Source of the DNA: Craspedostauros australis
Taxonomy: Eukaryota; Bacillariophyta; Bacillariophyceae; Mastogloiales; Achnanthaceae
Reading direction: 5' to 3'
NCBI GenBank assembly: GCA_026770025.1
Contig: JAMXDE010000004.1
Location: forward strand, 992,001-1,056,000
Length of the DNA stretch: 64,000 nucleotides
Shown: positions 1-64,000 of the stretch, piece after piece
How positions within the stretch are numbered: position 1 is the first letter of the stretch
How the letters are laid out: each line of letters opens with the position of its first letter
Position numbers and translations under genes: made by a program
The notes under the pieces: generated by a model
Told to the model about the DNA's origin: nothing
What the model saw: only the letters and a program-made list of their open reading frames with translations
Database searches by the model: none

Positions 1-1358
1 GTCTAGATCACAGCAGACTAGATGTACAAACCAAGAGCGGGCCAATGGCAGACGGAGTATGTGCTGAATGGTATTTCATCCAAGACAAAAAATGAAGCAT
101 TCGTCAAGAGAACCGAGCAACACAGGGGTCTTCTTCGAGGTCTTGCTCTCCTTTGTTTCCAAGACCGTGCCAGCCATGCACAAGACAAACGGTAGAAGAA
201 GGTCTCTGATGTATTAGTACATATGGATACGCCACTACCGATGGAACGGTGCGGGTCATTGTGGATCATGATGCAGCAAGAATACGAGTAAGATTATTGC
301 GACCATCGTGTAATAGCAGTTGCGCCAGGGCGCCGGTTCTGCACTCTCGTTTGTCTTTGGAATCCACGCAGGCGAGACCCGGTGCAATGAATGGACTAAC
401 TAGTTTATTTGTGATGTGAGATTGTCACCAACACAAGTGGTATGCGAGTAAAACCGTCCGACTAACAGAAATGATGGTCCACAGAACGGATGATCCGGAT
501 TTGTCGTGGCTCTATTCTGGTGTCGACTCGTCTAAACGAAGCACAAAGCAAGATCAAGGAGGGCAAACAATCCAAGTCCGGGTATAGATAGAATCGAATA
601 GGGGAACGGCGTGGTGGTTGCCGCGGATAGTTTTCATTGTCCACCTCAGCACAACAGATACGTGTCCTCTCTGCATTGTCATCTTCTCCTTGTGAAAGCT
701 ACTGGAGAGAGTATTGGTGTGATGGCACGAACTGATCAAACCAGGATCCTGTACATGTACATCATACGCAGATGTAATAGCACCATACATTCTGCACACG
801 TATTATAAGCGCTAAAGACACAAGCCACTGGGGTGTATGCCTTGGTCGTGATTTGTTCATACATCTTTGTCCATTCTGCTGCAAACGTGCATTGTGCCAT
901 CATTCATCTTGATCGTAACATCAGTATTTATGCACAGCACAGTCTTCATTTGTTCGCCACATCTTTCAGTTTTTGGAAGCAAAGGTGACGAAGGCAAGAG
1001 CAGAGCACGCAGAGCGCAGAGCAGAGCAACCAGGCTGGTCCGGAGTTGTGGAACCCACCCTTCGGCCACGCACACGGACGCGTTGAGCTGGTCACAACTC
1101 GCGTTCTCAGAACCCCTACAATGATGTCGCCCACGAACAGTGATGGCCACCATCACGTAGAAACCGCACCAATCGCGAAAGTTACCCATGTTGGTCTCGA
1201 TGCTGGGTCATCTCCTCACAATTTCAAAAGACACCAACGAAGCAACGCAAACGCAAACGCAACTTCACAGAAACCGTGCAGAAACTCCAAAGAAACCAAG
1301 ACACTCAAAGCCCATCATCGATAATCGCAAGCACCTCAGCAACATCACCACTACTAAC
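1..1358. other. No gene recognised; 5' flank of the U-box gene
   Basis: Both strands hold only short open frames without recognisable domains or sustained codon bias. The last 150 bases before 1359 are A/C-rich (runs of CAAACGCAAACGC and CACCACTACTAAC), which matches the leaders of other genes in the window and is probably the 5' untranslated region of the U-box gene. The 3' end of a gene lying to the left of the window cannot be excluded. Confidence 0.5.
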
Positions 1359-1637
1359 ATGTCCACTTCTACCAACGCTCGTCCCACCGCTTGCGGAAGC
1401 TCCCAGGCACAACCACCGGTCGACCTCATCTGCCCTTTAACAGGTCAACTCATGACACATCCAGTTGTCACTCGACATGGTATTCATTTCGAGAGAAATG
1501 CGATTCTCTCGTGGTTGGATGCCGGGCATGTTCATTGCCCAATAACGCTCAGATCCCTTCGTTCCTGCGATCTCACATTCGACGAGGAACATCAAGCCAG
1601 GGTCCAAGAATGGATGTCCTCGCACGGACATCAACTC

Positions 1638-1669
<32 letters not shown>

Positions 1670-2036
1670 AGAAGACACCCAGACACGGACGGCCGAATGC
1701 TCCAACAGAATTCTCCCAGAGCACCACAGTGCAGAACAACATCAGCAACAAGAACAACGAGGACAGTCAGATGGAATGATGGTTTCCGATCCAACTCGTG
1801 CGGACGCTTCCGCGCCAACCCACAAGCACGTCGCTATCGATCGATCATCGTCATGGACGACACCGGCAGCACCAAGCGTCTTGAATTCGTCCCAACTTGA
1901 ATTCCGGTGCAGCCCATCCAGCGTTGCCTCGCGGTTTGTGTGGCAGGACCATCCACTTGCATTTGATGGTCCAAAAATGACGGCGGGCGATCTGCTGGAT
2001 GTCTTGGATGACGTCGATGACATCCTCAACATGTGA
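1359..2036 (+). CDS. Small U-box domain protein, probable E3 ubiquitin ligase
   Basis: 225 residues. A U-box lies at about residues 20-80: it begins PPVDLICPLTGQLMTHPVV and continues with the G-x-x-FER-x-AI-x-x-W core and the CPIT turn. U-box proteins bind E2 enzymes through a RING-like fold without metal and pass ubiquitin to substrates. Diatoms have many short proteins in which this domain sits near the N terminus, as here. After the box come nine alanines coded by pure GCA, an acidic stretch, a long Gln/Ser/His-rich region without a domain and an acidic, hydrophobic end (DLLDVLDDVDDILNM). The first ATG of the conserved frame that follows the A/C-rich leader is at 1359. An in-frame start further upstream would only add leader-like residues. 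The substrate is unknown. The gene is a single exon. Confidence 0.85.
1638..1664 (+). repeat. (GCA)9 coding microsatellite
   Basis: Nine uninterrupted GCA triplets code a poly-alanine run just after the U-box, followed by GAA/GAC codons for an acidic run. Pure triplet runs of this kind are prone to length change between strains. Confidence 0.95.
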
Positions 2037-2476
2037 TGGGCCATCATCAAGACGGTAAAGTATGGCATGGTACTCGTCGGTGCCACCTCGACGCCAGCAC
2101 ACATACGTGTCCATACGATCGGCTCAAAAACAAAGGAGGTCCGCGATTTTGGCGCTCTCTGCAGCTTTCGACGTGGGGATTTTGATACAGCGACACCATT
2201 ACAATAGACAACATTTTTACTCTACTAGTGCCCGCTCGTGCAATGGTTCTTCACAACCTGCGATGGCCTCAATGCTTTGGCAGACGGGCGCTGATTGAGT
2301 GGAGACCCAAAGGACAGAGTATGAGTAACCGTAGATCGATGTATTGTGCGGTATTGGAATCGTATTATGTGTAATATTATCTATTGCTGAATCACATTAC
2401 GAGTACGTTGACTGTGCGCTGTATCATGTTCTATCTGTGGGTATTTGCAGTGGATTGGGACCAGTGAGGATGCCGC
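2037..2476. other. Convergent intergenic spacer
   Basis: Lies between the ends of two convergent genes, U-box (plus) and TVP38-like (minus). I see no gene. It should hold both 3' untranslated regions. No canonical AATAAA stands out. Confidence 0.6.
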
Positions 2477-3478
2477 TCAGGCGGATTGTTCTTGGCTGTT
2501 TGGCTGGGCTTCGATCTCGACTCCAGCTTCAGCGTCCTCCTCCTGGCCTTCCTGCTCGGCAACGACCTTGTTGAGCTCCGCCTTTGCGTAGTAGGATGTC
2601 AAAGCGATGGCGCCGATGCCGAAGATGACACCCACGATCACCACGATGATTGTCACCGTGGAATCACCTCCGCTGCCGGCAGAATCGGCCAACGATCCAG
2701 CAGAAGCGCCGAGGAAGACGTAGAGGATGGTGCCCGGAAGGATGGCGAACATGGCCCAGACGTACGACCAGAATCCGATGGCCGTGACGCCCGCGATGTA
2801 GTTGATGGCATTGAATGGGATGATGGGTGACAGTCGCAGCAACGCCATGATGCGGAATCCCTTCTCCTCGAGCGCTGCATCCAGGGCCTTGAAGAGCGTG
2901 TACTTGCTCGTCAGGGTGTTGCTGACCCAGTCGCGCAGCAGGAAACGGCCCAGCAGGAACGATGCGATGGCTCCCACGCTTGCTCCGATGAAGACCGCGA
3001 GGCTGCCGACGAGAACACCCACTCCCAATCCAAAGGCGTTGGCAAAGACGAATCCTGCCCCGAGTGTGAGGATGGATCCTGGGACGAAGAAGATGGTCGC
3101 GAATGTGTACACCAACATGAAGGCGAAGAATCCTCCCGTCGGATTGTCCTCGATCCATTCCAGGAACGATTCCAAGCCATCGCGGATGTAGCTGGTGGTC
3201 AGCGAATCCGCGATGACGAATACGACGAATCCGATCAAGAACAAGGCGATGATGACCTTCTTTGCGAAGTCGCCCTTGCTTGCGCTTTCCTCATCCGATG
3301 ATGCCGACGACGAATCCGCGTCGGTATTGCTGTCGTTGTCGTTGTCGCTGCTGTTGCCGTTGTCATTGGCGTTGTTGGAGGCAGCGGGCTTTTCCGAATC
3401 CATGTGTCCGGATGCCATCTCAAGATCCTCTTGGTGCATGTTGGATGATGGTTGCTGCATTTGTTCCTGGTCTGTCAT
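2477..3478 (-). CDS. TVP38/TMEM64 (VTT/SNARE-associated) family membrane protein
   Basis: 333 residues, one exon. The first 90 residues are hydrophilic and rich in Asn, Asp and Ser, ending in a Lys-containing stretch before a first membrane segment (VIIALFLIGFVVFVIADSL). The VTT domain follows: a re-entrant-type motif with FVPGSILTLGAGFVF, then a Gly-rich helix (GASVGAIASFLLGRFLLRDW), the signature LLRLSPIIPFNAINYIAG, and two more membrane segments. A short acidic tail closes the protein. Family members (yeast Tvp38, TMEM64/TMEM41B, bacterial DedA) sit in Golgi or ER membranes and are linked to lipid scrambling or trafficking. Which role applies here cannot be read from the sequence. ATG at 3478 is the first of the frame and follows a purine/pyrimidine-simple leader. 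Confidence 0.88.
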   Translation of the reverse strand: MTDQEQMQQPSSNMHQEDLEMASGHMDSEKPAASNNANDNGNSSDNDNDSNTDADSSSASSDEESASKGDFAKKVIIALFLIGFVVFVIADSLTTSYIRDGLESFLEWIEDNPTGGFFAFMLVYTFATIFFVPGSILTLGAGFVFANAFGLGVGVLVGSLAVFIGASVGAIASFLLGRFLLRDWVSNTLTSKYTLFKALDAALEEKGFRIMALLRLSPIIPFNAINYIAGVTAIGFWSYVWAMFAILPGTILYVFLGASAGSLADSAGSGGDSTVTIIVVIVGVIFGIGAIALTSYYAKAELNKVVAEQEGQEEDAEAGVEIEAQPNSQEQSA

Positions 3479-3986
3479 GTTGGTGTTGGTGTGAGTGTTA
3501 ATGTTAATGTTGGATGTTGATGATGTGAATTAGTGTGTTGTGGAGTTGCTTGGGTGCTGCAGTGTTGTGGTGTGATGATGTGATGGTGATGCGATTGCGA
3601 TTGCAGTTGTTCTTTGATGTGGATTTGTTTTTATGAGATTGATCAGGCATGTTCCACCCTTGGACATGAGATCCAAAGTACAATAGGAGACACTCTCTCG
3701 CAAACCACAACGACCGATGGACACGGTATATCCGCACCATACCACACTCTTGTGGATCTGCAACGCCGATGGCACAACCCTGATGCTGCAATACAGCGCA
3801 CGCGCGATCCACATCACAGGATGTTCTTGTCTGTGAGAGCGAAGATGCCCGAGACGTGAGGGAAACCTCACCGACGGCGATCTTTTTGTGGTTGGATGGT
3901 GCGCAGGCAGGAAGTTTGTTGTGTTCCTTGCGTTTTTGTGGGAACAGAAACCGCGCAAGCAACAAACAAGGAAGAAGAGAAAGACA
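3479..3986. other. Divergent promoter region
   Basis: Separates the TVP38-like gene (minus) from a possible small gene (plus). Directly upstream of 3478 is a GTTGGTGTTGGTGTGAGTG-type simple stretch, on the minus strand a CAACAC-rich leader. No other feature recognised. Confidence 0.5.
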
Positions 3987-4286
3987 ATGAAACACGATCG
4001 ATTCCCGCTTGTGATCATCGACGATGCGTCCAAGTCACGGGTACGACTCGAGGACAACTTCGATCAAATGGAGGTAAGCATGACTGAAATGGATTTGAAC
4101 ATGTTTCTGCCAGCGAAAAAGTGGCGGCCGAAATCAATCGATACAACTCGAGCGCACCCGTTGATGCAGCTGATCGTGAGGAGCTTTGGTACAGATGGGA
4201 TGGGATGGCAAGAAATGGCGCGGACATCACATGTGGACACCTGCGAGCAAAAGTGGGGTATCATCGCCACGCTCTCTCCAGAGTAG
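3987..4286 (+). CDS. Possible small hypothetical gene or first exon
   Basis: A 99-residue frame begins MKHDRFPLVIIDDASKSR after an A-rich leader like those of confirmed genes here (AAACAACAAACAAGGAAG). The first 28 codons favour C or G in the third position. A GGAG|GTAAGC splice donor lies at about 4070, so this may be a first exon whose partner I cannot identify, or only a chance frame. No domain is recognised. Kept because the leader and the codon use at the start resemble real genes. Confidence 0.25.
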   Translation: MKHDRFPLVIIDDASKSRVRLEDNFDQMEVSMTEMDLNMFLPAKKWRPKSIDTTRAHPLMQLIVRSFGTDGMGWQEMARTSHVDTCEQKWGIIATLSPE

Positions 4287-5103
4287 CGAAGCTGTGATCT
4301 CCCAGCGATGATCATCGTTGCGACGGTGATCTACCACACAAGTACGCTGAACCAGCAGTAGTGGTTGGATGCTGTCCACATCAATCATCGTCGGGAACGC
4401 TTCAGCGGAACAAGAGGAGCTACTGCACGAGAGACGATGACACCTTGGGTGAGGGGACAGCAGTGTATCTATGTTGACCGCAGCGTGCGACTGTGCCGAT
4501 GTGATTGGCGGTAGTCTTCCCGCGCAACATGAACACCGCCCAACACTCAAGCTGGTCGCGAATTCGTCAGTGAGTTGGCACATGCGTTCCCTCTGCGGTG
4601 ATGCGTCCCCCAAACATTCCCGCAAGAAGCTGCTCGGCCAGCCCCATTGAACTCGAATATTCACCGCAGTACGCTCTTCAGTCTCGAATTGGTGTTCAGC
4701 TTTGCGGTATCAGTGGAAGAGATACCGCGTGCGCAAGTTTCATGAATGACGTCCGCATTGCATGGACGGAGGAACATGATACCCCCTGGAAGAGAATGAG
4801 ACGCAGTCAGTTGATGCGGATGTAGTCGAGCGCTCTGGAGGGCCGTGGAATGATTGGGAAGCCCGTCGCTTCCTGGGAAGACACTGCGCGGTTGGAATCG
4901 CATCATCCGGAACATGCCGATGGTCAAATCTCCAATGGATCATTGCGCGTATTTTCCAGCAGTGTCCGTCCCCATACATTCATGTCTACCAATGCATTCA
5001 TGTGTGATGGCAAATTCATTTGTGCAAATTGACAGCGCAGATGCAAAACGTTGATGTGCTTATCAGAGCCTCGCTTCTTGTCTTTACGAAAGAACCATCG
5101 TAA
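4287..5103. other. No gene recognised
   Basis: Only short overlapping frames on both strands. No domain, RNA gene or repeat seen. The right end should contain the 3' untranslated region of the MaoC-like gene. Confidence 0.5.
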
Positions 5104-6168
5104 TCACTCTTTGATTGCATACGCGGTCGGCAGCCACACCTTGGCCGAACCTCGCACCAAGATATCGTCTTGCAATTTTGTCGGAGCGCCGACATCAGCT
5201 CTATCCTCCTGTTCTGCCAACCCTCCGCGATCATCTGGGCTCAATACAGCCTCTACACCATCCCCGTTCTCATGCTGATCGTTTCCAGCCTCGATGATGT
5301 GAGATGTTTCACAACCCGTATCGCCGTCTTCATCATCCGGCAGCACCCTACCATCCTCCAACCTCCGAACGGTAGTGGTACATTGGACCAGCAACCCACC
5401 ACCAGGTGCACTCCGAAACCGTTCGATATCGACGCGTCCGACCACGATATCACCAACATACGCTGGCTTGACAAAATCAAGAGATTGCTTCAAGTACACG
5501 GCGCCAGGCGCAAGATTCGCGAATATGCTGGAGAACATGCTCGAGAGCATGATGCCGTGCACAATGGGCACAGTCCGTTGCTTCGTCTCGTCCAAGCGTA
5601 GAAAGCCCATGTCCACATGACGTTGCAGTCTTCGCCGATCGATAATTTCATCAGCATCAACCTCGTTGTTGTTGCTGACATCCCACTGCATGCTTTGATG
5701 CAAGATGTTTTGATCATCGATCAATCGGCCAAATGCCCGCACGTCCTGCTCCAGATAGCGGCGTTGGACCTTTTGAGGAGAGCGGAGGTTTGGGTCGGCG
5801 GTTACCCAAGTGATGTCACGAAAGAATAGTAGGGAAAACACTTGCATTGGGTGAGTGCGCTGTGGCTTCAAATCCGGACAGAATGAAAGCAACAATCACA
5901 TGGCACTCACCTCCGCGAATTGACCAACAACAAGGCCCTCACCATGCTCTGGAATCGTCCCAACGATCTTTGCGCTCACGGATGACATCATCCTGACCAA
6001 GTTCTTGCGTTTGTGCATGTTCGTGCATCCAGATGTTGCAACGCTGGGCTCCAAGCATCGCTGAGAACCACAGTGGCTACTTCTGGAGAGAGATCGAGCC
6101 AGCCGACACGTGATGCGAAACCGGCGGCTACTGGACCTGAAGGACTGAGACAACCACGCTATTTTCAT
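5104..6168 (-). CDS. MaoC-like (R)-enoyl-CoA hydratase / hotdog protein, two exons, probable mitochondrial targeting
   Basis: Exons 6168-5911 and 5859-5104, joined across a 51-bp phase-0 intron (GTGAGT at 5910, CACAG ending at 5860), give 337 residues. The first 60 residues are rich in Arg and Ser and lack acids (MKIAWLSQSFRSSSRRF), as in a mitochondrial presequence. The MaoC hotdog core follows: DV-x-x-FG-x-L-x-DDQN-x-LH with the catalytic pair Asp135 and His140 of the hydratase-2 motif, then VPIVHGIMLSSMFSSIFA, the hot-dog helix and its Gly turn. The conserved start of the fold (AKIVGTIPEHGEGL) lies in exon 1, which supports the join. An acidic insert of about 50 residues sits before the last strand (VRGSAKVWLP). 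Such enzymes hydrate trans-2-enoyl thioesters in beta-oxidation or mitochondrial fatty acid synthesis. A dehydratase of the HTD2 type is an alternative. Confidence 0.75.
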
Positions 6169-8796
6169 ATCTATACTCGTGAGTATGGGAGGGACGGCAA
6201 AGCACGGCACGGTGGAGGGTGGAGTGTGGATGCGCCAGTTGCGATGCTGTCGCCTTGCGCAGGGCTGATCTTGTGATGCCTCCTTGTCATTTTTGATGCG
6301 CCAACGTGTTGATGTCTTTGTCGAAACGTGGGTTCTATTGGAGCTCAGGGAATGCATCCTTTTCAGCAAATCCTGGATTTGATGACACAGTCTCCGACTC
6401 AATGGACTACATGGCTTGCGATGAGTTGTGAATTCATGATCGAGATGTGGGTGCCATTTCAGGATGTTGAAGCTGAGGAGAGGAGCTGGTGGATTGCGAT
6501 CTATGGATTGGGGCAGGACAAGCAAAGCAGGCTGTGGATGTCCACTCGCAATCGCAGCGCATCAGCCCTGTGAATGCATTGTTTCACCTATCGCTGATTG
6601 GTCTCGCATCACTCGATCGGCTGTCGGTGCGGGGGAGGATTTTGAGATCTTAGCTGTGTTCGCGGTTTCGGCCATACACTCTTGGCGAGTCCCTCTCTCA
6701 CCACTCTGCACAGTCATTTCGTTCTTTCGGAGACGGCAAGCAGGAAGTCTGCAGGGGAGACTGCATTTGATGAAATGCTCAGGGTGAGAAGGATCTCCCT
6801 TCTTCGTATTCCTTGTTCCAAGGGGGAGGGCCAATACCGTACAGACTTCGCAGGATGTCATAGATGTTGGCCCTGGAGAGGAGAAAGATGAAATGGATTT
6901 TGGTGGGGGGTGACGAATGCTCACTTCTCCTCATCCTATTCGCTTCAACCGGGGACTGCTCAATTGGTATTCGTACTCCTGCGATGTGTGGGTGCGTGGA
7001 GCGGGTACTGGGCTACTTGGAAAACGGAGACTCGAAGAGGTAGGCACTTCTTCATCTCACCACCTCACCCGATCCTCTTTGGAGGAGATATCCAAAGGTG
7101 TATTCGTACGCCACATGCTCGGGAGTCAAGTATAGCAGCTCGTACAGCATTCATTCGAGATTTCAACGTGTTCCTCATGAACCATCCTTGAACAGCCCAA
7201 TCTACCACACTTTCGATTCGTTCGCACTGGTGCCTGAGACTTTCAGGAGTTCCTCTTCCGTCTTTCCGTGTGCGTGTATCATCCTCCAGTCCTTGGCAGT
7301 GACGGGGATTGATCCTCTGTACAATACTCGTGGCTCATACCACGTAGAAAAGTGATACTCTATCATTGTGCCGGCTCACCAGACTTTTAGGCCACACCTC
7401 GCGCATGTGGATGTGCCAGGAACTACCTCGTCACCCACTGAGGTGAGGTGACGTGAGGCGAGGTCATGCGATGTCTCCAGTCAACGAAGACCCGGGCGAA
7501 TACCGTATGTGATCCCTGCGTGATCATTCTGCGCTCCGGAACGGTGGGTGGTGTCACCAATTGCAACTCCCACGCAACCAACTCTATCCGCTCGTTCTCC
7601 ATTCCGCTTTTTTCGCCTGGGTCTTTTGGTTCGTGAAGTGGACACTCGATGAAAAGTCACGGACGGCAGCGTGTACCGTAGGGGGCGGGTAAAGCTGAAT
7701 ATCCCTTCGATGGTTCTGGCTATTCCAAGGCGTAGTGGAGAACTGTTTGAGGTGACAAAATGAAGTGACGCAGATCTGTGCTTACTCGAGGTGGCTTAAG
7801 ATACAGTGATCAAAGTCATAGACTGGAGAGAGCGGACTCTCTAAGTTGTCTCTTTTTGCGAAACGAGAAAGGTGATTCATGTCACCTCAGCAGAGCACCA
7901 TCGTCGATTCTTTGTGTCAGTCCTCGTTGGGTGGACACACTCATGGGTACGTGTAGAAGTGGGCGCGTTGTTTGGATTGGATCCAGAGAGTTCAAGTACA
8001 TGCATTCGCGGTGGTGTGTGCATTCTGCGCTTCTGTGAACCCAGGGTGCATCTACGAATACTCGCCCTCGTCGCGGATCGGCGACGAACCCTCCTTCGGA
8101 GAAAGGCGAACACGGATTGTGTGTCTGAGACGGATACGAGCCTTTTTGTACTTTTGACACTCGCTTCTTTTTGCTGGGCAATAACGTTTCGCCAAAGCAG
8201 CTGCAAACGTGAATGATCCTTCGCCCCTCGCCACATCCAAAATGACCCAAGACATATCCACTTTTGGGAGATCACAAGCGACGGCAACGCTTGAGCGCAC
8301 ATGGGGCTTCCTTCTCTGTGCTGTGCTCTGGGGCGAGAGAAAGTCAGCAACCACCAATCAGCCGAAGTCCAAACTGCGGCCGCAACGACTACTCCACGAG
8401 CTGCCTCACATCATCTGGCTTTCTCAGATCCACCAGACTTCTTCGATTTCAGCAGAATTAGTGGCAGAGCATGTGAACACCAGTACTCAAGATATCTGCG
8501 CATCCGTAAGCAGACTTGTGATACCTGGTGCATTGAACGCTGGTCGACAACGAAATGAATCGGAGGCAACAGTCGCAGCCGCACTCACATTCGCACACGC
8601 TCATCGACCCATCGGAAGAGTCTGAGAAACAGCGCATAAAAAGAAGCACCATCCAAACTCAAACTCGTGAAGTATCACAATCACAATCACAATCACAATC
8701 ACAACGTCGACACGAACACACACAGCGAAGGATCCTCACGAGACTCCTCTCACAAAACACAAGTACAACCGCCGACTCAAACCCTCGAACACAGCA
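6169..8796. other. Long gene-poor stretch
   Basis: About 2.6 kb in which no open frame shows a domain. Short direct repeats of GAGGTGACGTGAG type lie near 7440-7465. A (TCACAA)5 run at 8675-8704 falls in the leader of the gene starting at 8797. A gene with several small exons cannot be ruled out, but I see no supporting splice pattern. Confidence 0.5.
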
Positions 8797-9777
8797 ATGT
8801 TGCCAACAACGAAAGCTGACCCACAACACGGGAAAGAAGCCATGCAGGAAGCATCATTTCTCAATGATCGAGGTATCGAGCAGCTCCAACGAGGCAACGA
8901 GGCCAAGGCTGTGGACTGTTTCGTTGCATCCCTCGGCATCCTCAAGAGCCTCTTGACGAGCTCAGCATGCCCAACGAACTATGGGCGGTCAGATCCTTCG
9001 GCATACAGCAATGGCATGATCTGCGACCCTGAACAGCCAACTAATGAGGATGGGCACAATTCTGGATTGTATCCAAGTCAGCATGGAGGTGTGCTCTTCT
9101 CCTTCTATGCTGCCACGCCATCGAGGCACACGGAATGCTCCATGGAAAGCAAGACGCTCTCCCAGAAGGGACAAGCACAGGATCCTCGCGGACCAGGACA
9201 CGACGATCAGATTATGGAGAGCCTGCTACGATTTTCACCACATACCATCCACTCCGATCCGTCCCCTTTCGCGCCACAGCAGGAGCAACAGGTGAGTTGG
9301 GAGCCGGATGATCTGCGATTGATCACGGCGTGCATTATTTACAATACGGCCGTTGTCTACCATCTCAAGTTTTGCAACGCAACAGCGGTGGCCAGCACGA
9401 GTCCGAACGGCTCCGAAACCTTTGTGTTGCGAAAGGCTCAACAGCTCTACGACAAGTCATGTGCCGTGCTGCAAAGCATAACGCAAGGCGGTCCTTCGGA
9501 GCATCCGCAAGGAATGCATCGAACCCAGTTGGACAGCAACCATGCTGCCACCATGCGGACGTTCCAGATGCTGCTGATGCACAACACGTCTTACATCAAA
9601 TACCAGATCGGGGACATCGATGCATCGAGACAAGATTTTGAACGGTTGTCGTCGTTGTTGAAGGCGCTCCTGCTGCAACAGTCGCCGCCAATGTTGGAGG
9701 TCCACGAAATGAACAAGATGCTGATGAACATCATGCTGATGCAGCACATGAACATAGTTGCCGCCGCCGCAGGTTAG
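8797..9777 (+). CDS. Hypothetical protein with TPR-like helical repeats
   Basis: 326 residues, one exon, ATG at 8797 after an A/C-rich leader. The N-terminal segment FLNDRGIEQLQRGNEAKAVDCFVASLGILK has the spacing of one tetratricopeptide unit (G and A at the helix contacts). A second helical pair, LITACIIYNTAVVYHLKF and AQQLYDKSCAVLQSI, and a third, TSYIKYQIGDIDASRQDFERLSSLLKAL, fit further TPR-like units. In between is a low-complexity loop of about 90 residues. The architecture (short protein, one clear TPR unit, then a repeated N-x-A-x-x-Y/H pair) is one I associate with diatom proteins of unknown role. Probably a protein-protein adaptor; no enzymatic motif. The C terminus is Met-rich (MNKMLMNIMLMQHMN). 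Confidence 0.7.
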   Translation: MLPTTKADPQHGKEAMQEASFLNDRGIEQLQRGNEAKAVDCFVASLGILKSLLTSSACPTNYGRSDPSAYSNGMICDPEQPTNEDGHNSGLYPSQHGGVLFSFYAATPSRHTECSMESKTLSQKGQAQDPRGPGHDDQIMESLLRFSPHTIHSDPSPFAPQQEQQVSWEPDDLRLITACIIYNTAVVYHLKFCNATAVASTSPNGSETFVLRKAQQLYDKSCAVLQSITQGGPSEHPQGMHRTQLDSNHAATMRTFQMLLMHNTSYIKYQIGDIDASRQDFERLSSLLKALLLQQSPPMLEVHEMNKMLMNIMLMQHMNIVAAAAG

Positions 9778-10816
9778 GCGAGGATTCACAGGCAAGTTTC
9801 GAAATTCCATTTTATTCTAAATTAACAGATCCAGGATTTTTCGAAACACACACAGCAGTGGTAGTGCGGCGATGTTTGTATGTAACATTGGATGCAGGAG
9901 GACATGGCATCGTGAATAGAACAAAGTGAGGAATGTATAACACCACACGAGGTCTGAGGAAGATGAGACGCAACGTATTGGGCAACGTATTCGTACTCTG
10001 GTCTTGATGTCTCGCTTCAGTACGTGTTGCCACCCTGGAGAAAGTGGCCCCGCACCACGGGGCCTCTTGTTGTCCAGGTTCGTTGTTCTGTTGACGAGTG
10101 GGGACTGCATTGGGCATGCTTGGGGAGTGCAAGTGGTGGCGAGGCATGCGATGGCGAGCGTATGGATCAGTTGGGACATGGCGCGAAGTCATTTGTCCCA
10201 ACGCTGACCGGCGCAGCAGTTTGTGGGGATCGGGAGCGCATCCCATTCTCGTGAAGGACCAGCAGAGTCATGAGAAAGACACAGTGGGTGATTTTCGGAG
10301 TGTGGGCAGATACGAGTACTGTTGGGCAAAGAGGTACTGTTGTGTTGGTATTGCCAGATCTTGTGCCAAACAAGAGAGAGAGAAACGATGACGAGAGCGA
10401 TGACGAGAGTGATGGTAGCAGCGACGACGAAGATCACAATGATGTCAACAAGCAAAAGGCAAACTCACGCACAATCTGTGGCACTCTTCCATGCCGGCAA
10501 ACGGGTGCTCGTGTCGCCCACAGAGAGCTTCTTTTGTTCTCCTCGTACGAGTAAGTTTGTCGCCTAATGTTTTTTTTTAATTTTTGCGCTTACTGTTCCA
10601 TCAGGAGATACCACCGGAGCGTGACAAGGGTGCGCACCGTGCTACTGTGCCCGGTTTTCGTCCAAAAGCAAATCGGCAAAGGCGAGGCCTACGCGGCGTC
10701 GTTGCCTCCCATCGCAATTGTTGGGATCGATGTTGTGACACGAAGCGCTGGAGGATGCGAGGGCGGATTTGGGTGCTAGCACGATTTGCACAAGGACACG
10801 ATGCGCTGTACCCTGC
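9778..10816. other. Convergent intergenic spacer
   Basis: Between the ends of the TPR-like gene (plus) and the ankyrin gene (minus). No gene recognised. Contains a GAGAGAGAAACGATGACGAGAG purine-rich stretch near 10371 and one copy of the TACGAGTA 8-mer at 10311. Confidence 0.5.
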
Positions 10817-12355
10817 TTATCCGTTTCGTAACCGGTCGATCATCTTCTCCAGCAGCTCCAGGACTTCGCCTGGGGCGCGCTTGCGCAAGGCGATGTCTAG
10901 CGGATACTCGCCCTTCTGCGTCTTGGCCATGCAGGTCTCGGGCGAACTGGCGACCAGCAATTCGACGATGTCGTACGATGCCAATCCCATGAGCGCCATG
11001 TGGAGGGGTGTGTGGCCGAGCATGTCGGTGAGGCGGCAGACGGCCGTGTCACCCTCGACGAGCAAGACCTTGATGGTCTCGAGGTTGGCGTTCTGGGAGC
11101 AGGCAAAGTGCAGCGGCGTCATGTCGTACTGGCTCGTGGCGTGGACGGCGTCGGGGAAGGTCTTGGTGAGCAGGCCGATGACTTCCGGCGCTGCGCCGTT
11201 CTCGCAGGCGAGGTGCAACGGCGTGTAGCCCTCCTTGTCCTTGATCTGGGCAGCGGTGGGGTACTTCCTGAGAAGGATGGCCATGGTCTTTTCTGGTGCC
11301 TTGAAGAGGGCGCCCATGTGCAGCGGCGTTCGGCCGTAGTAGTTGGTGGCCTCCACGCCCTTGGGGTCCTTCTGGACCAGGTACTCCACGACCTCCGGCT
11401 TGGATTTGTAGGCGCAGGCGTAGTGCATGGGCGTGCCGACCCAGAGATCTGTCTCGCGGATGGCGGCAGGGAAGGCGTCGTAGGCGAGCTCCACGGCGTC
11501 CTTGGAGGCCTCGAGGGCGCACAGCATGCTGAGCGGGTAGATGCGCCCCGAGAAGCCTTCGAATTCGTACTTGTAGTGGCAGGTCTCCGGGTGCTCGATT
11601 ATGAGATCGCACGTGTCGTCGTCATCGTAGCGAGTCTTTTCGTTCCAGGGGTCCAGGTTGAGGAGCTTGTACAGCTTCTTGCAGAGCTTCTTGGTGGCGT
11701 CGTCCGTGATCTCGGCGAAGGACTTGGCGTCCTGGGACGGCGTCGCGGCCTCGTTGGGCTCGAAGAGCTCCACCTTGACTTTGGCAGGCGGGGGAGGCAT
11801 TTTGTAGGCGGGCACAGCAGGAGCGGCGGGTTCTGGAGCCACAGGCTCGGGCTCGGCCGCCTCAGAGGCGGACTCCTCATCCTCCAGATCCGGCTCCGGC
11901 TCGTCGCTGTCCTCGTCGGTGTCGCTGGCCTTGCTCTTCTTCTTCTTGTCCTTCTTCTTCTTGTCTTTCTTCTTCTTCTTGGCGTCGTCGCCGCTGCCGA
12001 GGTCCTCCTCCGACTCGGAGCCGCTGTGCTTCGAGGCCAGCTTCTTGTCCTTCTTCTTCTTCTTCTTTTCGTCCGGCACGTCCACCGCCTCTTCGTCCTC
12101 GTCGGTCGCGGCGCTGATCACGCTGGTGCTCTTCTTTTTCTTCTTCTTGGCCGCCTTGTCGTCCGTGGGCCTCTCCTTCTTGCTCTTCTTCACCTGGGCG
12201 CTGGCCCCCAGGGCGGCGTCATCGTCGGAGTCGCCGTGGGAGCTGCTGCTCTTCTTCTTATCCTTCTTCTTCTTCTTTTCTTCGCCGCCGCTGCCGTCCT
12301 CCGACTTATCCTTCTTCTTGTCCTTCTTCTTCTTCTTTTCCTCGTCCTTGGCCAT
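10817..12355 (-). CDS. Lysine-rich ankyrin-repeat protein
   Basis: 512 residues from ATG at 12355 (MAKDEEKKKKK). The frame stays open upstream, but those codons look like leader. Residues 1-200 are almost pure low complexity: blocks of Lys alternating with Asp/Glu/Ser (KKKKDKKKD repeats). Residues about 210-260 are Pro/Ala/Glu-rich. A globular segment follows, and from about residue 330 to 500 there are five ankyrin repeats, each with the TP-x-H-x-A-C or TPLH core (GTPMHYACAYKSKPEVVEYL, GRTPLHMGALF, GYTPLHLACENG, DMTPLHFACSQNA, GHTPLHMALMG) and a degenerate last one (GEYPLDIALRK). Diatoms carry many such cytosolic or nuclear ankyrin proteins; the basic tract could act in nuclear or nucleolar targeting or in nucleic acid binding. 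The partner is unknown. Single exon. Confidence 0.88.
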   Translation of the reverse strand: MAKDEEKKKKKDKKKDKSEDGSGGEEKKKKKDKKKSSSSHGDSDDDAALGASAQVKKSKKERPTDDKAAKKKKKKSTSVISAATDEDEEAVDVPDEKKKKKKDKKLASKHSGSESEEDLGSGDDAKKKKKDKKKKDKKKKSKASDTDEDSDEPEPDLEDEESASEAAEPEPVAPEPAAPAVPAYKMPPPPAKVKVELFEPNEAATPSQDAKSFAEITDDATKKLCKKLYKLLNLDPWNEKTRYDDDDTCDLIIEHPETCHYKYEFEGFSGRIYPLSMLCALEASKDAVELAYDAFPAAIRETDLWVGTPMHYACAYKSKPEVVEYLVQKDPKGVEATNYYGRTPLHMGALFKAPEKTMAILLRKYPTAAQIKDKEGYTPLHLACENGAAPEVIGLLTKTFPDAVHATSQYDMTPLHFACSQNANLETIKVLLVEGDTAVCRLTDMLGHTPLHMALMGLASYDIVELLVASSPETCMAKTQKGEYPLDIALRKRAPGEVLELLEKMIDRLRNG

Positions 12356-14866
12356 GGTTGCTTGTGTTGTTCTGCGCGCTGTTGTGTTTGCACTATTAAC
12401 ACTAGTTGCACTATTAGCACGAGCAGGGAGAGCTGATGGGAGAGCTAACGGGAGGGGTGATGACAATGGATGATTGTCGGATCCGTCCTTCCGATGGCTT
12501 CTTCTATGGAGTTGGAGCGTGGTTTTATTGGCACAGCATCGACAGCAAAGGGTTCGGCCAGTTTCTGTTGTCGCACCTGTCGTCGTTGTCGTGATTGTTG
12601 TTGCTATGATTGGTGGTGGTGGCAAGGGCAACACAACCAGTCTCTCCCTCTTGCCTCTTGCACCCCATCTCCACACACGCCAAGAAGCACCGTTGCGCCA
12701 CACGGATCATTCTGGGAAAGATCGAACCAAATCGCGAAAATCCTTTGAGATGACTGTGACCACAAGAAGTCATGAGAGTCATGCACACAAAGCTCGTGCC
12801 AACACACGCAACTGGGCCTTTCTCAGCTCTTCAGGCGAACGATTTATGCACGACTCCTTGCGAATGTGGTTGGTCGTGAAATGGAGGCTCCTCTGAGTCC
12901 AACTATTAGTTTCCTCGTGTGGTGACAAGGACGACTGAACTCGGGTTGTGACTGTTTGACAACATCAATTGTATGAACACACTATTGGCTGTCTTCCAGG
13001 AACAAACAAACAAAACAGAAGCTAACAGACAGACATCCAAACATGATTCAAACCCAAAGAGCATCTCCCACAAGAACAGAAGATCAACCAAGATGCCTCC
13101 GCAACACTCGCAATGGATGCATGGCGTCATGAAGCGCTCGCTGTCCAATACGCCAGAGACATGGAGTTGTGGCGAGCGTACTCCATGGTGGTCTCACATC
13201 ACAACGGAAGTTGCCAGACTGTTGGTACATCCAAGATGTTAGAGTACAAGTGCGAGTGCGAGCACATCATGATGGTAAGCAAGGGAAGAGCTGCGCTCGT
13301 GTCGCACATAGATCGGCAACCGATTGGAAAAGCACACCACTTTGCTGTGATGTTCATAAAGTTCCATTTACAAGCAGGCAGGGTGCACGCGGATCACTCT
13401 CATGCAAGTATAATATCTGCTTGTTTGTGGAATGATCTACTCCCACTGACACCTATCATACATATCATGCATGTAATTTGCACGGTGCCTACTCGAACCA
13501 AGCGATCCCTCCATTTCCATTCGATCAGTGATTGCACAATCCAACTCGGCCTGTCAGCTGAGCATCCCTGCGCCACGGATCTTTCTCTTTCTGTGTTTGC
13601 TGTTTGTCTTCCATTACTTGGAGCCGCCACAACAGATACCTGGGCGAGGTTACCCATTCGCATCCGTGGAACCCATGTCCCAGATGGCTGTGACTCGCGG
13701 TTGCTCAGATGTTTGCTCCAATCCTCCAACTTTCTCCTCCCTGTTTGTGGCGTCCTCGCGGTTTCGCATAGCAATGAATGGTGCGTCGCGTGGACACGTG
13801 CTCTGTTGCGAATTCGACAAGAGGGCGCGGCATCGCCGATAATTCCGTCTGTCCGTCCATCACGACACGTTGTTTCGCGGGAAAGAACGCACAACTTTGC
13901 TCGATTTGGGCACAGATGTTTGCAAACGACTCAATCGACCACCATTTACCTCGGCACAGATGTGCGTTCCATTTCTTGTGCACGGACGTTCGCGAATGAT
14001 TGATGAAGTCTGTTCATGTCGCAGTGACCCACGTCGACGCGTTGGCTTCGTCTATTTGTGGCGACAGAGGGGGAAGATGTTCGTGCTTCGCATGGCGATA
14101 GCTGCAGAATAGGGGCGTTCTGGGCATTTAACGCCAAACGGATGCTGTGACCCATCGTTCAATCATCAACGAGCTAAGAGCCACACGCAACGTACGAGCA
14201 GTTAGGGTAGTGCGAACGATGTCGATTTACGTATCAAGAGGAACGCAAGTGACGAACTGCCAGCACGCGCGGCTTCTTCTTGGGTAGAACTGCAATGTGA
14301 GTGTTGCTGACGCTCCTGGTGCATGTTCATCACAGAATCCATGTCCTGTGGTCCCAACGCTGCTGGTACCGCTGCAGGTGTGGCTCCTACTCGTACTCCC
14401 GTGGAGTGTGGAGTAGGCGCACTTCCAAGCAGCGACTCGATTCGTTGGTCCGAGAAACGCGGAAACCGCTGTGCTGGTGGCGACCAACGCGCATCAATCA
14501 CACACGGCAGGCAGACAGCAACCGCGAAATCAAATCTTTGCTCTCCGCAGCGCTCGTACAGCGTAGCCTCGGTTTCTCGTCTCAGCATTCACCGCAGTCA
14601 TCGCAGTCACCGCAGTCACCGATGTACTCTATTCCATTGTTCAATACCATCATAATACACTCTCCATACATACCAATGCTCGTACAAACTCTACGAGCAC
14701 TCTGCGTACGATCAGCAGCCCACCATACAGACAGACCAATCAGGCAGCCAATTGATCGGTCTCATAAAAATCGTATCGATCAGCTCTCAACACAACCACA
14801 GCTCATCAAACCAACCCAAAGCACTCCACAACAAAGCAAGGCAGACAAGGCAGAACCACACGCAAC
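12356..14866. other. Long gene-poor stretch with one doubtful exon
   Basis: 2.5 kb between the divergent ankyrin and heat shock factor genes. The only gene-like spot is 13113-13273: it follows an A/C-rich leader, starts MDAWRHEALAVQYARDMELW and meets a good donor (ATG|GTAAGC) at 13273, but I find no second exon or domain. The TACTCGTACTC motif occurs at 14388. A 9-base unit, CGCAGTCAC or close, is repeated three times near 14591-14620, in the probable leader of the heat shock factor. Confidence 0.4.
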
Positions 14867-16177
14867 ATGAGCGCCTTCCTCCATAACCTCGATCTGAACA
14901 AGATCAAGACCATCCAGCGCAGCAACCAGCACAAGATTCCATATCTCCCATTCCCAATCAAGCTCCACCAGCTCCTCACCGACGTCGAAGAACAAGGTTT
15001 CGAGGACATCATTTCTTGGATGCCTGACAACGAGAACGCATTCCGCGTCCATGATCGAAAGCGGTTTGTGGAACTCGTCATGCCAAGGTACTTCCGCCAG
15101 ACGCACATGCGGTCCTTCACCAGACAGCTGAGGAACTACGGTTTCGTGAGGATGACGCGTGGCAGGGGCAAGAACAGCGCATACCACCATGAGCAATTCT
15201 GCCGCAACGACTTCGAGTCCGCAAAGCGCGTCGGCAACCTCAACTCTCGCCACAATGCCGCCGTCGCATCCGCTGATACATCGCCATCCTCGGCGAAGGC
15301 TGCATCGGCGGTGTCGAAGACTGTCCAGAAACTCAAGAAGATGCCCAAGTTCGCACCTATTAGACAGTCAGCGTGTCCCTTGACGACGCTCAGCGAGAAG
15401 ACGTACAGCGACATGATCGCATCAGCGGTGCTCTCCAACGCGAAGGTCGGCAACAGGAGCGTTCAAGCCGACGACGCTCTTCCATCTTCCGTTGTCCCCA
15501 TCAACTCAATCGTTCAGATCTTCAGCAAGCGGGTGAGCGATGCCTCATCTTCCAGCGTATCCGTTCTTCCTCCTCCAAGCCAGCAGATCGCATCCGATCC
15601 AGAGAACGACGATGCCAGCCAAGCTTGTTCCATGCAAGACTGCACGTCAATGAAAGCGCCGCTGGATGTTGATGGCCTGTCAACGTTAGATGCAACCCAC
15701 ATCGCGCGCAAACAGTCCGCGGTGGCATGTGGCCCTGTGAGACCATCTTGTTACAACAGCGCCACCACGCAAAGAGACGACTTTGAAGGCCAGGGTTACT
15801 TCCCAATCCCATGCGCCACCACGGGCAGCAGCATCGACACATTGTTGAGCCGCCATGAGAGTTTGGCGTTGCCTAATATCTTCCCGTTGGCTGGTACCGA
15901 ACAGGATATCGAGGCCGGAAAAGAAGAGCGTCGACCAAGCTTGGTGTCACTAGAAGGGTGGGATGAAGTTATTGATACTGTGAAGGAGCCCGCCTGGGAT
16001 GGTGATACCAACGGTAATTCCAATGGCGATGGTGACGATGACATGGATATCCAGAAAGGACCATTCTTGCTGGATGATGCCTTGCCGGTGCCAGTAAGCA
16101 CTTGCTCGTACAGCGACACTCAGGCTGTGCCGATGCACCAGCTTAGCTCGGTACCTTCCTGCATCGTGGAGTTGTAG
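14867..16177 (+). CDS. Heat shock transcription factor (HSF-type DNA-binding domain)
   Basis: 436 residues, one exon, ATG at 14867. The HSF winged-helix domain spans about residues 26-125: YLPFPIKLHQLLTDVEEQG, II-x-WMPDNENAFRVHDRKRFVE, the recognition helix MRSFTRQLRNYGFVRM, and the wing ending in YHHEQFCR. The opening FP-x-KLH and the RQLRNYGF recognition helix are typical of the greatly expanded diatom HSF family. HSF monomers bind nGAAn repeats as trimers. I do not see a clear hydrophobic heptad repeat, so trimerisation by the usual HR-A/B region is doubtful. The C-terminal two thirds are low in order, with an acidic stretch (NGDGDDDMDIQ) that could activate transcription. Stress-responsive or developmental roles cannot be told apart here. 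The segmental duplication begins only 29 bases after its stop codon. Confidence 0.9.
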   Translation: MSAFLHNLDLNKIKTIQRSNQHKIPYLPFPIKLHQLLTDVEEQGFEDIISWMPDNENAFRVHDRKRFVELVMPRYFRQTHMRSFTRQLRNYGFVRMTRGRGKNSAYHHEQFCRNDFESAKRVGNLNSRHNAAVASADTSPSSAKAASAVSKTVQKLKKMPKFAPIRQSACPLTTLSEKTYSDMIASAVLSNAKVGNRSVQADDALPSSVVPINSIVQIFSKRVSDASSSSVSVLPPPSQQIASDPENDDASQACSMQDCTSMKAPLDVDGLSTLDATHIARKQSAVACGPVRPSCYNSATTQRDDFEGQGYFPIPCATTGSSIDTLLSRHESLALPNIFPLAGTEQDIEAGKEERRPSLVSLEGWDEVIDTVKEPAWDGDTNGNSNGDGDDDMDIQKGPFLLDDALPVPVSTCSYSDTQAVPMHQLSSVPSCIVEL

Positions 16178-17196
16178 AATGCTCTTGGACCAATATGTAT
16201 TTTGTTATACATTATTAATAGTACTCTTAGGATGCATCATTCCAGATCCGAACTCGCATCTGCTCGTACTTGTGGCCATCAGCAAGAATGCTCTTCTCTC
16301 TGGAGGAGTATGGAGACCACGCTTCAATGATATGGTATTCTGCATGGTATGATACGAGCTTCAGTACCGCTCTGCTCTAGTCATATGGCATCGGAGAGAG
16401 TATCTTCGTATCACCAGATGAATGCCAACATGTGGCTTTAGCGTCATATAGTAGGTATCCAGTTACCGGCGTGAATCGCAGCCGTTCTTGCCGTGTACTT
16501 AGACTGCCAGCCTTCTCAGGCAACTCCGGTTGCGGAAGTAACCAAGTGAGAGAATACATGTTGATGTGTTGCTGTCTATTGATGCCATCGTCCTATTCTT
16601 GGAAGTGGCTGATTGATGATGAAGGGAAGAGCCCTGGTGGCAGATATCATAGCTGATCTGAACCGGGCAGCATCGTCTGTCGATTTGGGAAAAAGTTGGA
16701 AGTTGCAGAAACTGGAAGTGACAAAGACTCGAAGATGCTCATGGCATGGACGCGCATGCAGGGATGGGTTGCTGCATTCTAGCACAATTGGGATGGTAGG
16801 GTTGGCGAATCCCACATGGCGAATTGTGAAAAGCAACACAAGGTTTCGGATGCATACATCTCGGACACACTATTGCAGACATTCTCAGAGCGATCCGTTT
16901 GCTGGTGCCGCAACTATTACACGCTGGAGTATGTTGGTCCATGCTAATGGTGAGACGGCTTCTTGTCCTGTGTTGTTGCAGAGTATTCATTTGCTAATTT
17001 AGCTTTACTTTGCGTACAATTCGTTGTCACGTTGCTGTTACATAAAATCTGGTCCCCCAAAAGTGTCTCCATCGTGGGAGATAGGGGAACAGGGGTGATC
17101 GATCTGTCCTGTGGCTGTTTGGCTGTCGTGGTAGACGACCTGCCTGATGCACTGCAGATGATGATGAGGCTGATGATGGCGTTCAGCGCAAAGCGC
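16178..17196. other. Spacer between HSF and SIT-A
   Basis: Convergent 3' flanks. No gene is convincing. A 60-codon minus-strand frame at 16377-16559 is identical to one at 28251-28433 in copy B, but the surrounding DNA is equally conserved, so this says nothing about coding. Confidence 0.5.
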
Positions 17197-18843
17197 TTAC
17201 TTCTGCACACCCATCTCTTCATCGCTCTCGCCAACGCTGTCGTTCTCAGCCTGGTTCAGCTTGTCCATGGCAGCAGTCTCCATGCGAAGGGCAGACTCGA
17301 AGACGGCGGCATCCTCCTCGTTGCTGCAGGCGTTGATCTCCTCGCGAAGTCCCTTGATGTTAGACAGGATGCGCTCGCGACGGACGGAGTAAGACTCGTT
17401 CTGTGTGGCCAAGGCCTTCTGGAGCTCGAGGTACTCGCGTGGGACGGCGGTGGAACCGGCCTCACCGACAAGCACGTTGGTTCCCAAGTGCATGTTGCGG
17501 TTGCTCTGGTGGTCTGGCTTCATGCCGGCTGCGCGCTCCTCTGGGGTACCGATGTACACCTCATCGAGCTGGAAGCCAGAGACGGCCTTGTGGATGGAGG
17601 CAAGGACCCAGGCTCCGGAGCAGATACCGGTGGCTTCCAACAACAGACAGAACTGGAGGAAGATGTAGACGATTGGGTTGGAGAGGAAGGCGATTGGGAA
17701 GACGGATGCAACCAGCTGCCATGTGATGGAGGCGATGATGGTGGTGATCAGGGCTCCGAGAAGTCCGGTGTTGAAGAATTCCTGGGTGCTGTCGGAGACT
17801 CCGAAGATGTTCTCGCCGGTTCCGACCTCGACATCGAGGGTGGTGACACGGGCGATGATGAAGAAGCACATGGTCACGCAGATCTGACGCCCGATCATGA
17901 ATCCTGGAAGGTTGCGTCCGTCACCGCGGAAGAGGAGCTCGCAGGTCTTGCGGGCCATTGGGTGGTCTCCACGGTCCTCCTTTGGAAGCTTGGCGACGGC
18001 GAAGAAGGCGATCTGCATACCCTCGAGCATACCGACGATGGACATGAAGAGGAAGAAGAGGATGACGGCGACTCCGTTTGGCACTCCGGCCCACATGGTG
18101 GTCTTTCCATCGAACAGGGCGACGAGGGTGACGGCCATGGCGTAGCACAGGATGGCGAGAGAGATGAGGATGCGGCCCCAGTAGAAGAGGTTCTGGGCAC
18201 CGTCGCGTGGTGGTTCCTTAGACTCAGTTTCCTTGCCTGAGGCCCAGACGAAGAACATCTGGACGAGGTAGCACGAATGCAGAAGTCCGGAGAACTCGAT
18301 GGCGAGGGCGACGTAGAGGGTGAAGACGGCGAAGAAGTTGTTGATGTAGTCAAGCATGCAGAGGGAGGCGTTGACTTGGGAGTTGAGCTGTCCGGCTTGG
18401 GCAGTCATGAGGATCATGGCGGCTCCGGATCCAAGGAAGATCTGGATGATGATGTCTGGGAGTCCGAAGACCTCGGCATCGGCGAGCGGGGCACCGCACT
18501 GGTTGATGGTGAAGACCATGAGGAGGACCATGAACTGACGTCCCATGAGGTAGCGGTCGAGGTTGTCACCCTTGTGGGCGAGGGAGGTGCACTGGTGAGC
18601 GGTTGGGTGGGATTCGACGTAGAGGTCACGGTCGACTGGTGGGAGACCGACGAGGGAACCCTGTCCTCCCTCAACCATGTTGAGCCAGACAAGGGCCGTG
18701 ATCATGACGATCAGGGCAACGGCTGGGTGGACCTCGGACGAGACCTTGGTCTGCTCATTGAAGATGAGTCCGCAGACGATGGTGATCGAGAAGATGAGGA
18801 GTCCGGTGGAGTACACCGACTTGACGAGCTGAACAGGATCCAT
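17197..18843 (-). CDS. SIT: Silicic acid transporter, SIT-A
   Basis: 548 residues from ATG at 18843, one exon. SITs import Si(OH)4, with Na+ in marine species, across the plasma membrane and supply silica deposition. About ten hydrophobic segments can be seen. The two family signatures are present in both halves: EGGQ at 58-61 with GRQ at 101-103, and EGMQ at 274-277 with GRQ at 318-320, which reflects the internal 5+5 repeat of the family. Other family blocks are SQVNASLCMLDYINNFFA and EFSGLLHSCYLVQ. The C-terminal about 80 residues (after 465) are charged and helical, as in the coiled-coil tail of known SITs, ending DEEMGVQK. It differs from SIT-B only at residues 206 (Thr here, Ile there) and 513 (Ala here, Ser there). 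The frame continues open upstream of 18843, but that part is an untranslated leader by its composition. Confidence 0.95.
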   Translation of the reverse strand: MDPVQLVKSVYSTGLLIFSITIVCGLIFNEQTKVSSEVHPAVALIVMITALVWLNMVEGGQGSLVGLPPVDRDLYVESHPTAHQCTSLAHKGDNLDRYLMGRQFMVLLMVFTINQCGAPLADAEVFGLPDIIIQIFLGSGAAMILMTAQAGQLNSQVNASLCMLDYINNFFAVFTLYVALAIEFSGLLHSCYLVQMFFVWASGKETESKEPPRDGAQNLFYWGRILISLAILCYAMAVTLVALFDGKTTMWAGVPNGVAVILFFLFMSIVGMLEGMQIAFFAVAKLPKEDRGDHPMARKTCELLFRGDGRNLPGFMIGRQICVTMCFFIIARVTTLDVEVGTGENIFGVSDSTQEFFNTGLLGALITTIIASITWQLVASVFPIAFLSNPIVYIFLQFCLLLEATGICSGAWVLASIHKAVSGFQLDEVYIGTPEERAAGMKPDHQSNRNMHLGTNVLVGEAGSTAVPREYLELQKALATQNESYSVRRERILSNIKGLREEINACSNEEDAAVFESALRMETAAMDKLNQAENDSVGESDEEMGVQK

Positions 18844-20924
18844 CTTGTTTGTTTGTTCGTTGTTGCTGCTGCTGTTGTGTTGATACCCTGGTTGTTGCTG
18901 TGATTGAGCGTTGCAGAGATTGCAAGATTGTGAGATTGTGAGATGAATGAGGAGTGAAGAGTGGAAGTCGATTTGAGTTGACGATCTTTGTTGGTGTTTG
19001 TGTGTTGTTTGTGTGTTGTGTGTGTGGCGTTTGCGTTGTGGTAGTCCGTTATTGACACCGTCGATACCGTTGACACTGTTGACACGGTTGATGCTGGTGT
19101 TGGAGTTGTGGATGTTCTCGTTGCGGTGGAGTGGAGATGGTGTGGATACCCCACTCCACACTTCTCCAATGTTCCTATTTCTCGGACTACAGCAGAGAAG
19201 ATACTCACCTTTACCTTCGGCGCAACTCGCCTTCACCCATGGTCTGACAGAAAACAAACATGAAACATGAGAGATGAAGCATCAGCGATGGTTTGGCTCC
19301 GCATCTTTGATTTTGGTGGGTTGCGGACTGTCATTGTTGCTGCCACTGTTCTGCCTTTTGATGATCGTCTTCACCTTTGTGACGGAATTTGTGAGTACGG
19401 TTGACTTTGGCGACAGCGTGTCATGCTTTCCAAGATTGACCGGTATGTCGTGCGACATCGTGTCTGACCTAAATGATCGTTGGAGCCAAGATCCCACTAC
19501 TGGGTCGATGTGGTCGAATGAACGTGCACGCTCGTTTGTGGGATCGGTCCTGCTCGGTGTCACGTTTTGAGAGAGCGGAGTGATGCCAATCACAACGGAT
19601 CATCCGCATTGGTTGTTGTGAGAAAGATGTGTTGTCAGCCAAACGGTGATTGTCACGTGTGCGTGCATGCGCGCACTTGCCTTTCGCGCACTGGGGTATG
19701 CATGTGTAACAGTAGCGAGTCGCTGTTGGGCGATGAGTTGTTTGTCCGTTTGTCAGTCTGTCCTTTCTTGTGTTTGTGGTTTGTGTTGTTCCAGATGTGA
19801 CCGTGTAAGTTGGTAGCCAGTTGATCAAATGTGACTGTTGATGAGATGTGGCCGTGGATTGACATGGGCCGTTGATGGAACACGAACAACAACAACAATC
19901 AAACTCAGCAATCGATGGGCAGAATGTGATGGACCAACTCACAGCCGAATAGAGCAATGGAAGAATCAATCGGGCGCTCCCTATGAGATGGCCTCGAAAG
20001 ACATGGTGTTTTCCTTACGATGGTGACTCCCGGTATTGCGGATCACCTCTTCCATCCATTCATCTTGACGCAACAGGTGTTTTGCTGGTGATGTTTGCAT
20101 CTGTCTCAACATATGCTTCTGCCGATCGTCTGCGTCGGGGACAGCACAACCTTGTCGTAGGCGCTGTGATACGACGCCGGAGTTAAAAGAGTCACTGTAT
20201 TGCTTTGCTCGTTCGGATGCTCCGGAGGCGTTCCGACCCCAATTCCGTGATGCGATGCGATGCGATGCTGCTACCAAGTGCATGGACTTGCCAATCCCGA
20301 GAACGCGTAGCTGTTGGTCAATAGCGGAAACAAGAGCGAGGCATACATGCGTGGAACAAGAAGGCAAAGGCGATAACCCGATGCTCCCATCGTCATTCGC
20401 ACAAGGGCAGCGACAGACATCCGCTCACAGCTGTAAAACGACGACGTAGAGCGCGAGATCGTTTGAGCAACGTGTGCAACACGTGAACCGAAACACTGAA
20501 ATGTTGCGACTCTGGCATCGTTTTCGCACCCCGTGCGATGCGTGATGCATGATGCGGTCAGCATCTTGCGACGCCACAGTGATGGATGATCAAAGCGTAT
20601 GAAGCCGAAAGAGGATCGTCGTTTCGAAGTCGCGGCGGGAGCATGAGCACAAGCCTGGCGGCGCAGCGCTGGTGATGGTTTCGCCTTTTGGTTGCGGCGT
20701 GCGATTTTGTGACGACAACAAGTTGTGAATACAACCGTTATAAAACGTTATATTCAAATTATGGAATATCATCAATCGCGGTTTTTGTCTCTCGCTCTTC
20801 TTCCGCCCACCTCTTCAGTCTCTTCTTTCTTGACGGTATGTAGGGCACCATCCTAATTCTACAATTCTACATTTTCGAGTATGATGCTATACCGTATTAT
20901 AAATCAGTGCCTTTTATTCATGCT
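18844..20924. other. SIT-A upstream region and 3' flank of ATPase-A
   Basis: Holds the leader and promoter of SIT-A. From about 18911 to 19466 I find no difference by eye from copy B (36852-37407), a higher conservation than in the coding region. A splice-donor-like AAAG|GTGAGT lies on the minus strand near 19218, so a 5'-untranslated intron is possible. A 98-codon plus-strand frame at 19274-19570 starts with a hydrophobic stretch, but the changes between copies are mostly replacements, so it is probably not coding. The rest shows no gene. Confidence 0.6.
19126..19159. promoter_or_regulatory. 9-bp stem-loop in SIT-A leader
   Basis: Perfect arms GTGGAGTGG (19126-19134) and CCACTCCAC (19151-19159) enclose 16 bases. 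The same structure is present in copy B. It lies about 290-315 bases upstream of the ATG, within the probable transcribed leader. A role in mRNA control is inference only. Confidence 0.45.
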
Positions 20925-23900
20925 CTAGAGGTGTGATACATCAGTAAGCACGGAAACCTCGTCGTCCTCGGCGTCACCAGTGTCGCCATCGTTCCGACGT
21001 TCCAATCCTGTGGGAGGCCTTGGTGATATGTGCGTATCATCGCCGTGTGTCAATGCTTCAGTCGGGGCCGTGTGAACCGAGCTGCTGTGTGCTGATGCCA
21101 TTGTCTTTTGGTTTGCGTAGATCAAGTTGTAGTGGCTGCGGTAATCAAACGTTGGGAGCACCTTGCCTGTGATGGTATTCCGGATGATGCCGGTGCCCGA
21201 GTTGATGACCACCATCTTGTTGCCCTGGTCGCCATTCTGCCTCACATATAGCTTCTCGTTGATGAACTCTCCTCTTTCTTGTTTCAGATGCTCCAGTTTG
21301 AGGACAGCACCCCACTGCCCGTAGTACTCGTAGGAGCGAGTGAACATTTCAACGATGTCACTTTTCCTGCACAGCTTTGCGTTGGCCAGCATGTACTCAC
21401 CTGCCAACTCACACGCCAACGCCGCGTCATGAACGTGTCCGCAGTCAATGGAAGACACGGCGGCATCCTCATACGCTTGCTTCACCTTGTTCAGTTGCTG
21501 TGCTGTCGATGATGCATTCGTGACTGAGAGCAGCTCCGCTCGAAGCAGCAACGAACGGTTGATGCTTGAAAGTCCCTTCTTGCGGCACATCGTTCTGATC
21601 ATCTTCCTCATCTCGTTCAGCCGCTTCATGTACTTCTTCTGCCTTGTTTGACGGTACAGGGCAGCCGCTGTCAGTCCAGTGCACACGACGCGCTGAACCA
21701 CCCTTGCGTAAGAGGTATCGCCAGCCACAACCTTCTTGTGTCTCGTGATGATTGCTTCAGCAATGTCATACTTGTGGAACATGACGCAGAGCTGTAAAAT
21801 TATGGTGAAAGCCATCTGAACTTCGAGACTACCGAGTGAGCTGATGTCGCCAGACTCGCCGAAATCTCTGAACTCTTCCCAATCCACGGCCTCACGACCC
21901 AACAGGACGGATGAAAATCGTATACCTTGCTTGACAAAGCCGGTGGCTGATGAGATCTTGTACAGTCGCATCTGATCGACGAGTTCGGTGTAGGAACGAT
22001 AGATGTCTTGGAGCGGATAGCCTTCGGCCTGCGCAAGGAAGTTGCTTGTCTGCCAGCATGTCAGCGCATCGCTGAAGGTGCCGTGCTCCATGCTGGAGAT
22101 GTAGCATGGGATGTAGCCATTTACGAGAGGTCCTATTGGCTCGCTCCATGGATGAATATAGAGTGCGCAGAGGATATGTGCAATCCCTCTGAGGGATGGA
22201 CTCTTCGTCCTCTTCATGATCTTCACTGAAAGCCTCCCGAACCGCAAGGCGCTTTGTTCGTCTCCCAGCTTTCCCATGAAGAGACCGTAGTTTGCGAATG
22301 CCAAGCCTACATCCTCTGTGATACCATTCTTTTTCGACCAAAGCATGATGCTGAAGGTGGAAAGCAGGAAATGAACGGTATTTTGGCAGAAGAAGCTTCG
22401 GATGGATACCTCGCGGAGAAAGACGAGGGGGAGGATGTCGGTGGAGTTGGTCGCGAGGGGTTGGCACATGATCTCTTCATCCGATACTCGCTTCGCGTAC
22501 CTGCGCACCATCATCATCTTCCTCAGGACGTGCAGCCCGTACGACCCTTTGGGGTAGCTGCGCAGCGACTGGGTCACCTTGCGTCCCAATCGGAGGCTTT
22601 CCTGGTGCCTGTCTTGAGCTCCCAGGGCTTGGATCATGGAGACGTAGGTCGGCAGCTTTTCATTGAGCGTCTTAGCGTGGTCCAACACAGCTTGGCTCAA
22701 TTCGTATCCCAGCTCGTACCGACCCAGCGCCAACTCAATCCTCGCTCTGGATGTATGCAGCCGAAGGTTGAGCTTGTACTGACGATTCCAAGGTTCGCGG
22801 ATCTTCCTCACGGCAGTAGATGCCGATCTGTAGTACACCGAGGCCTGCGCCAGGGCCGCCATGGACAGAGCCAAGTCCCCGGCTTGCAGATTGAGCTTGG
22901 CGATGAAGAGATGATCCTTCGTCGGCACACTGTTCAGGTGATCCGCGGCAACGTACAGCAGCGTCTGATCGATGACTTGGCCGCCCGCGCTTAGCAATGG
23001 GTATGCATTGCTGTTATCATCGTTGTACTCGTCGTCTCCGAGTTCATTAGCGGCGGTCACATCATCAGTATCATCATCCTTATTGATAGTGGAGCGCGTC
23101 GATGGACGGCAGTACTCGAAGAGACACTTGCCGATTCTTGATTTGAGCTTGCAGCGATCCTCCCCGAACGGGACCGACTCGTATGCTGCCTGCTGGATGC
23201 GATCGTGGGCGAAGCAGTACGTGCTGCCTCCGGTAAAATTGGTCAGGAATCCTTGCAGCACGGCCTCCTCCAGAAGATGCTCGAGCTTCTCCGCGGAGAT
23301 GGTTGGCTCAGCTGTCGCGCACGCGTCGTCTCCGAGAGACATGAATGAAGCTGGTTGCGCATTGAGGACCATTCGGAGCGTGGATAGGTCGAATGTGGCG
23401 CGGATGTAAGCGGCACAGGCGAGAGCTGCCTTGAGCTGCGGGGAGAGCCGACTGAGCTTGTGAGACATGAGCTCGACGATGTTCCTTGCGAAAGGCAAGG
23501 CGTAGCTGTCGCTGCCTACGCTCCGGGCACTGCTGGCGCTGCTTCTAGAGGCGTTGCTTTGGGGCCAGTGCCATTCCCACTGGAAGGTGATGTGGCTGTA
23601 CGCAAGAATGTTGGTTTCTTGCAGCTGCTCCACCAGCTGGAGGGTGAAGAAGATGTTTCCCTCCGCACGTCCGTAGATCCTGGACGTGAACGGTTCCAGA
23701 TCCTCGACGGTGCGGTTGAGGAGGATCGAGAGGCACTCCGCAATCTCATGCTTCGTGTGATGAGCCAGCACCAGGTCCGTCCATGGCGAGGACACTTGAT
23801 GTTTGGAAGCAGACGTCTTGGTCGCGGATTCATGTTGAAGGTTGGAGCCTGCTGGCGTGCACAAACTCTCAATCATCTTCCTGAGCGGGTTGTCGTCGTT

Positions 23901-25121
23901 GAGATCCAAGAGCTCACCTGGGCTGTGAGGATTGGTGTCCTGGCGAACGGCACCGATCATGAGGAAGTACTTCAAATTCTTGTCGCAGAGGAAGGTCGAG
24001 ATGAGATCGATGCTGACTTGCGAAGACCATTGCAGGTCATCCAGGAAGAGGATGACCGGTCGCTGCTTCGTCGAGATGGCGTGGAGCAACGTTGTCAAGG
24101 TGTACCTTAGTTGATTCCACGCGACGTCGACCTTGGCCCCGAGCTGTTCCACTAGACGTTTCATCTGAGCGGAATCGGGAGCATCACTGGCGGACACCGA
24201 TGCCACAGATTGCTGTTGTTTGATGTCATCAATCGGGGCACCTTTTGCTGAAGGTTGCGACGGGTGCTGCTGAGAAGCTGATTCGTCAGTGGCTGGGTTC
24301 AACTGGGATTGTGGCACGCTGCTGATCTTGGCGTTGCCGGAGGAAAGCAAGGTGTGAATAGCCGGGACCAGCTTGCTGACGATGTTTGCTTTGGAACCGA
24401 GATGCTTGCGAATGCGGCGTCGGATCCGCTGTCGCTCTGCACTGGGGCTGTTCCCAACCTGCCGGCAGAAGTCGTTCAGGGCCTGGATGATGGCGGAGAA
24501 AGGGTCGCTGTCCTGGATGTGCTCATCGGTCTTGCCTTGGATGAAGTAAGGAAGCGATGGGATGTCTCCATTGTCTGCATTGTCTCCATTGTCTGCATCC
24601 TGTTGCAGATCCTTGACAAACTGGTTGATCATCTTCGTCTTTCCGGTTCCGCTGGCTCCTCGCACGAAGACCACAGGGGTGGAGCACGAAGCACCCTCAT
24701 ATGTATTCGTAGATTGGCCGGCGGTCGGAGATCCTGAATTGGGGTAGGCATCATTGTTGCTGTTGTTGTTGTTGTTGCTGCTATTGCCGTTCTCTGCCTC
24801 GTTACTCCGTTCCAGCATGCACTGATACGCATTGCGAAGCTTCTTGAGTTCAGCTTGACGTCCCATCAACGGGATGTTGGAGAGGTTGAGTTTGGTCTCG
24901 AGCTTGGCGCTGAGTTCCTCCTCATTGTACCCATCATCGTAGAAGTCCTTGCCTGACGTAAACATCTTTGATATATCCGTTGTGTGTGATGCATTCCTAG
25001 TAATAGCAATAGGACTGGTGTCAGTGTCAGTGTCAGACCCTGTCTCTGCGAGGACTCGTCCATCTGCGACCGCAGTCATGGCTTTGTCCATGCTCATTGC
25101 AGTTGTCATCGTTTTGCTCAT
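20925..25121 (-). CDS. ATPase-A: AAA_16/STAND-type ATPase with TPR-like C-terminal region
   Basis: 1,398 residues, one exon, ATG at 25121. After a low-complexity N terminus, the ATPase begins with the sensor-like PLMGRQAELKKLRNAY (about 86), Walker A GASGTGKT at 155-162, and Walker B VILFLDDLQW with Asp361/Asp362. The domain carries a DNSP-type variable insert (Asn/Ser repeats near 112-125 and 260-315). After about residue 560 the protein is alpha-helical throughout, with tetratricopeptide-like blocks (YRSASTAVRKIREPW, ARIELALGRYELGYELSQAVLDHA, ALQAYEDAA-type ends). This is the architecture of the COG3899 / MalT-like group of signal ATPases, here without the kinase, cyclase or histidine kinase parts often fused to it. 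It is homologous over its length to ATPase-C at 42078-46305. Such ATPases act as ligand-triggered switches in bacteria; the diatom role is unknown. Acidic C-terminal tail. Confidence 0.85.
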   Translation of the reverse strand: MSKTMTTAMSMDKAMTAVADGRVLAETGSDTDTDTSPIAITRNASHTTDISKMFTSGKDFYDDGYNEEELSAKLETKLNLSNIPLMGRQAELKKLRNAYQCMLERSNEAENGNSSNNNNNSNNDAYPNSGSPTAGQSTNTYEGASCSTPVVFVRGASGTGKTKMINQFVKDLQQDADNGDNADNGDIPSLPYFIQGKTDEHIQDSDPFSAIIQALNDFCRQVGNSPSAERQRIRRRIRKHLGSKANIVSKLVPAIHTLLSSGNAKISSVPQSQLNPATDESASQQHPSQPSAKGAPIDDIKQQQSVASVSASDAPDSAQMKRLVEQLGAKVDVAWNQLRYTLTTLLHAISTKQRPVILFLDDLQWSSQVSIDLISTFLCDKNLKYFLMIGAVRQDTNPHSPGELLDLNDDNPLRKMIESLCTPAGSNLQHESATKTSASKHQVSSPWTDLVLAHHTKHEIAECLSILLNRTVEDLEPFTSRIYGRAEGNIFFTLQLVEQLQETNILAYSHITFQWEWHWPQSNASRSSASSARSVGSDSYALPFARNIVELMSHKLSRLSPQLKAALACAAYIRATFDLSTLRMVLNAQPASFMSLGDDACATAEPTISAEKLEHLLEEAVLQGFLTNFTGGSTYCFAHDRIQQAAYESVPFGEDRCKLKSRIGKCLFEYCRPSTRSTINKDDDTDDVTAANELGDDEYNDDNSNAYPLLSAGGQVIDQTLLYVAADHLNSVPTKDHLFIAKLNLQAGDLALSMAALAQASVYYRSASTAVRKIREPWNRQYKLNLRLHTSRARIELALGRYELGYELSQAVLDHAKTLNEKLPTYVSMIQALGAQDRHQESLRLGRKVTQSLRSYPKGSYGLHVLRKMMMVRRYAKRVSDEEIMCQPLATNSTDILPLVFLREVSIRSFFCQNTVHFLLSTFSIMLWSKKNGITEDVGLAFANYGLFMGKLGDEQSALRFGRLSVKIMKRTKSPSLRGIAHILCALYIHPWSEPIGPLVNGYIPCYISSMEHGTFSDALTCWQTSNFLAQAEGYPLQDIYRSYTELVDQMRLYKISSATGFVKQGIRFSSVLLGREAVDWEEFRDFGESGDISSLGSLEVQMAFTIILQLCVMFHKYDIAEAIITRHKKVVAGDTSYARVVQRVVCTGLTAAALYRQTRQKKYMKRLNEMRKMIRTMCRKKGLSSINRSLLLRAELLSVTNASSTAQQLNKVKQAYEDAAVSSIDCGHVHDAALACELAGEYMLANAKLCRKSDIVEMFTRSYEYYGQWGAVLKLEHLKQERGEFINEKLYVRQNGDQGNKMVVINSGTGIIRNTITGKVLPTFDYRSHYNLIYANQKTMASAHSSSVHTAPTEALTHGDDTHISPRPPTGLERRNDGDTGDAEDDEVSVLTDVSHL

Positions 25122-28079
25122 TGGTACTCTAATATTATGTGATGTAATGTTCTGTAAAATTATATTATGGTCTTGCCTCGGATGTCAGCGATTGTGCATT
25201 TACTGAGGGATGCCGTCGTTCTTGGTGCTGCTGATCTTTTTGTGTTGATTGGGTCAGCCTTGGTTGTGGCTTGCTTTTGGAAGTGGTGGCGTGCCAACAC
25301 GAGCGTTGGTGTTGGCATTTGAGGAGAGTGTTGGTGACCATTTTGCGGCGCTGGCGCAACCAACTCTGCCTGGGCGCGGCTCCTCCTCGCGTTCCCATGA
25401 GTACTTGTTGGCCACATCCGAACACACTCGTGCAAGTACTTGTACTCGTGCTACTACTCGTAGCCGGACAACTATCTGCGCTACTACTATGTTCGTGCCA
25501 AGCCATGCTTACGGGTATATACGATGAATCACGCACAAGGAAGTGCAACGCGGAGGGGCGGCTCACGCGAGGCACAGCGCATGCCAAAATGGCTCCCCCA
25601 AAGGAAGGCACAGCGTCACCTACTTCTCTCCCTGGGTACTTCCGAGATGTTTGCGTTCCCCCTGGAGATGTTTGCGTTCCCGCAGTGTTGGATCGGGCAT
25701 CTGCTCATGCATTCACTCTTGATCGACCATGATTTGCTTTGGTGCCAAAGAGAGAGAGAGAGAGAGAGAGAGCGAAGGTCGTGGTTCGTTTTCGTCCTGG
25801 TCATCATCCATCTCTGTGTAACCTCTGTGATTGTTCCGCACCCAACCAACAAATCTTGTGCCATCTCAAACTGTCATTGTCTCGTCGTCTTTTTGCCCGT
25901 CGTTGTGACCCTTGGCTAGAACAGCAAAAAAGACAGGGAATAGCAAGACCCTAAAAGTACCTATCTCCAGACCGACTGCTACGTGCAGAACAGTTTGGAA
26001 TACGAGCGAATAAATCTTGAAGATGTTTGCGAAGTGAAGGCACTCTTTTTGCCTTCAAGCGCGCCTCTGCACTGCGTTCACCATGGTTCTACTTGCGCAG
26101 CAAGACTCCTCATGACTATGTCATGTGTGACCATCAGGGCTACAGGAGCGCAAGCCCTTCCAGAGTTCTTGGGAGCGAAGTGCCCGTTTCCTTGCGATCG
26201 CGCAAACGGTAACGAGACACAGTCGCCGGTTATTGTCTTGATGAACAGCTGCGAGTTCGCGTTTGTTTTGTTGGCGCACGTTTTGTTGGCGCGCGTTTCG
26301 TTTGCTCAACATGCAAACAAGAGAGAGAGAGAGAAATCAATCCAAGCCATGGTCGATGTTGTTGAAAATGACGCCATGGTCATGAAGCAATCCGAAACTT
26401 CATTTCTCTGGCGGCGTCTTTTCTTGTCCAGTGGATGGACTGCTGCATCCAGAGGTCGCACACACCTGTTCCTGGACGAATTCGCCCATGACACAAAGCG
26501 GATCGCTGTGCGGCATTCGAAGATCGCAGCAAGGGTCCTCGTCCCGTTTTCTGTCCAAGTGTCATGTGTACTCGTACCCGCACGATACGACCTGCAGATC
26601 ACATTTGACGCACCAACGACAACACAAGTTGTCGGGTTTTGGCCCCTTTTTCGCACTGGCTTGCTTGCTTTTGGGAGAAGCGGCGATTTCATATTCAGAG
26701 CGATTTAGCGTTGTCTCTCTCCGATCCGTCTTCTACGTCACAGGGAACGGATTGTAATGCAAAACCATTCACAACAGCGAGTGAAATTGTGTCGCAACAC
26801 GTGACTCTTGCTCCACAACACAACGTGATGGCTGTGCGGCACGCACCAGTAGCGCCACAACACAACGTGACAGCTCCGCGCCACAACACACCAATCGCGT
26901 GACAACGCACACCAATTTATAGAGCCCAAACATACTGGTTTTCACTTGTTAGCTGTTGTTGGCTGTGGGAGCTTGATTGCAAGTGGTCCAGATGGGAGTC
27001 TTCTGTTCCACAAGTAGTCAACTGAGAATACTGGTAGATGGTGAAGAAACATGCAGATTATGAGTGTTATTGCCATGCTTCCTTTCTTGGGCAGGATCTG
27101 TTGGAAATCCAGGGTTATACTTAGTACTAGAATCTAATCTGCTGTTAGAAACTGTACCATTTTAGAACTGTGAGCTCAATCTCATGTTCTCTTCCAAATT
27201 CATTTTCATAGCAGGCATTTGTTGCGGTGGCATCATGGGGTATCATGATGTTCCTCAGGTACTTCCCTCTTCATTCATCATGCCTTGCTTGTGAATCTTT
27301 GTTTGTTTTCCTCTGCGTCCTCGTCTTGGCATCTCATCGTTTGTGAAAGAGCACTATCAAAAAATCACGAGGGGAGAGCAAAAGCAAATTACCATGCCGT
27401 GATTCGAACCCGGAACCTCAGTGAGAAATACTGATGCTCTACTGTTGAGCTACAGGCGTTGCGATTGCTGATCCGAACACAAGTGAAATCTATAGATAGT
27501 GGGGGCTATGGGAGTAACGTAATTTGCACTATATGTATTTGTGCTGATAGTTTGTATCTGCATATTCGTAGCTGTCCACGTTCGCATGGTAGGAATCTGC
27601 AGTCCTGTGTGCTTGTCTGCCATATGTTTCGATCCTTCATCCCGTGACACCTCATCTCACGATTGGTGTCATCCTTGGTGATGTTCCAAACCTGTGGATG
27701 TTCTGATCCTTTCTGATGTTCCAAACCTGTGGCGTTTCTTGTCCATAGGAGGGGTGTGTGCTGCTCCCCAGAGGGGGTGCATCACTTGCCCATTGCCCTG
27801 CTGTCTGTTCTGACTGACATTGCTGTCTGCATGGTTGCCATGGTTGGTTTGGTATCAGGACCTCCTGATCTGGGTTTGGTGAGGTTCTTATATTGTCAGA
27901 GGACAGGCTACCCTTTCTTGTTAGTAAGACTGATATCAATCACGTTCGTCTTTATTCATGGCCGTGATGAATAAAATTCAAAGGTGTGACGAATAGTATC
28001 CAAAGGTGTGACGAATAATATTGGGAGGTGCGATAATCATTTATATCTTGACAAAGTTATACCCGCGATTCCTAACAAG
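25122..28079. other. Gene-poor, repeat-bearing stretch
   Basis: No convincing gene. Small direct repeats: GAGATGTTTGCGTTCCC twice at 25644 and 25665, (GA)n at 25750-25771, GTTTTGTTGGCGC twice near 26264-26292, CCACAACACAACGTGA twice near 26813 and 26863, GATGTTCCAAACCTGTGG twice near 27678 and 27716, and AAAGGTGTGACGAATA twice near 27980-28017. From about 26930 the DNA is visibly more AT-rich and looks like old mobile-element debris. A tRNA-like sequence lies at 27389-27459. Confidence 0.55.
27389..27459 (-). pseudogene. tRNA-like pseudogene (possible SINE head)
   Basis: On the minus strand, TAGCTCAACAGTAGAGC resembles the A box and D arm, TCAGT/ACTGA forms a perfect anticodon stem around a seven-base loop ATTTCTC (anticodon position TTC, which would read Glu), and GGGTTCGAATCAC gives the B box and T arm with one mismatch. 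The acceptor stem pairs at only three of seven positions and the D loop lacks GG. So it is a decayed tRNA or a tRNA-derived element, not a working tRNA. A T6 run (27364-27359) lies 24 bases downstream and could end Pol III transcription. Confidence 0.5.
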
Positions 28080-28656
28080 TATACACTATCAATAGTACTC
28101 TTAGGATGCATCATTCCAGATCCGAACTCGCATCTGCTCGTACTTGTGGCCATCAGCAAGAATACACTTCTCTCTGGAGGAGTATGGAGACCGCGCTTCA
28201 ATGGTATGGTATTCTGCATGGTATGATACGAGCTTCAGTACCGCTCTGCTCTAGTCGTATGGCATCGGAGAGAGTATCTTCGTATCACCAGATGAATGCC
28301 AACATGTGGCTTTAGCGTCATATAGTAGGTATCCAGTTACCGGCGTGAATCGCAGCCGTTCTTGCCGTGTACTTAGACTGCCAGCCTTCTCAGGCAACTC
28401 CGGTTGCGGAAGTAACCAAGTGAGAGAATACATGTTGATGTGTTGCTGTCTATTGATGCTATCGTCCTATTCTTGGAAGTGGCTGATTGATGATGAAGGG
28501 AAGAGCCCTGGTGGCAGATATCATAGCTGATCTGAACCGGGCAGCATCGTCTGTCGATTTGGGAAAAAGTTGGAAGTTGCAGAAACTGGAAGTGACAAAG
28601 ACTCGAAGATGCTCATGGCATGGACGCGCATGCAGGGATGGGTTGCTACATTCTAG
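28080..28656. repeat. Segmental duplication, copy B, left part
   Basis: Matches 16206-16783 of copy A with few changes. It is cut off at CTAG by the left end of the transposon and resumes at 34721. Confidence 0.95.
28653..28656. repeat. Target site duplication CTAG, left
   Basis: CATTCTAG here is followed by the element; CTAGTACAATTG follows the element on the other side. Copy A has a single CTAG at the same spot (CATTCTAGCACAATTG), which proves a 4-bp duplication on insertion. Confidence 0.93.
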
Positions 28657-28812
28657 GAGCCCCCCGAGTGAGTCGACCTGCACTCCGTTATTGGCCTCCA
28701 GAAATTTTCTCTCCTACATACTAACCAACCACATATTTGTAATCCTTGTAGGTCTAATACAAATAATTAACCGATGGATTTTTGAGTTAGATCCTATTTT
28801 AAGTTTTATGGA
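28657..28812 (+). repeat. Left terminal inverted repeat, 156 bp
   Basis: Outer 38 bp are identical to the complement of 34679-34716. The middle is diverged, and the inner part (AATAATTAACCGATGGATTT onward to TTTTATGGA) is again almost identical. The conserved outer and inner blocks with a diverged centre suggest two binding sites for the transposase. Confidence 0.93.
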
Positions 28813-30488
28813 CCGATGGATATGCGCAATTTTCGATCTCTTTCGGGTTTCAGCCTTTGACAACCGACTACATCGATCCAATTTAACCCTTTGCTGTTCT
28901 TTGTTTCAGCGACATTGTTCTGATTTTGAATTGTTTAGTCTCTTTTTCAGGTGTTCGGATGGGACCACCCAACAGTCCATCCACGATAGCACTAGTTGTG
29001 GAGTTTTGGGAGAAGCGGTGCATGCGCGTTTACATGCATTCAACCATGTGCTCGGCCGATCCGTCATCGACGTCACCCAACTAGATACGTCGTCACGAAA
29101 CACCAATGATATCACGATGCGCAACATCATCAGGTCTGCTTCGTCGTGGCGAAGTGGTTGAGTGGGGTTGGTACTCCTCAAGTGTTTTGTGTTGTGCTCC
29201 TTTCGGAGAGTTACTACAATTGGAGGTAAACCCCCGCATCCCCCAACATGTGAGGCCAGTTGAGAGTGGCAAACTCGACACACCAACATGACAATGGCGC
29301 AACACCAACAAAAATACCACAATGGCCGTCGAACGGTATGCTTGGCGCCGCACCAACCAGCCGGCCAATTCAAGATCCAAGCACATCGCCGTCATCTCCA
29401 CGCAGCGTTTGGTGGGTGGACGAACGGAGGCGGGAAGAGGGGTTGATTTGGGGCCGTCGTAGGCCCCAGAAATACGGCCACAATTTGGCTCCAAATCGGC
29501 TCGTTGGTTTTGGCCTGTGTACGCCACACACAGGTCATATCAGCGCCTACAGATGGGCAAGACGCCTCAGGAAGGGCAAGAAGAAGGCCCCCTCGAAGTT
29601 CGAGGCTCGCAGAGCACCGGGAAGGTCTCCGCGCGGAGAGAAAGGTGGTTTTTGGGAGTTTTGGTTGGGGCTCGCCTGGCACCAGTCGCGTGGCTTTGGC
29701 GGTGAGGGGCGATGGGAAGACGCCCCTCAATCGCCAAGGTACCCATACAAGATGCGTGCGGCATCATTTGAAGATGCACGTCGTGAAGCGTGCGCCACAG
29801 AGACGGTGTACAAGAGGCTGCAGCCGACCATATCTGCAGAATGGTCGTTGTTGGTGGGAGCAAAAAATGCCCAACCACATCATCATATGGAGGTGTACCG
29901 CGTCAGCCATGCACTCCCAGCCCATTCTGGATGCATCTGCCTGTCGCCATGGAGCGTGGTAATGCACGAGGGGCACAAGGAGGGGCTGCAAGGATCGTAT
30001 GGATGAGGTATGGACCCGTATCCATACCGCATCCGGATTGAAAATGATTTTTCGAAATCGCTCTGTTTCAGTGTGTGGCTGCATTGCTGCATGCAGAGCC
30101 GATGTCTGAGGCCAACCTTCATGGAGCGGATAGCTGGGGGGTATGCAGAGCGAATGATCTGATCAGTTTGCTGAAATGCAAGGATGATGATGATGATCAT
30201 GTGTGCTCATTGGAGGGCAACATTGTGCCATCGACCATTTTTTTTTCCGAATCCACCACACAACACACAGGAAACCAACATGACTTCCAAAATATTTTCA
30301 ATACTCATTTAACTTCGATATTCTGATCAACAGATAGCCAGGCGTCTGAGCGCAATGTTTAGTTTTAATTTTAAGCGATGTGTTGTTGAGATATGGCATG
30401 ACAAGCAGATATTGGATGTGCTTTTTGGATGGCCTCTAGACTCGTTTTAGTAGCATGGTCTGCCACCCACAAAACTCCACAACTAGTG
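28813..30488. other. Transposon left interior, no assigned gene
   Basis: No frame is convincing as a gene. A good acceptor (TCTCTTTTTCAG at about 28951) leads into a plus-strand reading DSTSCGVLGEAVHA near 28985. A matching DNTSCGVLWVADHA is coded on the minus strand directly after the transposase stop. The DNA identity between the two is CACTAGTTGTGGAGTTTTG (28990-29008 and 30470-30488, inverted). CGV around a cysteine is the pattern of the catalytic Cys of C48 (Ulp1-like) proteases, which some transposons carry. The part 29440-29760 is richer in G and C than the element ends. Confidence 0.4.
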
Positions 30489-33400
30489 TTATCGCGGCAG
30501 TTCATGCCCATCACAATTTTCCGTCTCATCATCCAACACAGCCTCACTTTCTGCATTGGCCTTCATTGTGTGAGCATCACACCACATCTGATGATTCAGC
30601 TCCTCTTCTTCTCTCTGCAACTCTTCTTCTCTTCGTTCCTCCTCTGTTGCAGCTGGCGCATTGTGGGTCGCCATGATTGCAGATGCTGTTGCTTTGTTTG
30701 TTGGGTTGGTGTTGGTGTTGGTTTCTGCCTTGATGAGGGCAGCCTGCTTCTTTTCTTTGCGTTGTTTGGCGTTGTACGCTGCAGACAGCGATGCTTTCAC
30801 CCGCATGGGATTAGCGTGCAGTTGTACGTACCAGTCAGTTTTCGTTCTTTCGTTGGCCATCAATTGTTCGTGTGCTTCATGTTCGGACGGTCTGTTTTTC
30901 GAGTCCTTCGCGGACGCTTCACTGATGTCCTTCAATTTGTCCGCGATGTAGTCTGGTAGTTTCGCGTTGATCCGTACGGTTTTGCTCGCCCAGCCTGGCA
31001 CTGCGAGTGGTGGGTGTTCGGTTTCTGCGGTCTTGTCCTTCAACTCCGCGGTGCGGTCGGTCGGCACGCATCCTTGTACGTCTTGGATCGCTTTGCCGAA
31101 CACCAGCCCCTTGCTCTCTGCCGCTGTGCGCCCGAGTTTTCGCGTCTTGTCCGTCTTCCTGAACGATTCGGACGTTATCGGCAGCTTGTCGGACTTGTGT
31201 GTGTGAACATCGGCAACGCCCAGCTGGTTGATGATCCAGCCGTCCCATTCAGCGCTCTTCACAACGACGTCTTCCGTGATGCCAGATGCAGCCACCAATC
31301 GCGCCTGGTCATCATCATACTTCACCTCGTGAGTTTGACGCACCTGTTGCCCGTTCGCGCGGAATCGTCGTTTTGGTGCGCCAGGAAGCGTCGTGATGTT
31401 GCCTTCGAGGGTCTCTGCGTTGACCAGTACCGTTGTCGTACCTGCGATGTTACCGGCTTGGAGCGCGAGGAAGAGTTGGAACGGGGTCTTGATGTCCTTG
31501 CCACTTTGCACGTATTTTCGCAGTACACGGGTGATGTACGCGAAGTGGGTGTCCAGCATGCTCTTACCGGTTTGGGCCTCCGTGTAAATCCATGCGATGA
31601 TTTTGGCGGCCTTTCGTGTTGCAAGGTTCTTGTTGAGTACCGATGTGATGAGCGCGATGTGCTCGTGACTGGCGAAACAACACGCGTTATCGCTCTGTAG
31701 GATGATCTCAGTCACGGATGGGTGAATGTCTTTGACCTTTTTTTGCACAATGTCAAGCAGTGCACCAACTTGAAGAGTGTCTTGTGTCGGTCTTCCACCG
31801 ACCACAATGTCAATGAACCGATAAGTAAAAATGTCGTTGCGACACGTGATGACCATCGCCCCAAGCAGTGACATTCCCTTTTTCCCCCAATATTCTTGTT
31901 GGGCTTCGCTTTGGCCTGTTGGTAGAATTTTTTGCTTATGGTCAAGTACCACATAGGCTCTTTCAGGCTTATCATTGAGTTCGGATTGATAAAAAGCGAT
32001 TTGTCGGAATTGCACTTTGGCACGCACTTTGTGAGCCATGTAATTAGTGATTTCATCAGCGAATCCCGGCGCCGCCGCAAGCATTGATTGCAATTCGTCC
32101 TTGTGTTCTGCGAGTTCGTTGTCCTTAAGCATTTCGACGAATGGGACAAAACGATCATTCACAAATCGCATTGCTGATCCACAACGGTTGCATACTTTAC
32201 GCGGTTGTTCGTTTGTTGTGACCACTGGAATGTCATTTGTGATGGTTGGCGTGTCGCTTTTGAGAGTGGTCTTCTTGCGTTTGTGCTTGTTGGTGCGTGC
32301 TTTGCGTTGGTTGGTTGAGGTGGTTGTTGCCTTCTTCTTCTTCTCCTTTTTGGTGGTGAGAGCGAACGCGGCCGAATGCATTGGATCGTCGCACTGAAGC
32401 TGCATGTGGGAGGCGGTGAACTCCCATTTGAGGAACACAACAAGCAGTTCGAGTGCATTCAAGAGGGAATCGGCCGTGCGCACATGTGGAGAGATGACGT
32501 CATTGGGCTCGTCGTTGTCGTTGTCGTTGTCGCTCTCGTCATTGGCATCGTTTTGTTCCTCTCCGTCTGTTTCATACTTAGCCTTCAGGAGGTCTACTAG
32601 GCGCGAAATTGCCTGTTTGAGTTTCTCCGTCGCCATCCAGAAGTAACTCTCGAAGGAAGAAAGGCCCGTCTTGATCTTACTTTTGCGTGTGAGCAGGTTA
32701 GTCATGAGGGTGAATGCAGGCATTCCAACTGGGTTGTTAGTCGTTGACGCGTACATGTCGAATAGTTGTTCGATTGACGTGCTTCCACGATCGAAGACGG
32801 GGACATTTTCAAATTTGATGCCTCCGAACTGTACCGTGTGACTCAGGCCTGCCTTGTACGTAGCGGTGGTCATGAGAAATGATGCCACACCAGACAGATT
32901 GCAAGCACGCACACGATACTGGAGAACCTTTGGCGGGATGAGTTCGCCACGGCTGAACATGTCATAGGCGCGTCGCAATGTTGTTAATTGACTCCGGGTG
33001 ATTGCAGTGCGTGCAGGCTCGACACGAATACGCTGTTCCTCTGACATGGTCTCCAGGTGACGAGAGAGGATTGCGGAGCTGTTAGTGAATGACGTAGATG
33101 CAGCGAGGACAGCTCTAGCTGCGATAGCCAGTGTCTGTTCCCCCCCAACACATAGGGTGTACAGATTTGGACCGAGTGCAGGCGGCGGTAGATCCGCGCG
33201 CGCGCGGACAAACTCCACGACCTGCTGCATCTGGCGTGTTGGCAACTCCTCCTGGGGGAGCAAGACACCCCAGAGCGCAGAAGCCACGTTGACCCACACA
33301 CGTGTTACATTCCACCATGTGTGCCTGTCGCAATTCCAGCCAAGCACGAATCCCTTGGGAGGCATGGAAGTAAACACGTTCATGTCGAAGTGATCCGTGA

Positions 33401-34082
33401 GCAACTCCATCACGCGAATCACAGCAGGGCGCCTCCAGTTCTCCCCCTCTTGCGGATCATACCCGAACTGACCTCCTCTCCTGTTCCTGCTGGCACGCGT
33501 TCCTTCCCCCCTGTCGTTGTCGTCGTAGGTGGTGTCGCTGTCATTGGAGGTGTCTGCATAGCCACCAGCTACAACAGCATTGCAGCGACGAGGGAGCCTC
33601 GCTGGTGGGGCAGGCTCGACAGGTGGTGCAACGTCAGGCACAGCAGGGGGTGGCGCGTTCACGATAACGCTCACCACTGCTCCATCGCCGACACCTCGTC
33701 CCTCGGATCGCACCCTGACGTTGGAGTCGTCGAAGACGCCTCCGTTGTCATCGAGGATGTGAACGAACACATGCAGCACGCGAGCGTGCGCATCCGTACT
33801 GTTCGGGACGAGGCTGCCATCCGCTGCATGCATCGGCTCCACATCAATCACTTGCGTGATGGTGGTTGGCTTCTGGACTGCAGGGGATGGCTTGTCGGGC
33901 AACAGTTGCTCCGCGGTAGGGAGCAAGTTTCCCTTGGAGTCAACAGGAGGAGCAGACACAGGGTAAGCAGAGCGCGGTTTCTTACAGGGGGAGGGGTTGG
34001 CATCCTTGGCCTTGGCGGTGGTGGAGAGAGGCATGTTGTAGTTGTTGGTGTAGGGTATAGTTGATACTTGGTTTGATGTCAT
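30489..34082 (-). CDS. Transposase of the 6-kb element
   Basis: 1,197 residues from ATG at 34082 (MTSNQVS); a second ATG at 34034 (MPLSTTAKAKD) is an alternative start. The upstream extension begins without ATG and runs through CAA repeats. A Cys pair, CNRCGS (from about residue 631), may bind zinc. The catalytic core is likely between 700 and 850: Asp714 in VVLDHKQKILP, then YWGKKGMSLLGAMVI, Asp798 in ILQSDNACCF, and Glu835 in TEAQTGKSMLDTHF, with Asp844 as another candidate. This D-D-E/D spacing fits an RNase H-fold transposase. I have a recollection of similar GK-x-G-x-S and SDNA motifs in Sola transposases; KDZ enzymes should also be compared. Residues 590-620 are Lys/Thr-rich, a possible nuclear signal. 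No internal stop is present, so the protein may be active. The stop lies at the edge of the C48-like motif mentioned for the neighbouring interval. Confidence 0.85.
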   Translation of the reverse strand: MTSNQVSTIPYTNNYNMPLSTTAKAKDANPSPCKKPRSAYPVSAPPVDSKGNLLPTAEQLLPDKPSPAVQKPTTITQVIDVEPMHAADGSLVPNSTDAHARVLHVFVHILDDNGGVFDDSNVRVRSEGRGVGDGAVVSVIVNAPPPAVPDVAPPVEPAPPARLPRRCNAVVAGGYADTSNDSDTTYDDNDRGEGTRASRNRRGGQFGYDPQEGENWRRPAVIRVMELLTDHFDMNVFTSMPPKGFVLGWNCDRHTWWNVTRVWVNVASALWGVLLPQEELPTRQMQQVVEFVRARADLPPPALGPNLYTLCVGGEQTLAIAARAVLAASTSFTNSSAILSRHLETMSEEQRIRVEPARTAITRSQLTTLRRAYDMFSRGELIPPKVLQYRVRACNLSGVASFLMTTATYKAGLSHTVQFGGIKFENVPVFDRGSTSIEQLFDMYASTTNNPVGMPAFTLMTNLLTRKSKIKTGLSSFESYFWMATEKLKQAISRLVDLLKAKYETDGEEQNDANDESDNDNDNDEPNDVISPHVRTADSLLNALELLVVFLKWEFTASHMQLQCDDPMHSAAFALTTKKEKKKKATTTSTNQRKARTNKHKRKKTTLKSDTPTITNDIPVVTTNEQPRKVCNRCGSAMRFVNDRFVPFVEMLKDNELAEHKDELQSMLAAAPGFADEITNYMAHKVRAKVQFRQIAFYQSELNDKPERAYVVLDHKQKILPTGQSEAQQEYWGKKGMSLLGAMVITCRNDIFTYRFIDIVVGGRPTQDTLQVGALLDIVQKKVKDIHPSVTEIILQSDNACCFASHEHIALITSVLNKNLATRKAAKIIAWIYTEAQTGKSMLDTHFAYITRVLRKYVQSGKDIKTPFQLFLALQAGNIAGTTTVLVNAETLEGNITTLPGAPKRRFRANGQQVRQTHEVKYDDDQARLVAASGITEDVVVKSAEWDGWIINQLGVADVHTHKSDKLPITSESFRKTDKTRKLGRTAAESKGLVFGKAIQDVQGCVPTDRTAELKDKTAETEHPPLAVPGWASKTVRINAKLPDYIADKLKDISEASAKDSKNRPSEHEAHEQLMANERTKTDWYVQLHANPMRVKASLSAAYNAKQRKEKKQAALIKAETNTNTNPTNKATASAIMATHNAPAATEEERREEELQREEEELNHQMWCDAHTMKANAESEAVLDDETENCDGHELPR

Positions 34083-34560
34083 GAACTGCACTGGTATGAG
34101 ACGAAGTGACGACGGAGAGCATACAATGCAAGGTCGACCATTTGTTGACAACAACAACAACAACAACTACTACTACTACTACTACTACTACTACACTAAT
34201 AGGGCGAGCACAAGCATGGAACACAACAGCGAGTGCGCATGGCATTGGCGAGGAAAGTTGTGAAATGGAGCGAAAGAGTGGCGATGATTTGCGGAATTGT
34301 GAGCGGATGGCGATGATGTTGGATGTGTGATGTGTTTTGTGTGATGTGTTTTGTGTGATGTGTTTTGTGACGATCAAAATGTGAGATCATGTGGCGCAGG
34401 CTAACGTGTATTTAACGCGTACCAAACGAACGACATTTTCTGCGTCCGGTCCATGACTGACTGCCTCATGATAAATGCATCGGAACAGCATGGAACCTTC
34501 TGAAAAACAACAAGTAGTTTCACGGGGTCGACCCATACGACTTTATCATATTTTTGACTA
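34083..34560. other. Transposase upstream region
   Basis: Contains (CAA)n then (CTA)n at about 34147-34195 and three tandem copies of TGTGATGTGTTTTG at about 34326-34368. These lie between the transposase ATG and the right inverted repeat and should include its promoter. Confidence 0.7.
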
Positions 34561-34716
34561 TCCATAAAACTTAAAATAGGATCTAACTAAAAAATCCATC
34601 GGTTAATTATTTATATGGAGACTACGAGGATTATGAATATGTGCTTGGTTTGGATATCGAAGACAAATTTTATAGATGCCAATAACGGAGTGCAGGTCGA
34701 CTCACTCGGGGGGCTC
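34561..34716 (-). repeat. Right terminal inverted repeat, 156 bp
   Basis: Reverse complement partner of 28657-28812. The last 38 bp (34679-34716) match perfectly. Confidence 0.93.
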
Positions 34717-34720
34717 CTAG
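34717..34720. repeat. Target site duplication CTAG, right
   Basis: Second copy of the CTAG found at 28653-28656. The duplicated block resumes with TACAATTGGGACGG, matching CACAATTGGGATGG in copy A. Confidence 0.93.
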
Positions 34721-35131
34721 TACAATTGGGACGGCAGGGTTGGCGAATCCCACATGGCGAATTGTGAAAAGCAACACAAGGTTTCGGATGCATACATCTC
34801 GGACACACTATTGCAGACATTCCCAGAGCGATCCGTTTGCTGGTGCCGCAACTATTACACGCTGGAGTATGTTGGTCCATGCTAATGGTGAGACGGCTTC
34901 TTGTCCTGTGTTGTTGCAGAGTATTCATTTGCTAATTTAGCTTTACTTTGCGTACAATTCGTTGTCACGTTGCTGTTACATAAAATCTGGTCCCCCAAAA
35001 GTGTCTCCATCGTGGGAGGTAGGGGAAGAGGGGCAATCGATCTGTCGTGTGGCTGTTTGGCTGTCGTGGTAGGTGACCTGCCTGATGCACTGCAGATGAT
35101 GATGATGTCGATGGCGTTCAGCGCAAAGCGC

Positions 35132-36778
35132 TTACTTCTGCACACCCATCTCTTCATCGCTCTCGCCAACGCTGTCGTTCTCAGCCTGGTTCAGCTTGTC
35201 CATGGCAGCAGTCTCCATGCGAAGGGCAGACTCGAAGACGGAGGCATCCTCCTCGTTGCTGCAGGCGTTGATCTCCTCGCGAAGCCCCTTGATGTTAGAC
35301 AGGATGCGCTCGCGACGGACGGAGTAAGACTCGTTCTGTGTGGCCAAGGCCTTCTGGAGCTCGAGGTACTCGCGTGGGACGGCGGTGGAACCGGCCTCAC
35401 CGACAAGCACGTTGGTTCCCAAATGCATGTTGCGGTTGCTCTGGTGGTCTGGCTTCATGCCGGCGGCGCGCTCCTCTGGGGTGCCGATGTACACCTCATC
35501 GAGCTGGAAGCCAGAGACGGCCTTGTGGATGGAGGCAAGGACCCAGGCTCCGGAGCAGATACCGGTGGCTTCCAACAACAGACAGAACTGGAGGAAGATG
35601 TAGACGATTGGGTTGGAGAGGAAGGCGATGGGGAAGACGGATGCAACCAGCTGCCATGTGATGGAGGCGATGATGGTGGTGATCAGGGCTCCGAGAAGTC
35701 CGGTGTTGAAGAATTCCTGGGTGCTGTCGGAGACTCCGAAGATGTTCTCGCCGGTTCCGACCTCGACATCGAGGGTGGTGACGCGGGCGATGATGAAGAA
35801 GCACATGGTCACGCAGATCTGACGTCCGATCATGAATCCTGGAAGGTTGCGTCCGTCACCGCGGAAGAGGAGCTCGCAGGTCTTGCGGGCCATTGGGTGG
35901 TCTCCACGGTCCTCCTTTGGAAGCTTGGCGACGGCGAAGAAGGCGATCTGCATACCCTCGAGCATACCGACGATGGACATGAAGAGGAAGAAGAGGATGA
36001 CGGCGACTCCGTTTGGCACTCCGGCCCACATGGTGGTCTTTCCATCGAACAGGGCGACGAGGGTGACAGCCATGGCGTAGCACAGGATGGCGAGGGAGAT
36101 GAGGATGCGGCCCCAGTAGAAGAGGTTCTGGGCACCGTCGCGTGGTGGTTCCTTGGACTCGATTTCCTTGCCGGAGGCCCAGACGAAGAACATCTGGACG
36201 AGGTAGCACGAATGCAGGAGTCCGGAGAACTCGATGGCGAGGGCGACGTAGAGGGTGAAGACGGCGAAGAAGTTGTTGATGTAGTCAAGCATGCAGAGGG
36301 AGGCGTTGACTTGGGAGTTGAGCTGTCCGGCTTGAGCGGTCATGAGGATCATGGCGGCTCCGGATCCGAGGAAGATCTGGATGATGATGTCTGGGAGTCC
36401 GAAGACCTCGGCATCGGCGAGTGGGGCACCGCACTGGTTGATGGTGAAGACCATGAGGAGGACCATGAACTGACGTCCCATGAGGTAGCGATCGAGGTTG
36501 TCACCCTTGTGGGCGAGGGAGGTGCACTGGTGAGCGGTTGGGTGGGATTCGACGTAGAGGTCACGGTCGACTGGTGGGAGACCGACGAGGGAACCCTGTC
36601 CTCCCTCAACCATGTTGAGCCAGACAAGGGCCGTGATCATGACGATCAGGGCAACGGCTGGGTGGACCTCGGACGAGACCTTGGTCTGCTCATTGAAGAT
36701 GAGTCCGCAGACGATGGTGATCGAGAAGATGAGGAGTCCGGTGGAGTACACCGACTTGACGAGCTGAACGGGATCCAT
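35132..36778 (-). CDS. SIT: Silicic acid transporter, SIT-B
   Basis: 548 residues from ATG at 36778, the same length as SIT-A. By eye the two coding regions differ at about 19 silent positions and two codons: Thr206 to Ile (two bases changed) in the loop after the fifth or so hydrophobic segment, and Ala513 to Ser in the charged tail. All EG-x-Q and GRQ motifs are kept. The excess of silent changes shows that both copies have been under protein-level selection since the duplication, unless conversion has homogenised them. The transposon lies about 410 bases beyond the stop codon, thus in or beyond the 3' untranslated region, and does not break the gene. Confidence 0.95.
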   Translation of the reverse strand: MDPVQLVKSVYSTGLLIFSITIVCGLIFNEQTKVSSEVHPAVALIVMITALVWLNMVEGGQGSLVGLPPVDRDLYVESHPTAHQCTSLAHKGDNLDRYLMGRQFMVLLMVFTINQCGAPLADAEVFGLPDIIIQIFLGSGAAMILMTAQAGQLNSQVNASLCMLDYINNFFAVFTLYVALAIEFSGLLHSCYLVQMFFVWASGKEIESKEPPRDGAQNLFYWGRILISLAILCYAMAVTLVALFDGKTTMWAGVPNGVAVILFFLFMSIVGMLEGMQIAFFAVAKLPKEDRGDHPMARKTCELLFRGDGRNLPGFMIGRQICVTMCFFIIARVTTLDVEVGTGENIFGVSDSTQEFFNTGLLGALITTIIASITWQLVASVFPIAFLSNPIVYIFLQFCLLLEATGICSGAWVLASIHKAVSGFQLDEVYIGTPEERAAGMKPDHQSNRNMHLGTNVLVGEAGSTAVPREYLELQKALATQNESYSVRRERILSNIKGLREEINACSNEEDASVFESALRMETAAMDKLNQAENDSVGESDEEMGVQK

Positions 36779-38885
36779 TTTGCTTGTTTGTTTGTTTGCT
36801 TGTTGTTGTTGTTGATACTCTGGTTGTTGCTGTGATTGAGCGTTGCAGAGATTGCAGAGATTGCAAGATTGTGAGATTGTGAGATGAATGAGGAGTGAAG
36901 AGTGGAAGTCGATTTGAGTTGACGATCTTTGTTGGTGTTTGTGTGTTGTTTGTGTGTTGTGTGTGTGGCGTTTGCGTTGTGGTAGTCCGTTATTGACACC
37001 GTCGATACCGTTGACACTGTTGACACGGTTGATGCTGGTGTTGGAGTTGTGGATGTTCTCGTTGCGGTGGAGTGGAGATGGTGTGGATACCCCACTCCAC
37101 ACTTCTCCAATGTTCCTATTTCTCGGACTACAGCAGAGAAGATACTCACCTTTACCTTCGGCGCAACTCGCCTTCACCCATGGTCTGACAGAAAACAAAC
37201 ATGAAACATGAGAGATGAAGCATCAGCGATGGTTTGGCTCCGCATCTTTGATTTTGGTGGGTTGCGGACTGTCATTGTTGCTGCCACTGTTCTGCCTTTT
37301 GATGATCGTCTTCACCTTTGTGACGGAATTTGTGAGTACGGTTGACTTTGGCGACAGCGTGTCATGCTTTCCAAGATTGACCGGTATGTCGTGCGACATC
37401 GTGTCTGGCCTAAATAGCTGTTGGAGCCAAGATCCCACTACCGGGTCGATATGGTCGAATGAACGTGCTCGCTCGTTTGTGGGATCGGTCCTGCTCGGTG
37501 TCACGTTTTGAGAGAGCGGAGTGATGCCAATCACAACGGATCATCGCATTGTTTGTTGTGAGAAGGATGTGTTGTGAGCCAAACGGTGATTGTCACGTGT
37601 GCGTGCATGCGCGCACTTGCCTTTCGCGCACTGGGGTATGCATGTGTAACAGTAGCGAGTCGCTGTTGGGCGATGAGTTGTCTGTCTGTTTGTCAGTCTG
37701 TCCTTTCTTGTGTTTGTGGTTTGTGTTGTTCCAGATGTGACCGTGTAAGTTGGTAGCCAGTTGATCAAATGTGACTGTTGATGAGATGTGGCCGTGGATT
37801 GAAATGGGCCGTTGATGGAACACGAACAACAACAACAACAACAACAACAACAATCAAACTCAGCAATCGATGGGCAGAATGTGATGGACCAACTCACAGC
37901 CGAATAGAGTAATGGAAGAATCAATCGGGCGATCCTGATGAGATGGCCTCGAAAGACATGGTATTTCCTTTCTGATGGTGACTCCCGGTATTGCGGATCA
38001 CCTCTTCCATCCATTCATCTTGACGCAACAGGTGTGTTGCCTCGTGATGCTTGCATCTGTCTCGACAAGTGCTTCCGCCGATCGTCTGCGTTTGGGGCAG
38101 CACAACCTTGTCGTAGGCGCTGTGATACGACGCCGGAGTTAAAAGAGTCACTGTATTGCTTTGCTCGTTCGGATGCTCCGGAGGCGTTCCGACCCCAATT
38201 CCGTGATGCGATGCGATGCTGCTACCAAGTGCATGGACTTGCCAAGCCTCACCGATCCCGAGAACGCGTAGCTGTTGGTCAATAGCGGATACAAGAGCGA
38301 GGCATACATGCGTGGAACAAGAAGGCAAAGGCGATAACCCGATGCTCCCATCGTCATTCGCACAAGGGCAGCGACAGACATCCGCTCACAGCTGTAAAAC
38401 GACGACGTAGAGCGCGAGATCGTTTGAGCAACGTGTGCAACACGTGAACCGAAACACTGAAATGTTGCGACTCTGGCATCGTTTTCGCACCCCGTGCGAT
38501 GCGTGATGCATGATGCGGTCAGCATCTTGCGACGCCACAGTGATGGATGATCAAAGCGTATGAAGCCGAAAGAGGATCGTCGTTTCGAAGTCGCGGCGGG
38601 AGCATGAGCACAAGCCTGGCGGCGCAGCGCTGGTGATGGTTTCGCCTTTTGGTTGCGGCGTGCGATTTTGTGACGGCGACAAGTTGTGGATAGAACCGTT
38701 ATAAAACGTTATATTCAAATTATGGAATATCATCAAGCGCAGTTTTGTCTCTCGCTCTTCTTCCGCCCACCTCTCTCGTCTCCTCTTTCTTGACGGTATG
38801 CAGGGCAGCATCCTAATTCTACAATTCTACATTTTCGAGTATGATGCTATACCGTATTATAAATCAGCGCGTTTCATTCATGCTC
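36779..38885. other. SIT-B upstream region and spacer
   Basis: Equivalent of 18844-20924. The proximal part, 36852-37407, shows no difference from copy A by eye. The distal part (37420-38700) has scattered changes and small indels. No gene is convincing. Confidence 0.6.
37067..37100. promoter_or_regulatory. 9-bp stem-loop in SIT-B leader
   Basis: Same GTGGAGTGG/CCACTCCAC arms and 16-base loop as in SIT-A at 19126-19159, at the same distance from the start codon. Confidence 0.45.
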
Positions 38886-39118
38886 TAGAGGTGCGATACG
38901 TCAGTCAGCACGGACACCTCGTCGTCCTCGGCGCCACCAATGTCGCCATCGTTCCGACGTTCAAATTCTGTGGGAGGCCTTGGTGATATGTGCGTATCAT
39001 CGCCGTGTGTCAATGCTTCAGTGGGTGTTGTGTGAACCGAGCTGCTGTGTACTGCACGACTACTCTGACATTGTCTTTTAGTTTGCGTGGATCAAGTTGT
39101 ACTGGCTGCAGAAATCAA
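38886..39118 (-). pseudogene. Decayed 3' stub of ATPase-A
   Basis: Matches the last about 75 codons of ATPase-A (20925-21150). The final codons (VLTDVSHL and stop) are kept, but upstream there is a nonsense change (the CAA of ANQKT is TAA here, plus-strand TTA at 39078-39080) and a short insertion that shifts the frame near 39045-39065. There is no ATPase domain or promoter, so this is a by-product of the duplication. Confidence 0.88.
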
Positions 39119-39119
39119 A

Positions 39120-41544
39120 AGTCGAGATGCCGGCGCCCAGGATACATGCATGCAGATATAGTACCGTGGAGCTTGTACTCTACCAGCTCCTGAAGCCAGC
39201 TGCAGACATGGCTCATTCGACGAATTGGCTTCTGTTTGTGACGAATGGCAACCAATCGGACTGCTTTCCACATGAGTGTTAGTGGTGCTCCCTGCCGTCG
39301 GTGTCTCCAATGTACGGCGATCATGTACAAGTATAATACGGAGGAGGTCGGAGCATGGATACCGCAACCGGTTGATGGGATTGAAATACAGAACTACACG
39401 GTGACATTGGCAGAGTAGAAGTGCACGGCGCAATTGTCTGAAGTTGTTAGCGAATGTCAATGCTTACTCTCTCCTACGAGCGATGGTATGGCACCATGCC
39501 ATGCGTAACCAGTGCTGGTCTTCTCATTGCGGGATGTATCTTTGTACGGTACTGGCGAGGCTCGCCTACCGCAGCGCCAGAAGGGGGACCTGCTCATCAC
39601 GACCACACCATGGCGCTATGAGTGTGTACTCTATCCGTACATGTGCAAAACCATAATGCATTCCATGCACACAAGATGTGCATGCGAGACATGTGCGCGA
39701 ATCGCATCGCTCTGTTTGCAACCGGTGGCACCAAGGCTTCAACGTCGCAGGAACACAGACGGAACGTGACCGCGCCCCTGTTGGTCCTCTTCTGCGCAAC
39801 AATGCTCTCACGCTTCCCAATCATGTCACGCGCTCGAGGAAATGAGAAACTGTCGGTCGCAGAACACGCAGGCGGGTAGGCGTGAACCTGTCTCCCCTGG
39901 TTGGTTGGTTGGTTAGTCGGTGTCGCAATTCTCGCGCAAGACCGGTGCAAGAGCGAGGGATCGCGCCAAAACGAATCCCTGTTGGAACTCCCAACTGCGA
40001 ATCAATCAAGCACGAGCTACGAGCTGTGTGTACCTATAGTAGTGGTGTGGCATCATGACAGAGCATTTCACGACACTTGCTGTCATCGCTTCACTCGTCA
40101 TTCCAGATGCATTCTACGTGATCGGATAGCATTCGAAGCAAGCAAGCGAGTGAGAGACAATGTTGGGTTGGAGTGCCGGCGCAGGGAACCATCGCGAGCT
40201 CCCTACCCAATCTGGGTGTCTTTGTGTCTTTGGGGAAGGGATCGTCTTGCTTCTCTATCGCTCCTGTCGCGATCACTGTCGTCGTCTTGGTCTTCCTTGT
40301 GGTCTGTCTCACTCACCGACATCCCCACTCGTGCGATCTATTGTTCGAGCTACAGGGCTCATAATTCCCATGGGCGGCTGCGCATCTCATGTAGATGCAG
40401 CATGATGCCGCGGTGACAGAGAGGTGGATCGCGATCTTTCGAAGAGGTGACGAAACGAGGAAGAAATGCAGTCGCGAGAGTTGTTGTTTGTTGCGGCTGG
40501 AAACGTAACGAGCATCGGCGTTTGCATCCTCGGCGGATGCGCGTTTCCAAAGAAGCGGTGAAGGACCGCCTGCGATGAGAGGGCTCGGATGATGCTCGCA
40601 GGGCATGATCAGGAATTGTCTGCAGCACTTGGAAATGTCAGTTTGGCCGCCCCTCCTGGCTTCAATCCCCGCCACGATGCCAAACGCTGCTGATGGACAA
40701 GCAACCAAACATCATCGACACCAACATCAACGCCGATAGGTCGTACTATGCCAACAACCAAACAGATCGGTGACATCCACCAGAAGGCCAACCGGAACTG
40801 CTCGTGGATCGTGGAATAACTTTTCTTTCACCCCACCTGTCCTCGCATCAGGAGGGGAGTTCGCCGTGCATTTTTTATGCATTTTCTGCTCGCACCTCGG
40901 ACTCGTCGGCACTTTGTGCCTGTCATCATGTGTCGTTGATGAAGAGATTGGGGGACAAGCCATTCTTGGCTTGCGATGTCTTGGGCGTTCTTGTCCTGTT
41001 AGTTTCTTGCCACACTTCGCGCATCGTCTGGAAGCGGCGGTATCGCACACGTGCGCGGCACATGTATCGCTTCTGTCACTGACGCATAGGGAAGTGTCAC
41101 TATCAAAGACGAGCAGCACAGTTGTAGCGTACGAAGTACTATGGCACGGCGCCATTCCACGCCTTGCTGTTCTACCGGGCGCAATTGACGTTTTCATGCA
41201 CATATTTCTCCGCCCGGACCTTCATTGGTGCAGACCCGCGCGGGTTCGGAGTGCCAACGAAATACAGTTGCAACCAATTCTGCTCACATGTGCGAGTTTG
41301 TTCTGGAGGAGGACATTTCCTTGCGCGAATGTGACGACCCAATTACTCCAAATAGCTTCTTCACACAAGAACAGTGTTGTGGACACGATATCTTCTTCGC
41401 CCAGCAACAAGAACAAGAGCGTCCCAATCTTGACACAGCGCTTAATTGTTTCCTGTTTCGACTTTTCTCTCTGTTTGATCAACGCGGATGACGGACTACC
41501 TCCAAGACCAAGGGGATTGAAAGCGCGCCGAGCGTCGCCGCCGA

Positions 41545-41586
<42 letters not shown>

Positions 41587-42077
41587 CAACAACAGTTTCT
41601 TTGCGTTGTTTTGGTTTGGCAGAACAGTGGGGACAGATGGACGACTCTTACGCTGTGGTCACTCATCAGTCGCTGATGTGCCATACCTACTCGTAGAGTA
41701 CTAGCAGGATGTACAAACACAAGGCAAAACAGATTGCGGTACAAGTACTTCACGATTCTCCGCGTGGGCGCTTCACACGCAGGAATAACCAACGCGCTAA
41801 ACACGACGCGGCAAAGTAACTGGCGGGTACAAGTGGGGAAACACTCTCGACAAGACATCGCCACCAACATTTGTGGCTGGTACTTTGGGCAACCAGCGGA
41901 GCGCGAAAGAGCACAAGCAACAACCAAAACCGAAGCCACACACAAAGACACCAATCCAACTCACTCACAGGCCGAGACATCACAAGCCAAGACAAGTCAA
42001 GACAAACAACAGGTACTCATCCCATTCTCATCCAAGTTGGTAGCCATAGAAGACGAACACAGAAGACGAGCGCTACG
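39120..42077. other. Gene-poor stretch before ATPase-C
   Basis: Nearly 3 kb with no convincing gene. A minus-strand frame at about 40727-41203 reads RRCAKCGKKLTGQERPRHRK then MACPP and a later Cys pair; this resembles the Cys-rich tail of some transposases but is too short to assign. A (GTT)n run lies at about 41543-41586. TACTCGTA occurs at 41688. The last 200 bases are the A/C-rich leader of ATPase-C. Confidence 0.45.
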
Positions 42078-45000
42078 ATGAGCTTTGCATTCAGAAGAGT
42101 AGATCAGCGACGATCACGGAACAAGCACGCGTCGGCAATCTCCATCGAGTCCATCACGGAGGATGAGTTCTTCGCGCCCAGCAGCACCTGCGAAAGCAAC
42201 GAGGAGAGCCACGACCTTGGGGAAGACGATCTGCTCGACCAGCATGAGGACAACGAGCTCAATCAGCTCGACTTTGACCCTTGCAACTTCGTCGGTCGCG
42301 AGGAGGAGCTCGAACGGCTCTACTCCATCTACGGCAGGCTGTGCCGCAGGTCTTCCACGACGGCAGCCTCGAACGGCAAGGACGTCAAGCTCGTCCTTAT
42401 CCATGGATACTCTGGGACGGGCAAGTCCGCGCTGGTCGATCGCTTCACGCGGCCGCTGATTCGGCCTCGCGATGATGCCGATGTCGCCACCAACATGGGC
42501 GCCACCAACGAAACCAACGAAACCACTTCAAGTTCGGCAACTGCCTTCACAAATTCTCGGCGACAGGAAGAACCGGGTGAGGTTGATGAGGGGAAGGAGA
42601 GTCACAGTTACTCGCACAGCCACAGATGCACCCCAAATCACAACTCGGGCATTCCCAAACCTCGCAGAAGTACTCATACCCACATTTCCGCAAAGGACAA
42701 TTGTCTCCCCAGAAACGTCCCAGGGACACGAACGGGATCATCCATCAAACCATGCCACTACTTCCACGGCAAGTACGACCAGTACACCTCCGGAGGCCAT
42801 CTATCGGCCGTCGTTGATGCCTTCTCCCAGTTCTTCCAACAGCTTGCCGCGGATACCGCCGACATCGCCGAGCGCGAGCGCATCGTCCACCGCATCAAGC
42901 AGCGTCTCGACCACAAGCGACGAGGCCTCCTATGTCGCATGATCCCGCACTTTGGTTCCCTCTTGAAGAAGCAACAGCACGATGATGCGCAGGACGTCAT
43001 CGAGACGGCCAGCCAAGTATCCGACAGCTACTTCATGGGCCACACCGAGACGGGATCCTACCTGCACACGGTCATGAGCAACTCCAACGTGACCCAAAAT
43101 GCTCTCATGCAGAGAGATACGGGTGACTCCAGCTGGGCACAAATTGTGTACGGGCTCAAGACGATCATCAAGATTATCTGTAGGGTGGAGAAGCCGCTGG
43201 TATTTTACCTCGATGGTAAGTCGCGTTTCGATTGGTGACTACCGGTGCAGGGTCTGCTAACTTGTGAGGCAGGCTATGGTCCTTCCAACTCTTTCACATC
43301 TTCTCATTATCAAAATCTCACCTTGTCATTTCTCACTGTAACCAATGTTGCGATTCTATCTATCGATCTATCTATCTACTCGCTCTCCACTCGCAGATTT
43401 ACAATGGGCTGACGAGCTGTCCATGACGCTCATTGCCGACATCCTCGTGGACTCCTCGATTCAAAATATGCTCCTGATCGGATCGTACCGCTCCAACGAG
43501 GTGGAGGGCAACCCGCAGCATCCACTCAATACGGCTCTATTGCAGTGGAAAGATACCGGGAAGGCCATCCATGAGATCCATCTGGACAACCTCAACAAGA
43601 GGCAGGTGTCAGAATTCCTGGCCCAAAGCCTCCGACTCGAAACGCGCAAGACGAGGGTGCTGGCCAAAACGCTGCACACCAAAACGGGCGGCAACATCCT
43701 CTACATCCGGCAGTCCATCGACGAACTCCGACGTCGCGATATCCTGAAGCGCAACATCCATTCGATGCAATGGGAATGGGATGAGCAACGTGTCTCCGCG
43801 GAACTCAGTCTGGCGGCCAACATTGTGGATCTCATCACGGCGAAACTGCACGAGCTGCCGCTGGAGCTTCAGGAATTCCTCATGATCGCATCCTTCCTGC
43901 GATCCACATTCAGCCAGGCTGTTCTGGAGGTGTTGATAGAACGGGAGAACGATTATCGCAAGCAGTCGGCGAGCGGATCCGCCATATTCACTAGTGAGGA
44001 CACCGATCTTGACGATTATCTGAACCGTGCCGTCCAAGAGGGACTCCTCGAGGAGATCACGAACGGTGCCACCGATCAGATGCAGCAACACCAACACCAG
44101 CCGCAAACGCCACAGCAGCAGATCGATACGCAGAGCGAGTCTTCGTCACAGGAAGAACAAGACAGCAGCGCCATTTCCATCGTGAGGACGAGATATCGCT
44201 TCGTTCATGACCGGATCAAGCAGGCTGCCATGTCGCTGATCCCGTCCGGTAGCGAAGCCGATTACCTGCGTGCACGCATGGGAATGTACCTCATGGAACT
44301 CGCCTCCCATCCTGTGCTCGGTCAAGAGTGGATGTGGTTTGTCGCCGCGGACCAGTTCGAAGAACCAGAAATGACCTCCATGGTGGGCAACGAAGAGAGG
44401 CGCGATCTCATGATCACATCGGAGCAACTCATTCAGCTCAATCTCATCGCCGGACAAATGGCGGTCAGGGTGTCGGCATTCGTGCCTGCGGCCAAGTACC
44501 TGAACCGCGCGCTCAAGTGCCTGCAGCTGTTCATCCCGGATCCGTGGAAGACATGCCACGGCCTCACGCTGGAAGTGCACCGCGCCCTGGCCGATACGGA
44601 ACTTTGTCTAGGCAACTACGAGGCCGGTTCAATCGTCTCCAACACCATCCTGGAGCACGCCAACACCGTGTCGGAGCGCGTCATGGTCAACGTGGCTCTT
44701 GCAAACGCCTTCGCCCGCGCGCGACGACATCAGGAGGCGTTGAAGTTGACAGTCAAGTCGATGCGCATGCTGCACAAGTTTCCTGCACGAAATCATTTGC
44801 TGTTGGCGATCCGAGACCTTTCGTCCATTAAGAAGTACCTGGACAAGCATACGGATGAAGACATTCTGAACCTCCCCATCATTCCAGACGGAAAGATCAA
44901 GTACACAATGAGCGTGCTCAGTTTGATCACCTCGTCTGCTTTCTTCTCGGGTCAGTCCGGCACAACCTTCCTGTCATTCCTGCGTCAGATCAAGATGACA

Positions 45001-46305
45001 TTCAAGCATGGTCTGACTGCGGAAAGCGCATGTGCGCTGGCATCACTCGGCAGCTTTTTCATGAACTTGACGAATGATCCCGAACGAGGCACCCGGGTCT
45101 CGTTGCTTTCGCAGAAGGTGTTCGATGTCACCAAAAGCAAACAGGCCGAGGCATTCTTCGTGCTGTCGAGATTCCCAAACGTAACGTGCTGGCGCGAGTC
45201 GCCGCACGCTTCTCTCCTGCACTTCCGAAGAGGGCAGATGAGCGGGATGGAGACAGGCGATCTCAAGAACGCCTACCTGTGCTGGTCGAGCTCGTTGCTG
45301 ATGGCATACGTCCTGGGCATGCCGCTGCAGCGCATCTACGACGCGGGAAAGAACCTCCTCGCGCAGGGCAACCACTACAGGCTCTCTTCCGTGACGAAGT
45401 CCTACCAATTCGTTCAAAACATGCTGGGTCACCTGATGGACTACGAGGACCCCGCAACCCGTTGGGAGGACGACGCCAATGTCCCACAGACCAGCGCCAT
45501 GGATCCATCAGAGCATGCCGAATGGGGCTTCTATTACTGGCGATGCCTCCAGCTCGCCACATACTTCGGCGAGCTGGAGATGGGCAAGCGCATGATCCAG
45601 CCGTGCTGCGATGTGTCCAAGATGGACAACGGCTTCATGACCGAGTCTATCAAGCTGTTCCACTCATCTCTCATCTACTCACGGTTGGCCCGCAAGACGA
45701 AGCAACGCAAGTACCTGAAGCGAGCCAAGCAGATGGTCTCCAAGATGTCGCATGTGACGAAGACACGCGGCGGCAACAACCTGCATCGGTACCTCCTGAT
45801 GAAGGCGGATGCGATGGCGGCCAGTGGCAAGGAGAAGATACCGACCGTGAAGCGGGAGTACGACAATGCCATTGCCTGCTGCGCGCGATCAGGATACGTC
45901 CACGACACCGCGTTGGGATACGAGCTGGCGGCCGAGTACTTTTTGTCGGTGCAAGAGCAGCAGCGGCAAACGCATCCGGGGTCCGCAGCGTCGGCGAAGA
46001 AACCGTCATCGAACAAGAAGCAGCAAACGAACAAGGACCGGGCCAAGGCAAGTTCTCCCCAATGCATCACAAACGACATCATCAAGGACTACCTGTCCAA
46101 CTCTGTGTCGCTGTACGATGAATGGGGCGCTAAGGCCAAGGTCGGTCGCATGCTGAGCAAGTACTTGACGAAATTCCCGGAGCTGGCCTCGTTGGTCGAA
46201 GATTCCTCGAAGGGGAAGAAAACCAAGGGACACACCGCAGAAGCCCGCCTCTGCGTCTCCGCCGCGCACAAGATGTTCGACAAGATCAACCTCGATGTGT
46301 TGTAG
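42078..46305 (+). CDS. ATPase-C: AAA_16/STAND-type ATPase with TPR-like region, two exons
   Basis: Exons 42078-43215 and 43397-46305 with a 181-bp GT-AG intron give 1,348 residues. NFVGREEELERLYSIYGR (about 70-87) opens the ATPase, Walker A GYSGTGKS is at 110-117, and Walker B reads FYLDDLQWADE with Asp379 and Asp380. The intron lies inside the codon of Asp380 (phase 1), so the conserved motif confirms the junction. Following are the AAA lid region and a long helical part with TPR-like units (AKYLNRALKCLQLF, VHRALADTELCLGNYEAGSIVSNTILEHA, QRKYLKRAKQMVSKM). The paralogue ATPase-A aligns throughout but has no intron. It lacks any kinase, cyclase or protease domain. C terminus basic (KGKKTKGHTAEARL). 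Likely a cytosolic signal switch of unknown input. Confidence 0.88.
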
Positions 46306-46894
46306 GGTAGATACACGACACTTTAAAAGGGGATAGCATGTGTAGTCTTCGTAATCGTGCGGTGGCAGCAGAGCAAGGCAAACGATAGAGAATAATGATA
46401 GACATGAGACGACAATTTTGATCAGCCGAATGGCGATGTTCTGTGTCTCTCTGGAGAGAGAGAGAGAGAGAGAGACCATAGTCTACTGTAGAGGGCTAGG
46501 ACTCTGTTGGAATGCAACCAGTTGGTGTTGGACCATGAACATTAGTCGGAGAACAGCAGGGCGGGAAGAATTGCTCCATCGTGGTCGAGGAGTAAATCAT
46601 CGGAGCACTAAGAGGAGACTACTTCCGCGAATCTAACGAGCGATCAGGAACCGAACAGGCGCCTTGCACAACATGTCTGCAGAAGCGATCCCTCACCCTT
46701 TCTGGTTGGTGGTAGTTTCTCTGTGGCGTCGCTTTCCTTCTGCACCTCGCAATCCACCCATTCGCGAACCTTCGCCGCCTTGTTGGACCAGACACCATCA
46801 CAAGGAAAAGAAGGAGGAACGAAGGAAGCCAAACAAACAAGCAAACAAACAAATAAGCAAACAAACCAACAACCAACAAGCAAACACCTTCATA
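46306..46894. other. Spacer with purine run, leader of thioredoxin
   Basis: (GA)n at about 46448-46475 next to CTCTCTGG. The last 70 bases are (CAAA)n-like (ACAAACAAGCAAACAAAC) and form the thioredoxin leader. No gene seen. Confidence 0.6.
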
Positions 46895-47257
46895 ATGACC
46901 GTAATTGAATGCAAGACGGAGGACGCGTACTACGACGCAATGAGCACCGCCGGCAACCGGCTCGTCGTCGTCGATTGCTTTGCCCCGTGGTGTCCGCCGT
47001 GCCAGCAAATCGCGCCATTCTTCGAGATGCTATCGAACGAGTACGACTCCAGCAGCTACCTCTTCATCAAGGTCGACGTGGATGCCGCCCCCTCGCTGGG
47101 CAAGGTCTTGAGCGTGTGGGCCATGCCAACCTTCGTCTTCTTCCGCAACGGCGAACGCAAGGGTTCCTTCATGGGTGCCAACACGAATATGCTGCGGCGC
47201 GGGTTGGACAATGACGGCAACGTTGGTCTGTGTGGTGGAATGTGCGCCATTCAATGA
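46895..47257 (+). CDS. Thioredoxin-like protein with WCPPC active site
   Basis: 120 residues, single exon, ATG at 46895 after a CAAA-rich leader. The complete thioredoxin fold is present: the conserved Asp in LVVVDCFAPW, the active site Trp32-Cys33-Pro34-Pro35-Cys36, KVDVDAAPSLGKVLSVWAMPTF with cis-Pro78, and FFRNGERKGSFMGAN. The usual cytosolic site is WCGPC; WCPPC is found in some thioredoxin-like proteins and tends to shift the redox potential. An extra Cys28 precedes the site and two more (GLCGGMC) lie at the very C terminus, which might take part in secondary redox control. No targeting peptide is visible, so it is probably cytosolic. The partner is unknown. Confidence 0.88.
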   Translation: MTVIECKTEDAYYDAMSTAGNRLVVVDCFAPWCPPCQQIAPFFEMLSNEYDSSSYLFIKVDVDAAPSLGKVLSVWAMPTFVFFRNGERKGSFMGANTNMLRRGLDNDGNVGLCGGMCAIQ

Positions 47258-47309
47258 GAGGCGCAAAAGGGAGGGGTCGTTATCAATGGGATGGAGCCCA
47301 CTGCACGAA

Positions 47310-47348
<39 letters not shown>

Positions 47349-47669
47349 GAGAGATGGGACACTCCATTCTTCCAACATTGAGCAGCTGGTCTACGAGTAC
47401 GTTGTCGCGGATAGCAGCCACGTCAGGAGCAACGACGAGACCAATTAATGGCACTGTAAATGGTGAGGGACGGTTGCGCCGATGCGAGTACTTCAACACA
47501 GTAATATTCATATTATCATGTGGTCTATTGCTCGAGGTACTCTGTTCAATCTACCCACCATGCCATACTATACCATACTCGATGCCAGTACTCGAATGTA
47601 AGACGCATAGCACTCGTAGATTCGTCTGCGCGTTGATTCGTTGGCAACGCAACCATCTTTTGCCCACAA
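47258..47669. other. Convergent spacer with (CT)n run
   Basis: Pure CT repeat at 47312-47347 ending in CCAGAGAG, with TACGAGTA at 47392. Together with the GA run near 46448 it forms an inverted pair around the thioredoxin gene. No gene seen. Confidence 0.6.
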
Positions 47670-49181
47670 TCACGCCTCCAACGTTTGTTCTATCATGGCG
47701 AGCCCCGCCTTGGAATCCACGGTGAGCGATTCTGTGCCCACCCAGAACGTGTTGCCAACCGCGATGATGTGAGGGAAGTGATCATCGTACTTGCTGCGAT
47801 CACCATTGAACCACGGCAGGTAGAAGGACGAGAAATCCCAGTACTGTGCACCGGATGCCAGTTCCAGTGGCACCTCGTCCAGCGTCTCCAATTGCAGCTT
47901 CACGCCTTGCATCGACGCAACGAATGCGTCAAAGGCTTCTGTCTTTGCCAGTTTCGTATCGAGCATCTGCGGCTTTTGCTGCAGGATCTCGTTGGTCAAC
48001 GAATCGGAAAAGATGCAACCGGTGAGTCCGGTATCCAAGACCACGGCCACCGGCCTCGACAGCTTCGAGACGTCGATCCTGATGGTATTAGTCCTATTGT
48101 TGCTAGCGTCGATACTGCTGCTGCTGGCGGTCAGATCCATATCGTTAGATTTGCTGCCATTCAGAAAAAGGGCCGGGAATGCCAGCTCGATCACACCCAC
48201 ACATCGCGCGGCGTAGTGGTATAGATCAAGACCGAATCTCGACAGATCGTACAACGGTAGCAACAGAGCGTTCTGCTCATTTGTATCACGGCGAGAAGAG
48301 GGCAGCATGGACTGAGTGGAAATGACGAGGCGGCAATTCTCTCGCTGCGTGCTCGCCAGCGATACGGCCTTCGCCGTTCCAAAATGGATGCGGAAGGATG
48401 TGAAGTTGTGATGCGAGTTGGCCGAAAGCTGCTGCAGGAAGGTGGGGCGGCTATCATGATTTGGCATCAATCCCAAGAACACACCACCAGCTTGGCTGGC
48501 CATATCATCGGATGCCACACCCACCACAACATCCCGAAGCGGATCCAAACCCAACCCAGCCAGCGAATACGATGGCGTTTGGTACCAGTCCATCGTTCCC
48601 TGCACAGATCCGTACTGCTCCGTCGATTGCGATGAACCAGACGTTGTTGCCGTGGCCGCGGCGGCCGATAGCAAGGGCGAGAGCAGCGACGGTGACGACG
48701 ACGACGTCAGCCACGAGACTATTGACCTCGAGCGTGCTCGGGCGGGTGGCGGCCACGCAACAGCCAACCCCTCCGATCGCTTCGCAAGCACCATCGAGGG
48801 GATCATGACGAACGGGGACCCAGTATCCAAAATGGCGTAGTAGGAGAACGAGCTGGTCATCGACTTGTTCCATATCGTTGCCCGCAACGCCCAGCAGCCA
48901 CCCTTCGGCAGGAACCGCAGTGGCAATGTCACTGTGCATTCATCGGTCAGGAGGGCACCCGCACCGAAACCGGAATCCGATGGATCAGACAGTGACAGCG
49001 ATGGTGACGCTGTGCTCATTCTGGTGGTCGTGGTCGTGGTCGTCAACAGCAGCCCTTGGCCAACCTTGCTGAAGAAGGTCGATCGCGACAACCAATCATC
49101 AATCGCAGGTGCGGACCATGCCTTCACCACGTTGGCATGAAGACTCCCAATCAGCAGGATCGTCGTTGACCAAAGCACCAT
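47670..49181 (-). CDS. Pepsin-like aspartyl protease with plastid-type presequence
   Basis: 503 residues from ATG at 49181 (MVLWSTTILLIGSLHANVVKA). An ATG 17 codons upstream would bury the hydrophobic signal, so the second is preferred. The signal peptide ends VKA before WSAP: this fits the diatom ASAFAP motif with an aromatic residue at +1, followed by a Ser/Thr-rich, acid-poor stretch, i.e. a bipartite presequence for the complex plastid. The two catalytic aspartates are in ILDTGSPFVMIP (Asp119) and VVLDTGLTGCIF (Asp383). Between them is a low-complexity Ser/Ala loop. The C-terminal block IIAVGNTFWVGTESLTVDSKAGLAMI is the A1-family end with its flap strand. It may process proteins in the secretory route or plastid. 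Ordinary secretion is the alternative. Confidence 0.82.
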   Translation of the reverse strand: MVLWSTTILLIGSLHANVVKAWSAPAIDDWLSRSTFFSKVGQGLLLTTTTTTTRMSTASPSLSLSDPSDSGFGAGALLTDECTVTLPLRFLPKGGCWALRATIWNKSMTSSFSYYAILDTGSPFVMIPSMVLAKRSEGLAVAWPPPARARSRSIVSWLTSSSSPSLLSPLLSAAAATATTSGSSQSTEQYGSVQGTMDWYQTPSYSLAGLGLDPLRDVVVGVASDDMASQAGGVFLGLMPNHDSRPTFLQQLSANSHHNFTSFRIHFGTAKAVSLASTQRENCRLVISTQSMLPSSRRDTNEQNALLLPLYDLSRFGLDLYHYAARCVGVIELAFPALFLNGSKSNDMDLTASSSSIDASNNRTNTIRIDVSKLSRPVAVVLDTGLTGCIFSDSLTNEILQQKPQMLDTKLAKTEAFDAFVASMQGVKLQLETLDEVPLELASGAQYWDFSSFYLPWFNGDRSKYDDHFPHIIAVGNTFWVGTESLTVDSKAGLAMIEQTLEA

Positions 49182-49423
49182 GTTCGGCGCGGCCAGGAAC
49201 ACTCCAAGGGAGCATCGCCCCATCACAGCCATCGCGGATGATCGTCATCCGCATCACAGAGTGTAAGTCTGTAGGAAAGATGGAAGACTGTGTGGATATT
49301 GAAGAATGGCCTTCGTCACTGTCCGTGTTGTTGACATCATGGTGTGAAGATTCTGATGTTGGTGGTGTGGCAGAATCGGATTGCCTCATTTTCGTATCTT
49401 TCGAACGCTGACGGTGGGCGCAC

Positions 49424-50178
49424 ATATCCATAATGACGTTTTTCTTGCGTCCGGACGCATTCTCTACGTAGCTTGCGTCCGGACGCAAATTGAACGCTCA
49501 GTTTGCGTCCGGACGCAAATTGGGCCAATTTGCGTGGGGACGCAAATGCAAGCTCGCCGAAAATACCACTTGTACTACTTAAGTCCCATGTTCCTCCACG
49601 ATGTCCCGTGTTGCAGAAAAAAAAAACCGATTTCGGTCCGAAACCCGAAAGTGGGTTGTTTTTTTTTCTGACTCCTTCGAGTAACACATTTATTTGGCGA
49701 TTTAAAAAAAAAAAACCTCGCGATGCAGCACGGCGTCATTGGTCATGTCTCAGGGGTTCCTTTCCGTGCGCCTGACTTGCTTTTCTGACGTCATGGGATC
49801 TGAGGTAATGAGCTTTTACTTTTTGATTTCGATGTCATCCACCACGCTCCTGACAACAACACCAAAATCCTGGCAACGGTGTAACACAACAAGGAGGGTG
49901 GAGCACGAATCATGATTATTGTTTGTTCAATTACCACAACTGCAGCGATTATTATAGAACTAAGACATGAGTCATGTCGTGAGTCGAGATGGCCAGCGAA
50001 AAAGGGTTTGAAAAAAAAAACGGCTTCTCATAAAGCGTATTTGGGCGAGTCCGTTGAGTCGCCGCTTGCGTCCGGACGCAAATTGGCCCAATTTGCGTGG
50101 GGACGCAAACTGAGCGTCCAATTTGCGTCCGGACGCAAGCTACGTAGGCCAGTACCAGGCCAAAATCATTATGGATAT
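49424..50178. mobile_element. 755-bp non-autonomous fold-back element
   Basis: Outer inverted ends ATATCCATAATGA (49424-49436) and its complement (50166-50178). Inner arms of about 82 bp (49465-49546 and the complement of 50066-50146) begin CTACGTAGCTTGCGTCC. The arms are made of perfect 16-bp palindromes TTGCGTCCGGACGCAA at 49473, 49503, 50066 and 50123, a 15/16 copy at 49445, and variants with GGGG in the centre at 49529 and 50092. The centre has A and T runs and no gene. No target duplication is clear. The left end lies 243 bases upstream of the aspartyl protease ATG, so it may touch that promoter. Confidence 0.8.
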
Positions 50179-51245
50179 TATATGTCAGTTAATAGTCCTT
50201 TTATCCCATCTTGTTGAATCAGACCATCAAACGGACAAACATTGCCAAGAGCAGTATGAGTCGAATGGGTCAATAGCGTCGCTGTGGTCCGTTGAATCGT
50301 ATGTGATTCTCGCGCAGCAAACAACGAAGCACCACAGCAACAAAACAAATGACTTCACCATGGCGCATCTGCCGTTGTGTTTGGGGTTCCGAGCAGATCC
50401 TCCGTTCTCTGTTTTGTTGTGTGTGTTTTGTTGTGCGTTGTGTTGTGTTGTGTCTTCGTCTTTGCTTCTGCTCTTCTTCGTGCTTGTTGCTCCTTGCTCC
50501 TTGCTATTTGATACTTGGATACCTCGATCTGATCACCGACAACAGCACCAGCGACAGCAGAGTCAAACGACGAAATCGATCTCAACACGGTACGTTCTCC
50601 ATGATGGGATCGCGTAGAGTGAAGCACGATCTGTTTGTCTTGCTTCGGATCTTCTCCTGATTGCCGCACCAGAGCATGTCTTGGTGGCAGTTTCGCCATT
50701 CTCCAAGCATGCCTGCTTTGATCATGCTCGTAGACGCAGCTATCTGCCTCCGCCTCAACCTTCATGGCAAGCGATCATCGCGAATACCAATGGAGTAAAA
50801 GGAGACGTCTCGGCGCAGCCACATTGGTGGTTCCATCTGCATGTGCTCCGCTCCACTTCGGTGCACAGGTCAAACCGCTGTGGCGCGGTCATGGACATGT
50901 TGGTCGCTATTTGATGAACACCAACGATTCGCTCCGTTTGGCGCCACATCTTGATGATCCATTGCTCACACAATGCCTACCATGCAACGCTCTCCATACG
51001 CGACGGGCCCAACCCAACACCCACGATGAACTCATAATGATGCTCCACCATACACGTGCTCTCCACGAATCCTCGTATGCTCGTATTCATTCCTGATGCT
51101 ACACTACCATCACAATACACAGTCCACAGTCCACAGTACTCGTAGACAGCCCGCACGGAAGCAAGCCAGATAAACCCTGCTCCCGCCATCCAATAACCAA
51201 TAACCACCACCAACAGTAACAGCAACAGCAACAGCCACAGGAACC
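50179..51245. other. Spacer upstream of beta-adaptin
   Basis: No gene. GTTTTGTTGTGTGTG-type simple sequence at 50410-50450; TACTCGTA at 51137, 109 bases before the adaptin ATG; (CAACAG)n leader at about 51209-51240. Confidence 0.55.
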
Positions 51246-54200
51246 ATGCCGAAGAAGGATGGCGGCAACGCCAACGACAGTCGTTTCTTCACGACGCAAA
51301 AGAAGGGAGAGATGCACGAGCTGCGCCAGGAGCTGCATGACACCGACAAGCACGTCAAGGTCGATGCCGTCAAGAAGGTCATCGCGTTCATGACGGTCGG
51401 AAAGGATGTCAGCACCCTCTTCACAGACGTCCTCAACTGCGCCCAGACCGGAAACATCGAGCTCAAGAAGCTCGTCTACCTCTACCTCATCAACTACGCC
51501 AAGACGCAGCCGGAGCTCACGCTGCTGGCCGTCAACACCTTCGTGAAGGACTCCAACGACTCCAACCCCCTCATCCGCGCCTTGGCCGTGCGCACCATGG
51601 GCTGCATCCGCGTGGACCGCATCACGGAGTACCTTTGCGAACCGCTCTCGCGTGCCCTGCGCGACGACGATCCCTACGTGCGCAAGACCGCCGCCGTCTG
51701 CGTCGCCAAGCTCTACGACATCGCGCCCGACTTGGTGCAGGAACGAGGCTTCCTCGAGACCCTGCACGACCTCATCAGCGACTCCAACCCGTCCGTCGTT
51801 GCCAACGCCGTCGCCGCCCTGTCTGAGATCGCCGAGGCGTCCGGCAAGGACGTCATGAAGATTTCGGCCGCCGTGTTGCAGAAGCTCCTGGCCGCGCTCA
51901 ACGAATGCACCGAGTGGGGACAGGTCTTCATCCTCGATTCCTTGGCCAAGTACACGCCCACCGATGGGCGCGAAGCCGAGGGCATCATCGAGCGCGTCAC
52001 GCCGCGCTTGAAGCATTCCAACTCCGCCGTCGTCATGAGCGCAGTCAAGGTCATCCTCAGCTACATGGAGCTCATGGGCAGCTCAAGCAGCGACGCCATC
52101 CGAGCGCTCACGCGCAAGCTCGCGCCGCCGCTGGTCACCCTCCTCAACAGCGAGCCGGAGATCCAGTACGTCGCACTGCGCAACATCAACCTCATCGTCC
52201 AGAAGCGACCGCACATCCTCGAGAACGAGATCAAGGTCTTCTTCTGCAAGTACAACGACCCCATCTACGTCAAGATGGAGAAGCTCGAGATCATCATCAA
52301 GCTCGTCAGCGAACGCAACATCGACCAGGTGCTGCTCGAGATGAAGGAGTACGCAACCGAGGTCGACGTGGACTTCGTGCGCAAATCCGTCAGCGCGATC
52401 GGGCGCTGCGCCGTCAAGCTTGAGAGCGCCGCCGAACGTTGCATCGGCGTCCTCCTCGAGCTCATCCAGACCAAGGTCAACTACGTCGTCCAGGAGTCCG
52501 TCATCGTCATCAAGGACATCTTCCGTCGCTACCCCAACCGCTACGAGAGCATCATCGCCACTCTGTGCGACAACCTCGACACCTTGGACGAACCGCTTGC
52601 GAAGGCCAGCATGATCTGGATCATCGGCGAGTACGCAGAACGTATCGACAACGCCGACGAACTTCTGGACAACTTCCTGGAAACGTTCGAGGAGGAGGAC
52701 CCCGCCGTGCAGCTGCAGCTCCTGACTGCCACAGTCAAGTGCTTCCTCAAGAATCCGGAGGACACACAGGAGATGGTCCAGCGCGTTCTGGACATGGCCA
52801 CCGAAGAATCTGACAATCCCGACTTGCGCGACCGCGGCTTCATCTACTGGCGTCTGCTCAGCACCGACCCCGAGGCGGCCAAGATGGTCGTGCTCGGTGA
52901 CAAGCCCGTGATCGAGGATGACACCTTCCGTCTCGACCCATCCCTCCTCAACGTGCTCATCGGCCAGATCGCTACTCTCTCAAGTGTGTACCACAAACCA
53001 CCCGAAGCCTTCGTCGTGCGCCGTGGAGCCGGACTGGGCGGAGTCGGCATGGACGACGATGACGAGGACAATGATGCGGAGGAGAACTACGCCGCAGAAA
53101 CCGACGTTGGTGGCGATGGCGACCTCTTGGATATTGGCGCGCTCAGCGTCAACGACTCTCCAGCTGGAATGGTAAGTGCGATGTCTTTCGATCCGTCTGT
53201 GTCTTGTTGGGCTGTGATTGTGGTTGTGGTTGTGACCGATAGGGTGGGGTGGGATACGGTAGTTGTGGCATGGGAAGACGATGGAATCCCTGTGCCGTTT
53301 CACGCTGCGCACAATACACTGCTCCACAATATCTCGTGGATTGAAGCAAAGAGAAACGTCGTTCCTTCGGTGCCAGCAACAGGACTCCACTCCTGTCATC
53401 TCCAAAGTGGCCATTCGTTCATTCATTTATTCCTGCTCGGTCCTGTTTGTCCGGCACAAAACCACTCACACAATCACCCGCCCCTCCGTACTCCATGCAT
53501 TCCTTCCCACTTGCCTTCCTGTCACCCGTGCCTCATGCCTCCATGCATCGCAGTACGAAACAAAGGCACCAATGAACAAGGTCTGCGGACCTGACAAGTC
53601 ACAGGGGATCGAAATCTACGCCGGTTTCCGCCAGATCAACGGCACGATCCGCATGGAGATGGATGTTCGCAATGCAGGGGCGCAGGACGTTGTTGCACTT
53701 GCCATCCAGCTCAACAAGAACTCCTTCGGCTTGTCTCCAGCCAGTCAGCAAATCATTCTGGACCCGCCGGTGTCGCAGGGATCCTCAGGTCAGACATTTG
53801 TGGAATTGGTCGCCACGCCAGCGATGCTCGCACCAGCCCAAGGCAAGGCCAATCCGCAGGTCCAAGTTGCCATCAAGAACATGCAGACCAGCAAGGTGTT
53901 CTACTTCGCGGCGAACTTCAACCTCGAGGCCCTGTTCAGCAAGGATGGTCAGCTGGAAAAGTCAACGTTCATCGAGTCATGGAAGTCGATCAGCGATCAG
54001 AACGAGGTCAACGCGACCATCGGAGATTTATCGCCGGCCTCCGTGGACATTGATGCCGTGATCCAGAAGTTCAAGGCTTACAACATCTTCTTCATCGCTC
54101 GCCGTCCCGTACCGAACACGGAGGGCCAGGAGGTCGTCTACTTCTCCATGCGCACAGCGACCAATATGGAATTCCTTACGGAACTGACCTTCAAGCAGGG

Positions 54201-54291
54201 CCTGCCAGCCTGCAAGATGTGTCTGAAGACGGAGAATTCTCCATACGCCTCTCTCGCCAAGGCCGCTATCGAGTCCGTCCTTCGTAGTTAG
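51246..54291 (+). CDS. Beta-adaptin, large subunit of an AP clathrin adaptor complex (AP-1/AP-2 type), two exons
   Basis: Exons 51246-53171 and 53554-54291 around a 382-bp phase-0 intron (ATG|GTAAGT to GCAG|TAC) give 887 residues. The trunk (about 1-590) is the adaptin solenoid: [71 protein letters not shown] and [19 protein letters not shown] are near-diagnostic for beta1/2. An acidic hinge with [12 protein letters not shown] and a short DLLDIGAL clathrin-box-like motif follow. The ear domain in exon 2 ([40 protein letters not shown]) confirms the join. It links cargo and clathrin at the Golgi or plasma membrane. A single beta serving both AP-1 and AP-2, as in many protists, is possible. The hinge is shorter than in animals. 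Confidence 0.93.
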
Positions 54292-55118
54292 AGTAGAGAA
54301 GTATGCTCGAAGAAGAGCACGCGAGAGCACTCAAGACAAGTTTAGAGTACTCGTACGTATCAAGACGGAGTACCAATAGTTGTACAGAGATTGTCTGCTT
54401 CTGTTGTTTGCGAAGTATGGAGACCAGTCTTAGGTTTGAAACACTAGGGATACCACTGTAGATTGCGAAGAGTATGATGCTCTTTTTATTATCTACGAGT
54501 ATGGCAGAGTATTCGTGCTCCAGTTGAACCAGCATGATGGCGAGTGTTGGAACGCAGGAGTCGAGTGTGGAATGCGAACGAGGTCAGCTTCAGCACTCCG
54601 GCGTCAATAGCAGCAGCAGCAGCAGCAGCAGCAACGGTGAGGGTGATGGCAGCGGTAGTTGTTGCATACGACACTCATACCATACGACGAGCACTCGTGG
54701 TACACGTACGAGCTACGAGTGAGTGTGCTCGCATCGGCACTCACAACCATCAAGCCCACCCAGCGACCCCCAGCCGCATCTCCAAGTCCATAGCACGTCA
54801 TGTTGCCGTCTATGAATTCGTTGGATACACCGGGTTGGTACGAATACGAGTACAAGTACGAGCGGTCCAGATGTCTACTAGTATTATACTTGTACGAGGA
54901 TGGTGCTCCAATCTGAAACTCCCCCTCCTTTCCCTTCCTTGTCTGCCTGCGGGGCTGGTCTGTAGCCCGTCTCTCGGCGAAGCAAAGGGTCACCACTCGG
55001 CCGGACGGAATGCCCATACTCTGCTCTGCCAGTATTTGACTCCTGGCGCATGGTTGCCACAGACTGCTTTTCCTTCTCGCTGTATTCTTTATCAGGTTTC
55101 CTATCTTTCCCTTCGTCT
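54292..55118. other. Motif-rich spacer
   Basis: No gene. Dense in TACTCGTA/TACGAGTA and relatives: 54348, 54845, and looser copies at 54495, 54690-54720 and 54890. (AGC)n at about 54611-54633. Confidence 0.55.
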
Positions 55119-56040
55119 TTACCCCCTATTTTCGGCTCCAGCAATTCTGTCGGTAACTTCTCCTGCCTGCACGTCACACAGTGCACGCAGTCCTTCCCCG
55201 AATGGGAGATCCACGTGCTTGTGGTACACTCTGTCCTTGTTCTGTCGAACGCCGTTGTTATTCAGGGAGGAACTGAAGAAATCCTTGGCTTGAATACAGA
55301 TGGCGTATAAGGCATAGTCCACCAAGTAGCCCTGCGCATCTCGCTTTGTCCCAATGAAGGATACAGTTCCGCCGACCAGGTTGCAACTGCCTTCGGCCAC
55401 GGCTGTGAGGGCTGGAGTGAAATTGTCTCTGCTTGGGTCGCCTCCCATCTCCATGTTGCGCTTCATTTGGTCCAGTGCCACCATCAGGTCTTTGTCCATG
55501 ATGAGGGTTTCTTCGTTGCTCTCCGAAACAACTCCAGGATCGAAATTCTTCCTGTCATCCAGGTTGGAGAGATGCATCTCGCCATCTTGTGCGGCTGTCA
55601 CTCTACTCAATTTGTCCTTTGTAGCGGTGTTCTTCGTTGCGTTTTTGCATCTGCCTTCCGTTCTTACATTGAACAGTTTTATCTCAGACTCGCCCTCCAA
55701 CGCAAGGTTTCACTCAACTAAGACAGCGATCACGCCCTCAAGCGCATCGCAAGCGGTCCGGACAGCGTGATCCACATGTTCACCAGTTCCTCAAGTCAAC
55801 GGCATCATTGATGTTCCAAGACAACCCACCTGGCGACTCGCGCATCACATTCACGCAGTGTTGCCATACACACTGTATGAGTGTGAACACGAGCAGCGGC
55901 AAGCCTCTCTCAAGATGAGCAATGACGTTCCGACTGCGTTCCCACCAACGCGACATCGTCGATAAAGTCCAATCTGCGAATGCCATCATCGAGATGTCCA
56001 CGGGGTCCGGCAAGATAGTCAGTCTGTCGCTCCAGCATGA
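55119..56040 (-). pseudogene. Degraded gene of unknown family
   Basis: On the minus strand two consecutive frames look related: 56013-55780 (MAFADWTLSTMSRWWERSRN onward, hydrophobic middle, ending DAVDLRNW) and, one base out of frame, a frame from about 55780 to 55119 that is interrupted by TGA near 55710. The latter reads VDHAVRTACDALEGVIAVLVE before the stop and MDKDLMVALDQMKRNMEMGG after it, ending at a TGA at 55119. Codon use in the second half is gene-like. I recognise no domain. A frameshift plus a stop suggests a dead gene; unrecognised introns are the alternative. Confidence 0.35.
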
Positions 56041-56222
56041 CCAAGCATGGTGAATTTGATCAATAACATCGAAATGCAGATATAGGCCTGGCAGATACTC
56101 GAGTGCTCCACCTCTCCCCAGGACTTCCTTGCTCCTTCATCCCCCCAAAAGGAAGACTATCCATCGACCATGCATAGGTACAAATACGCAATCACTTTGC
56201 GTTGTTGTGGAACACCCACGCT

Positions 56223-57799
56223 TCAATCCGTGTGCGGCTCCGATTCATCATCGTCATTGAGCTTGCGTTGTTTGTGTTGGCCAAAATCATTCTTCGGTCG
56301 AGCCTTGCACTGCTCCCGTTCCTCGTTGCCGGCCGTCACGATGTGCGGTCCTTTGACGCGGGGCAACCACTCGTAGGGCACATGGTTGGAACCGATCATG
56401 GACAGCGGCAGGCTCCTCATGACATCCCGCAGGTGGAACCAGTAGATGGAAAGAATGATCTGATCACCCGGAAAGATGACGCCGAATTTGTGGTACAAAT
56501 CGAGCAATTCCAAGAAGAAGGCTGAGTCATCGGCAGTCGCGATGGATCCTTGCTGCCTGCGCACGACGGCGCTGGTATCGAAGACAAGGAATGCAGTTGT
56601 GAAGTAGGTCGCCTGCCGCAGATTGGTTTGGATGAGAGTTGACAGTTCTTCGACGAGAGTTTCGTTGGCACAAGATAATAACCGTCCCTCCAGCATGTGC
56701 TGTCCCCATTTCCAAGGATCCGGCAATGCGAGGATGTGATGTTCGACCTCGGGCATTCGAAAGATCTGCCGCAAACGTGGTGCATGGATCGTCATGCAGG
56801 CATCCATGACTGTTCGATTATTCAACGTTTGCAATTCATGTATGCGGATGCGTGCGTTGGATAGATGTTTGTAACAAGAAGAATAGAGTGGAGCAAGAGG
56901 AAGCAATACGCGCATGCGAGCAGATGGATGCAAAGATGAACGCATGAATGGGATGAGTTTGCAGCCAACTCTTGCGGGAACAGGGTACGGCACGATATTC
57001 CAACTGAAAAAGGCCAACAACATCACAGTCGAGCAATCGCATGTGTTTGACTTATGAAAGCACACGCACGATACGCATGAAGTATAATACATTTTGCACG
57101 AGTACACTCGAGCATACCGATGGCATTCATAAACTCACACATGACCAAGTCCCACCGTTTGACGATTGCAGGATGAAAGATGAAGGCCTTGATGTAGTAT
57201 CCCTGCCTGCCGAGCTTGCGCTTCGGTGGGACGCATGATACTTCCGGCGGCGCATTGCGGCGATAGTCACCATCCGGCAGCATGTCCTCCTGTCGAAAGA
57301 AGTACAGTCTCTGCAGCAGATCGCTGCCATCATCAGGCTGCTCCGCTGCGCGAGGATGTTGCTTCCATTCACTTTGGATGCGCGCGATGATGTGCTGCGA
57401 TGCAACATCGCGTGTGATGACGGCTATATCGCCACGATACCGTCCATCCAAACGGACGGAAACGACGGACGACGCAACCGCATCGCAATATCGTGAATCG
57501 CAGGCGAAGACGACGACGGTGGTCTTCTGGTCCACCCGGCGTTGCCATGGAACCGCGGATCCTGCCATTGCATCCTGCGCGGAGCCAACATCGTCGTTGA
57601 CAACGGGAAGATTGCCATCGGCAGTCCCCGATCCGTCACAAGGCGTTGGCTGCGGCTGAAGGTCAACCAGCCGGAGACTCTGCTTGAGGTTGAAGAAGAA
57701 GCCGGCGAAGCACACCAGGAAGCCCAGCACGAGCGTCGCACGGCCATGGCTGCATCCGCAGCTACCGTCGCGGGCAACCCATTGCTTCGCTCTGGTCAT
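56223..57799 (-). CDS. Type II membrane glycosyltransferase-like protein, two exons
   Basis: Exons 57799-57139 and 56809-56223 with a 329-bp phase-1 intron (T|GTGAGT, CAG|TC) give 415 residues. A short cytosolic end precedes one membrane anchor (ATLVLGFLVCFAGFFF, about 21-36), as in Golgi enzymes. The catalytic-like part begins TTVVVFACDSRYCDAVASSV and RYRGDIAVITRD, a Rossmann start. Across the junction the protein reads KRWDLVMF then MDACMTIHAP, the equivalent of the W-D-x-V-x-Y-x-D-A-G-M block of this kind of nucleotide-sugar enzyme, which supports the join. HILALPDPWKWGQHMLEG and FGVIFPGDQIILSIYW follow. The C terminus is basic, then acidic. I associate this pattern with diatom proteins of GT8-like fold; donor and acceptor are unknown. 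Confidence 0.7.
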
Positions 57800-59011
57800 T
57801 CCATGGGAGACCTTCGTTCGAGAGAGTGGAGTAGAGTATAGTGCTCGAGAGCCGTACGACTACTGCTACCGGTATGGCATGTACTCGTACGAGGATGCAA
57901 TGTTGTGGCTGGTACTCCAATTGCAGGTGTGAGCAATCCTACTTGCACGCGCAGTCGTAGTCGTAGTTGTAGTGTTCTCTTATTTCCCGTGGATCGGTGG
58001 CTGTGTTGCATTCGATGTCTGCGACTTTGGGAGGCGGATCCAGATGGCGATCCTACTACTAGTATGTCTGCTTCCCCCTCTGTCTCTGTCTGTCTTGTCC
58101 CAGTATCGACGACAACCAAGACCGTTCTTGGTCGTCGTGCCGTTCTCTTGTGGTCATCGCTGTCATCACCATGACCGCGACTTCGGCTGCGGTTCCACCC
58201 GACGCGACACAATCGTTCTCTGTCCTTCCCCGTTTCCTCCTTCTCCCCTTGTCGTGGATGCTCGTCTCTGCGACGCAATGATACTATTCGCCTTCCGGAG
58301 TTCATTACCGTTCTCAAGCACCAAGCGCATGAGTCGTTCCTGGTATAGCTTCGACTCGTCGGACTAACTATGGCTGGAGCCGATCCAAGAAACCAAGCAG
58401 TTTTCCGAGGTTCATGCGAATCGTGGTGGGAAAGTTGCGTCGCATGTATGCAGGCATCGTCGCCATAGATGTTGTCGCACACCTTCGCTTGTGCATTTAT
58501 CAAAGGGGCGTTGCCATGACCCTCGATTAAATGAAACGAATACTGCATGGCATCATGATTCGTTTGTTTTCCGGATGCGATTTTCCGCGATTACCAGTGA
58601 CTGCACACAAAAAAAAAACTCCCCAAACGGACTTCGCTTCGTCGATGGTGGCAACCACCCGCTCACAAAACCAGACACCCAGAAGAGTCCAAACGAAGAC
58701 GAAACCACAAAACAAAACCGGCAAGAGACAACAAAACGACGACAGCGAAACGAGCGAAGACGGAGAGAGAGCAATCCAGCACGACTATTCCAGCTCAGGA
58801 GCCACAACTGACGCACCAGGAATGACAACAAAGGAGGCAGCCACCAATACACTCGTGCCATCCACATAATTTCCAGCATCGATCAAACAAGAACGACAGC
58901 AACCACCAAGCACTCACTCATAAAAGAAAACCATACCCAAGCAAACGCACAACACTCAGCAACCACTCTTGACATACCATTCAAACTACTCTACAGCAAT
59001 CAACATCAATC
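57800..59011. other. Divergent spacer
   Basis: Between the glycosyltransferase-like gene (minus) and the small basic protein (plus). TACTCGTA at 57882 next to CGTACGAGG, 83 bases from the ATG at 57799. A plus-strand frame at 58531-58869 lacks gene character. The last 150 bases are an A/C-rich leader. Confidence 0.5.
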
Positions 59012-59440
59012 ATGTCCGCACTCCAAGGATTCATGGCCACCCTCCTGCAACAGCAAAACATCGCGGCGCAGCAAGAAGTCGTCAGCGACAACGCGAAAGC
59101 GCACGGCAACGCACCCGCCCACTTGCGCACCGACAATCAACCTTCCGTCTGCAGCTGCTGCGGTCCACGAACATCCTGCACAACGTGCCCTTCCCAGCAA
59201 CGGCAGCAGCAACGACAAGGCCGCCGACGCAACAACCGATGGTGTTCGCACACCAACAAGGTGCAAGCCTTGGCATCGCCCATTCGCAAACTATCGACCG
59301 ACATTGAGGGCCTTCTGCAACGCTCCAAGGAAACATGCGGCGGTTCCTCCATGTATCTCATGCGTCAGCCTCGCCGTCGATCCAGTCTCATCGTACCGGA
59401 TGATCGATCCTCTTCCTTCTTCGGCAGGATGTCGCCATGA
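59012..59440 (+). CDS. Small basic hypothetical protein with Cys cluster
   Basis: 142 residues, ATG at 59012 after a typical A/C-rich leader (CAAGCAAACGCACAACAC). Residues 1-25 could form an amphipathic helix (MSALQGFMATLLQQQNIAAQ). A Cys cluster follows (VCSCCGPRTSCTTCP, about 46-60), then Gln/Arg-rich sequence, and near the end RQPRRRSSLIVPDDRSSSFFG, a basic Ser motif that resembles kinase sites. No known domain. The four or five close cysteines might bind a metal, but the spacing fits no family I know. Leader and codon use favour a real gene. Confidence 0.5.
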   Translation: MSALQGFMATLLQQQNIAAQQEVVSDNAKAHGNAPAHLRTDNQPSVCSCCGPRTSCTTCPSQQRQQQRQGRRRNNRWCSHTNKVQALASPIRKLSTDIEGLLQRSKETCGGSSMYLMRQPRRRSSLIVPDDRSSSFFGRMSP

Positions 59441-60584
59441 GTGAAGAGCGGTGATCGCCGAGCCTTTTCCGCGTCTGCGCAGATTACTCCGGGTTCAAAG
59501 GGGGAATCCGAGGTGGATCACACGCGAGTGGACGCGCAGGCAGCAACAACAAACGCCAAGCAAACGCCACTGGCCATGAACATAGACAAATACAGCATAA
59601 AATGTACAAAGTACAAACGAATAGAATAGAACACAACAATACAAGCACAACACAATACGATCCAGAGACATTGTTCGCAGACACACTCCAGCGATGAAGA
59701 CCAACATACGAGTGTGAACACGAGTACAACGCCGTGCGTGTTGGCCCCTTGCCAGTCGCAGGCGTAGTCCACATTGATCGGTGCCGCATGCAGGAAGCCG
59801 ACCGCTCGTTTGGAAAGCTTCTTGTTGGCATAAGTTCCCTCGGCATCGACAGTGCGCATGGTCGTGTTGTACAAACATGCATGATACTCGTATCCGTTCT
59901 TGTAGCCATGTGGAACATCCGTACTCGTATGTGAGACCACTGATTTTCCTGCGCACATGGAGACATGCAGGCAGGATGAGCAATGAGGAATCCTCGCCCT
60001 CCCTCTTTCCCTACCAAGCTGCCAGTCTAAAGGTCGCGGAGTAAGTCCTTGAATGGGTACAGGTGATCGCAGGCGGTCAGCTGTGGTCATTTGGACCATA
60101 TAGCATGGTGGGTGTCCTGCTCTTGTGTCCACGATGGTGCCAACGTCTGTGCCTGTAGCTCTATCTGGTACTGTGCCATACAAACACACTACACAATGAA
60201 CACTTGTGACATGTATTCTCTAGCTCGAACGTTAGCATCGCACTTGAGAGAGACAACATCTGTCTCAACCGATTCGATTCCTCCGACCACTTGTAGACAC
60301 GACTGGATGTCTCCTTCCTCATTCCCGTTTCGTATCTTTTTCCACTTCAGCTGTTCGCAACCAACAACAAAGCACAACAACAAGCTGCCTTCTGTGTGGA
60401 ACAGGAAACATTGCATCAACACAAGTTGCCCTCCTGTCCCCGCAGCAGAATCGCCTGTGAATACCAATACTCGCAGAGGCCAGTCATCACCATCAGTCAG
60501 CATCATCAGCAGCAATAGCAGCAGCAATAGAATCGCTCACTTTCCTATCACAAATCAAAGAACGAACAAACGAAACAAACGACA
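59441..60584. other. Spacer upstream of the monooxygenase gene
   Basis: No convincing gene; a long minus-strand frame (59518-60189) starts with GTG and ends in low-complexity hydrophobic residues. TACTCGTA at 59885 and 59922. (CAGCAGCAATAG)n near 60507-60530 and a CAAACAAAC leader before 60585. Confidence 0.5.
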
Positions 60585-62099
60585 ATGACCGATCGGACGA
60601 GCAAGGACCTGGAGGTCGCCATCATCGGCGCTGGACCATCCGGCATCCAGGCTGCCAAAGCTATTCTGGAGGCATTCCCCAAATGGCGCGAAGAGGCTGC
60701 GATCGCGGTCTTTGAAGAATCGGGCGACGTCGGCGGGATATGGAACAGGGACGGCCGCAATCAACGCGGGAACTACACGCCCGATCTGCACATCGCCGAT
60801 GCTGCATCGAAGCAAGCACCACCATTCACTCTGCCCGTCGCATCTTCAACGCAACCGATCTACGAGGATCTGTCGGCGAACGTTCCGAGAGACTTGCTCA
60901 ACTTCCAGGACATGCCGTTCCCTCGCGATGTTCCCATGTTTCCCAAGCCGCATCAACTGGGGACCTACTTTCGTGAATATGCCAAACGATTCGAGTTGTC
61001 CCCATTCATTCAGTTTCATACCACGGTTGTGGAATGCACGAAACAGCAGCAAGACGATGGAGACAGCCAAAGAGAGGGTGCATCTGGTGGTGCGTGGACC
61101 ATCATGGTTACGCCCAGTCGGAATACGCAGCTGGAGCACGAGAATGACACGATGGACACTGAAAACGCGAAGGAAACGAGCCAGACCCGGTTCTACACAA
61201 GCAAGCGCGTGTTGGTCTGCACGGGACACCACCGCAAGGCCTTCGTGCCATCGACCATTGCGGGCATTCGTCACTTTCGCGGCATCGCCCTGCATTCCTC
61301 CGCGTTCCAAAGTCCGGAGGCGTGCATTGCCTCCATCGGGAGTCAACGACGGAACAGTCCCCCAGCACTCAAACTTCTGATCGTTGGTGGATCCATCTCG
61401 GGAGCGGACATTGCGAAAACATGCGCCAAGACGATGGACGTGGCGGTATCGGTGCGACGATGGCGCACCATACCGCACAAGCTGCTGTTATCGTCCTTTC
61501 GTAAGCAAGGCAAGATCCGCACAGGGATCTCGCACATCGACGAGGATGGCGTTGTTCATTTCAACAATGGCGACGACGACAGTGACATGATGCAACATCC
61601 CTTTCGACCAGATATCATCCTGTTCGCCACGGGGTATCGGTACGCGTATCCCTTCCTCTCCACGCGGCATCACGACGCGGTCTGCGAGGCGGATGGATTC
61701 AAGATGAAGGATCTGTACCTGCGCATGCTGCATCGTGACGATCCTTCGTTGGGATTTATCGGCATACCGACGCAAGTCATGAGCCCCATGATGATGATCG
61801 AAACCCAGATGCATTGGTACGTGCGACAAGGGAGCTGCGATTTGAGCAAGGAGACCATGCAAAAGGAAATCGACGCACGCAAAGACGATGCCACGCAGGA
61901 TAGCATGCAGTTGATACCTGGTTTCATCGTGTACTTCAACCAGATGGCACGCCTCACCGGGACGCAGGGTTTTTGGAGGTCCTTCTACAAGCATCGGCTG
62001 TTTCCGTTGCTTTCGAGTATTTGGACTCTGTGCATATGGCCGCAGGGTGACGGCGCGAGCATGAAGAATGACATCAGCGATGCTCGTAAAGACCAATAA
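60585..62099 (+). CDS. Flavin-containing monooxygenase (FMO-type)
   Basis: 504 residues, one exon, ATG at 60585. The FAD-binding GAGPSG is at 15-20, followed by the GG-x-W of class B enzymes (GGIWNR, about 50). The FMO-identifying sequence F-x-G-x-x-x-H-x-x-x-F is FRGIALHSSAF at 231-241. The NADPH Rossmann motif GGSISG is at 268-273, and the FATGY linker at 347-351. All diagnostic motifs are intact, so it should oxidise nucleophilic N or S atoms of small molecules with NADPH and O2. The substrate is unknown. An insert of about 45 residues (150-200, Gln/Asp/Glu-rich) extends the loop between the two Rossmann folds. No signal or membrane anchor is seen at the N terminus, so it is probably cytosolic. 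Confidence 0.92.
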   Translation: MTDRTSKDLEVAIIGAGPSGIQAAKAILEAFPKWREEAAIAVFEESGDVGGIWNRDGRNQRGNYTPDLHIADAASKQAPPFTLPVASSTQPIYEDLSANVPRDLLNFQDMPFPRDVPMFPKPHQLGTYFREYAKRFELSPFIQFHTTVVECTKQQQDDGDSQREGASGGAWTIMVTPSRNTQLEHENDTMDTENAKETSQTRFYTSKRVLVCTGHHRKAFVPSTIAGIRHFRGIALHSSAFQSPEACIASIGSQRRNSPPALKLLIVGGSISGADIAKTCAKTMDVAVSVRRWRTIPHKLLLSSFRKQGKIRTGISHIDEDGVVHFNNGDDDSDMMQHPFRPDIILFATGYRYAYPFLSTRHHDAVCEADGFKMKDLYLRMLHRDDPSLGFIGIPTQVMSPMMMIETQMHWYVRQGSCDLSKETMQKEIDARKDDATQDSMQLIPGFIVYFNQMARLTGTQGFWRSFYKHRLFPLLSSIWTLCIWPQGDGASMKNDISDARKDQ

Positions 62100-62704
62100 G
62101 CATGAATGACACTTCATTGGGATGTTGTGCTTTATTCAATAACAGTTGGTATTAGAATAGAATGCAAGTATAATACTTCTTTCGTTCCTACAGTGTGTGT
62201 GGAGGATCTCCTCGTTTTATGTTATGCTAATTTATATTCTGTCTTATGTAGGGCATGGTAGTATAGTAGTCGACACTCCATCCCCTCTCCACAAGTATCG
62301 CTCTCCACTGCTCTGCTGTAATCTATGTTCCATGCCGTAGACTTGATGATTCGTGATGGCACAACAAGTAACGGCCAAAATTGGCGTCATTTTTTTGGCG
62401 AACGTTCGCGTTTCTTCTGTTGCTGTTGGTTGGCGCGACAATGACGACACCCACAACACGCGAAAACAACACAAAAAGAGAGAGAAGGAGTTCTTGTTGG
62501 CTTTCTTGGTTCGCATTGGATCGCATTGAATTGTATTGTTGTGGGTTGTCTTCCAGAGAGATCATCTCTGTCTCTCTCTCTCTATCCGCACCTTCATTCC
62601 ATTCAACCCCATTCAATTCAACCCCATTCAATTCAACTCCATTCAATTCCATTCAATTGAACTCAATTCAAGTCAGTTGAATGCAGTTGAATGCAGCTGC
62701 AGCC
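62100..62704. other. Spacer with CATTCAA repeat leader
   Basis: No gene. From 62596 to 62697 the leader of the next gene is built of CATTCAATTCAAC units that then turn into TTGAATGCAG units, so CATTCAA and TTGAATG arms can pair. A (TC)n run lies at 62568-62583. Confidence 0.7.
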
Positions 62705-64000
62705 ATGGACGACTCCAAGTACCACAAGCACCAACAGCAGAAGGCCTCGCGGCGTCGGCGGATCCTGCAGATCGCGGGCATCGTGACCTTCGTTCTGACT
62801 TGGACGTGGCTGTCGTTGCACACGGCTGCGCCGCCCCTCACAGATCAGCTGCAGGCGCATCGCATGACCTTCGAAGAGTCGCATCGCCAGCGAGACAAGC
62901 CTGCGCATGCTGCGACGGACGACGCCTCCTTCCAGCGCATCAAGCAGCTGCGCGGCAAACGCAAGCGCAAGGCCATTGGCAAGGCAGCGGACGTCTATCC
63001 CCACGCGGACGGCAACAGAGACGACAAACAGGACGCGCTGATGACGTTGCTGGACGAGCTGGATCACGACATTCGCGACAACGCGAGGGGCGGTCCGCGA
63101 TGGATCCCGGACCATCATCTCATCAGCCTGGACAAGGACCGTCCCAACAACGTCCTGCTCGGCGCCGGCGCCAAGATGCACAAGGCCGCCATGATGTTCG
63201 GCGATCGCAGCAGCAGCAGCAACGCCAAGTTCTTCCGCGTCGAGCGGCCCAACCATCCGCCGATGCGCTGGGAGAAGATGATGGAGCACCTGAGCAATCA
63301 GGATCCCGACCTGCAGCTGCCGCTCGTGGACTACACGCGCCACAACTATGACTACGTGCCGTTGCAGATGGAGCCGCAGAAGGACTATCCGCAGCTCAGC
63401 ACGATGGGGGACCTGCAGAAGAACTGGCCGCAGGACAATCTGGACACGCCGCCGCCGGTCATCCAGGAGAGGCTCATGCACTTCGACTTCACCAACCAGG
63501 AGCACCGCGAGGCTGCCATCAAGTACCGCGACGCCAAGCTCCCGTTCAAGGTCACCAACGTCCCGGAGCTGCTTGCGGCCGGCGAGAAGTGGACGGACAC
63601 CTACCTGGCCGACAACTTCGGTCGCAAGGGCAGCATGTTCCAAGCCTGGGGCAACAACGGCGTGCCGCTCGCATCGGGCAGCTGCCAGGAATCGCGCAAC
63701 AACTTCTTCTCCTTCTTCACGCCGCCGCGATGGGAGGTCGACAAACTGGGACTGCCGCCGACCCGCCAGAACGATTGGGACTTTGAGAGATGGGTCAAGC
63801 ACGCACGCTTCGCCGACGTCACGAAGCTGCAGGCCGATCAACCTCACTTTTACTTCCAGGCCGGCGTCGACAAGGAAGAGCGGTATCAGCCCTACAGCCA
63901 GTGGAACTTCATCTCGCGCGATCTGCCCTCCTTCAGCGCGCGCGACGCCACGTTCTTTCAATTCGTGCCGGAGGAACAGAAGGGCATCCAGTGCCGATTC
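62705..64000 (+). CDS. Membrane-anchored cupin_8/JmjC-like protein, 5' part
   Basis: Open from ATG at 62705 to the end of the window, 432 codons without a stop; the 3' end is missing. A basic N terminus (SRRRR) is followed by one anchor (ILQIAGIVTFVLTWTWLSL, about 20-38), so a type II ER/Golgi protein. A charged stem reaches to about 200. The lumenal domain starts with HFDFTNQEHREAAIKYRDAK, LPFKVTNVPELLAAGEKW, NNFFSFFTPPRWEV and ends in FQFVPEEQKGIQCRF. In diatom cupin_8 proteins I know, this QCRFG strand directly precedes the iron-binding His-x-Asp, which would be just beyond the window. Hence an Fe(II)/2-oxoglutarate hydroxylase is likely but not shown. A long minus-strand open frame over the same DNA is a shadow. 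Confidence 0.75.
   Translation, partial: MDDSKYHKHQQQKASRRRRILQIAGIVTFVLTWTWLSLHTAAPPLTDQLQAHRMTFEESHRQRDKPAHAATDDASFQRIKQLRGKRKRKAIGKAADVYPHADGNRDDKQDALMTLLDELDHDIRDNARGGPRWIPDHHLISLDKDRPNNVLLGAGAKMHKAAMMFGDRSSSSNAKFFRVERPNHPPMRWEKMMEHLSNQDPDLQLPLVDYTRHNYDYVPLQMEPQKDYPQLSTMGDLQKNWPQDNLDTPPPVIQERLMHFDFTNQEHREAAIKYRDAKLPFKVTNVPELLAAGEKWTDTYLADNFGRKGSMFQAWGNNGVPLASGSCQESRNNFFSFFTPPRWEVDKLGLPPTRQNDWDFERWVKHARFADVTKLQADQPHFYFQAGVDKEERYQPYSQWNFISRDLPSFSARDATFFQFVPEEQKGIQCRF

Follow-up and report, generated by a model that had tools for sequence, protein, structure and literature searches.

Sola transposons make 4-bp target-site duplications and are described as usually 2 to 9 kb long, with inverted repeats of 11 to 1124 bp (PMC10741241); the dictyostelid Sola2 families duplicate AWWT words, including ATAT, AAAT, and ATTT, and the Sola2 examples given carry repeats of 12 to 21 bp (PMC3627910). 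Kolobok elements have RR...YY ends and, in their canonical form, are specific for TTAA; they are known from a diatom, and the KolobokP lineage is described as making duplications of 3 to 5 bp without strong specificity (PMC9587614). For piggyBac, 5'-CC..GG-3' ends are given (PMC10045372), and one such element has been reported to duplicate TTAA as well as ATAA (PMC8634313). PHIS elements (PIF/Harbinger and relatives) are listed with duplications of 1 to 4 bp (PMC10045372).

The window analyzed here, 64,000 nucleotides of a contig from the diatom Craspedostauros australis, contains a complete transposon flanked on each side by CTAG (Table 1). It occupies one copy of a duplicated silicon transporter block, the other copy of which is unfilled and has a single CTAG at the paralogous site; the two copies of the block are 98.4% identical over 577 bp on the left and 96.3% identical over 4.4 kb on the right. 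The first-pass annotation had described a complete transposon with terminal inverted repeats, fixed its ends by this empty site, and assigned the DNA to a diatom. The boundaries were confirmed exactly, and the adjoining gene encodes a silicon transporter (PF03842, E = 7.2e-249), in agreement with a diatom source. The element has GAG...CTC termini. Its inverted repeats, ∼88% identical, have the 156-bp length originally assigned to them, but their perfect outer run is 39 bp rather than 38 bp. The left repeat has at least 41 other matches in the same genome (40 of 296 candidates were scored), a recurrence that excludes a chance origin of the element. The left interior is 71 to 80% identical to those of copies L019, L018, and L020 over most of its length and, between some subfamilies, has diverged more than most of the transposase frame. 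A second gene in this region was considered and rejected, as its plus-strand frames are not constant among the copies.

Table 1. Coordinates of the transposon and its features within the window
Feature	Position	Strand	Remarks
Unfilled CTAG target in the paralogous block copy (empty site)	16779..16782	.	
Target-site duplication CTAG, left	28653..28656	.	Instance of NTAN
Complete transposon	28657..34716	-	6,060 bp; strand of the transposase frame
Left terminal inverted repeat	28657..28812	+	156 bp; perfect match to the right end over its outer 39 bp (28657-28695)
Left interior	28813..30488	.	Plus-strand frames of at least 220 codons in some copies, absent in others (e.g., L025, L028)
Transposase frame	30489..34082	-	1,197 aa + stop; first ATG to end 30492-34082, stop 30489-30491
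D844, preferred third catalytic acid	31551..31553	-	D in 15/15 open copies; placed in weak model
E835, third acid of the first-pass annotation	31578..31580	-	E in 15/15 open copies
D798, candidate second catalytic acid	31689..31691	-	D in 12/15 open copies; placed in weak model
D714, candidate first catalytic acid	31941..31943	-	D in 15/15 open copies; placed in weak model
C631-x-x-C634 motif	32181..32192	-	Both C in 15/15 open copies
Divergent module, aa 205-392	32907..33470	-	Candidate end-recognition (DNA-binding) domain
Right terminal inverted repeat	34561..34716	-	156 bp; perfect match to the left end over its outer 39 bp (34678-34716)
Target-site duplication CTAG, right	34717..34720	.	

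Equal 4-bp flanks of the form NTAN were found in all 24 copies scored at both ends, 19 of them chosen irrespective of their flanks and 5 taken from a list of termini preceded by TAN. The composite copy L027, with unequal flanks (GTAT and CTAG), was left out of this set, and copies with a single end (L013, L014, L022, and L023, as well as the second copies in L017, L020, and L026) do not enter the count of flank pairs. NTAN also precedes all 10 of the single ends L037 to L046. Genome-wide, TAN precedes 213 of the 215 exact termini; the TA dinucleotide makes up 2.6% of all dinucleotides in the window. Of the two exceptions, the one that was retrieved is flanked by CTAT and CAAT, one base apart. 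The 4-bp length of the duplication noted at the window insertion is the same in every copy scored at both ends. CTAG itself, initially taken for the target, is one instance of NTAN: 19 of the 24 scored duplications are other words, and the genome-wide check proposed at the outset, of whether every insertion duplicates CTAG, found it before only 15 of the 215 exact termini (TTAA precedes 21). These counts rule out a CTAG-specific transposon, and the argument that had been drawn from a palindromic target falls with it. The word NTAN was absent from the papers listed by one literature search.

Judging from the 215 exact termini, the genome contains roughly 100 copies or more. Pairing, based on 99 of 100 listed rows of TAN-preceded termini (213 in all; one unpaired row was missed), yielded at least 31 copies of 6,008 to 6,110 bp; its length filter of 5.5 to 6.6 kb would hide short derivatives. 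Copies L009 and L010 have different targets and differ at just 2 alignment positions, and 49 positions separate the window copy from L009, 45 of them within one stretch (344-653). Since near-identical copies with open frames occupy different sites, the element apparently has been active recently. Some terminus pairs lie 11 to 15 kb apart. They are probably nested insertions: L023 (the long pair C24, with TTAA at each end) has a copia-type retroelement inside, and the interrupted copy L013 contains a retroelement frame. Larger related elements, another possible source of such pairs, were set aside, with L023 explained by its inserted retroelement.

The 1,197-residue transposase frame is, as previously described, intact, with no internal stop from its first ATG onward. 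Ten of the 15 open copies begin with the ATG located 16 codons further in, so that M17 may be the native start (1,181 aa). Open frames of 1,170 to 1,197 aa are present in 15 of the 19 copies examined, the exceptions being L013, L015, L022, and L023; among the genome matches listed, 26 of 38 are stop-free. The frame is under purifying selection, with dN/dS values of 0.21 to 0.45 in nine pairs. The C631-x-x-C634 motif, invariant in the open copies, is possibly metal-binding.

The first-pass annotation had named D714, D798, and E835 as candidate catalytic residues. The residue numbers are correct, but E835 is doubtful as the third acid, D844 being equally invariant and the likelier choice. D798 is replaced by N in three open copies (L024, L027, and L028). 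An AlphaFold model of aa 625-900, built from the window sequence alone, is poor (mean pLDDT 39.3, pTM 0.25): it has no counterpart of the fifth strand that an RNase H fold should contain, places E835 within a helix, and makes D844 the second residue of a predicted helix, 843-859. Residues ∼700-860 likely constitute an RNase H-like catalytic core with D714, D798, and D844 as its putative triad.

Searches with the whole frame and three of its parts against Pfam, and searches of NCBIfam, yielded no transposase among the models matched up to E = 10, which answers the Pfam part of the profile comparison with DDE families suggested by the first reading; for five other copies or their parts, Pfam likewise gave no transposase model, at a limit of E = 1. 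Pfam did recognize retroelement frames from this genome. No relative was found in PDB or in phage, plasmid, viral, and prokaryote collections, some of which were searched by protein part or for close relatives only. The queries were aa 633-870 for plasmids, aa 700-870 for prokaryote genomes, and the whole frame, an 8-copy alignment, and aa 700-870 for viral contigs; the contig scans depend on exact short peptides. The strongest profile match, to Amidase_3 in the C-terminal part (E = 0.02), is weak and unrelated. Uncharacterized animal proteins with a similar core carry a DNAGCY/FH motif. This motif has no matches in the C. australis genome, and the single viral-contig match to a narrower form of it lies on a contig without similarity to the core (best E value of 5). 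As the searches brought up no homologue with a known function, the name "transposase" rests on the anatomy of the element and on selection.

By anatomy, the element fits best with Sola, and a Sola-like placement is a fair lead. Like Sola1, Sola2, and Sola3 as described, it combines 4-bp duplications (all 24 copies with two scored ends, L027 excluded), a several-kilobase size, inverted repeats of a kind that varies in length, and a transposase with a putative acidic triad; its 6-kb length and 156-bp repeats lie within the published ranges (PMC10741241), and the three candidate acids (D714 and D844 in 15/15 and D798 in 12/15 open copies, all placed in a poor model) would be compatible with DDD. 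ATAT, one of the dictyostelid Sola2 words, is an NTAN word as well, whereas AAAT and ATTT violate the TAN rule that holds at 213 of 215 termini, and the Sola2 repeats of 12 to 21 bp and AWWT targets differ from the 156 bp and NTAN seen here (PMC3627910). With the TA centre setting the element apart and the comparison made by anatomy and not by protein, the chance that it truly belongs to the Sola superfamily, as a diatom lineage of Sola whose target is NTAN, is put slightly below even.

Other named groups agree less well. A relative of Kolobok, with a TA-containing 4-bp target between RR...YY termini on either side of the insertion, would account for the GA...TC ends of the element, the 4-bp duplication, and the TTAA found before 21 of 215 termini, and both the diatom occurrence and the loosely specific KolobokP lineage are in its favor (PMC9587614). 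However, TTAA is a minority word here, against the specificity described for canonical Kolobok, and C/DxxH is absent from residues 798-850, between the second D and the last acid, making such a relationship highly improbable. The piggyBac/IS1380 elements resemble this one in the 4-bp duplication, for which a non-TTAA word (ATAA) is also known (PMC8634313), but their CC..GG ends differ from GAG...CTC (PMC10045372), and the Pfam piggyBac-type transposase domain is absent among the matches up to E = 10. Tc1/mariner elements share the TA within the target, and the PHIS range of 1 to 4 bp includes 4 bp (PMC10045372); the element, however, always duplicates 4 bp, not TA, and matches no Pfam transposase model.

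It is unlikely that the element represents a separate eukaryotic DDE/D lineage nested in no named superfamily, although the lack of a transposase model in Pfam and NCBIfam up to E = 10 and the mismatch of NTAN and GAG...CTC with the canonical piggyBac and Kolobok descriptions would be in line with it. Pfam covers transposases of the KDZ, MULE, hAT, PIF/Harbinger, CACTA, and Tc1 families, and no Pfam domain of these families was found in the frame. Pfam is not known to include a model for Sola, Academ, or Novosib, which makes the missing matches weak evidence for a separate lineage.

Within a copy, both ends share the same outer ∼37 bp, a sequence that differs between subfamilies. In eight cluster representatives, end distances correlate with distances in the divergent module of the transposase (Mantel rho 0.73, p = 0.012). 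Three comparisons with copies of type B (the type of L018; the window copy is type A) give dS values of 1.1 to 2.7 within aa 242-391 of the module, compared with 0.04 to 0.90 in the other bins of the same pairs (NG86 estimates, unreliable as numbers above about 1). That the outer ends track a module with elevated synonymous divergence suggests that aa ∼205-392 are a swappable end-recognition domain, and subfamilies seem to have exchanged it together with the element ends that it probably recognizes. Against this reading, the ends descend along with the module, which makes shared ancestry a partial source of the covariation, and type A ends pair with two module clusters that are 16 to 18% apart. 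Shared descent of whole lineages as the only cause, with no exchange of a recognition domain, is rather doubtful. Members of one module cluster are indeed close relatives overall, and the neighboring stretch, aa 60-195, correlates with the ends too (rho 0.45, p = 0.07, in the eight representatives; rho 0.77 over 210 pairs from 21 copies, a set without the near-identical L009-L011, L021, and L027, the split match L022, and L059, which gave no match). However, the module dS exceeds that of every other bin in the three type B pairs, and the partial rho in the 21 copies is 0.66 for the module given the neighbor versus 0.42 for the reverse. Moreover, in type B copies the left repeat resembles that of the window copy past bp ∼38, yet its outermost 37 bp are those of the copy's own right end. 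The combined proposition of a separate DDE/D lineage with an NTAN target, whose subfamilies diversify by exchange of a cassette (the recognition domain plus the outer ∼37 bp, with the second end rewritten to match), is unlikely.

The element is very probably an autonomous diatom cut-and-paste DNA transposon with one large transposase that binds the shared ends and inserts with duplication of NTAN. In the proposed mechanism, which by analogy would work like that of Sola-type transposons, binding of the outer ∼37 bp common to both ends would fall to aa 205-392, the likely end-binding module; the transposase would then excise the element, by a cut-and-paste and not a copying route, and insertion would proceed by attack four bases apart, centered on the TA step, with NTAN duplicated each time.

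Insertions of this family can be located and classified precisely by the NTAN rule together with the constant stretch of the terminus, and with near-identical open-frame copies at different sites, an activity assay could be attempted. A natural series of modules with matching ends within one genome would also allow a joint change of specificity in a transposase and its ends to be addressed directly. If cassette exchange is true, such swaps would create new end specificities, and the resulting subfamilies would no longer mobilize each other.

The silicon transporter block occurs twice in the window (see the table), and the host is a diatom, since the 548-aa frames of both block copies match Pfam entry PF03842. 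In the second block copy, the 6,060-bp element lies between two CTAG words, 415 bp past the transporter stop codon by the coordinates; the first copy has a single CTAG at that site. This filled site and its empty paralogue bear out the first-pass annotation, which had described a transposon with an in-window empty site. Because the block flanks differ by 1.6 to 3.7% between the two copies and 49 alignment positions distinguish the element from L009 (L-numbers denote other copies or ends from the same genome), 45 falling within one stretch, the insertion is probably later than the block duplication. On the opposite strand, the two transporter frames are overlapped by plus-strand frames 360 and 579 aa long.

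Coordinates of the features in the window
Feature	Size	Position	Strand
Silicon transporter block, first copy		16206-21149	
Silicon transporter block, second copy		28080-28656 and 34717-39119	
Transposon	6,060 bp	28657-34716	
Transposase frame	1,197 aa	30492-34082	minus
Silicon transporter frames in the duplicated block	548 aa each	17197-18843 and 35132-36778	
Inverted-repeat unit, 82-bp arms 94% complementary	684 bp	49464-50147	

The element ends in inverted repeats of 156 bp that are ∼88% alike and perfect over the outer 39 bp. In the assembly containing the window (74.8 Mb, 90 contigs), the left repeat has at least 42 matches, including its own place (40 of 296 candidates scored), and the transposase protein has at least 38 (38 of 579 candidates scored); among the protein matches listed, all have E=0 and 26 are without a stop. 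Both copy counts are lower bounds. Among 99 typed termini, a 5.5- to 6.6-kb filter gave 31 pairs spaced 6,008 to 6,110 bp apart. The 684-bp unit holds repeats of TTGCGTCCGGACGCAA and resembles a small foldback or MITE-like element in its own right.

The copies studied comprise 20 stretches fetched around other copies and short pieces of more copies. In all 24 copies scored at both ends, including that in the window, the 4-bp flanks are equal and have the form NTAN. Nineteen of these were chosen regardless of their flanks; for the five chosen from a list of TAN-preceded termini, equality of the flanks is independent evidence and the NTAN form is not. NTAN also precedes ten single ends (L037 to L046). 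Across the genome, 215 exact matches to the terminus GAGCCCNNNNAGTGAGTCGACC were counted, variants such as that of L056 to L058 being left out, and 213 of them follow TAN. Of the two exceptions, the one fetched is flanked by CTAT and CAAT, a difference that an aged duplication would be expected to show. TA makes up 2.6% of the window dinucleotides. Since NTAN is found at 24/24 scored copies and TAN before 213/215 termini, the element targets a TA step flanked by a single unconstrained base on either side. The CTAG target proposed earlier was a sample of one: CTAG precedes 15 of the 215 termini, and TTAA precedes 21.

One copy, L027, was excluded from the 24; it borders a truncated inverted copy, hence its unequal flanks (GTAT and CTAG). 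This L026/L027 arrangement of a full copy adjoining a truncated inverted one (C1:2668996-2678967) may have arisen when a nested insertion was followed by a deletion, or through aberrant transposition. Two further copies, both interrupted, hold retroelement frames: L023 has copia-type gag and pol domains, and L013 a reverse transcriptase.

Open frames of 1,170 to 1,197 aa, 80 to 100% identical, are present in 15 of the 19 copies examined. The transposase protein is under selection, with dN/dS of 0.21 to 0.33 in eight copy pairs; L024-L025, the closest pair, gives 0.45. The first-pass annotation had named D714, D798, and E835 as candidate catalytic residues. D714 and E835 are kept in all 15 open copies, as is D844; Asn replaces D798 in L024, L027, and L028. 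Two of these N798 copies lie at different targets, GTAA (L024) and ATAA (L028); if D798 is catalytic, such copies would have to be moved in trans by the protein of other, intact copies or have changed later in a shared ancestor. In a single-sequence structure model too weak to trust (pLDDT 39.3), D714 lies two residues past strand 708-712, D798 immediately past the later strand 793-797, and D844 is residue 2 of helix 843-859; E835 falls inside a helix, the fifth strand is absent, and one more helix follows. The order of D714, D798, and D844 along strands and helix would suit an RNase H-like core, although the fifth strand of such a core is missing from the model. D844 is tentatively preferred to E835 as the third member of a putative catalytic triad D714/D798/D844.

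Searches of Pfam and NCBIfam with the whole protein and its parts found no transposase model up to E=10; the matches were weak, unrelated, and all under curated cut-offs. No relative of the protein was found among PDB chains or in a phage collection, nor in a plasmid collection (query aa 633 to 870), viral contigs, or prokaryote contigs (query aa 700 to 870), the two contig scans reaching close relatives only. In published accounts, Sola elements have a DDD transposase, 4-bp duplications, and repeats of 11 to 1124 bp (PMC10741241), with AWWT duplicated by Sola2 in dictyostelids (PMC3627910); Kolobok is TTAA specific, carries a C/DxxH motif, and has RR...YY ends, with duplications of 3 to 5 bp in KolobokP (PMC9587614); piggyBac ends are CC..GG (PMC10045372), and one piggyBac element uses both TTAA and ATAA (PMC8634313). 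The element differs from piggyBac in one or more of the features compared and likewise from Kolobok (e.g., TTAA before only 21 of the 215 termini). It departs from Sola in none of the features compared with published Sola descriptions and is a possible member of that superfamily. Searches of the open-licence literature found no description of this element.

In 23 of the 24 copies, both ends carry the same outer 35 to 57 bp; in the exception, L015, the identity breaks off at position 9. Between subfamilies, this outer sequence varies at bp 7 to 10 and bp 23 to 37. The two ends have been made alike independently of their surroundings, because in copies with type B ends (the window copy is type A) the outer 37 bp of the left repeat equal the copy's own right end, and past bp 37 the repeat resembles the left repeat in the window. 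When the transposase of L018 (type B) is compared with those of L016, L019, and the window copy, the three pairs give dS of 1.1 to 2.7 at aa 242 to 391 and 0.04 to 0.90, mostly below 0.4, in the remaining bins. The divergent module at aa 205 to 392 sorts 21 copies into 8 clusters (members ≤5% apart), each with one bp 23 to 37 sequence; type A ends are common to two clusters 16 to 18% apart. Over 210 copy pairs, which are not independent, end distance correlates with module distance (Spearman rho, 0.85; partial rho, 0.66) and with that of the neighboring aa 60 to 195 (0.77; partial, 0.42). Shared descent can account for part of this covariation; with one representative for each of the 8 clusters, rho is 0.73 for the module (permutation p = 0.012) and 0.45 for the neighboring region (p = 0.07). 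The segment at aa 205 to 392 is read here as a putative end-recognizing region that would have been exchanged together with the ends.

A second mosaic stretch is seen between L024 and L025 at aa 992 to 1066 (dS, 0.45; remaining bins, 0.00 to 0.07), where L025 is like L019, which suggests recombination between subfamilies. In L056, the first part of the module is type B-like and the later part type A-like, and the end sequence has a mixed look, too. This copy might reveal which half of the module reads which bases.
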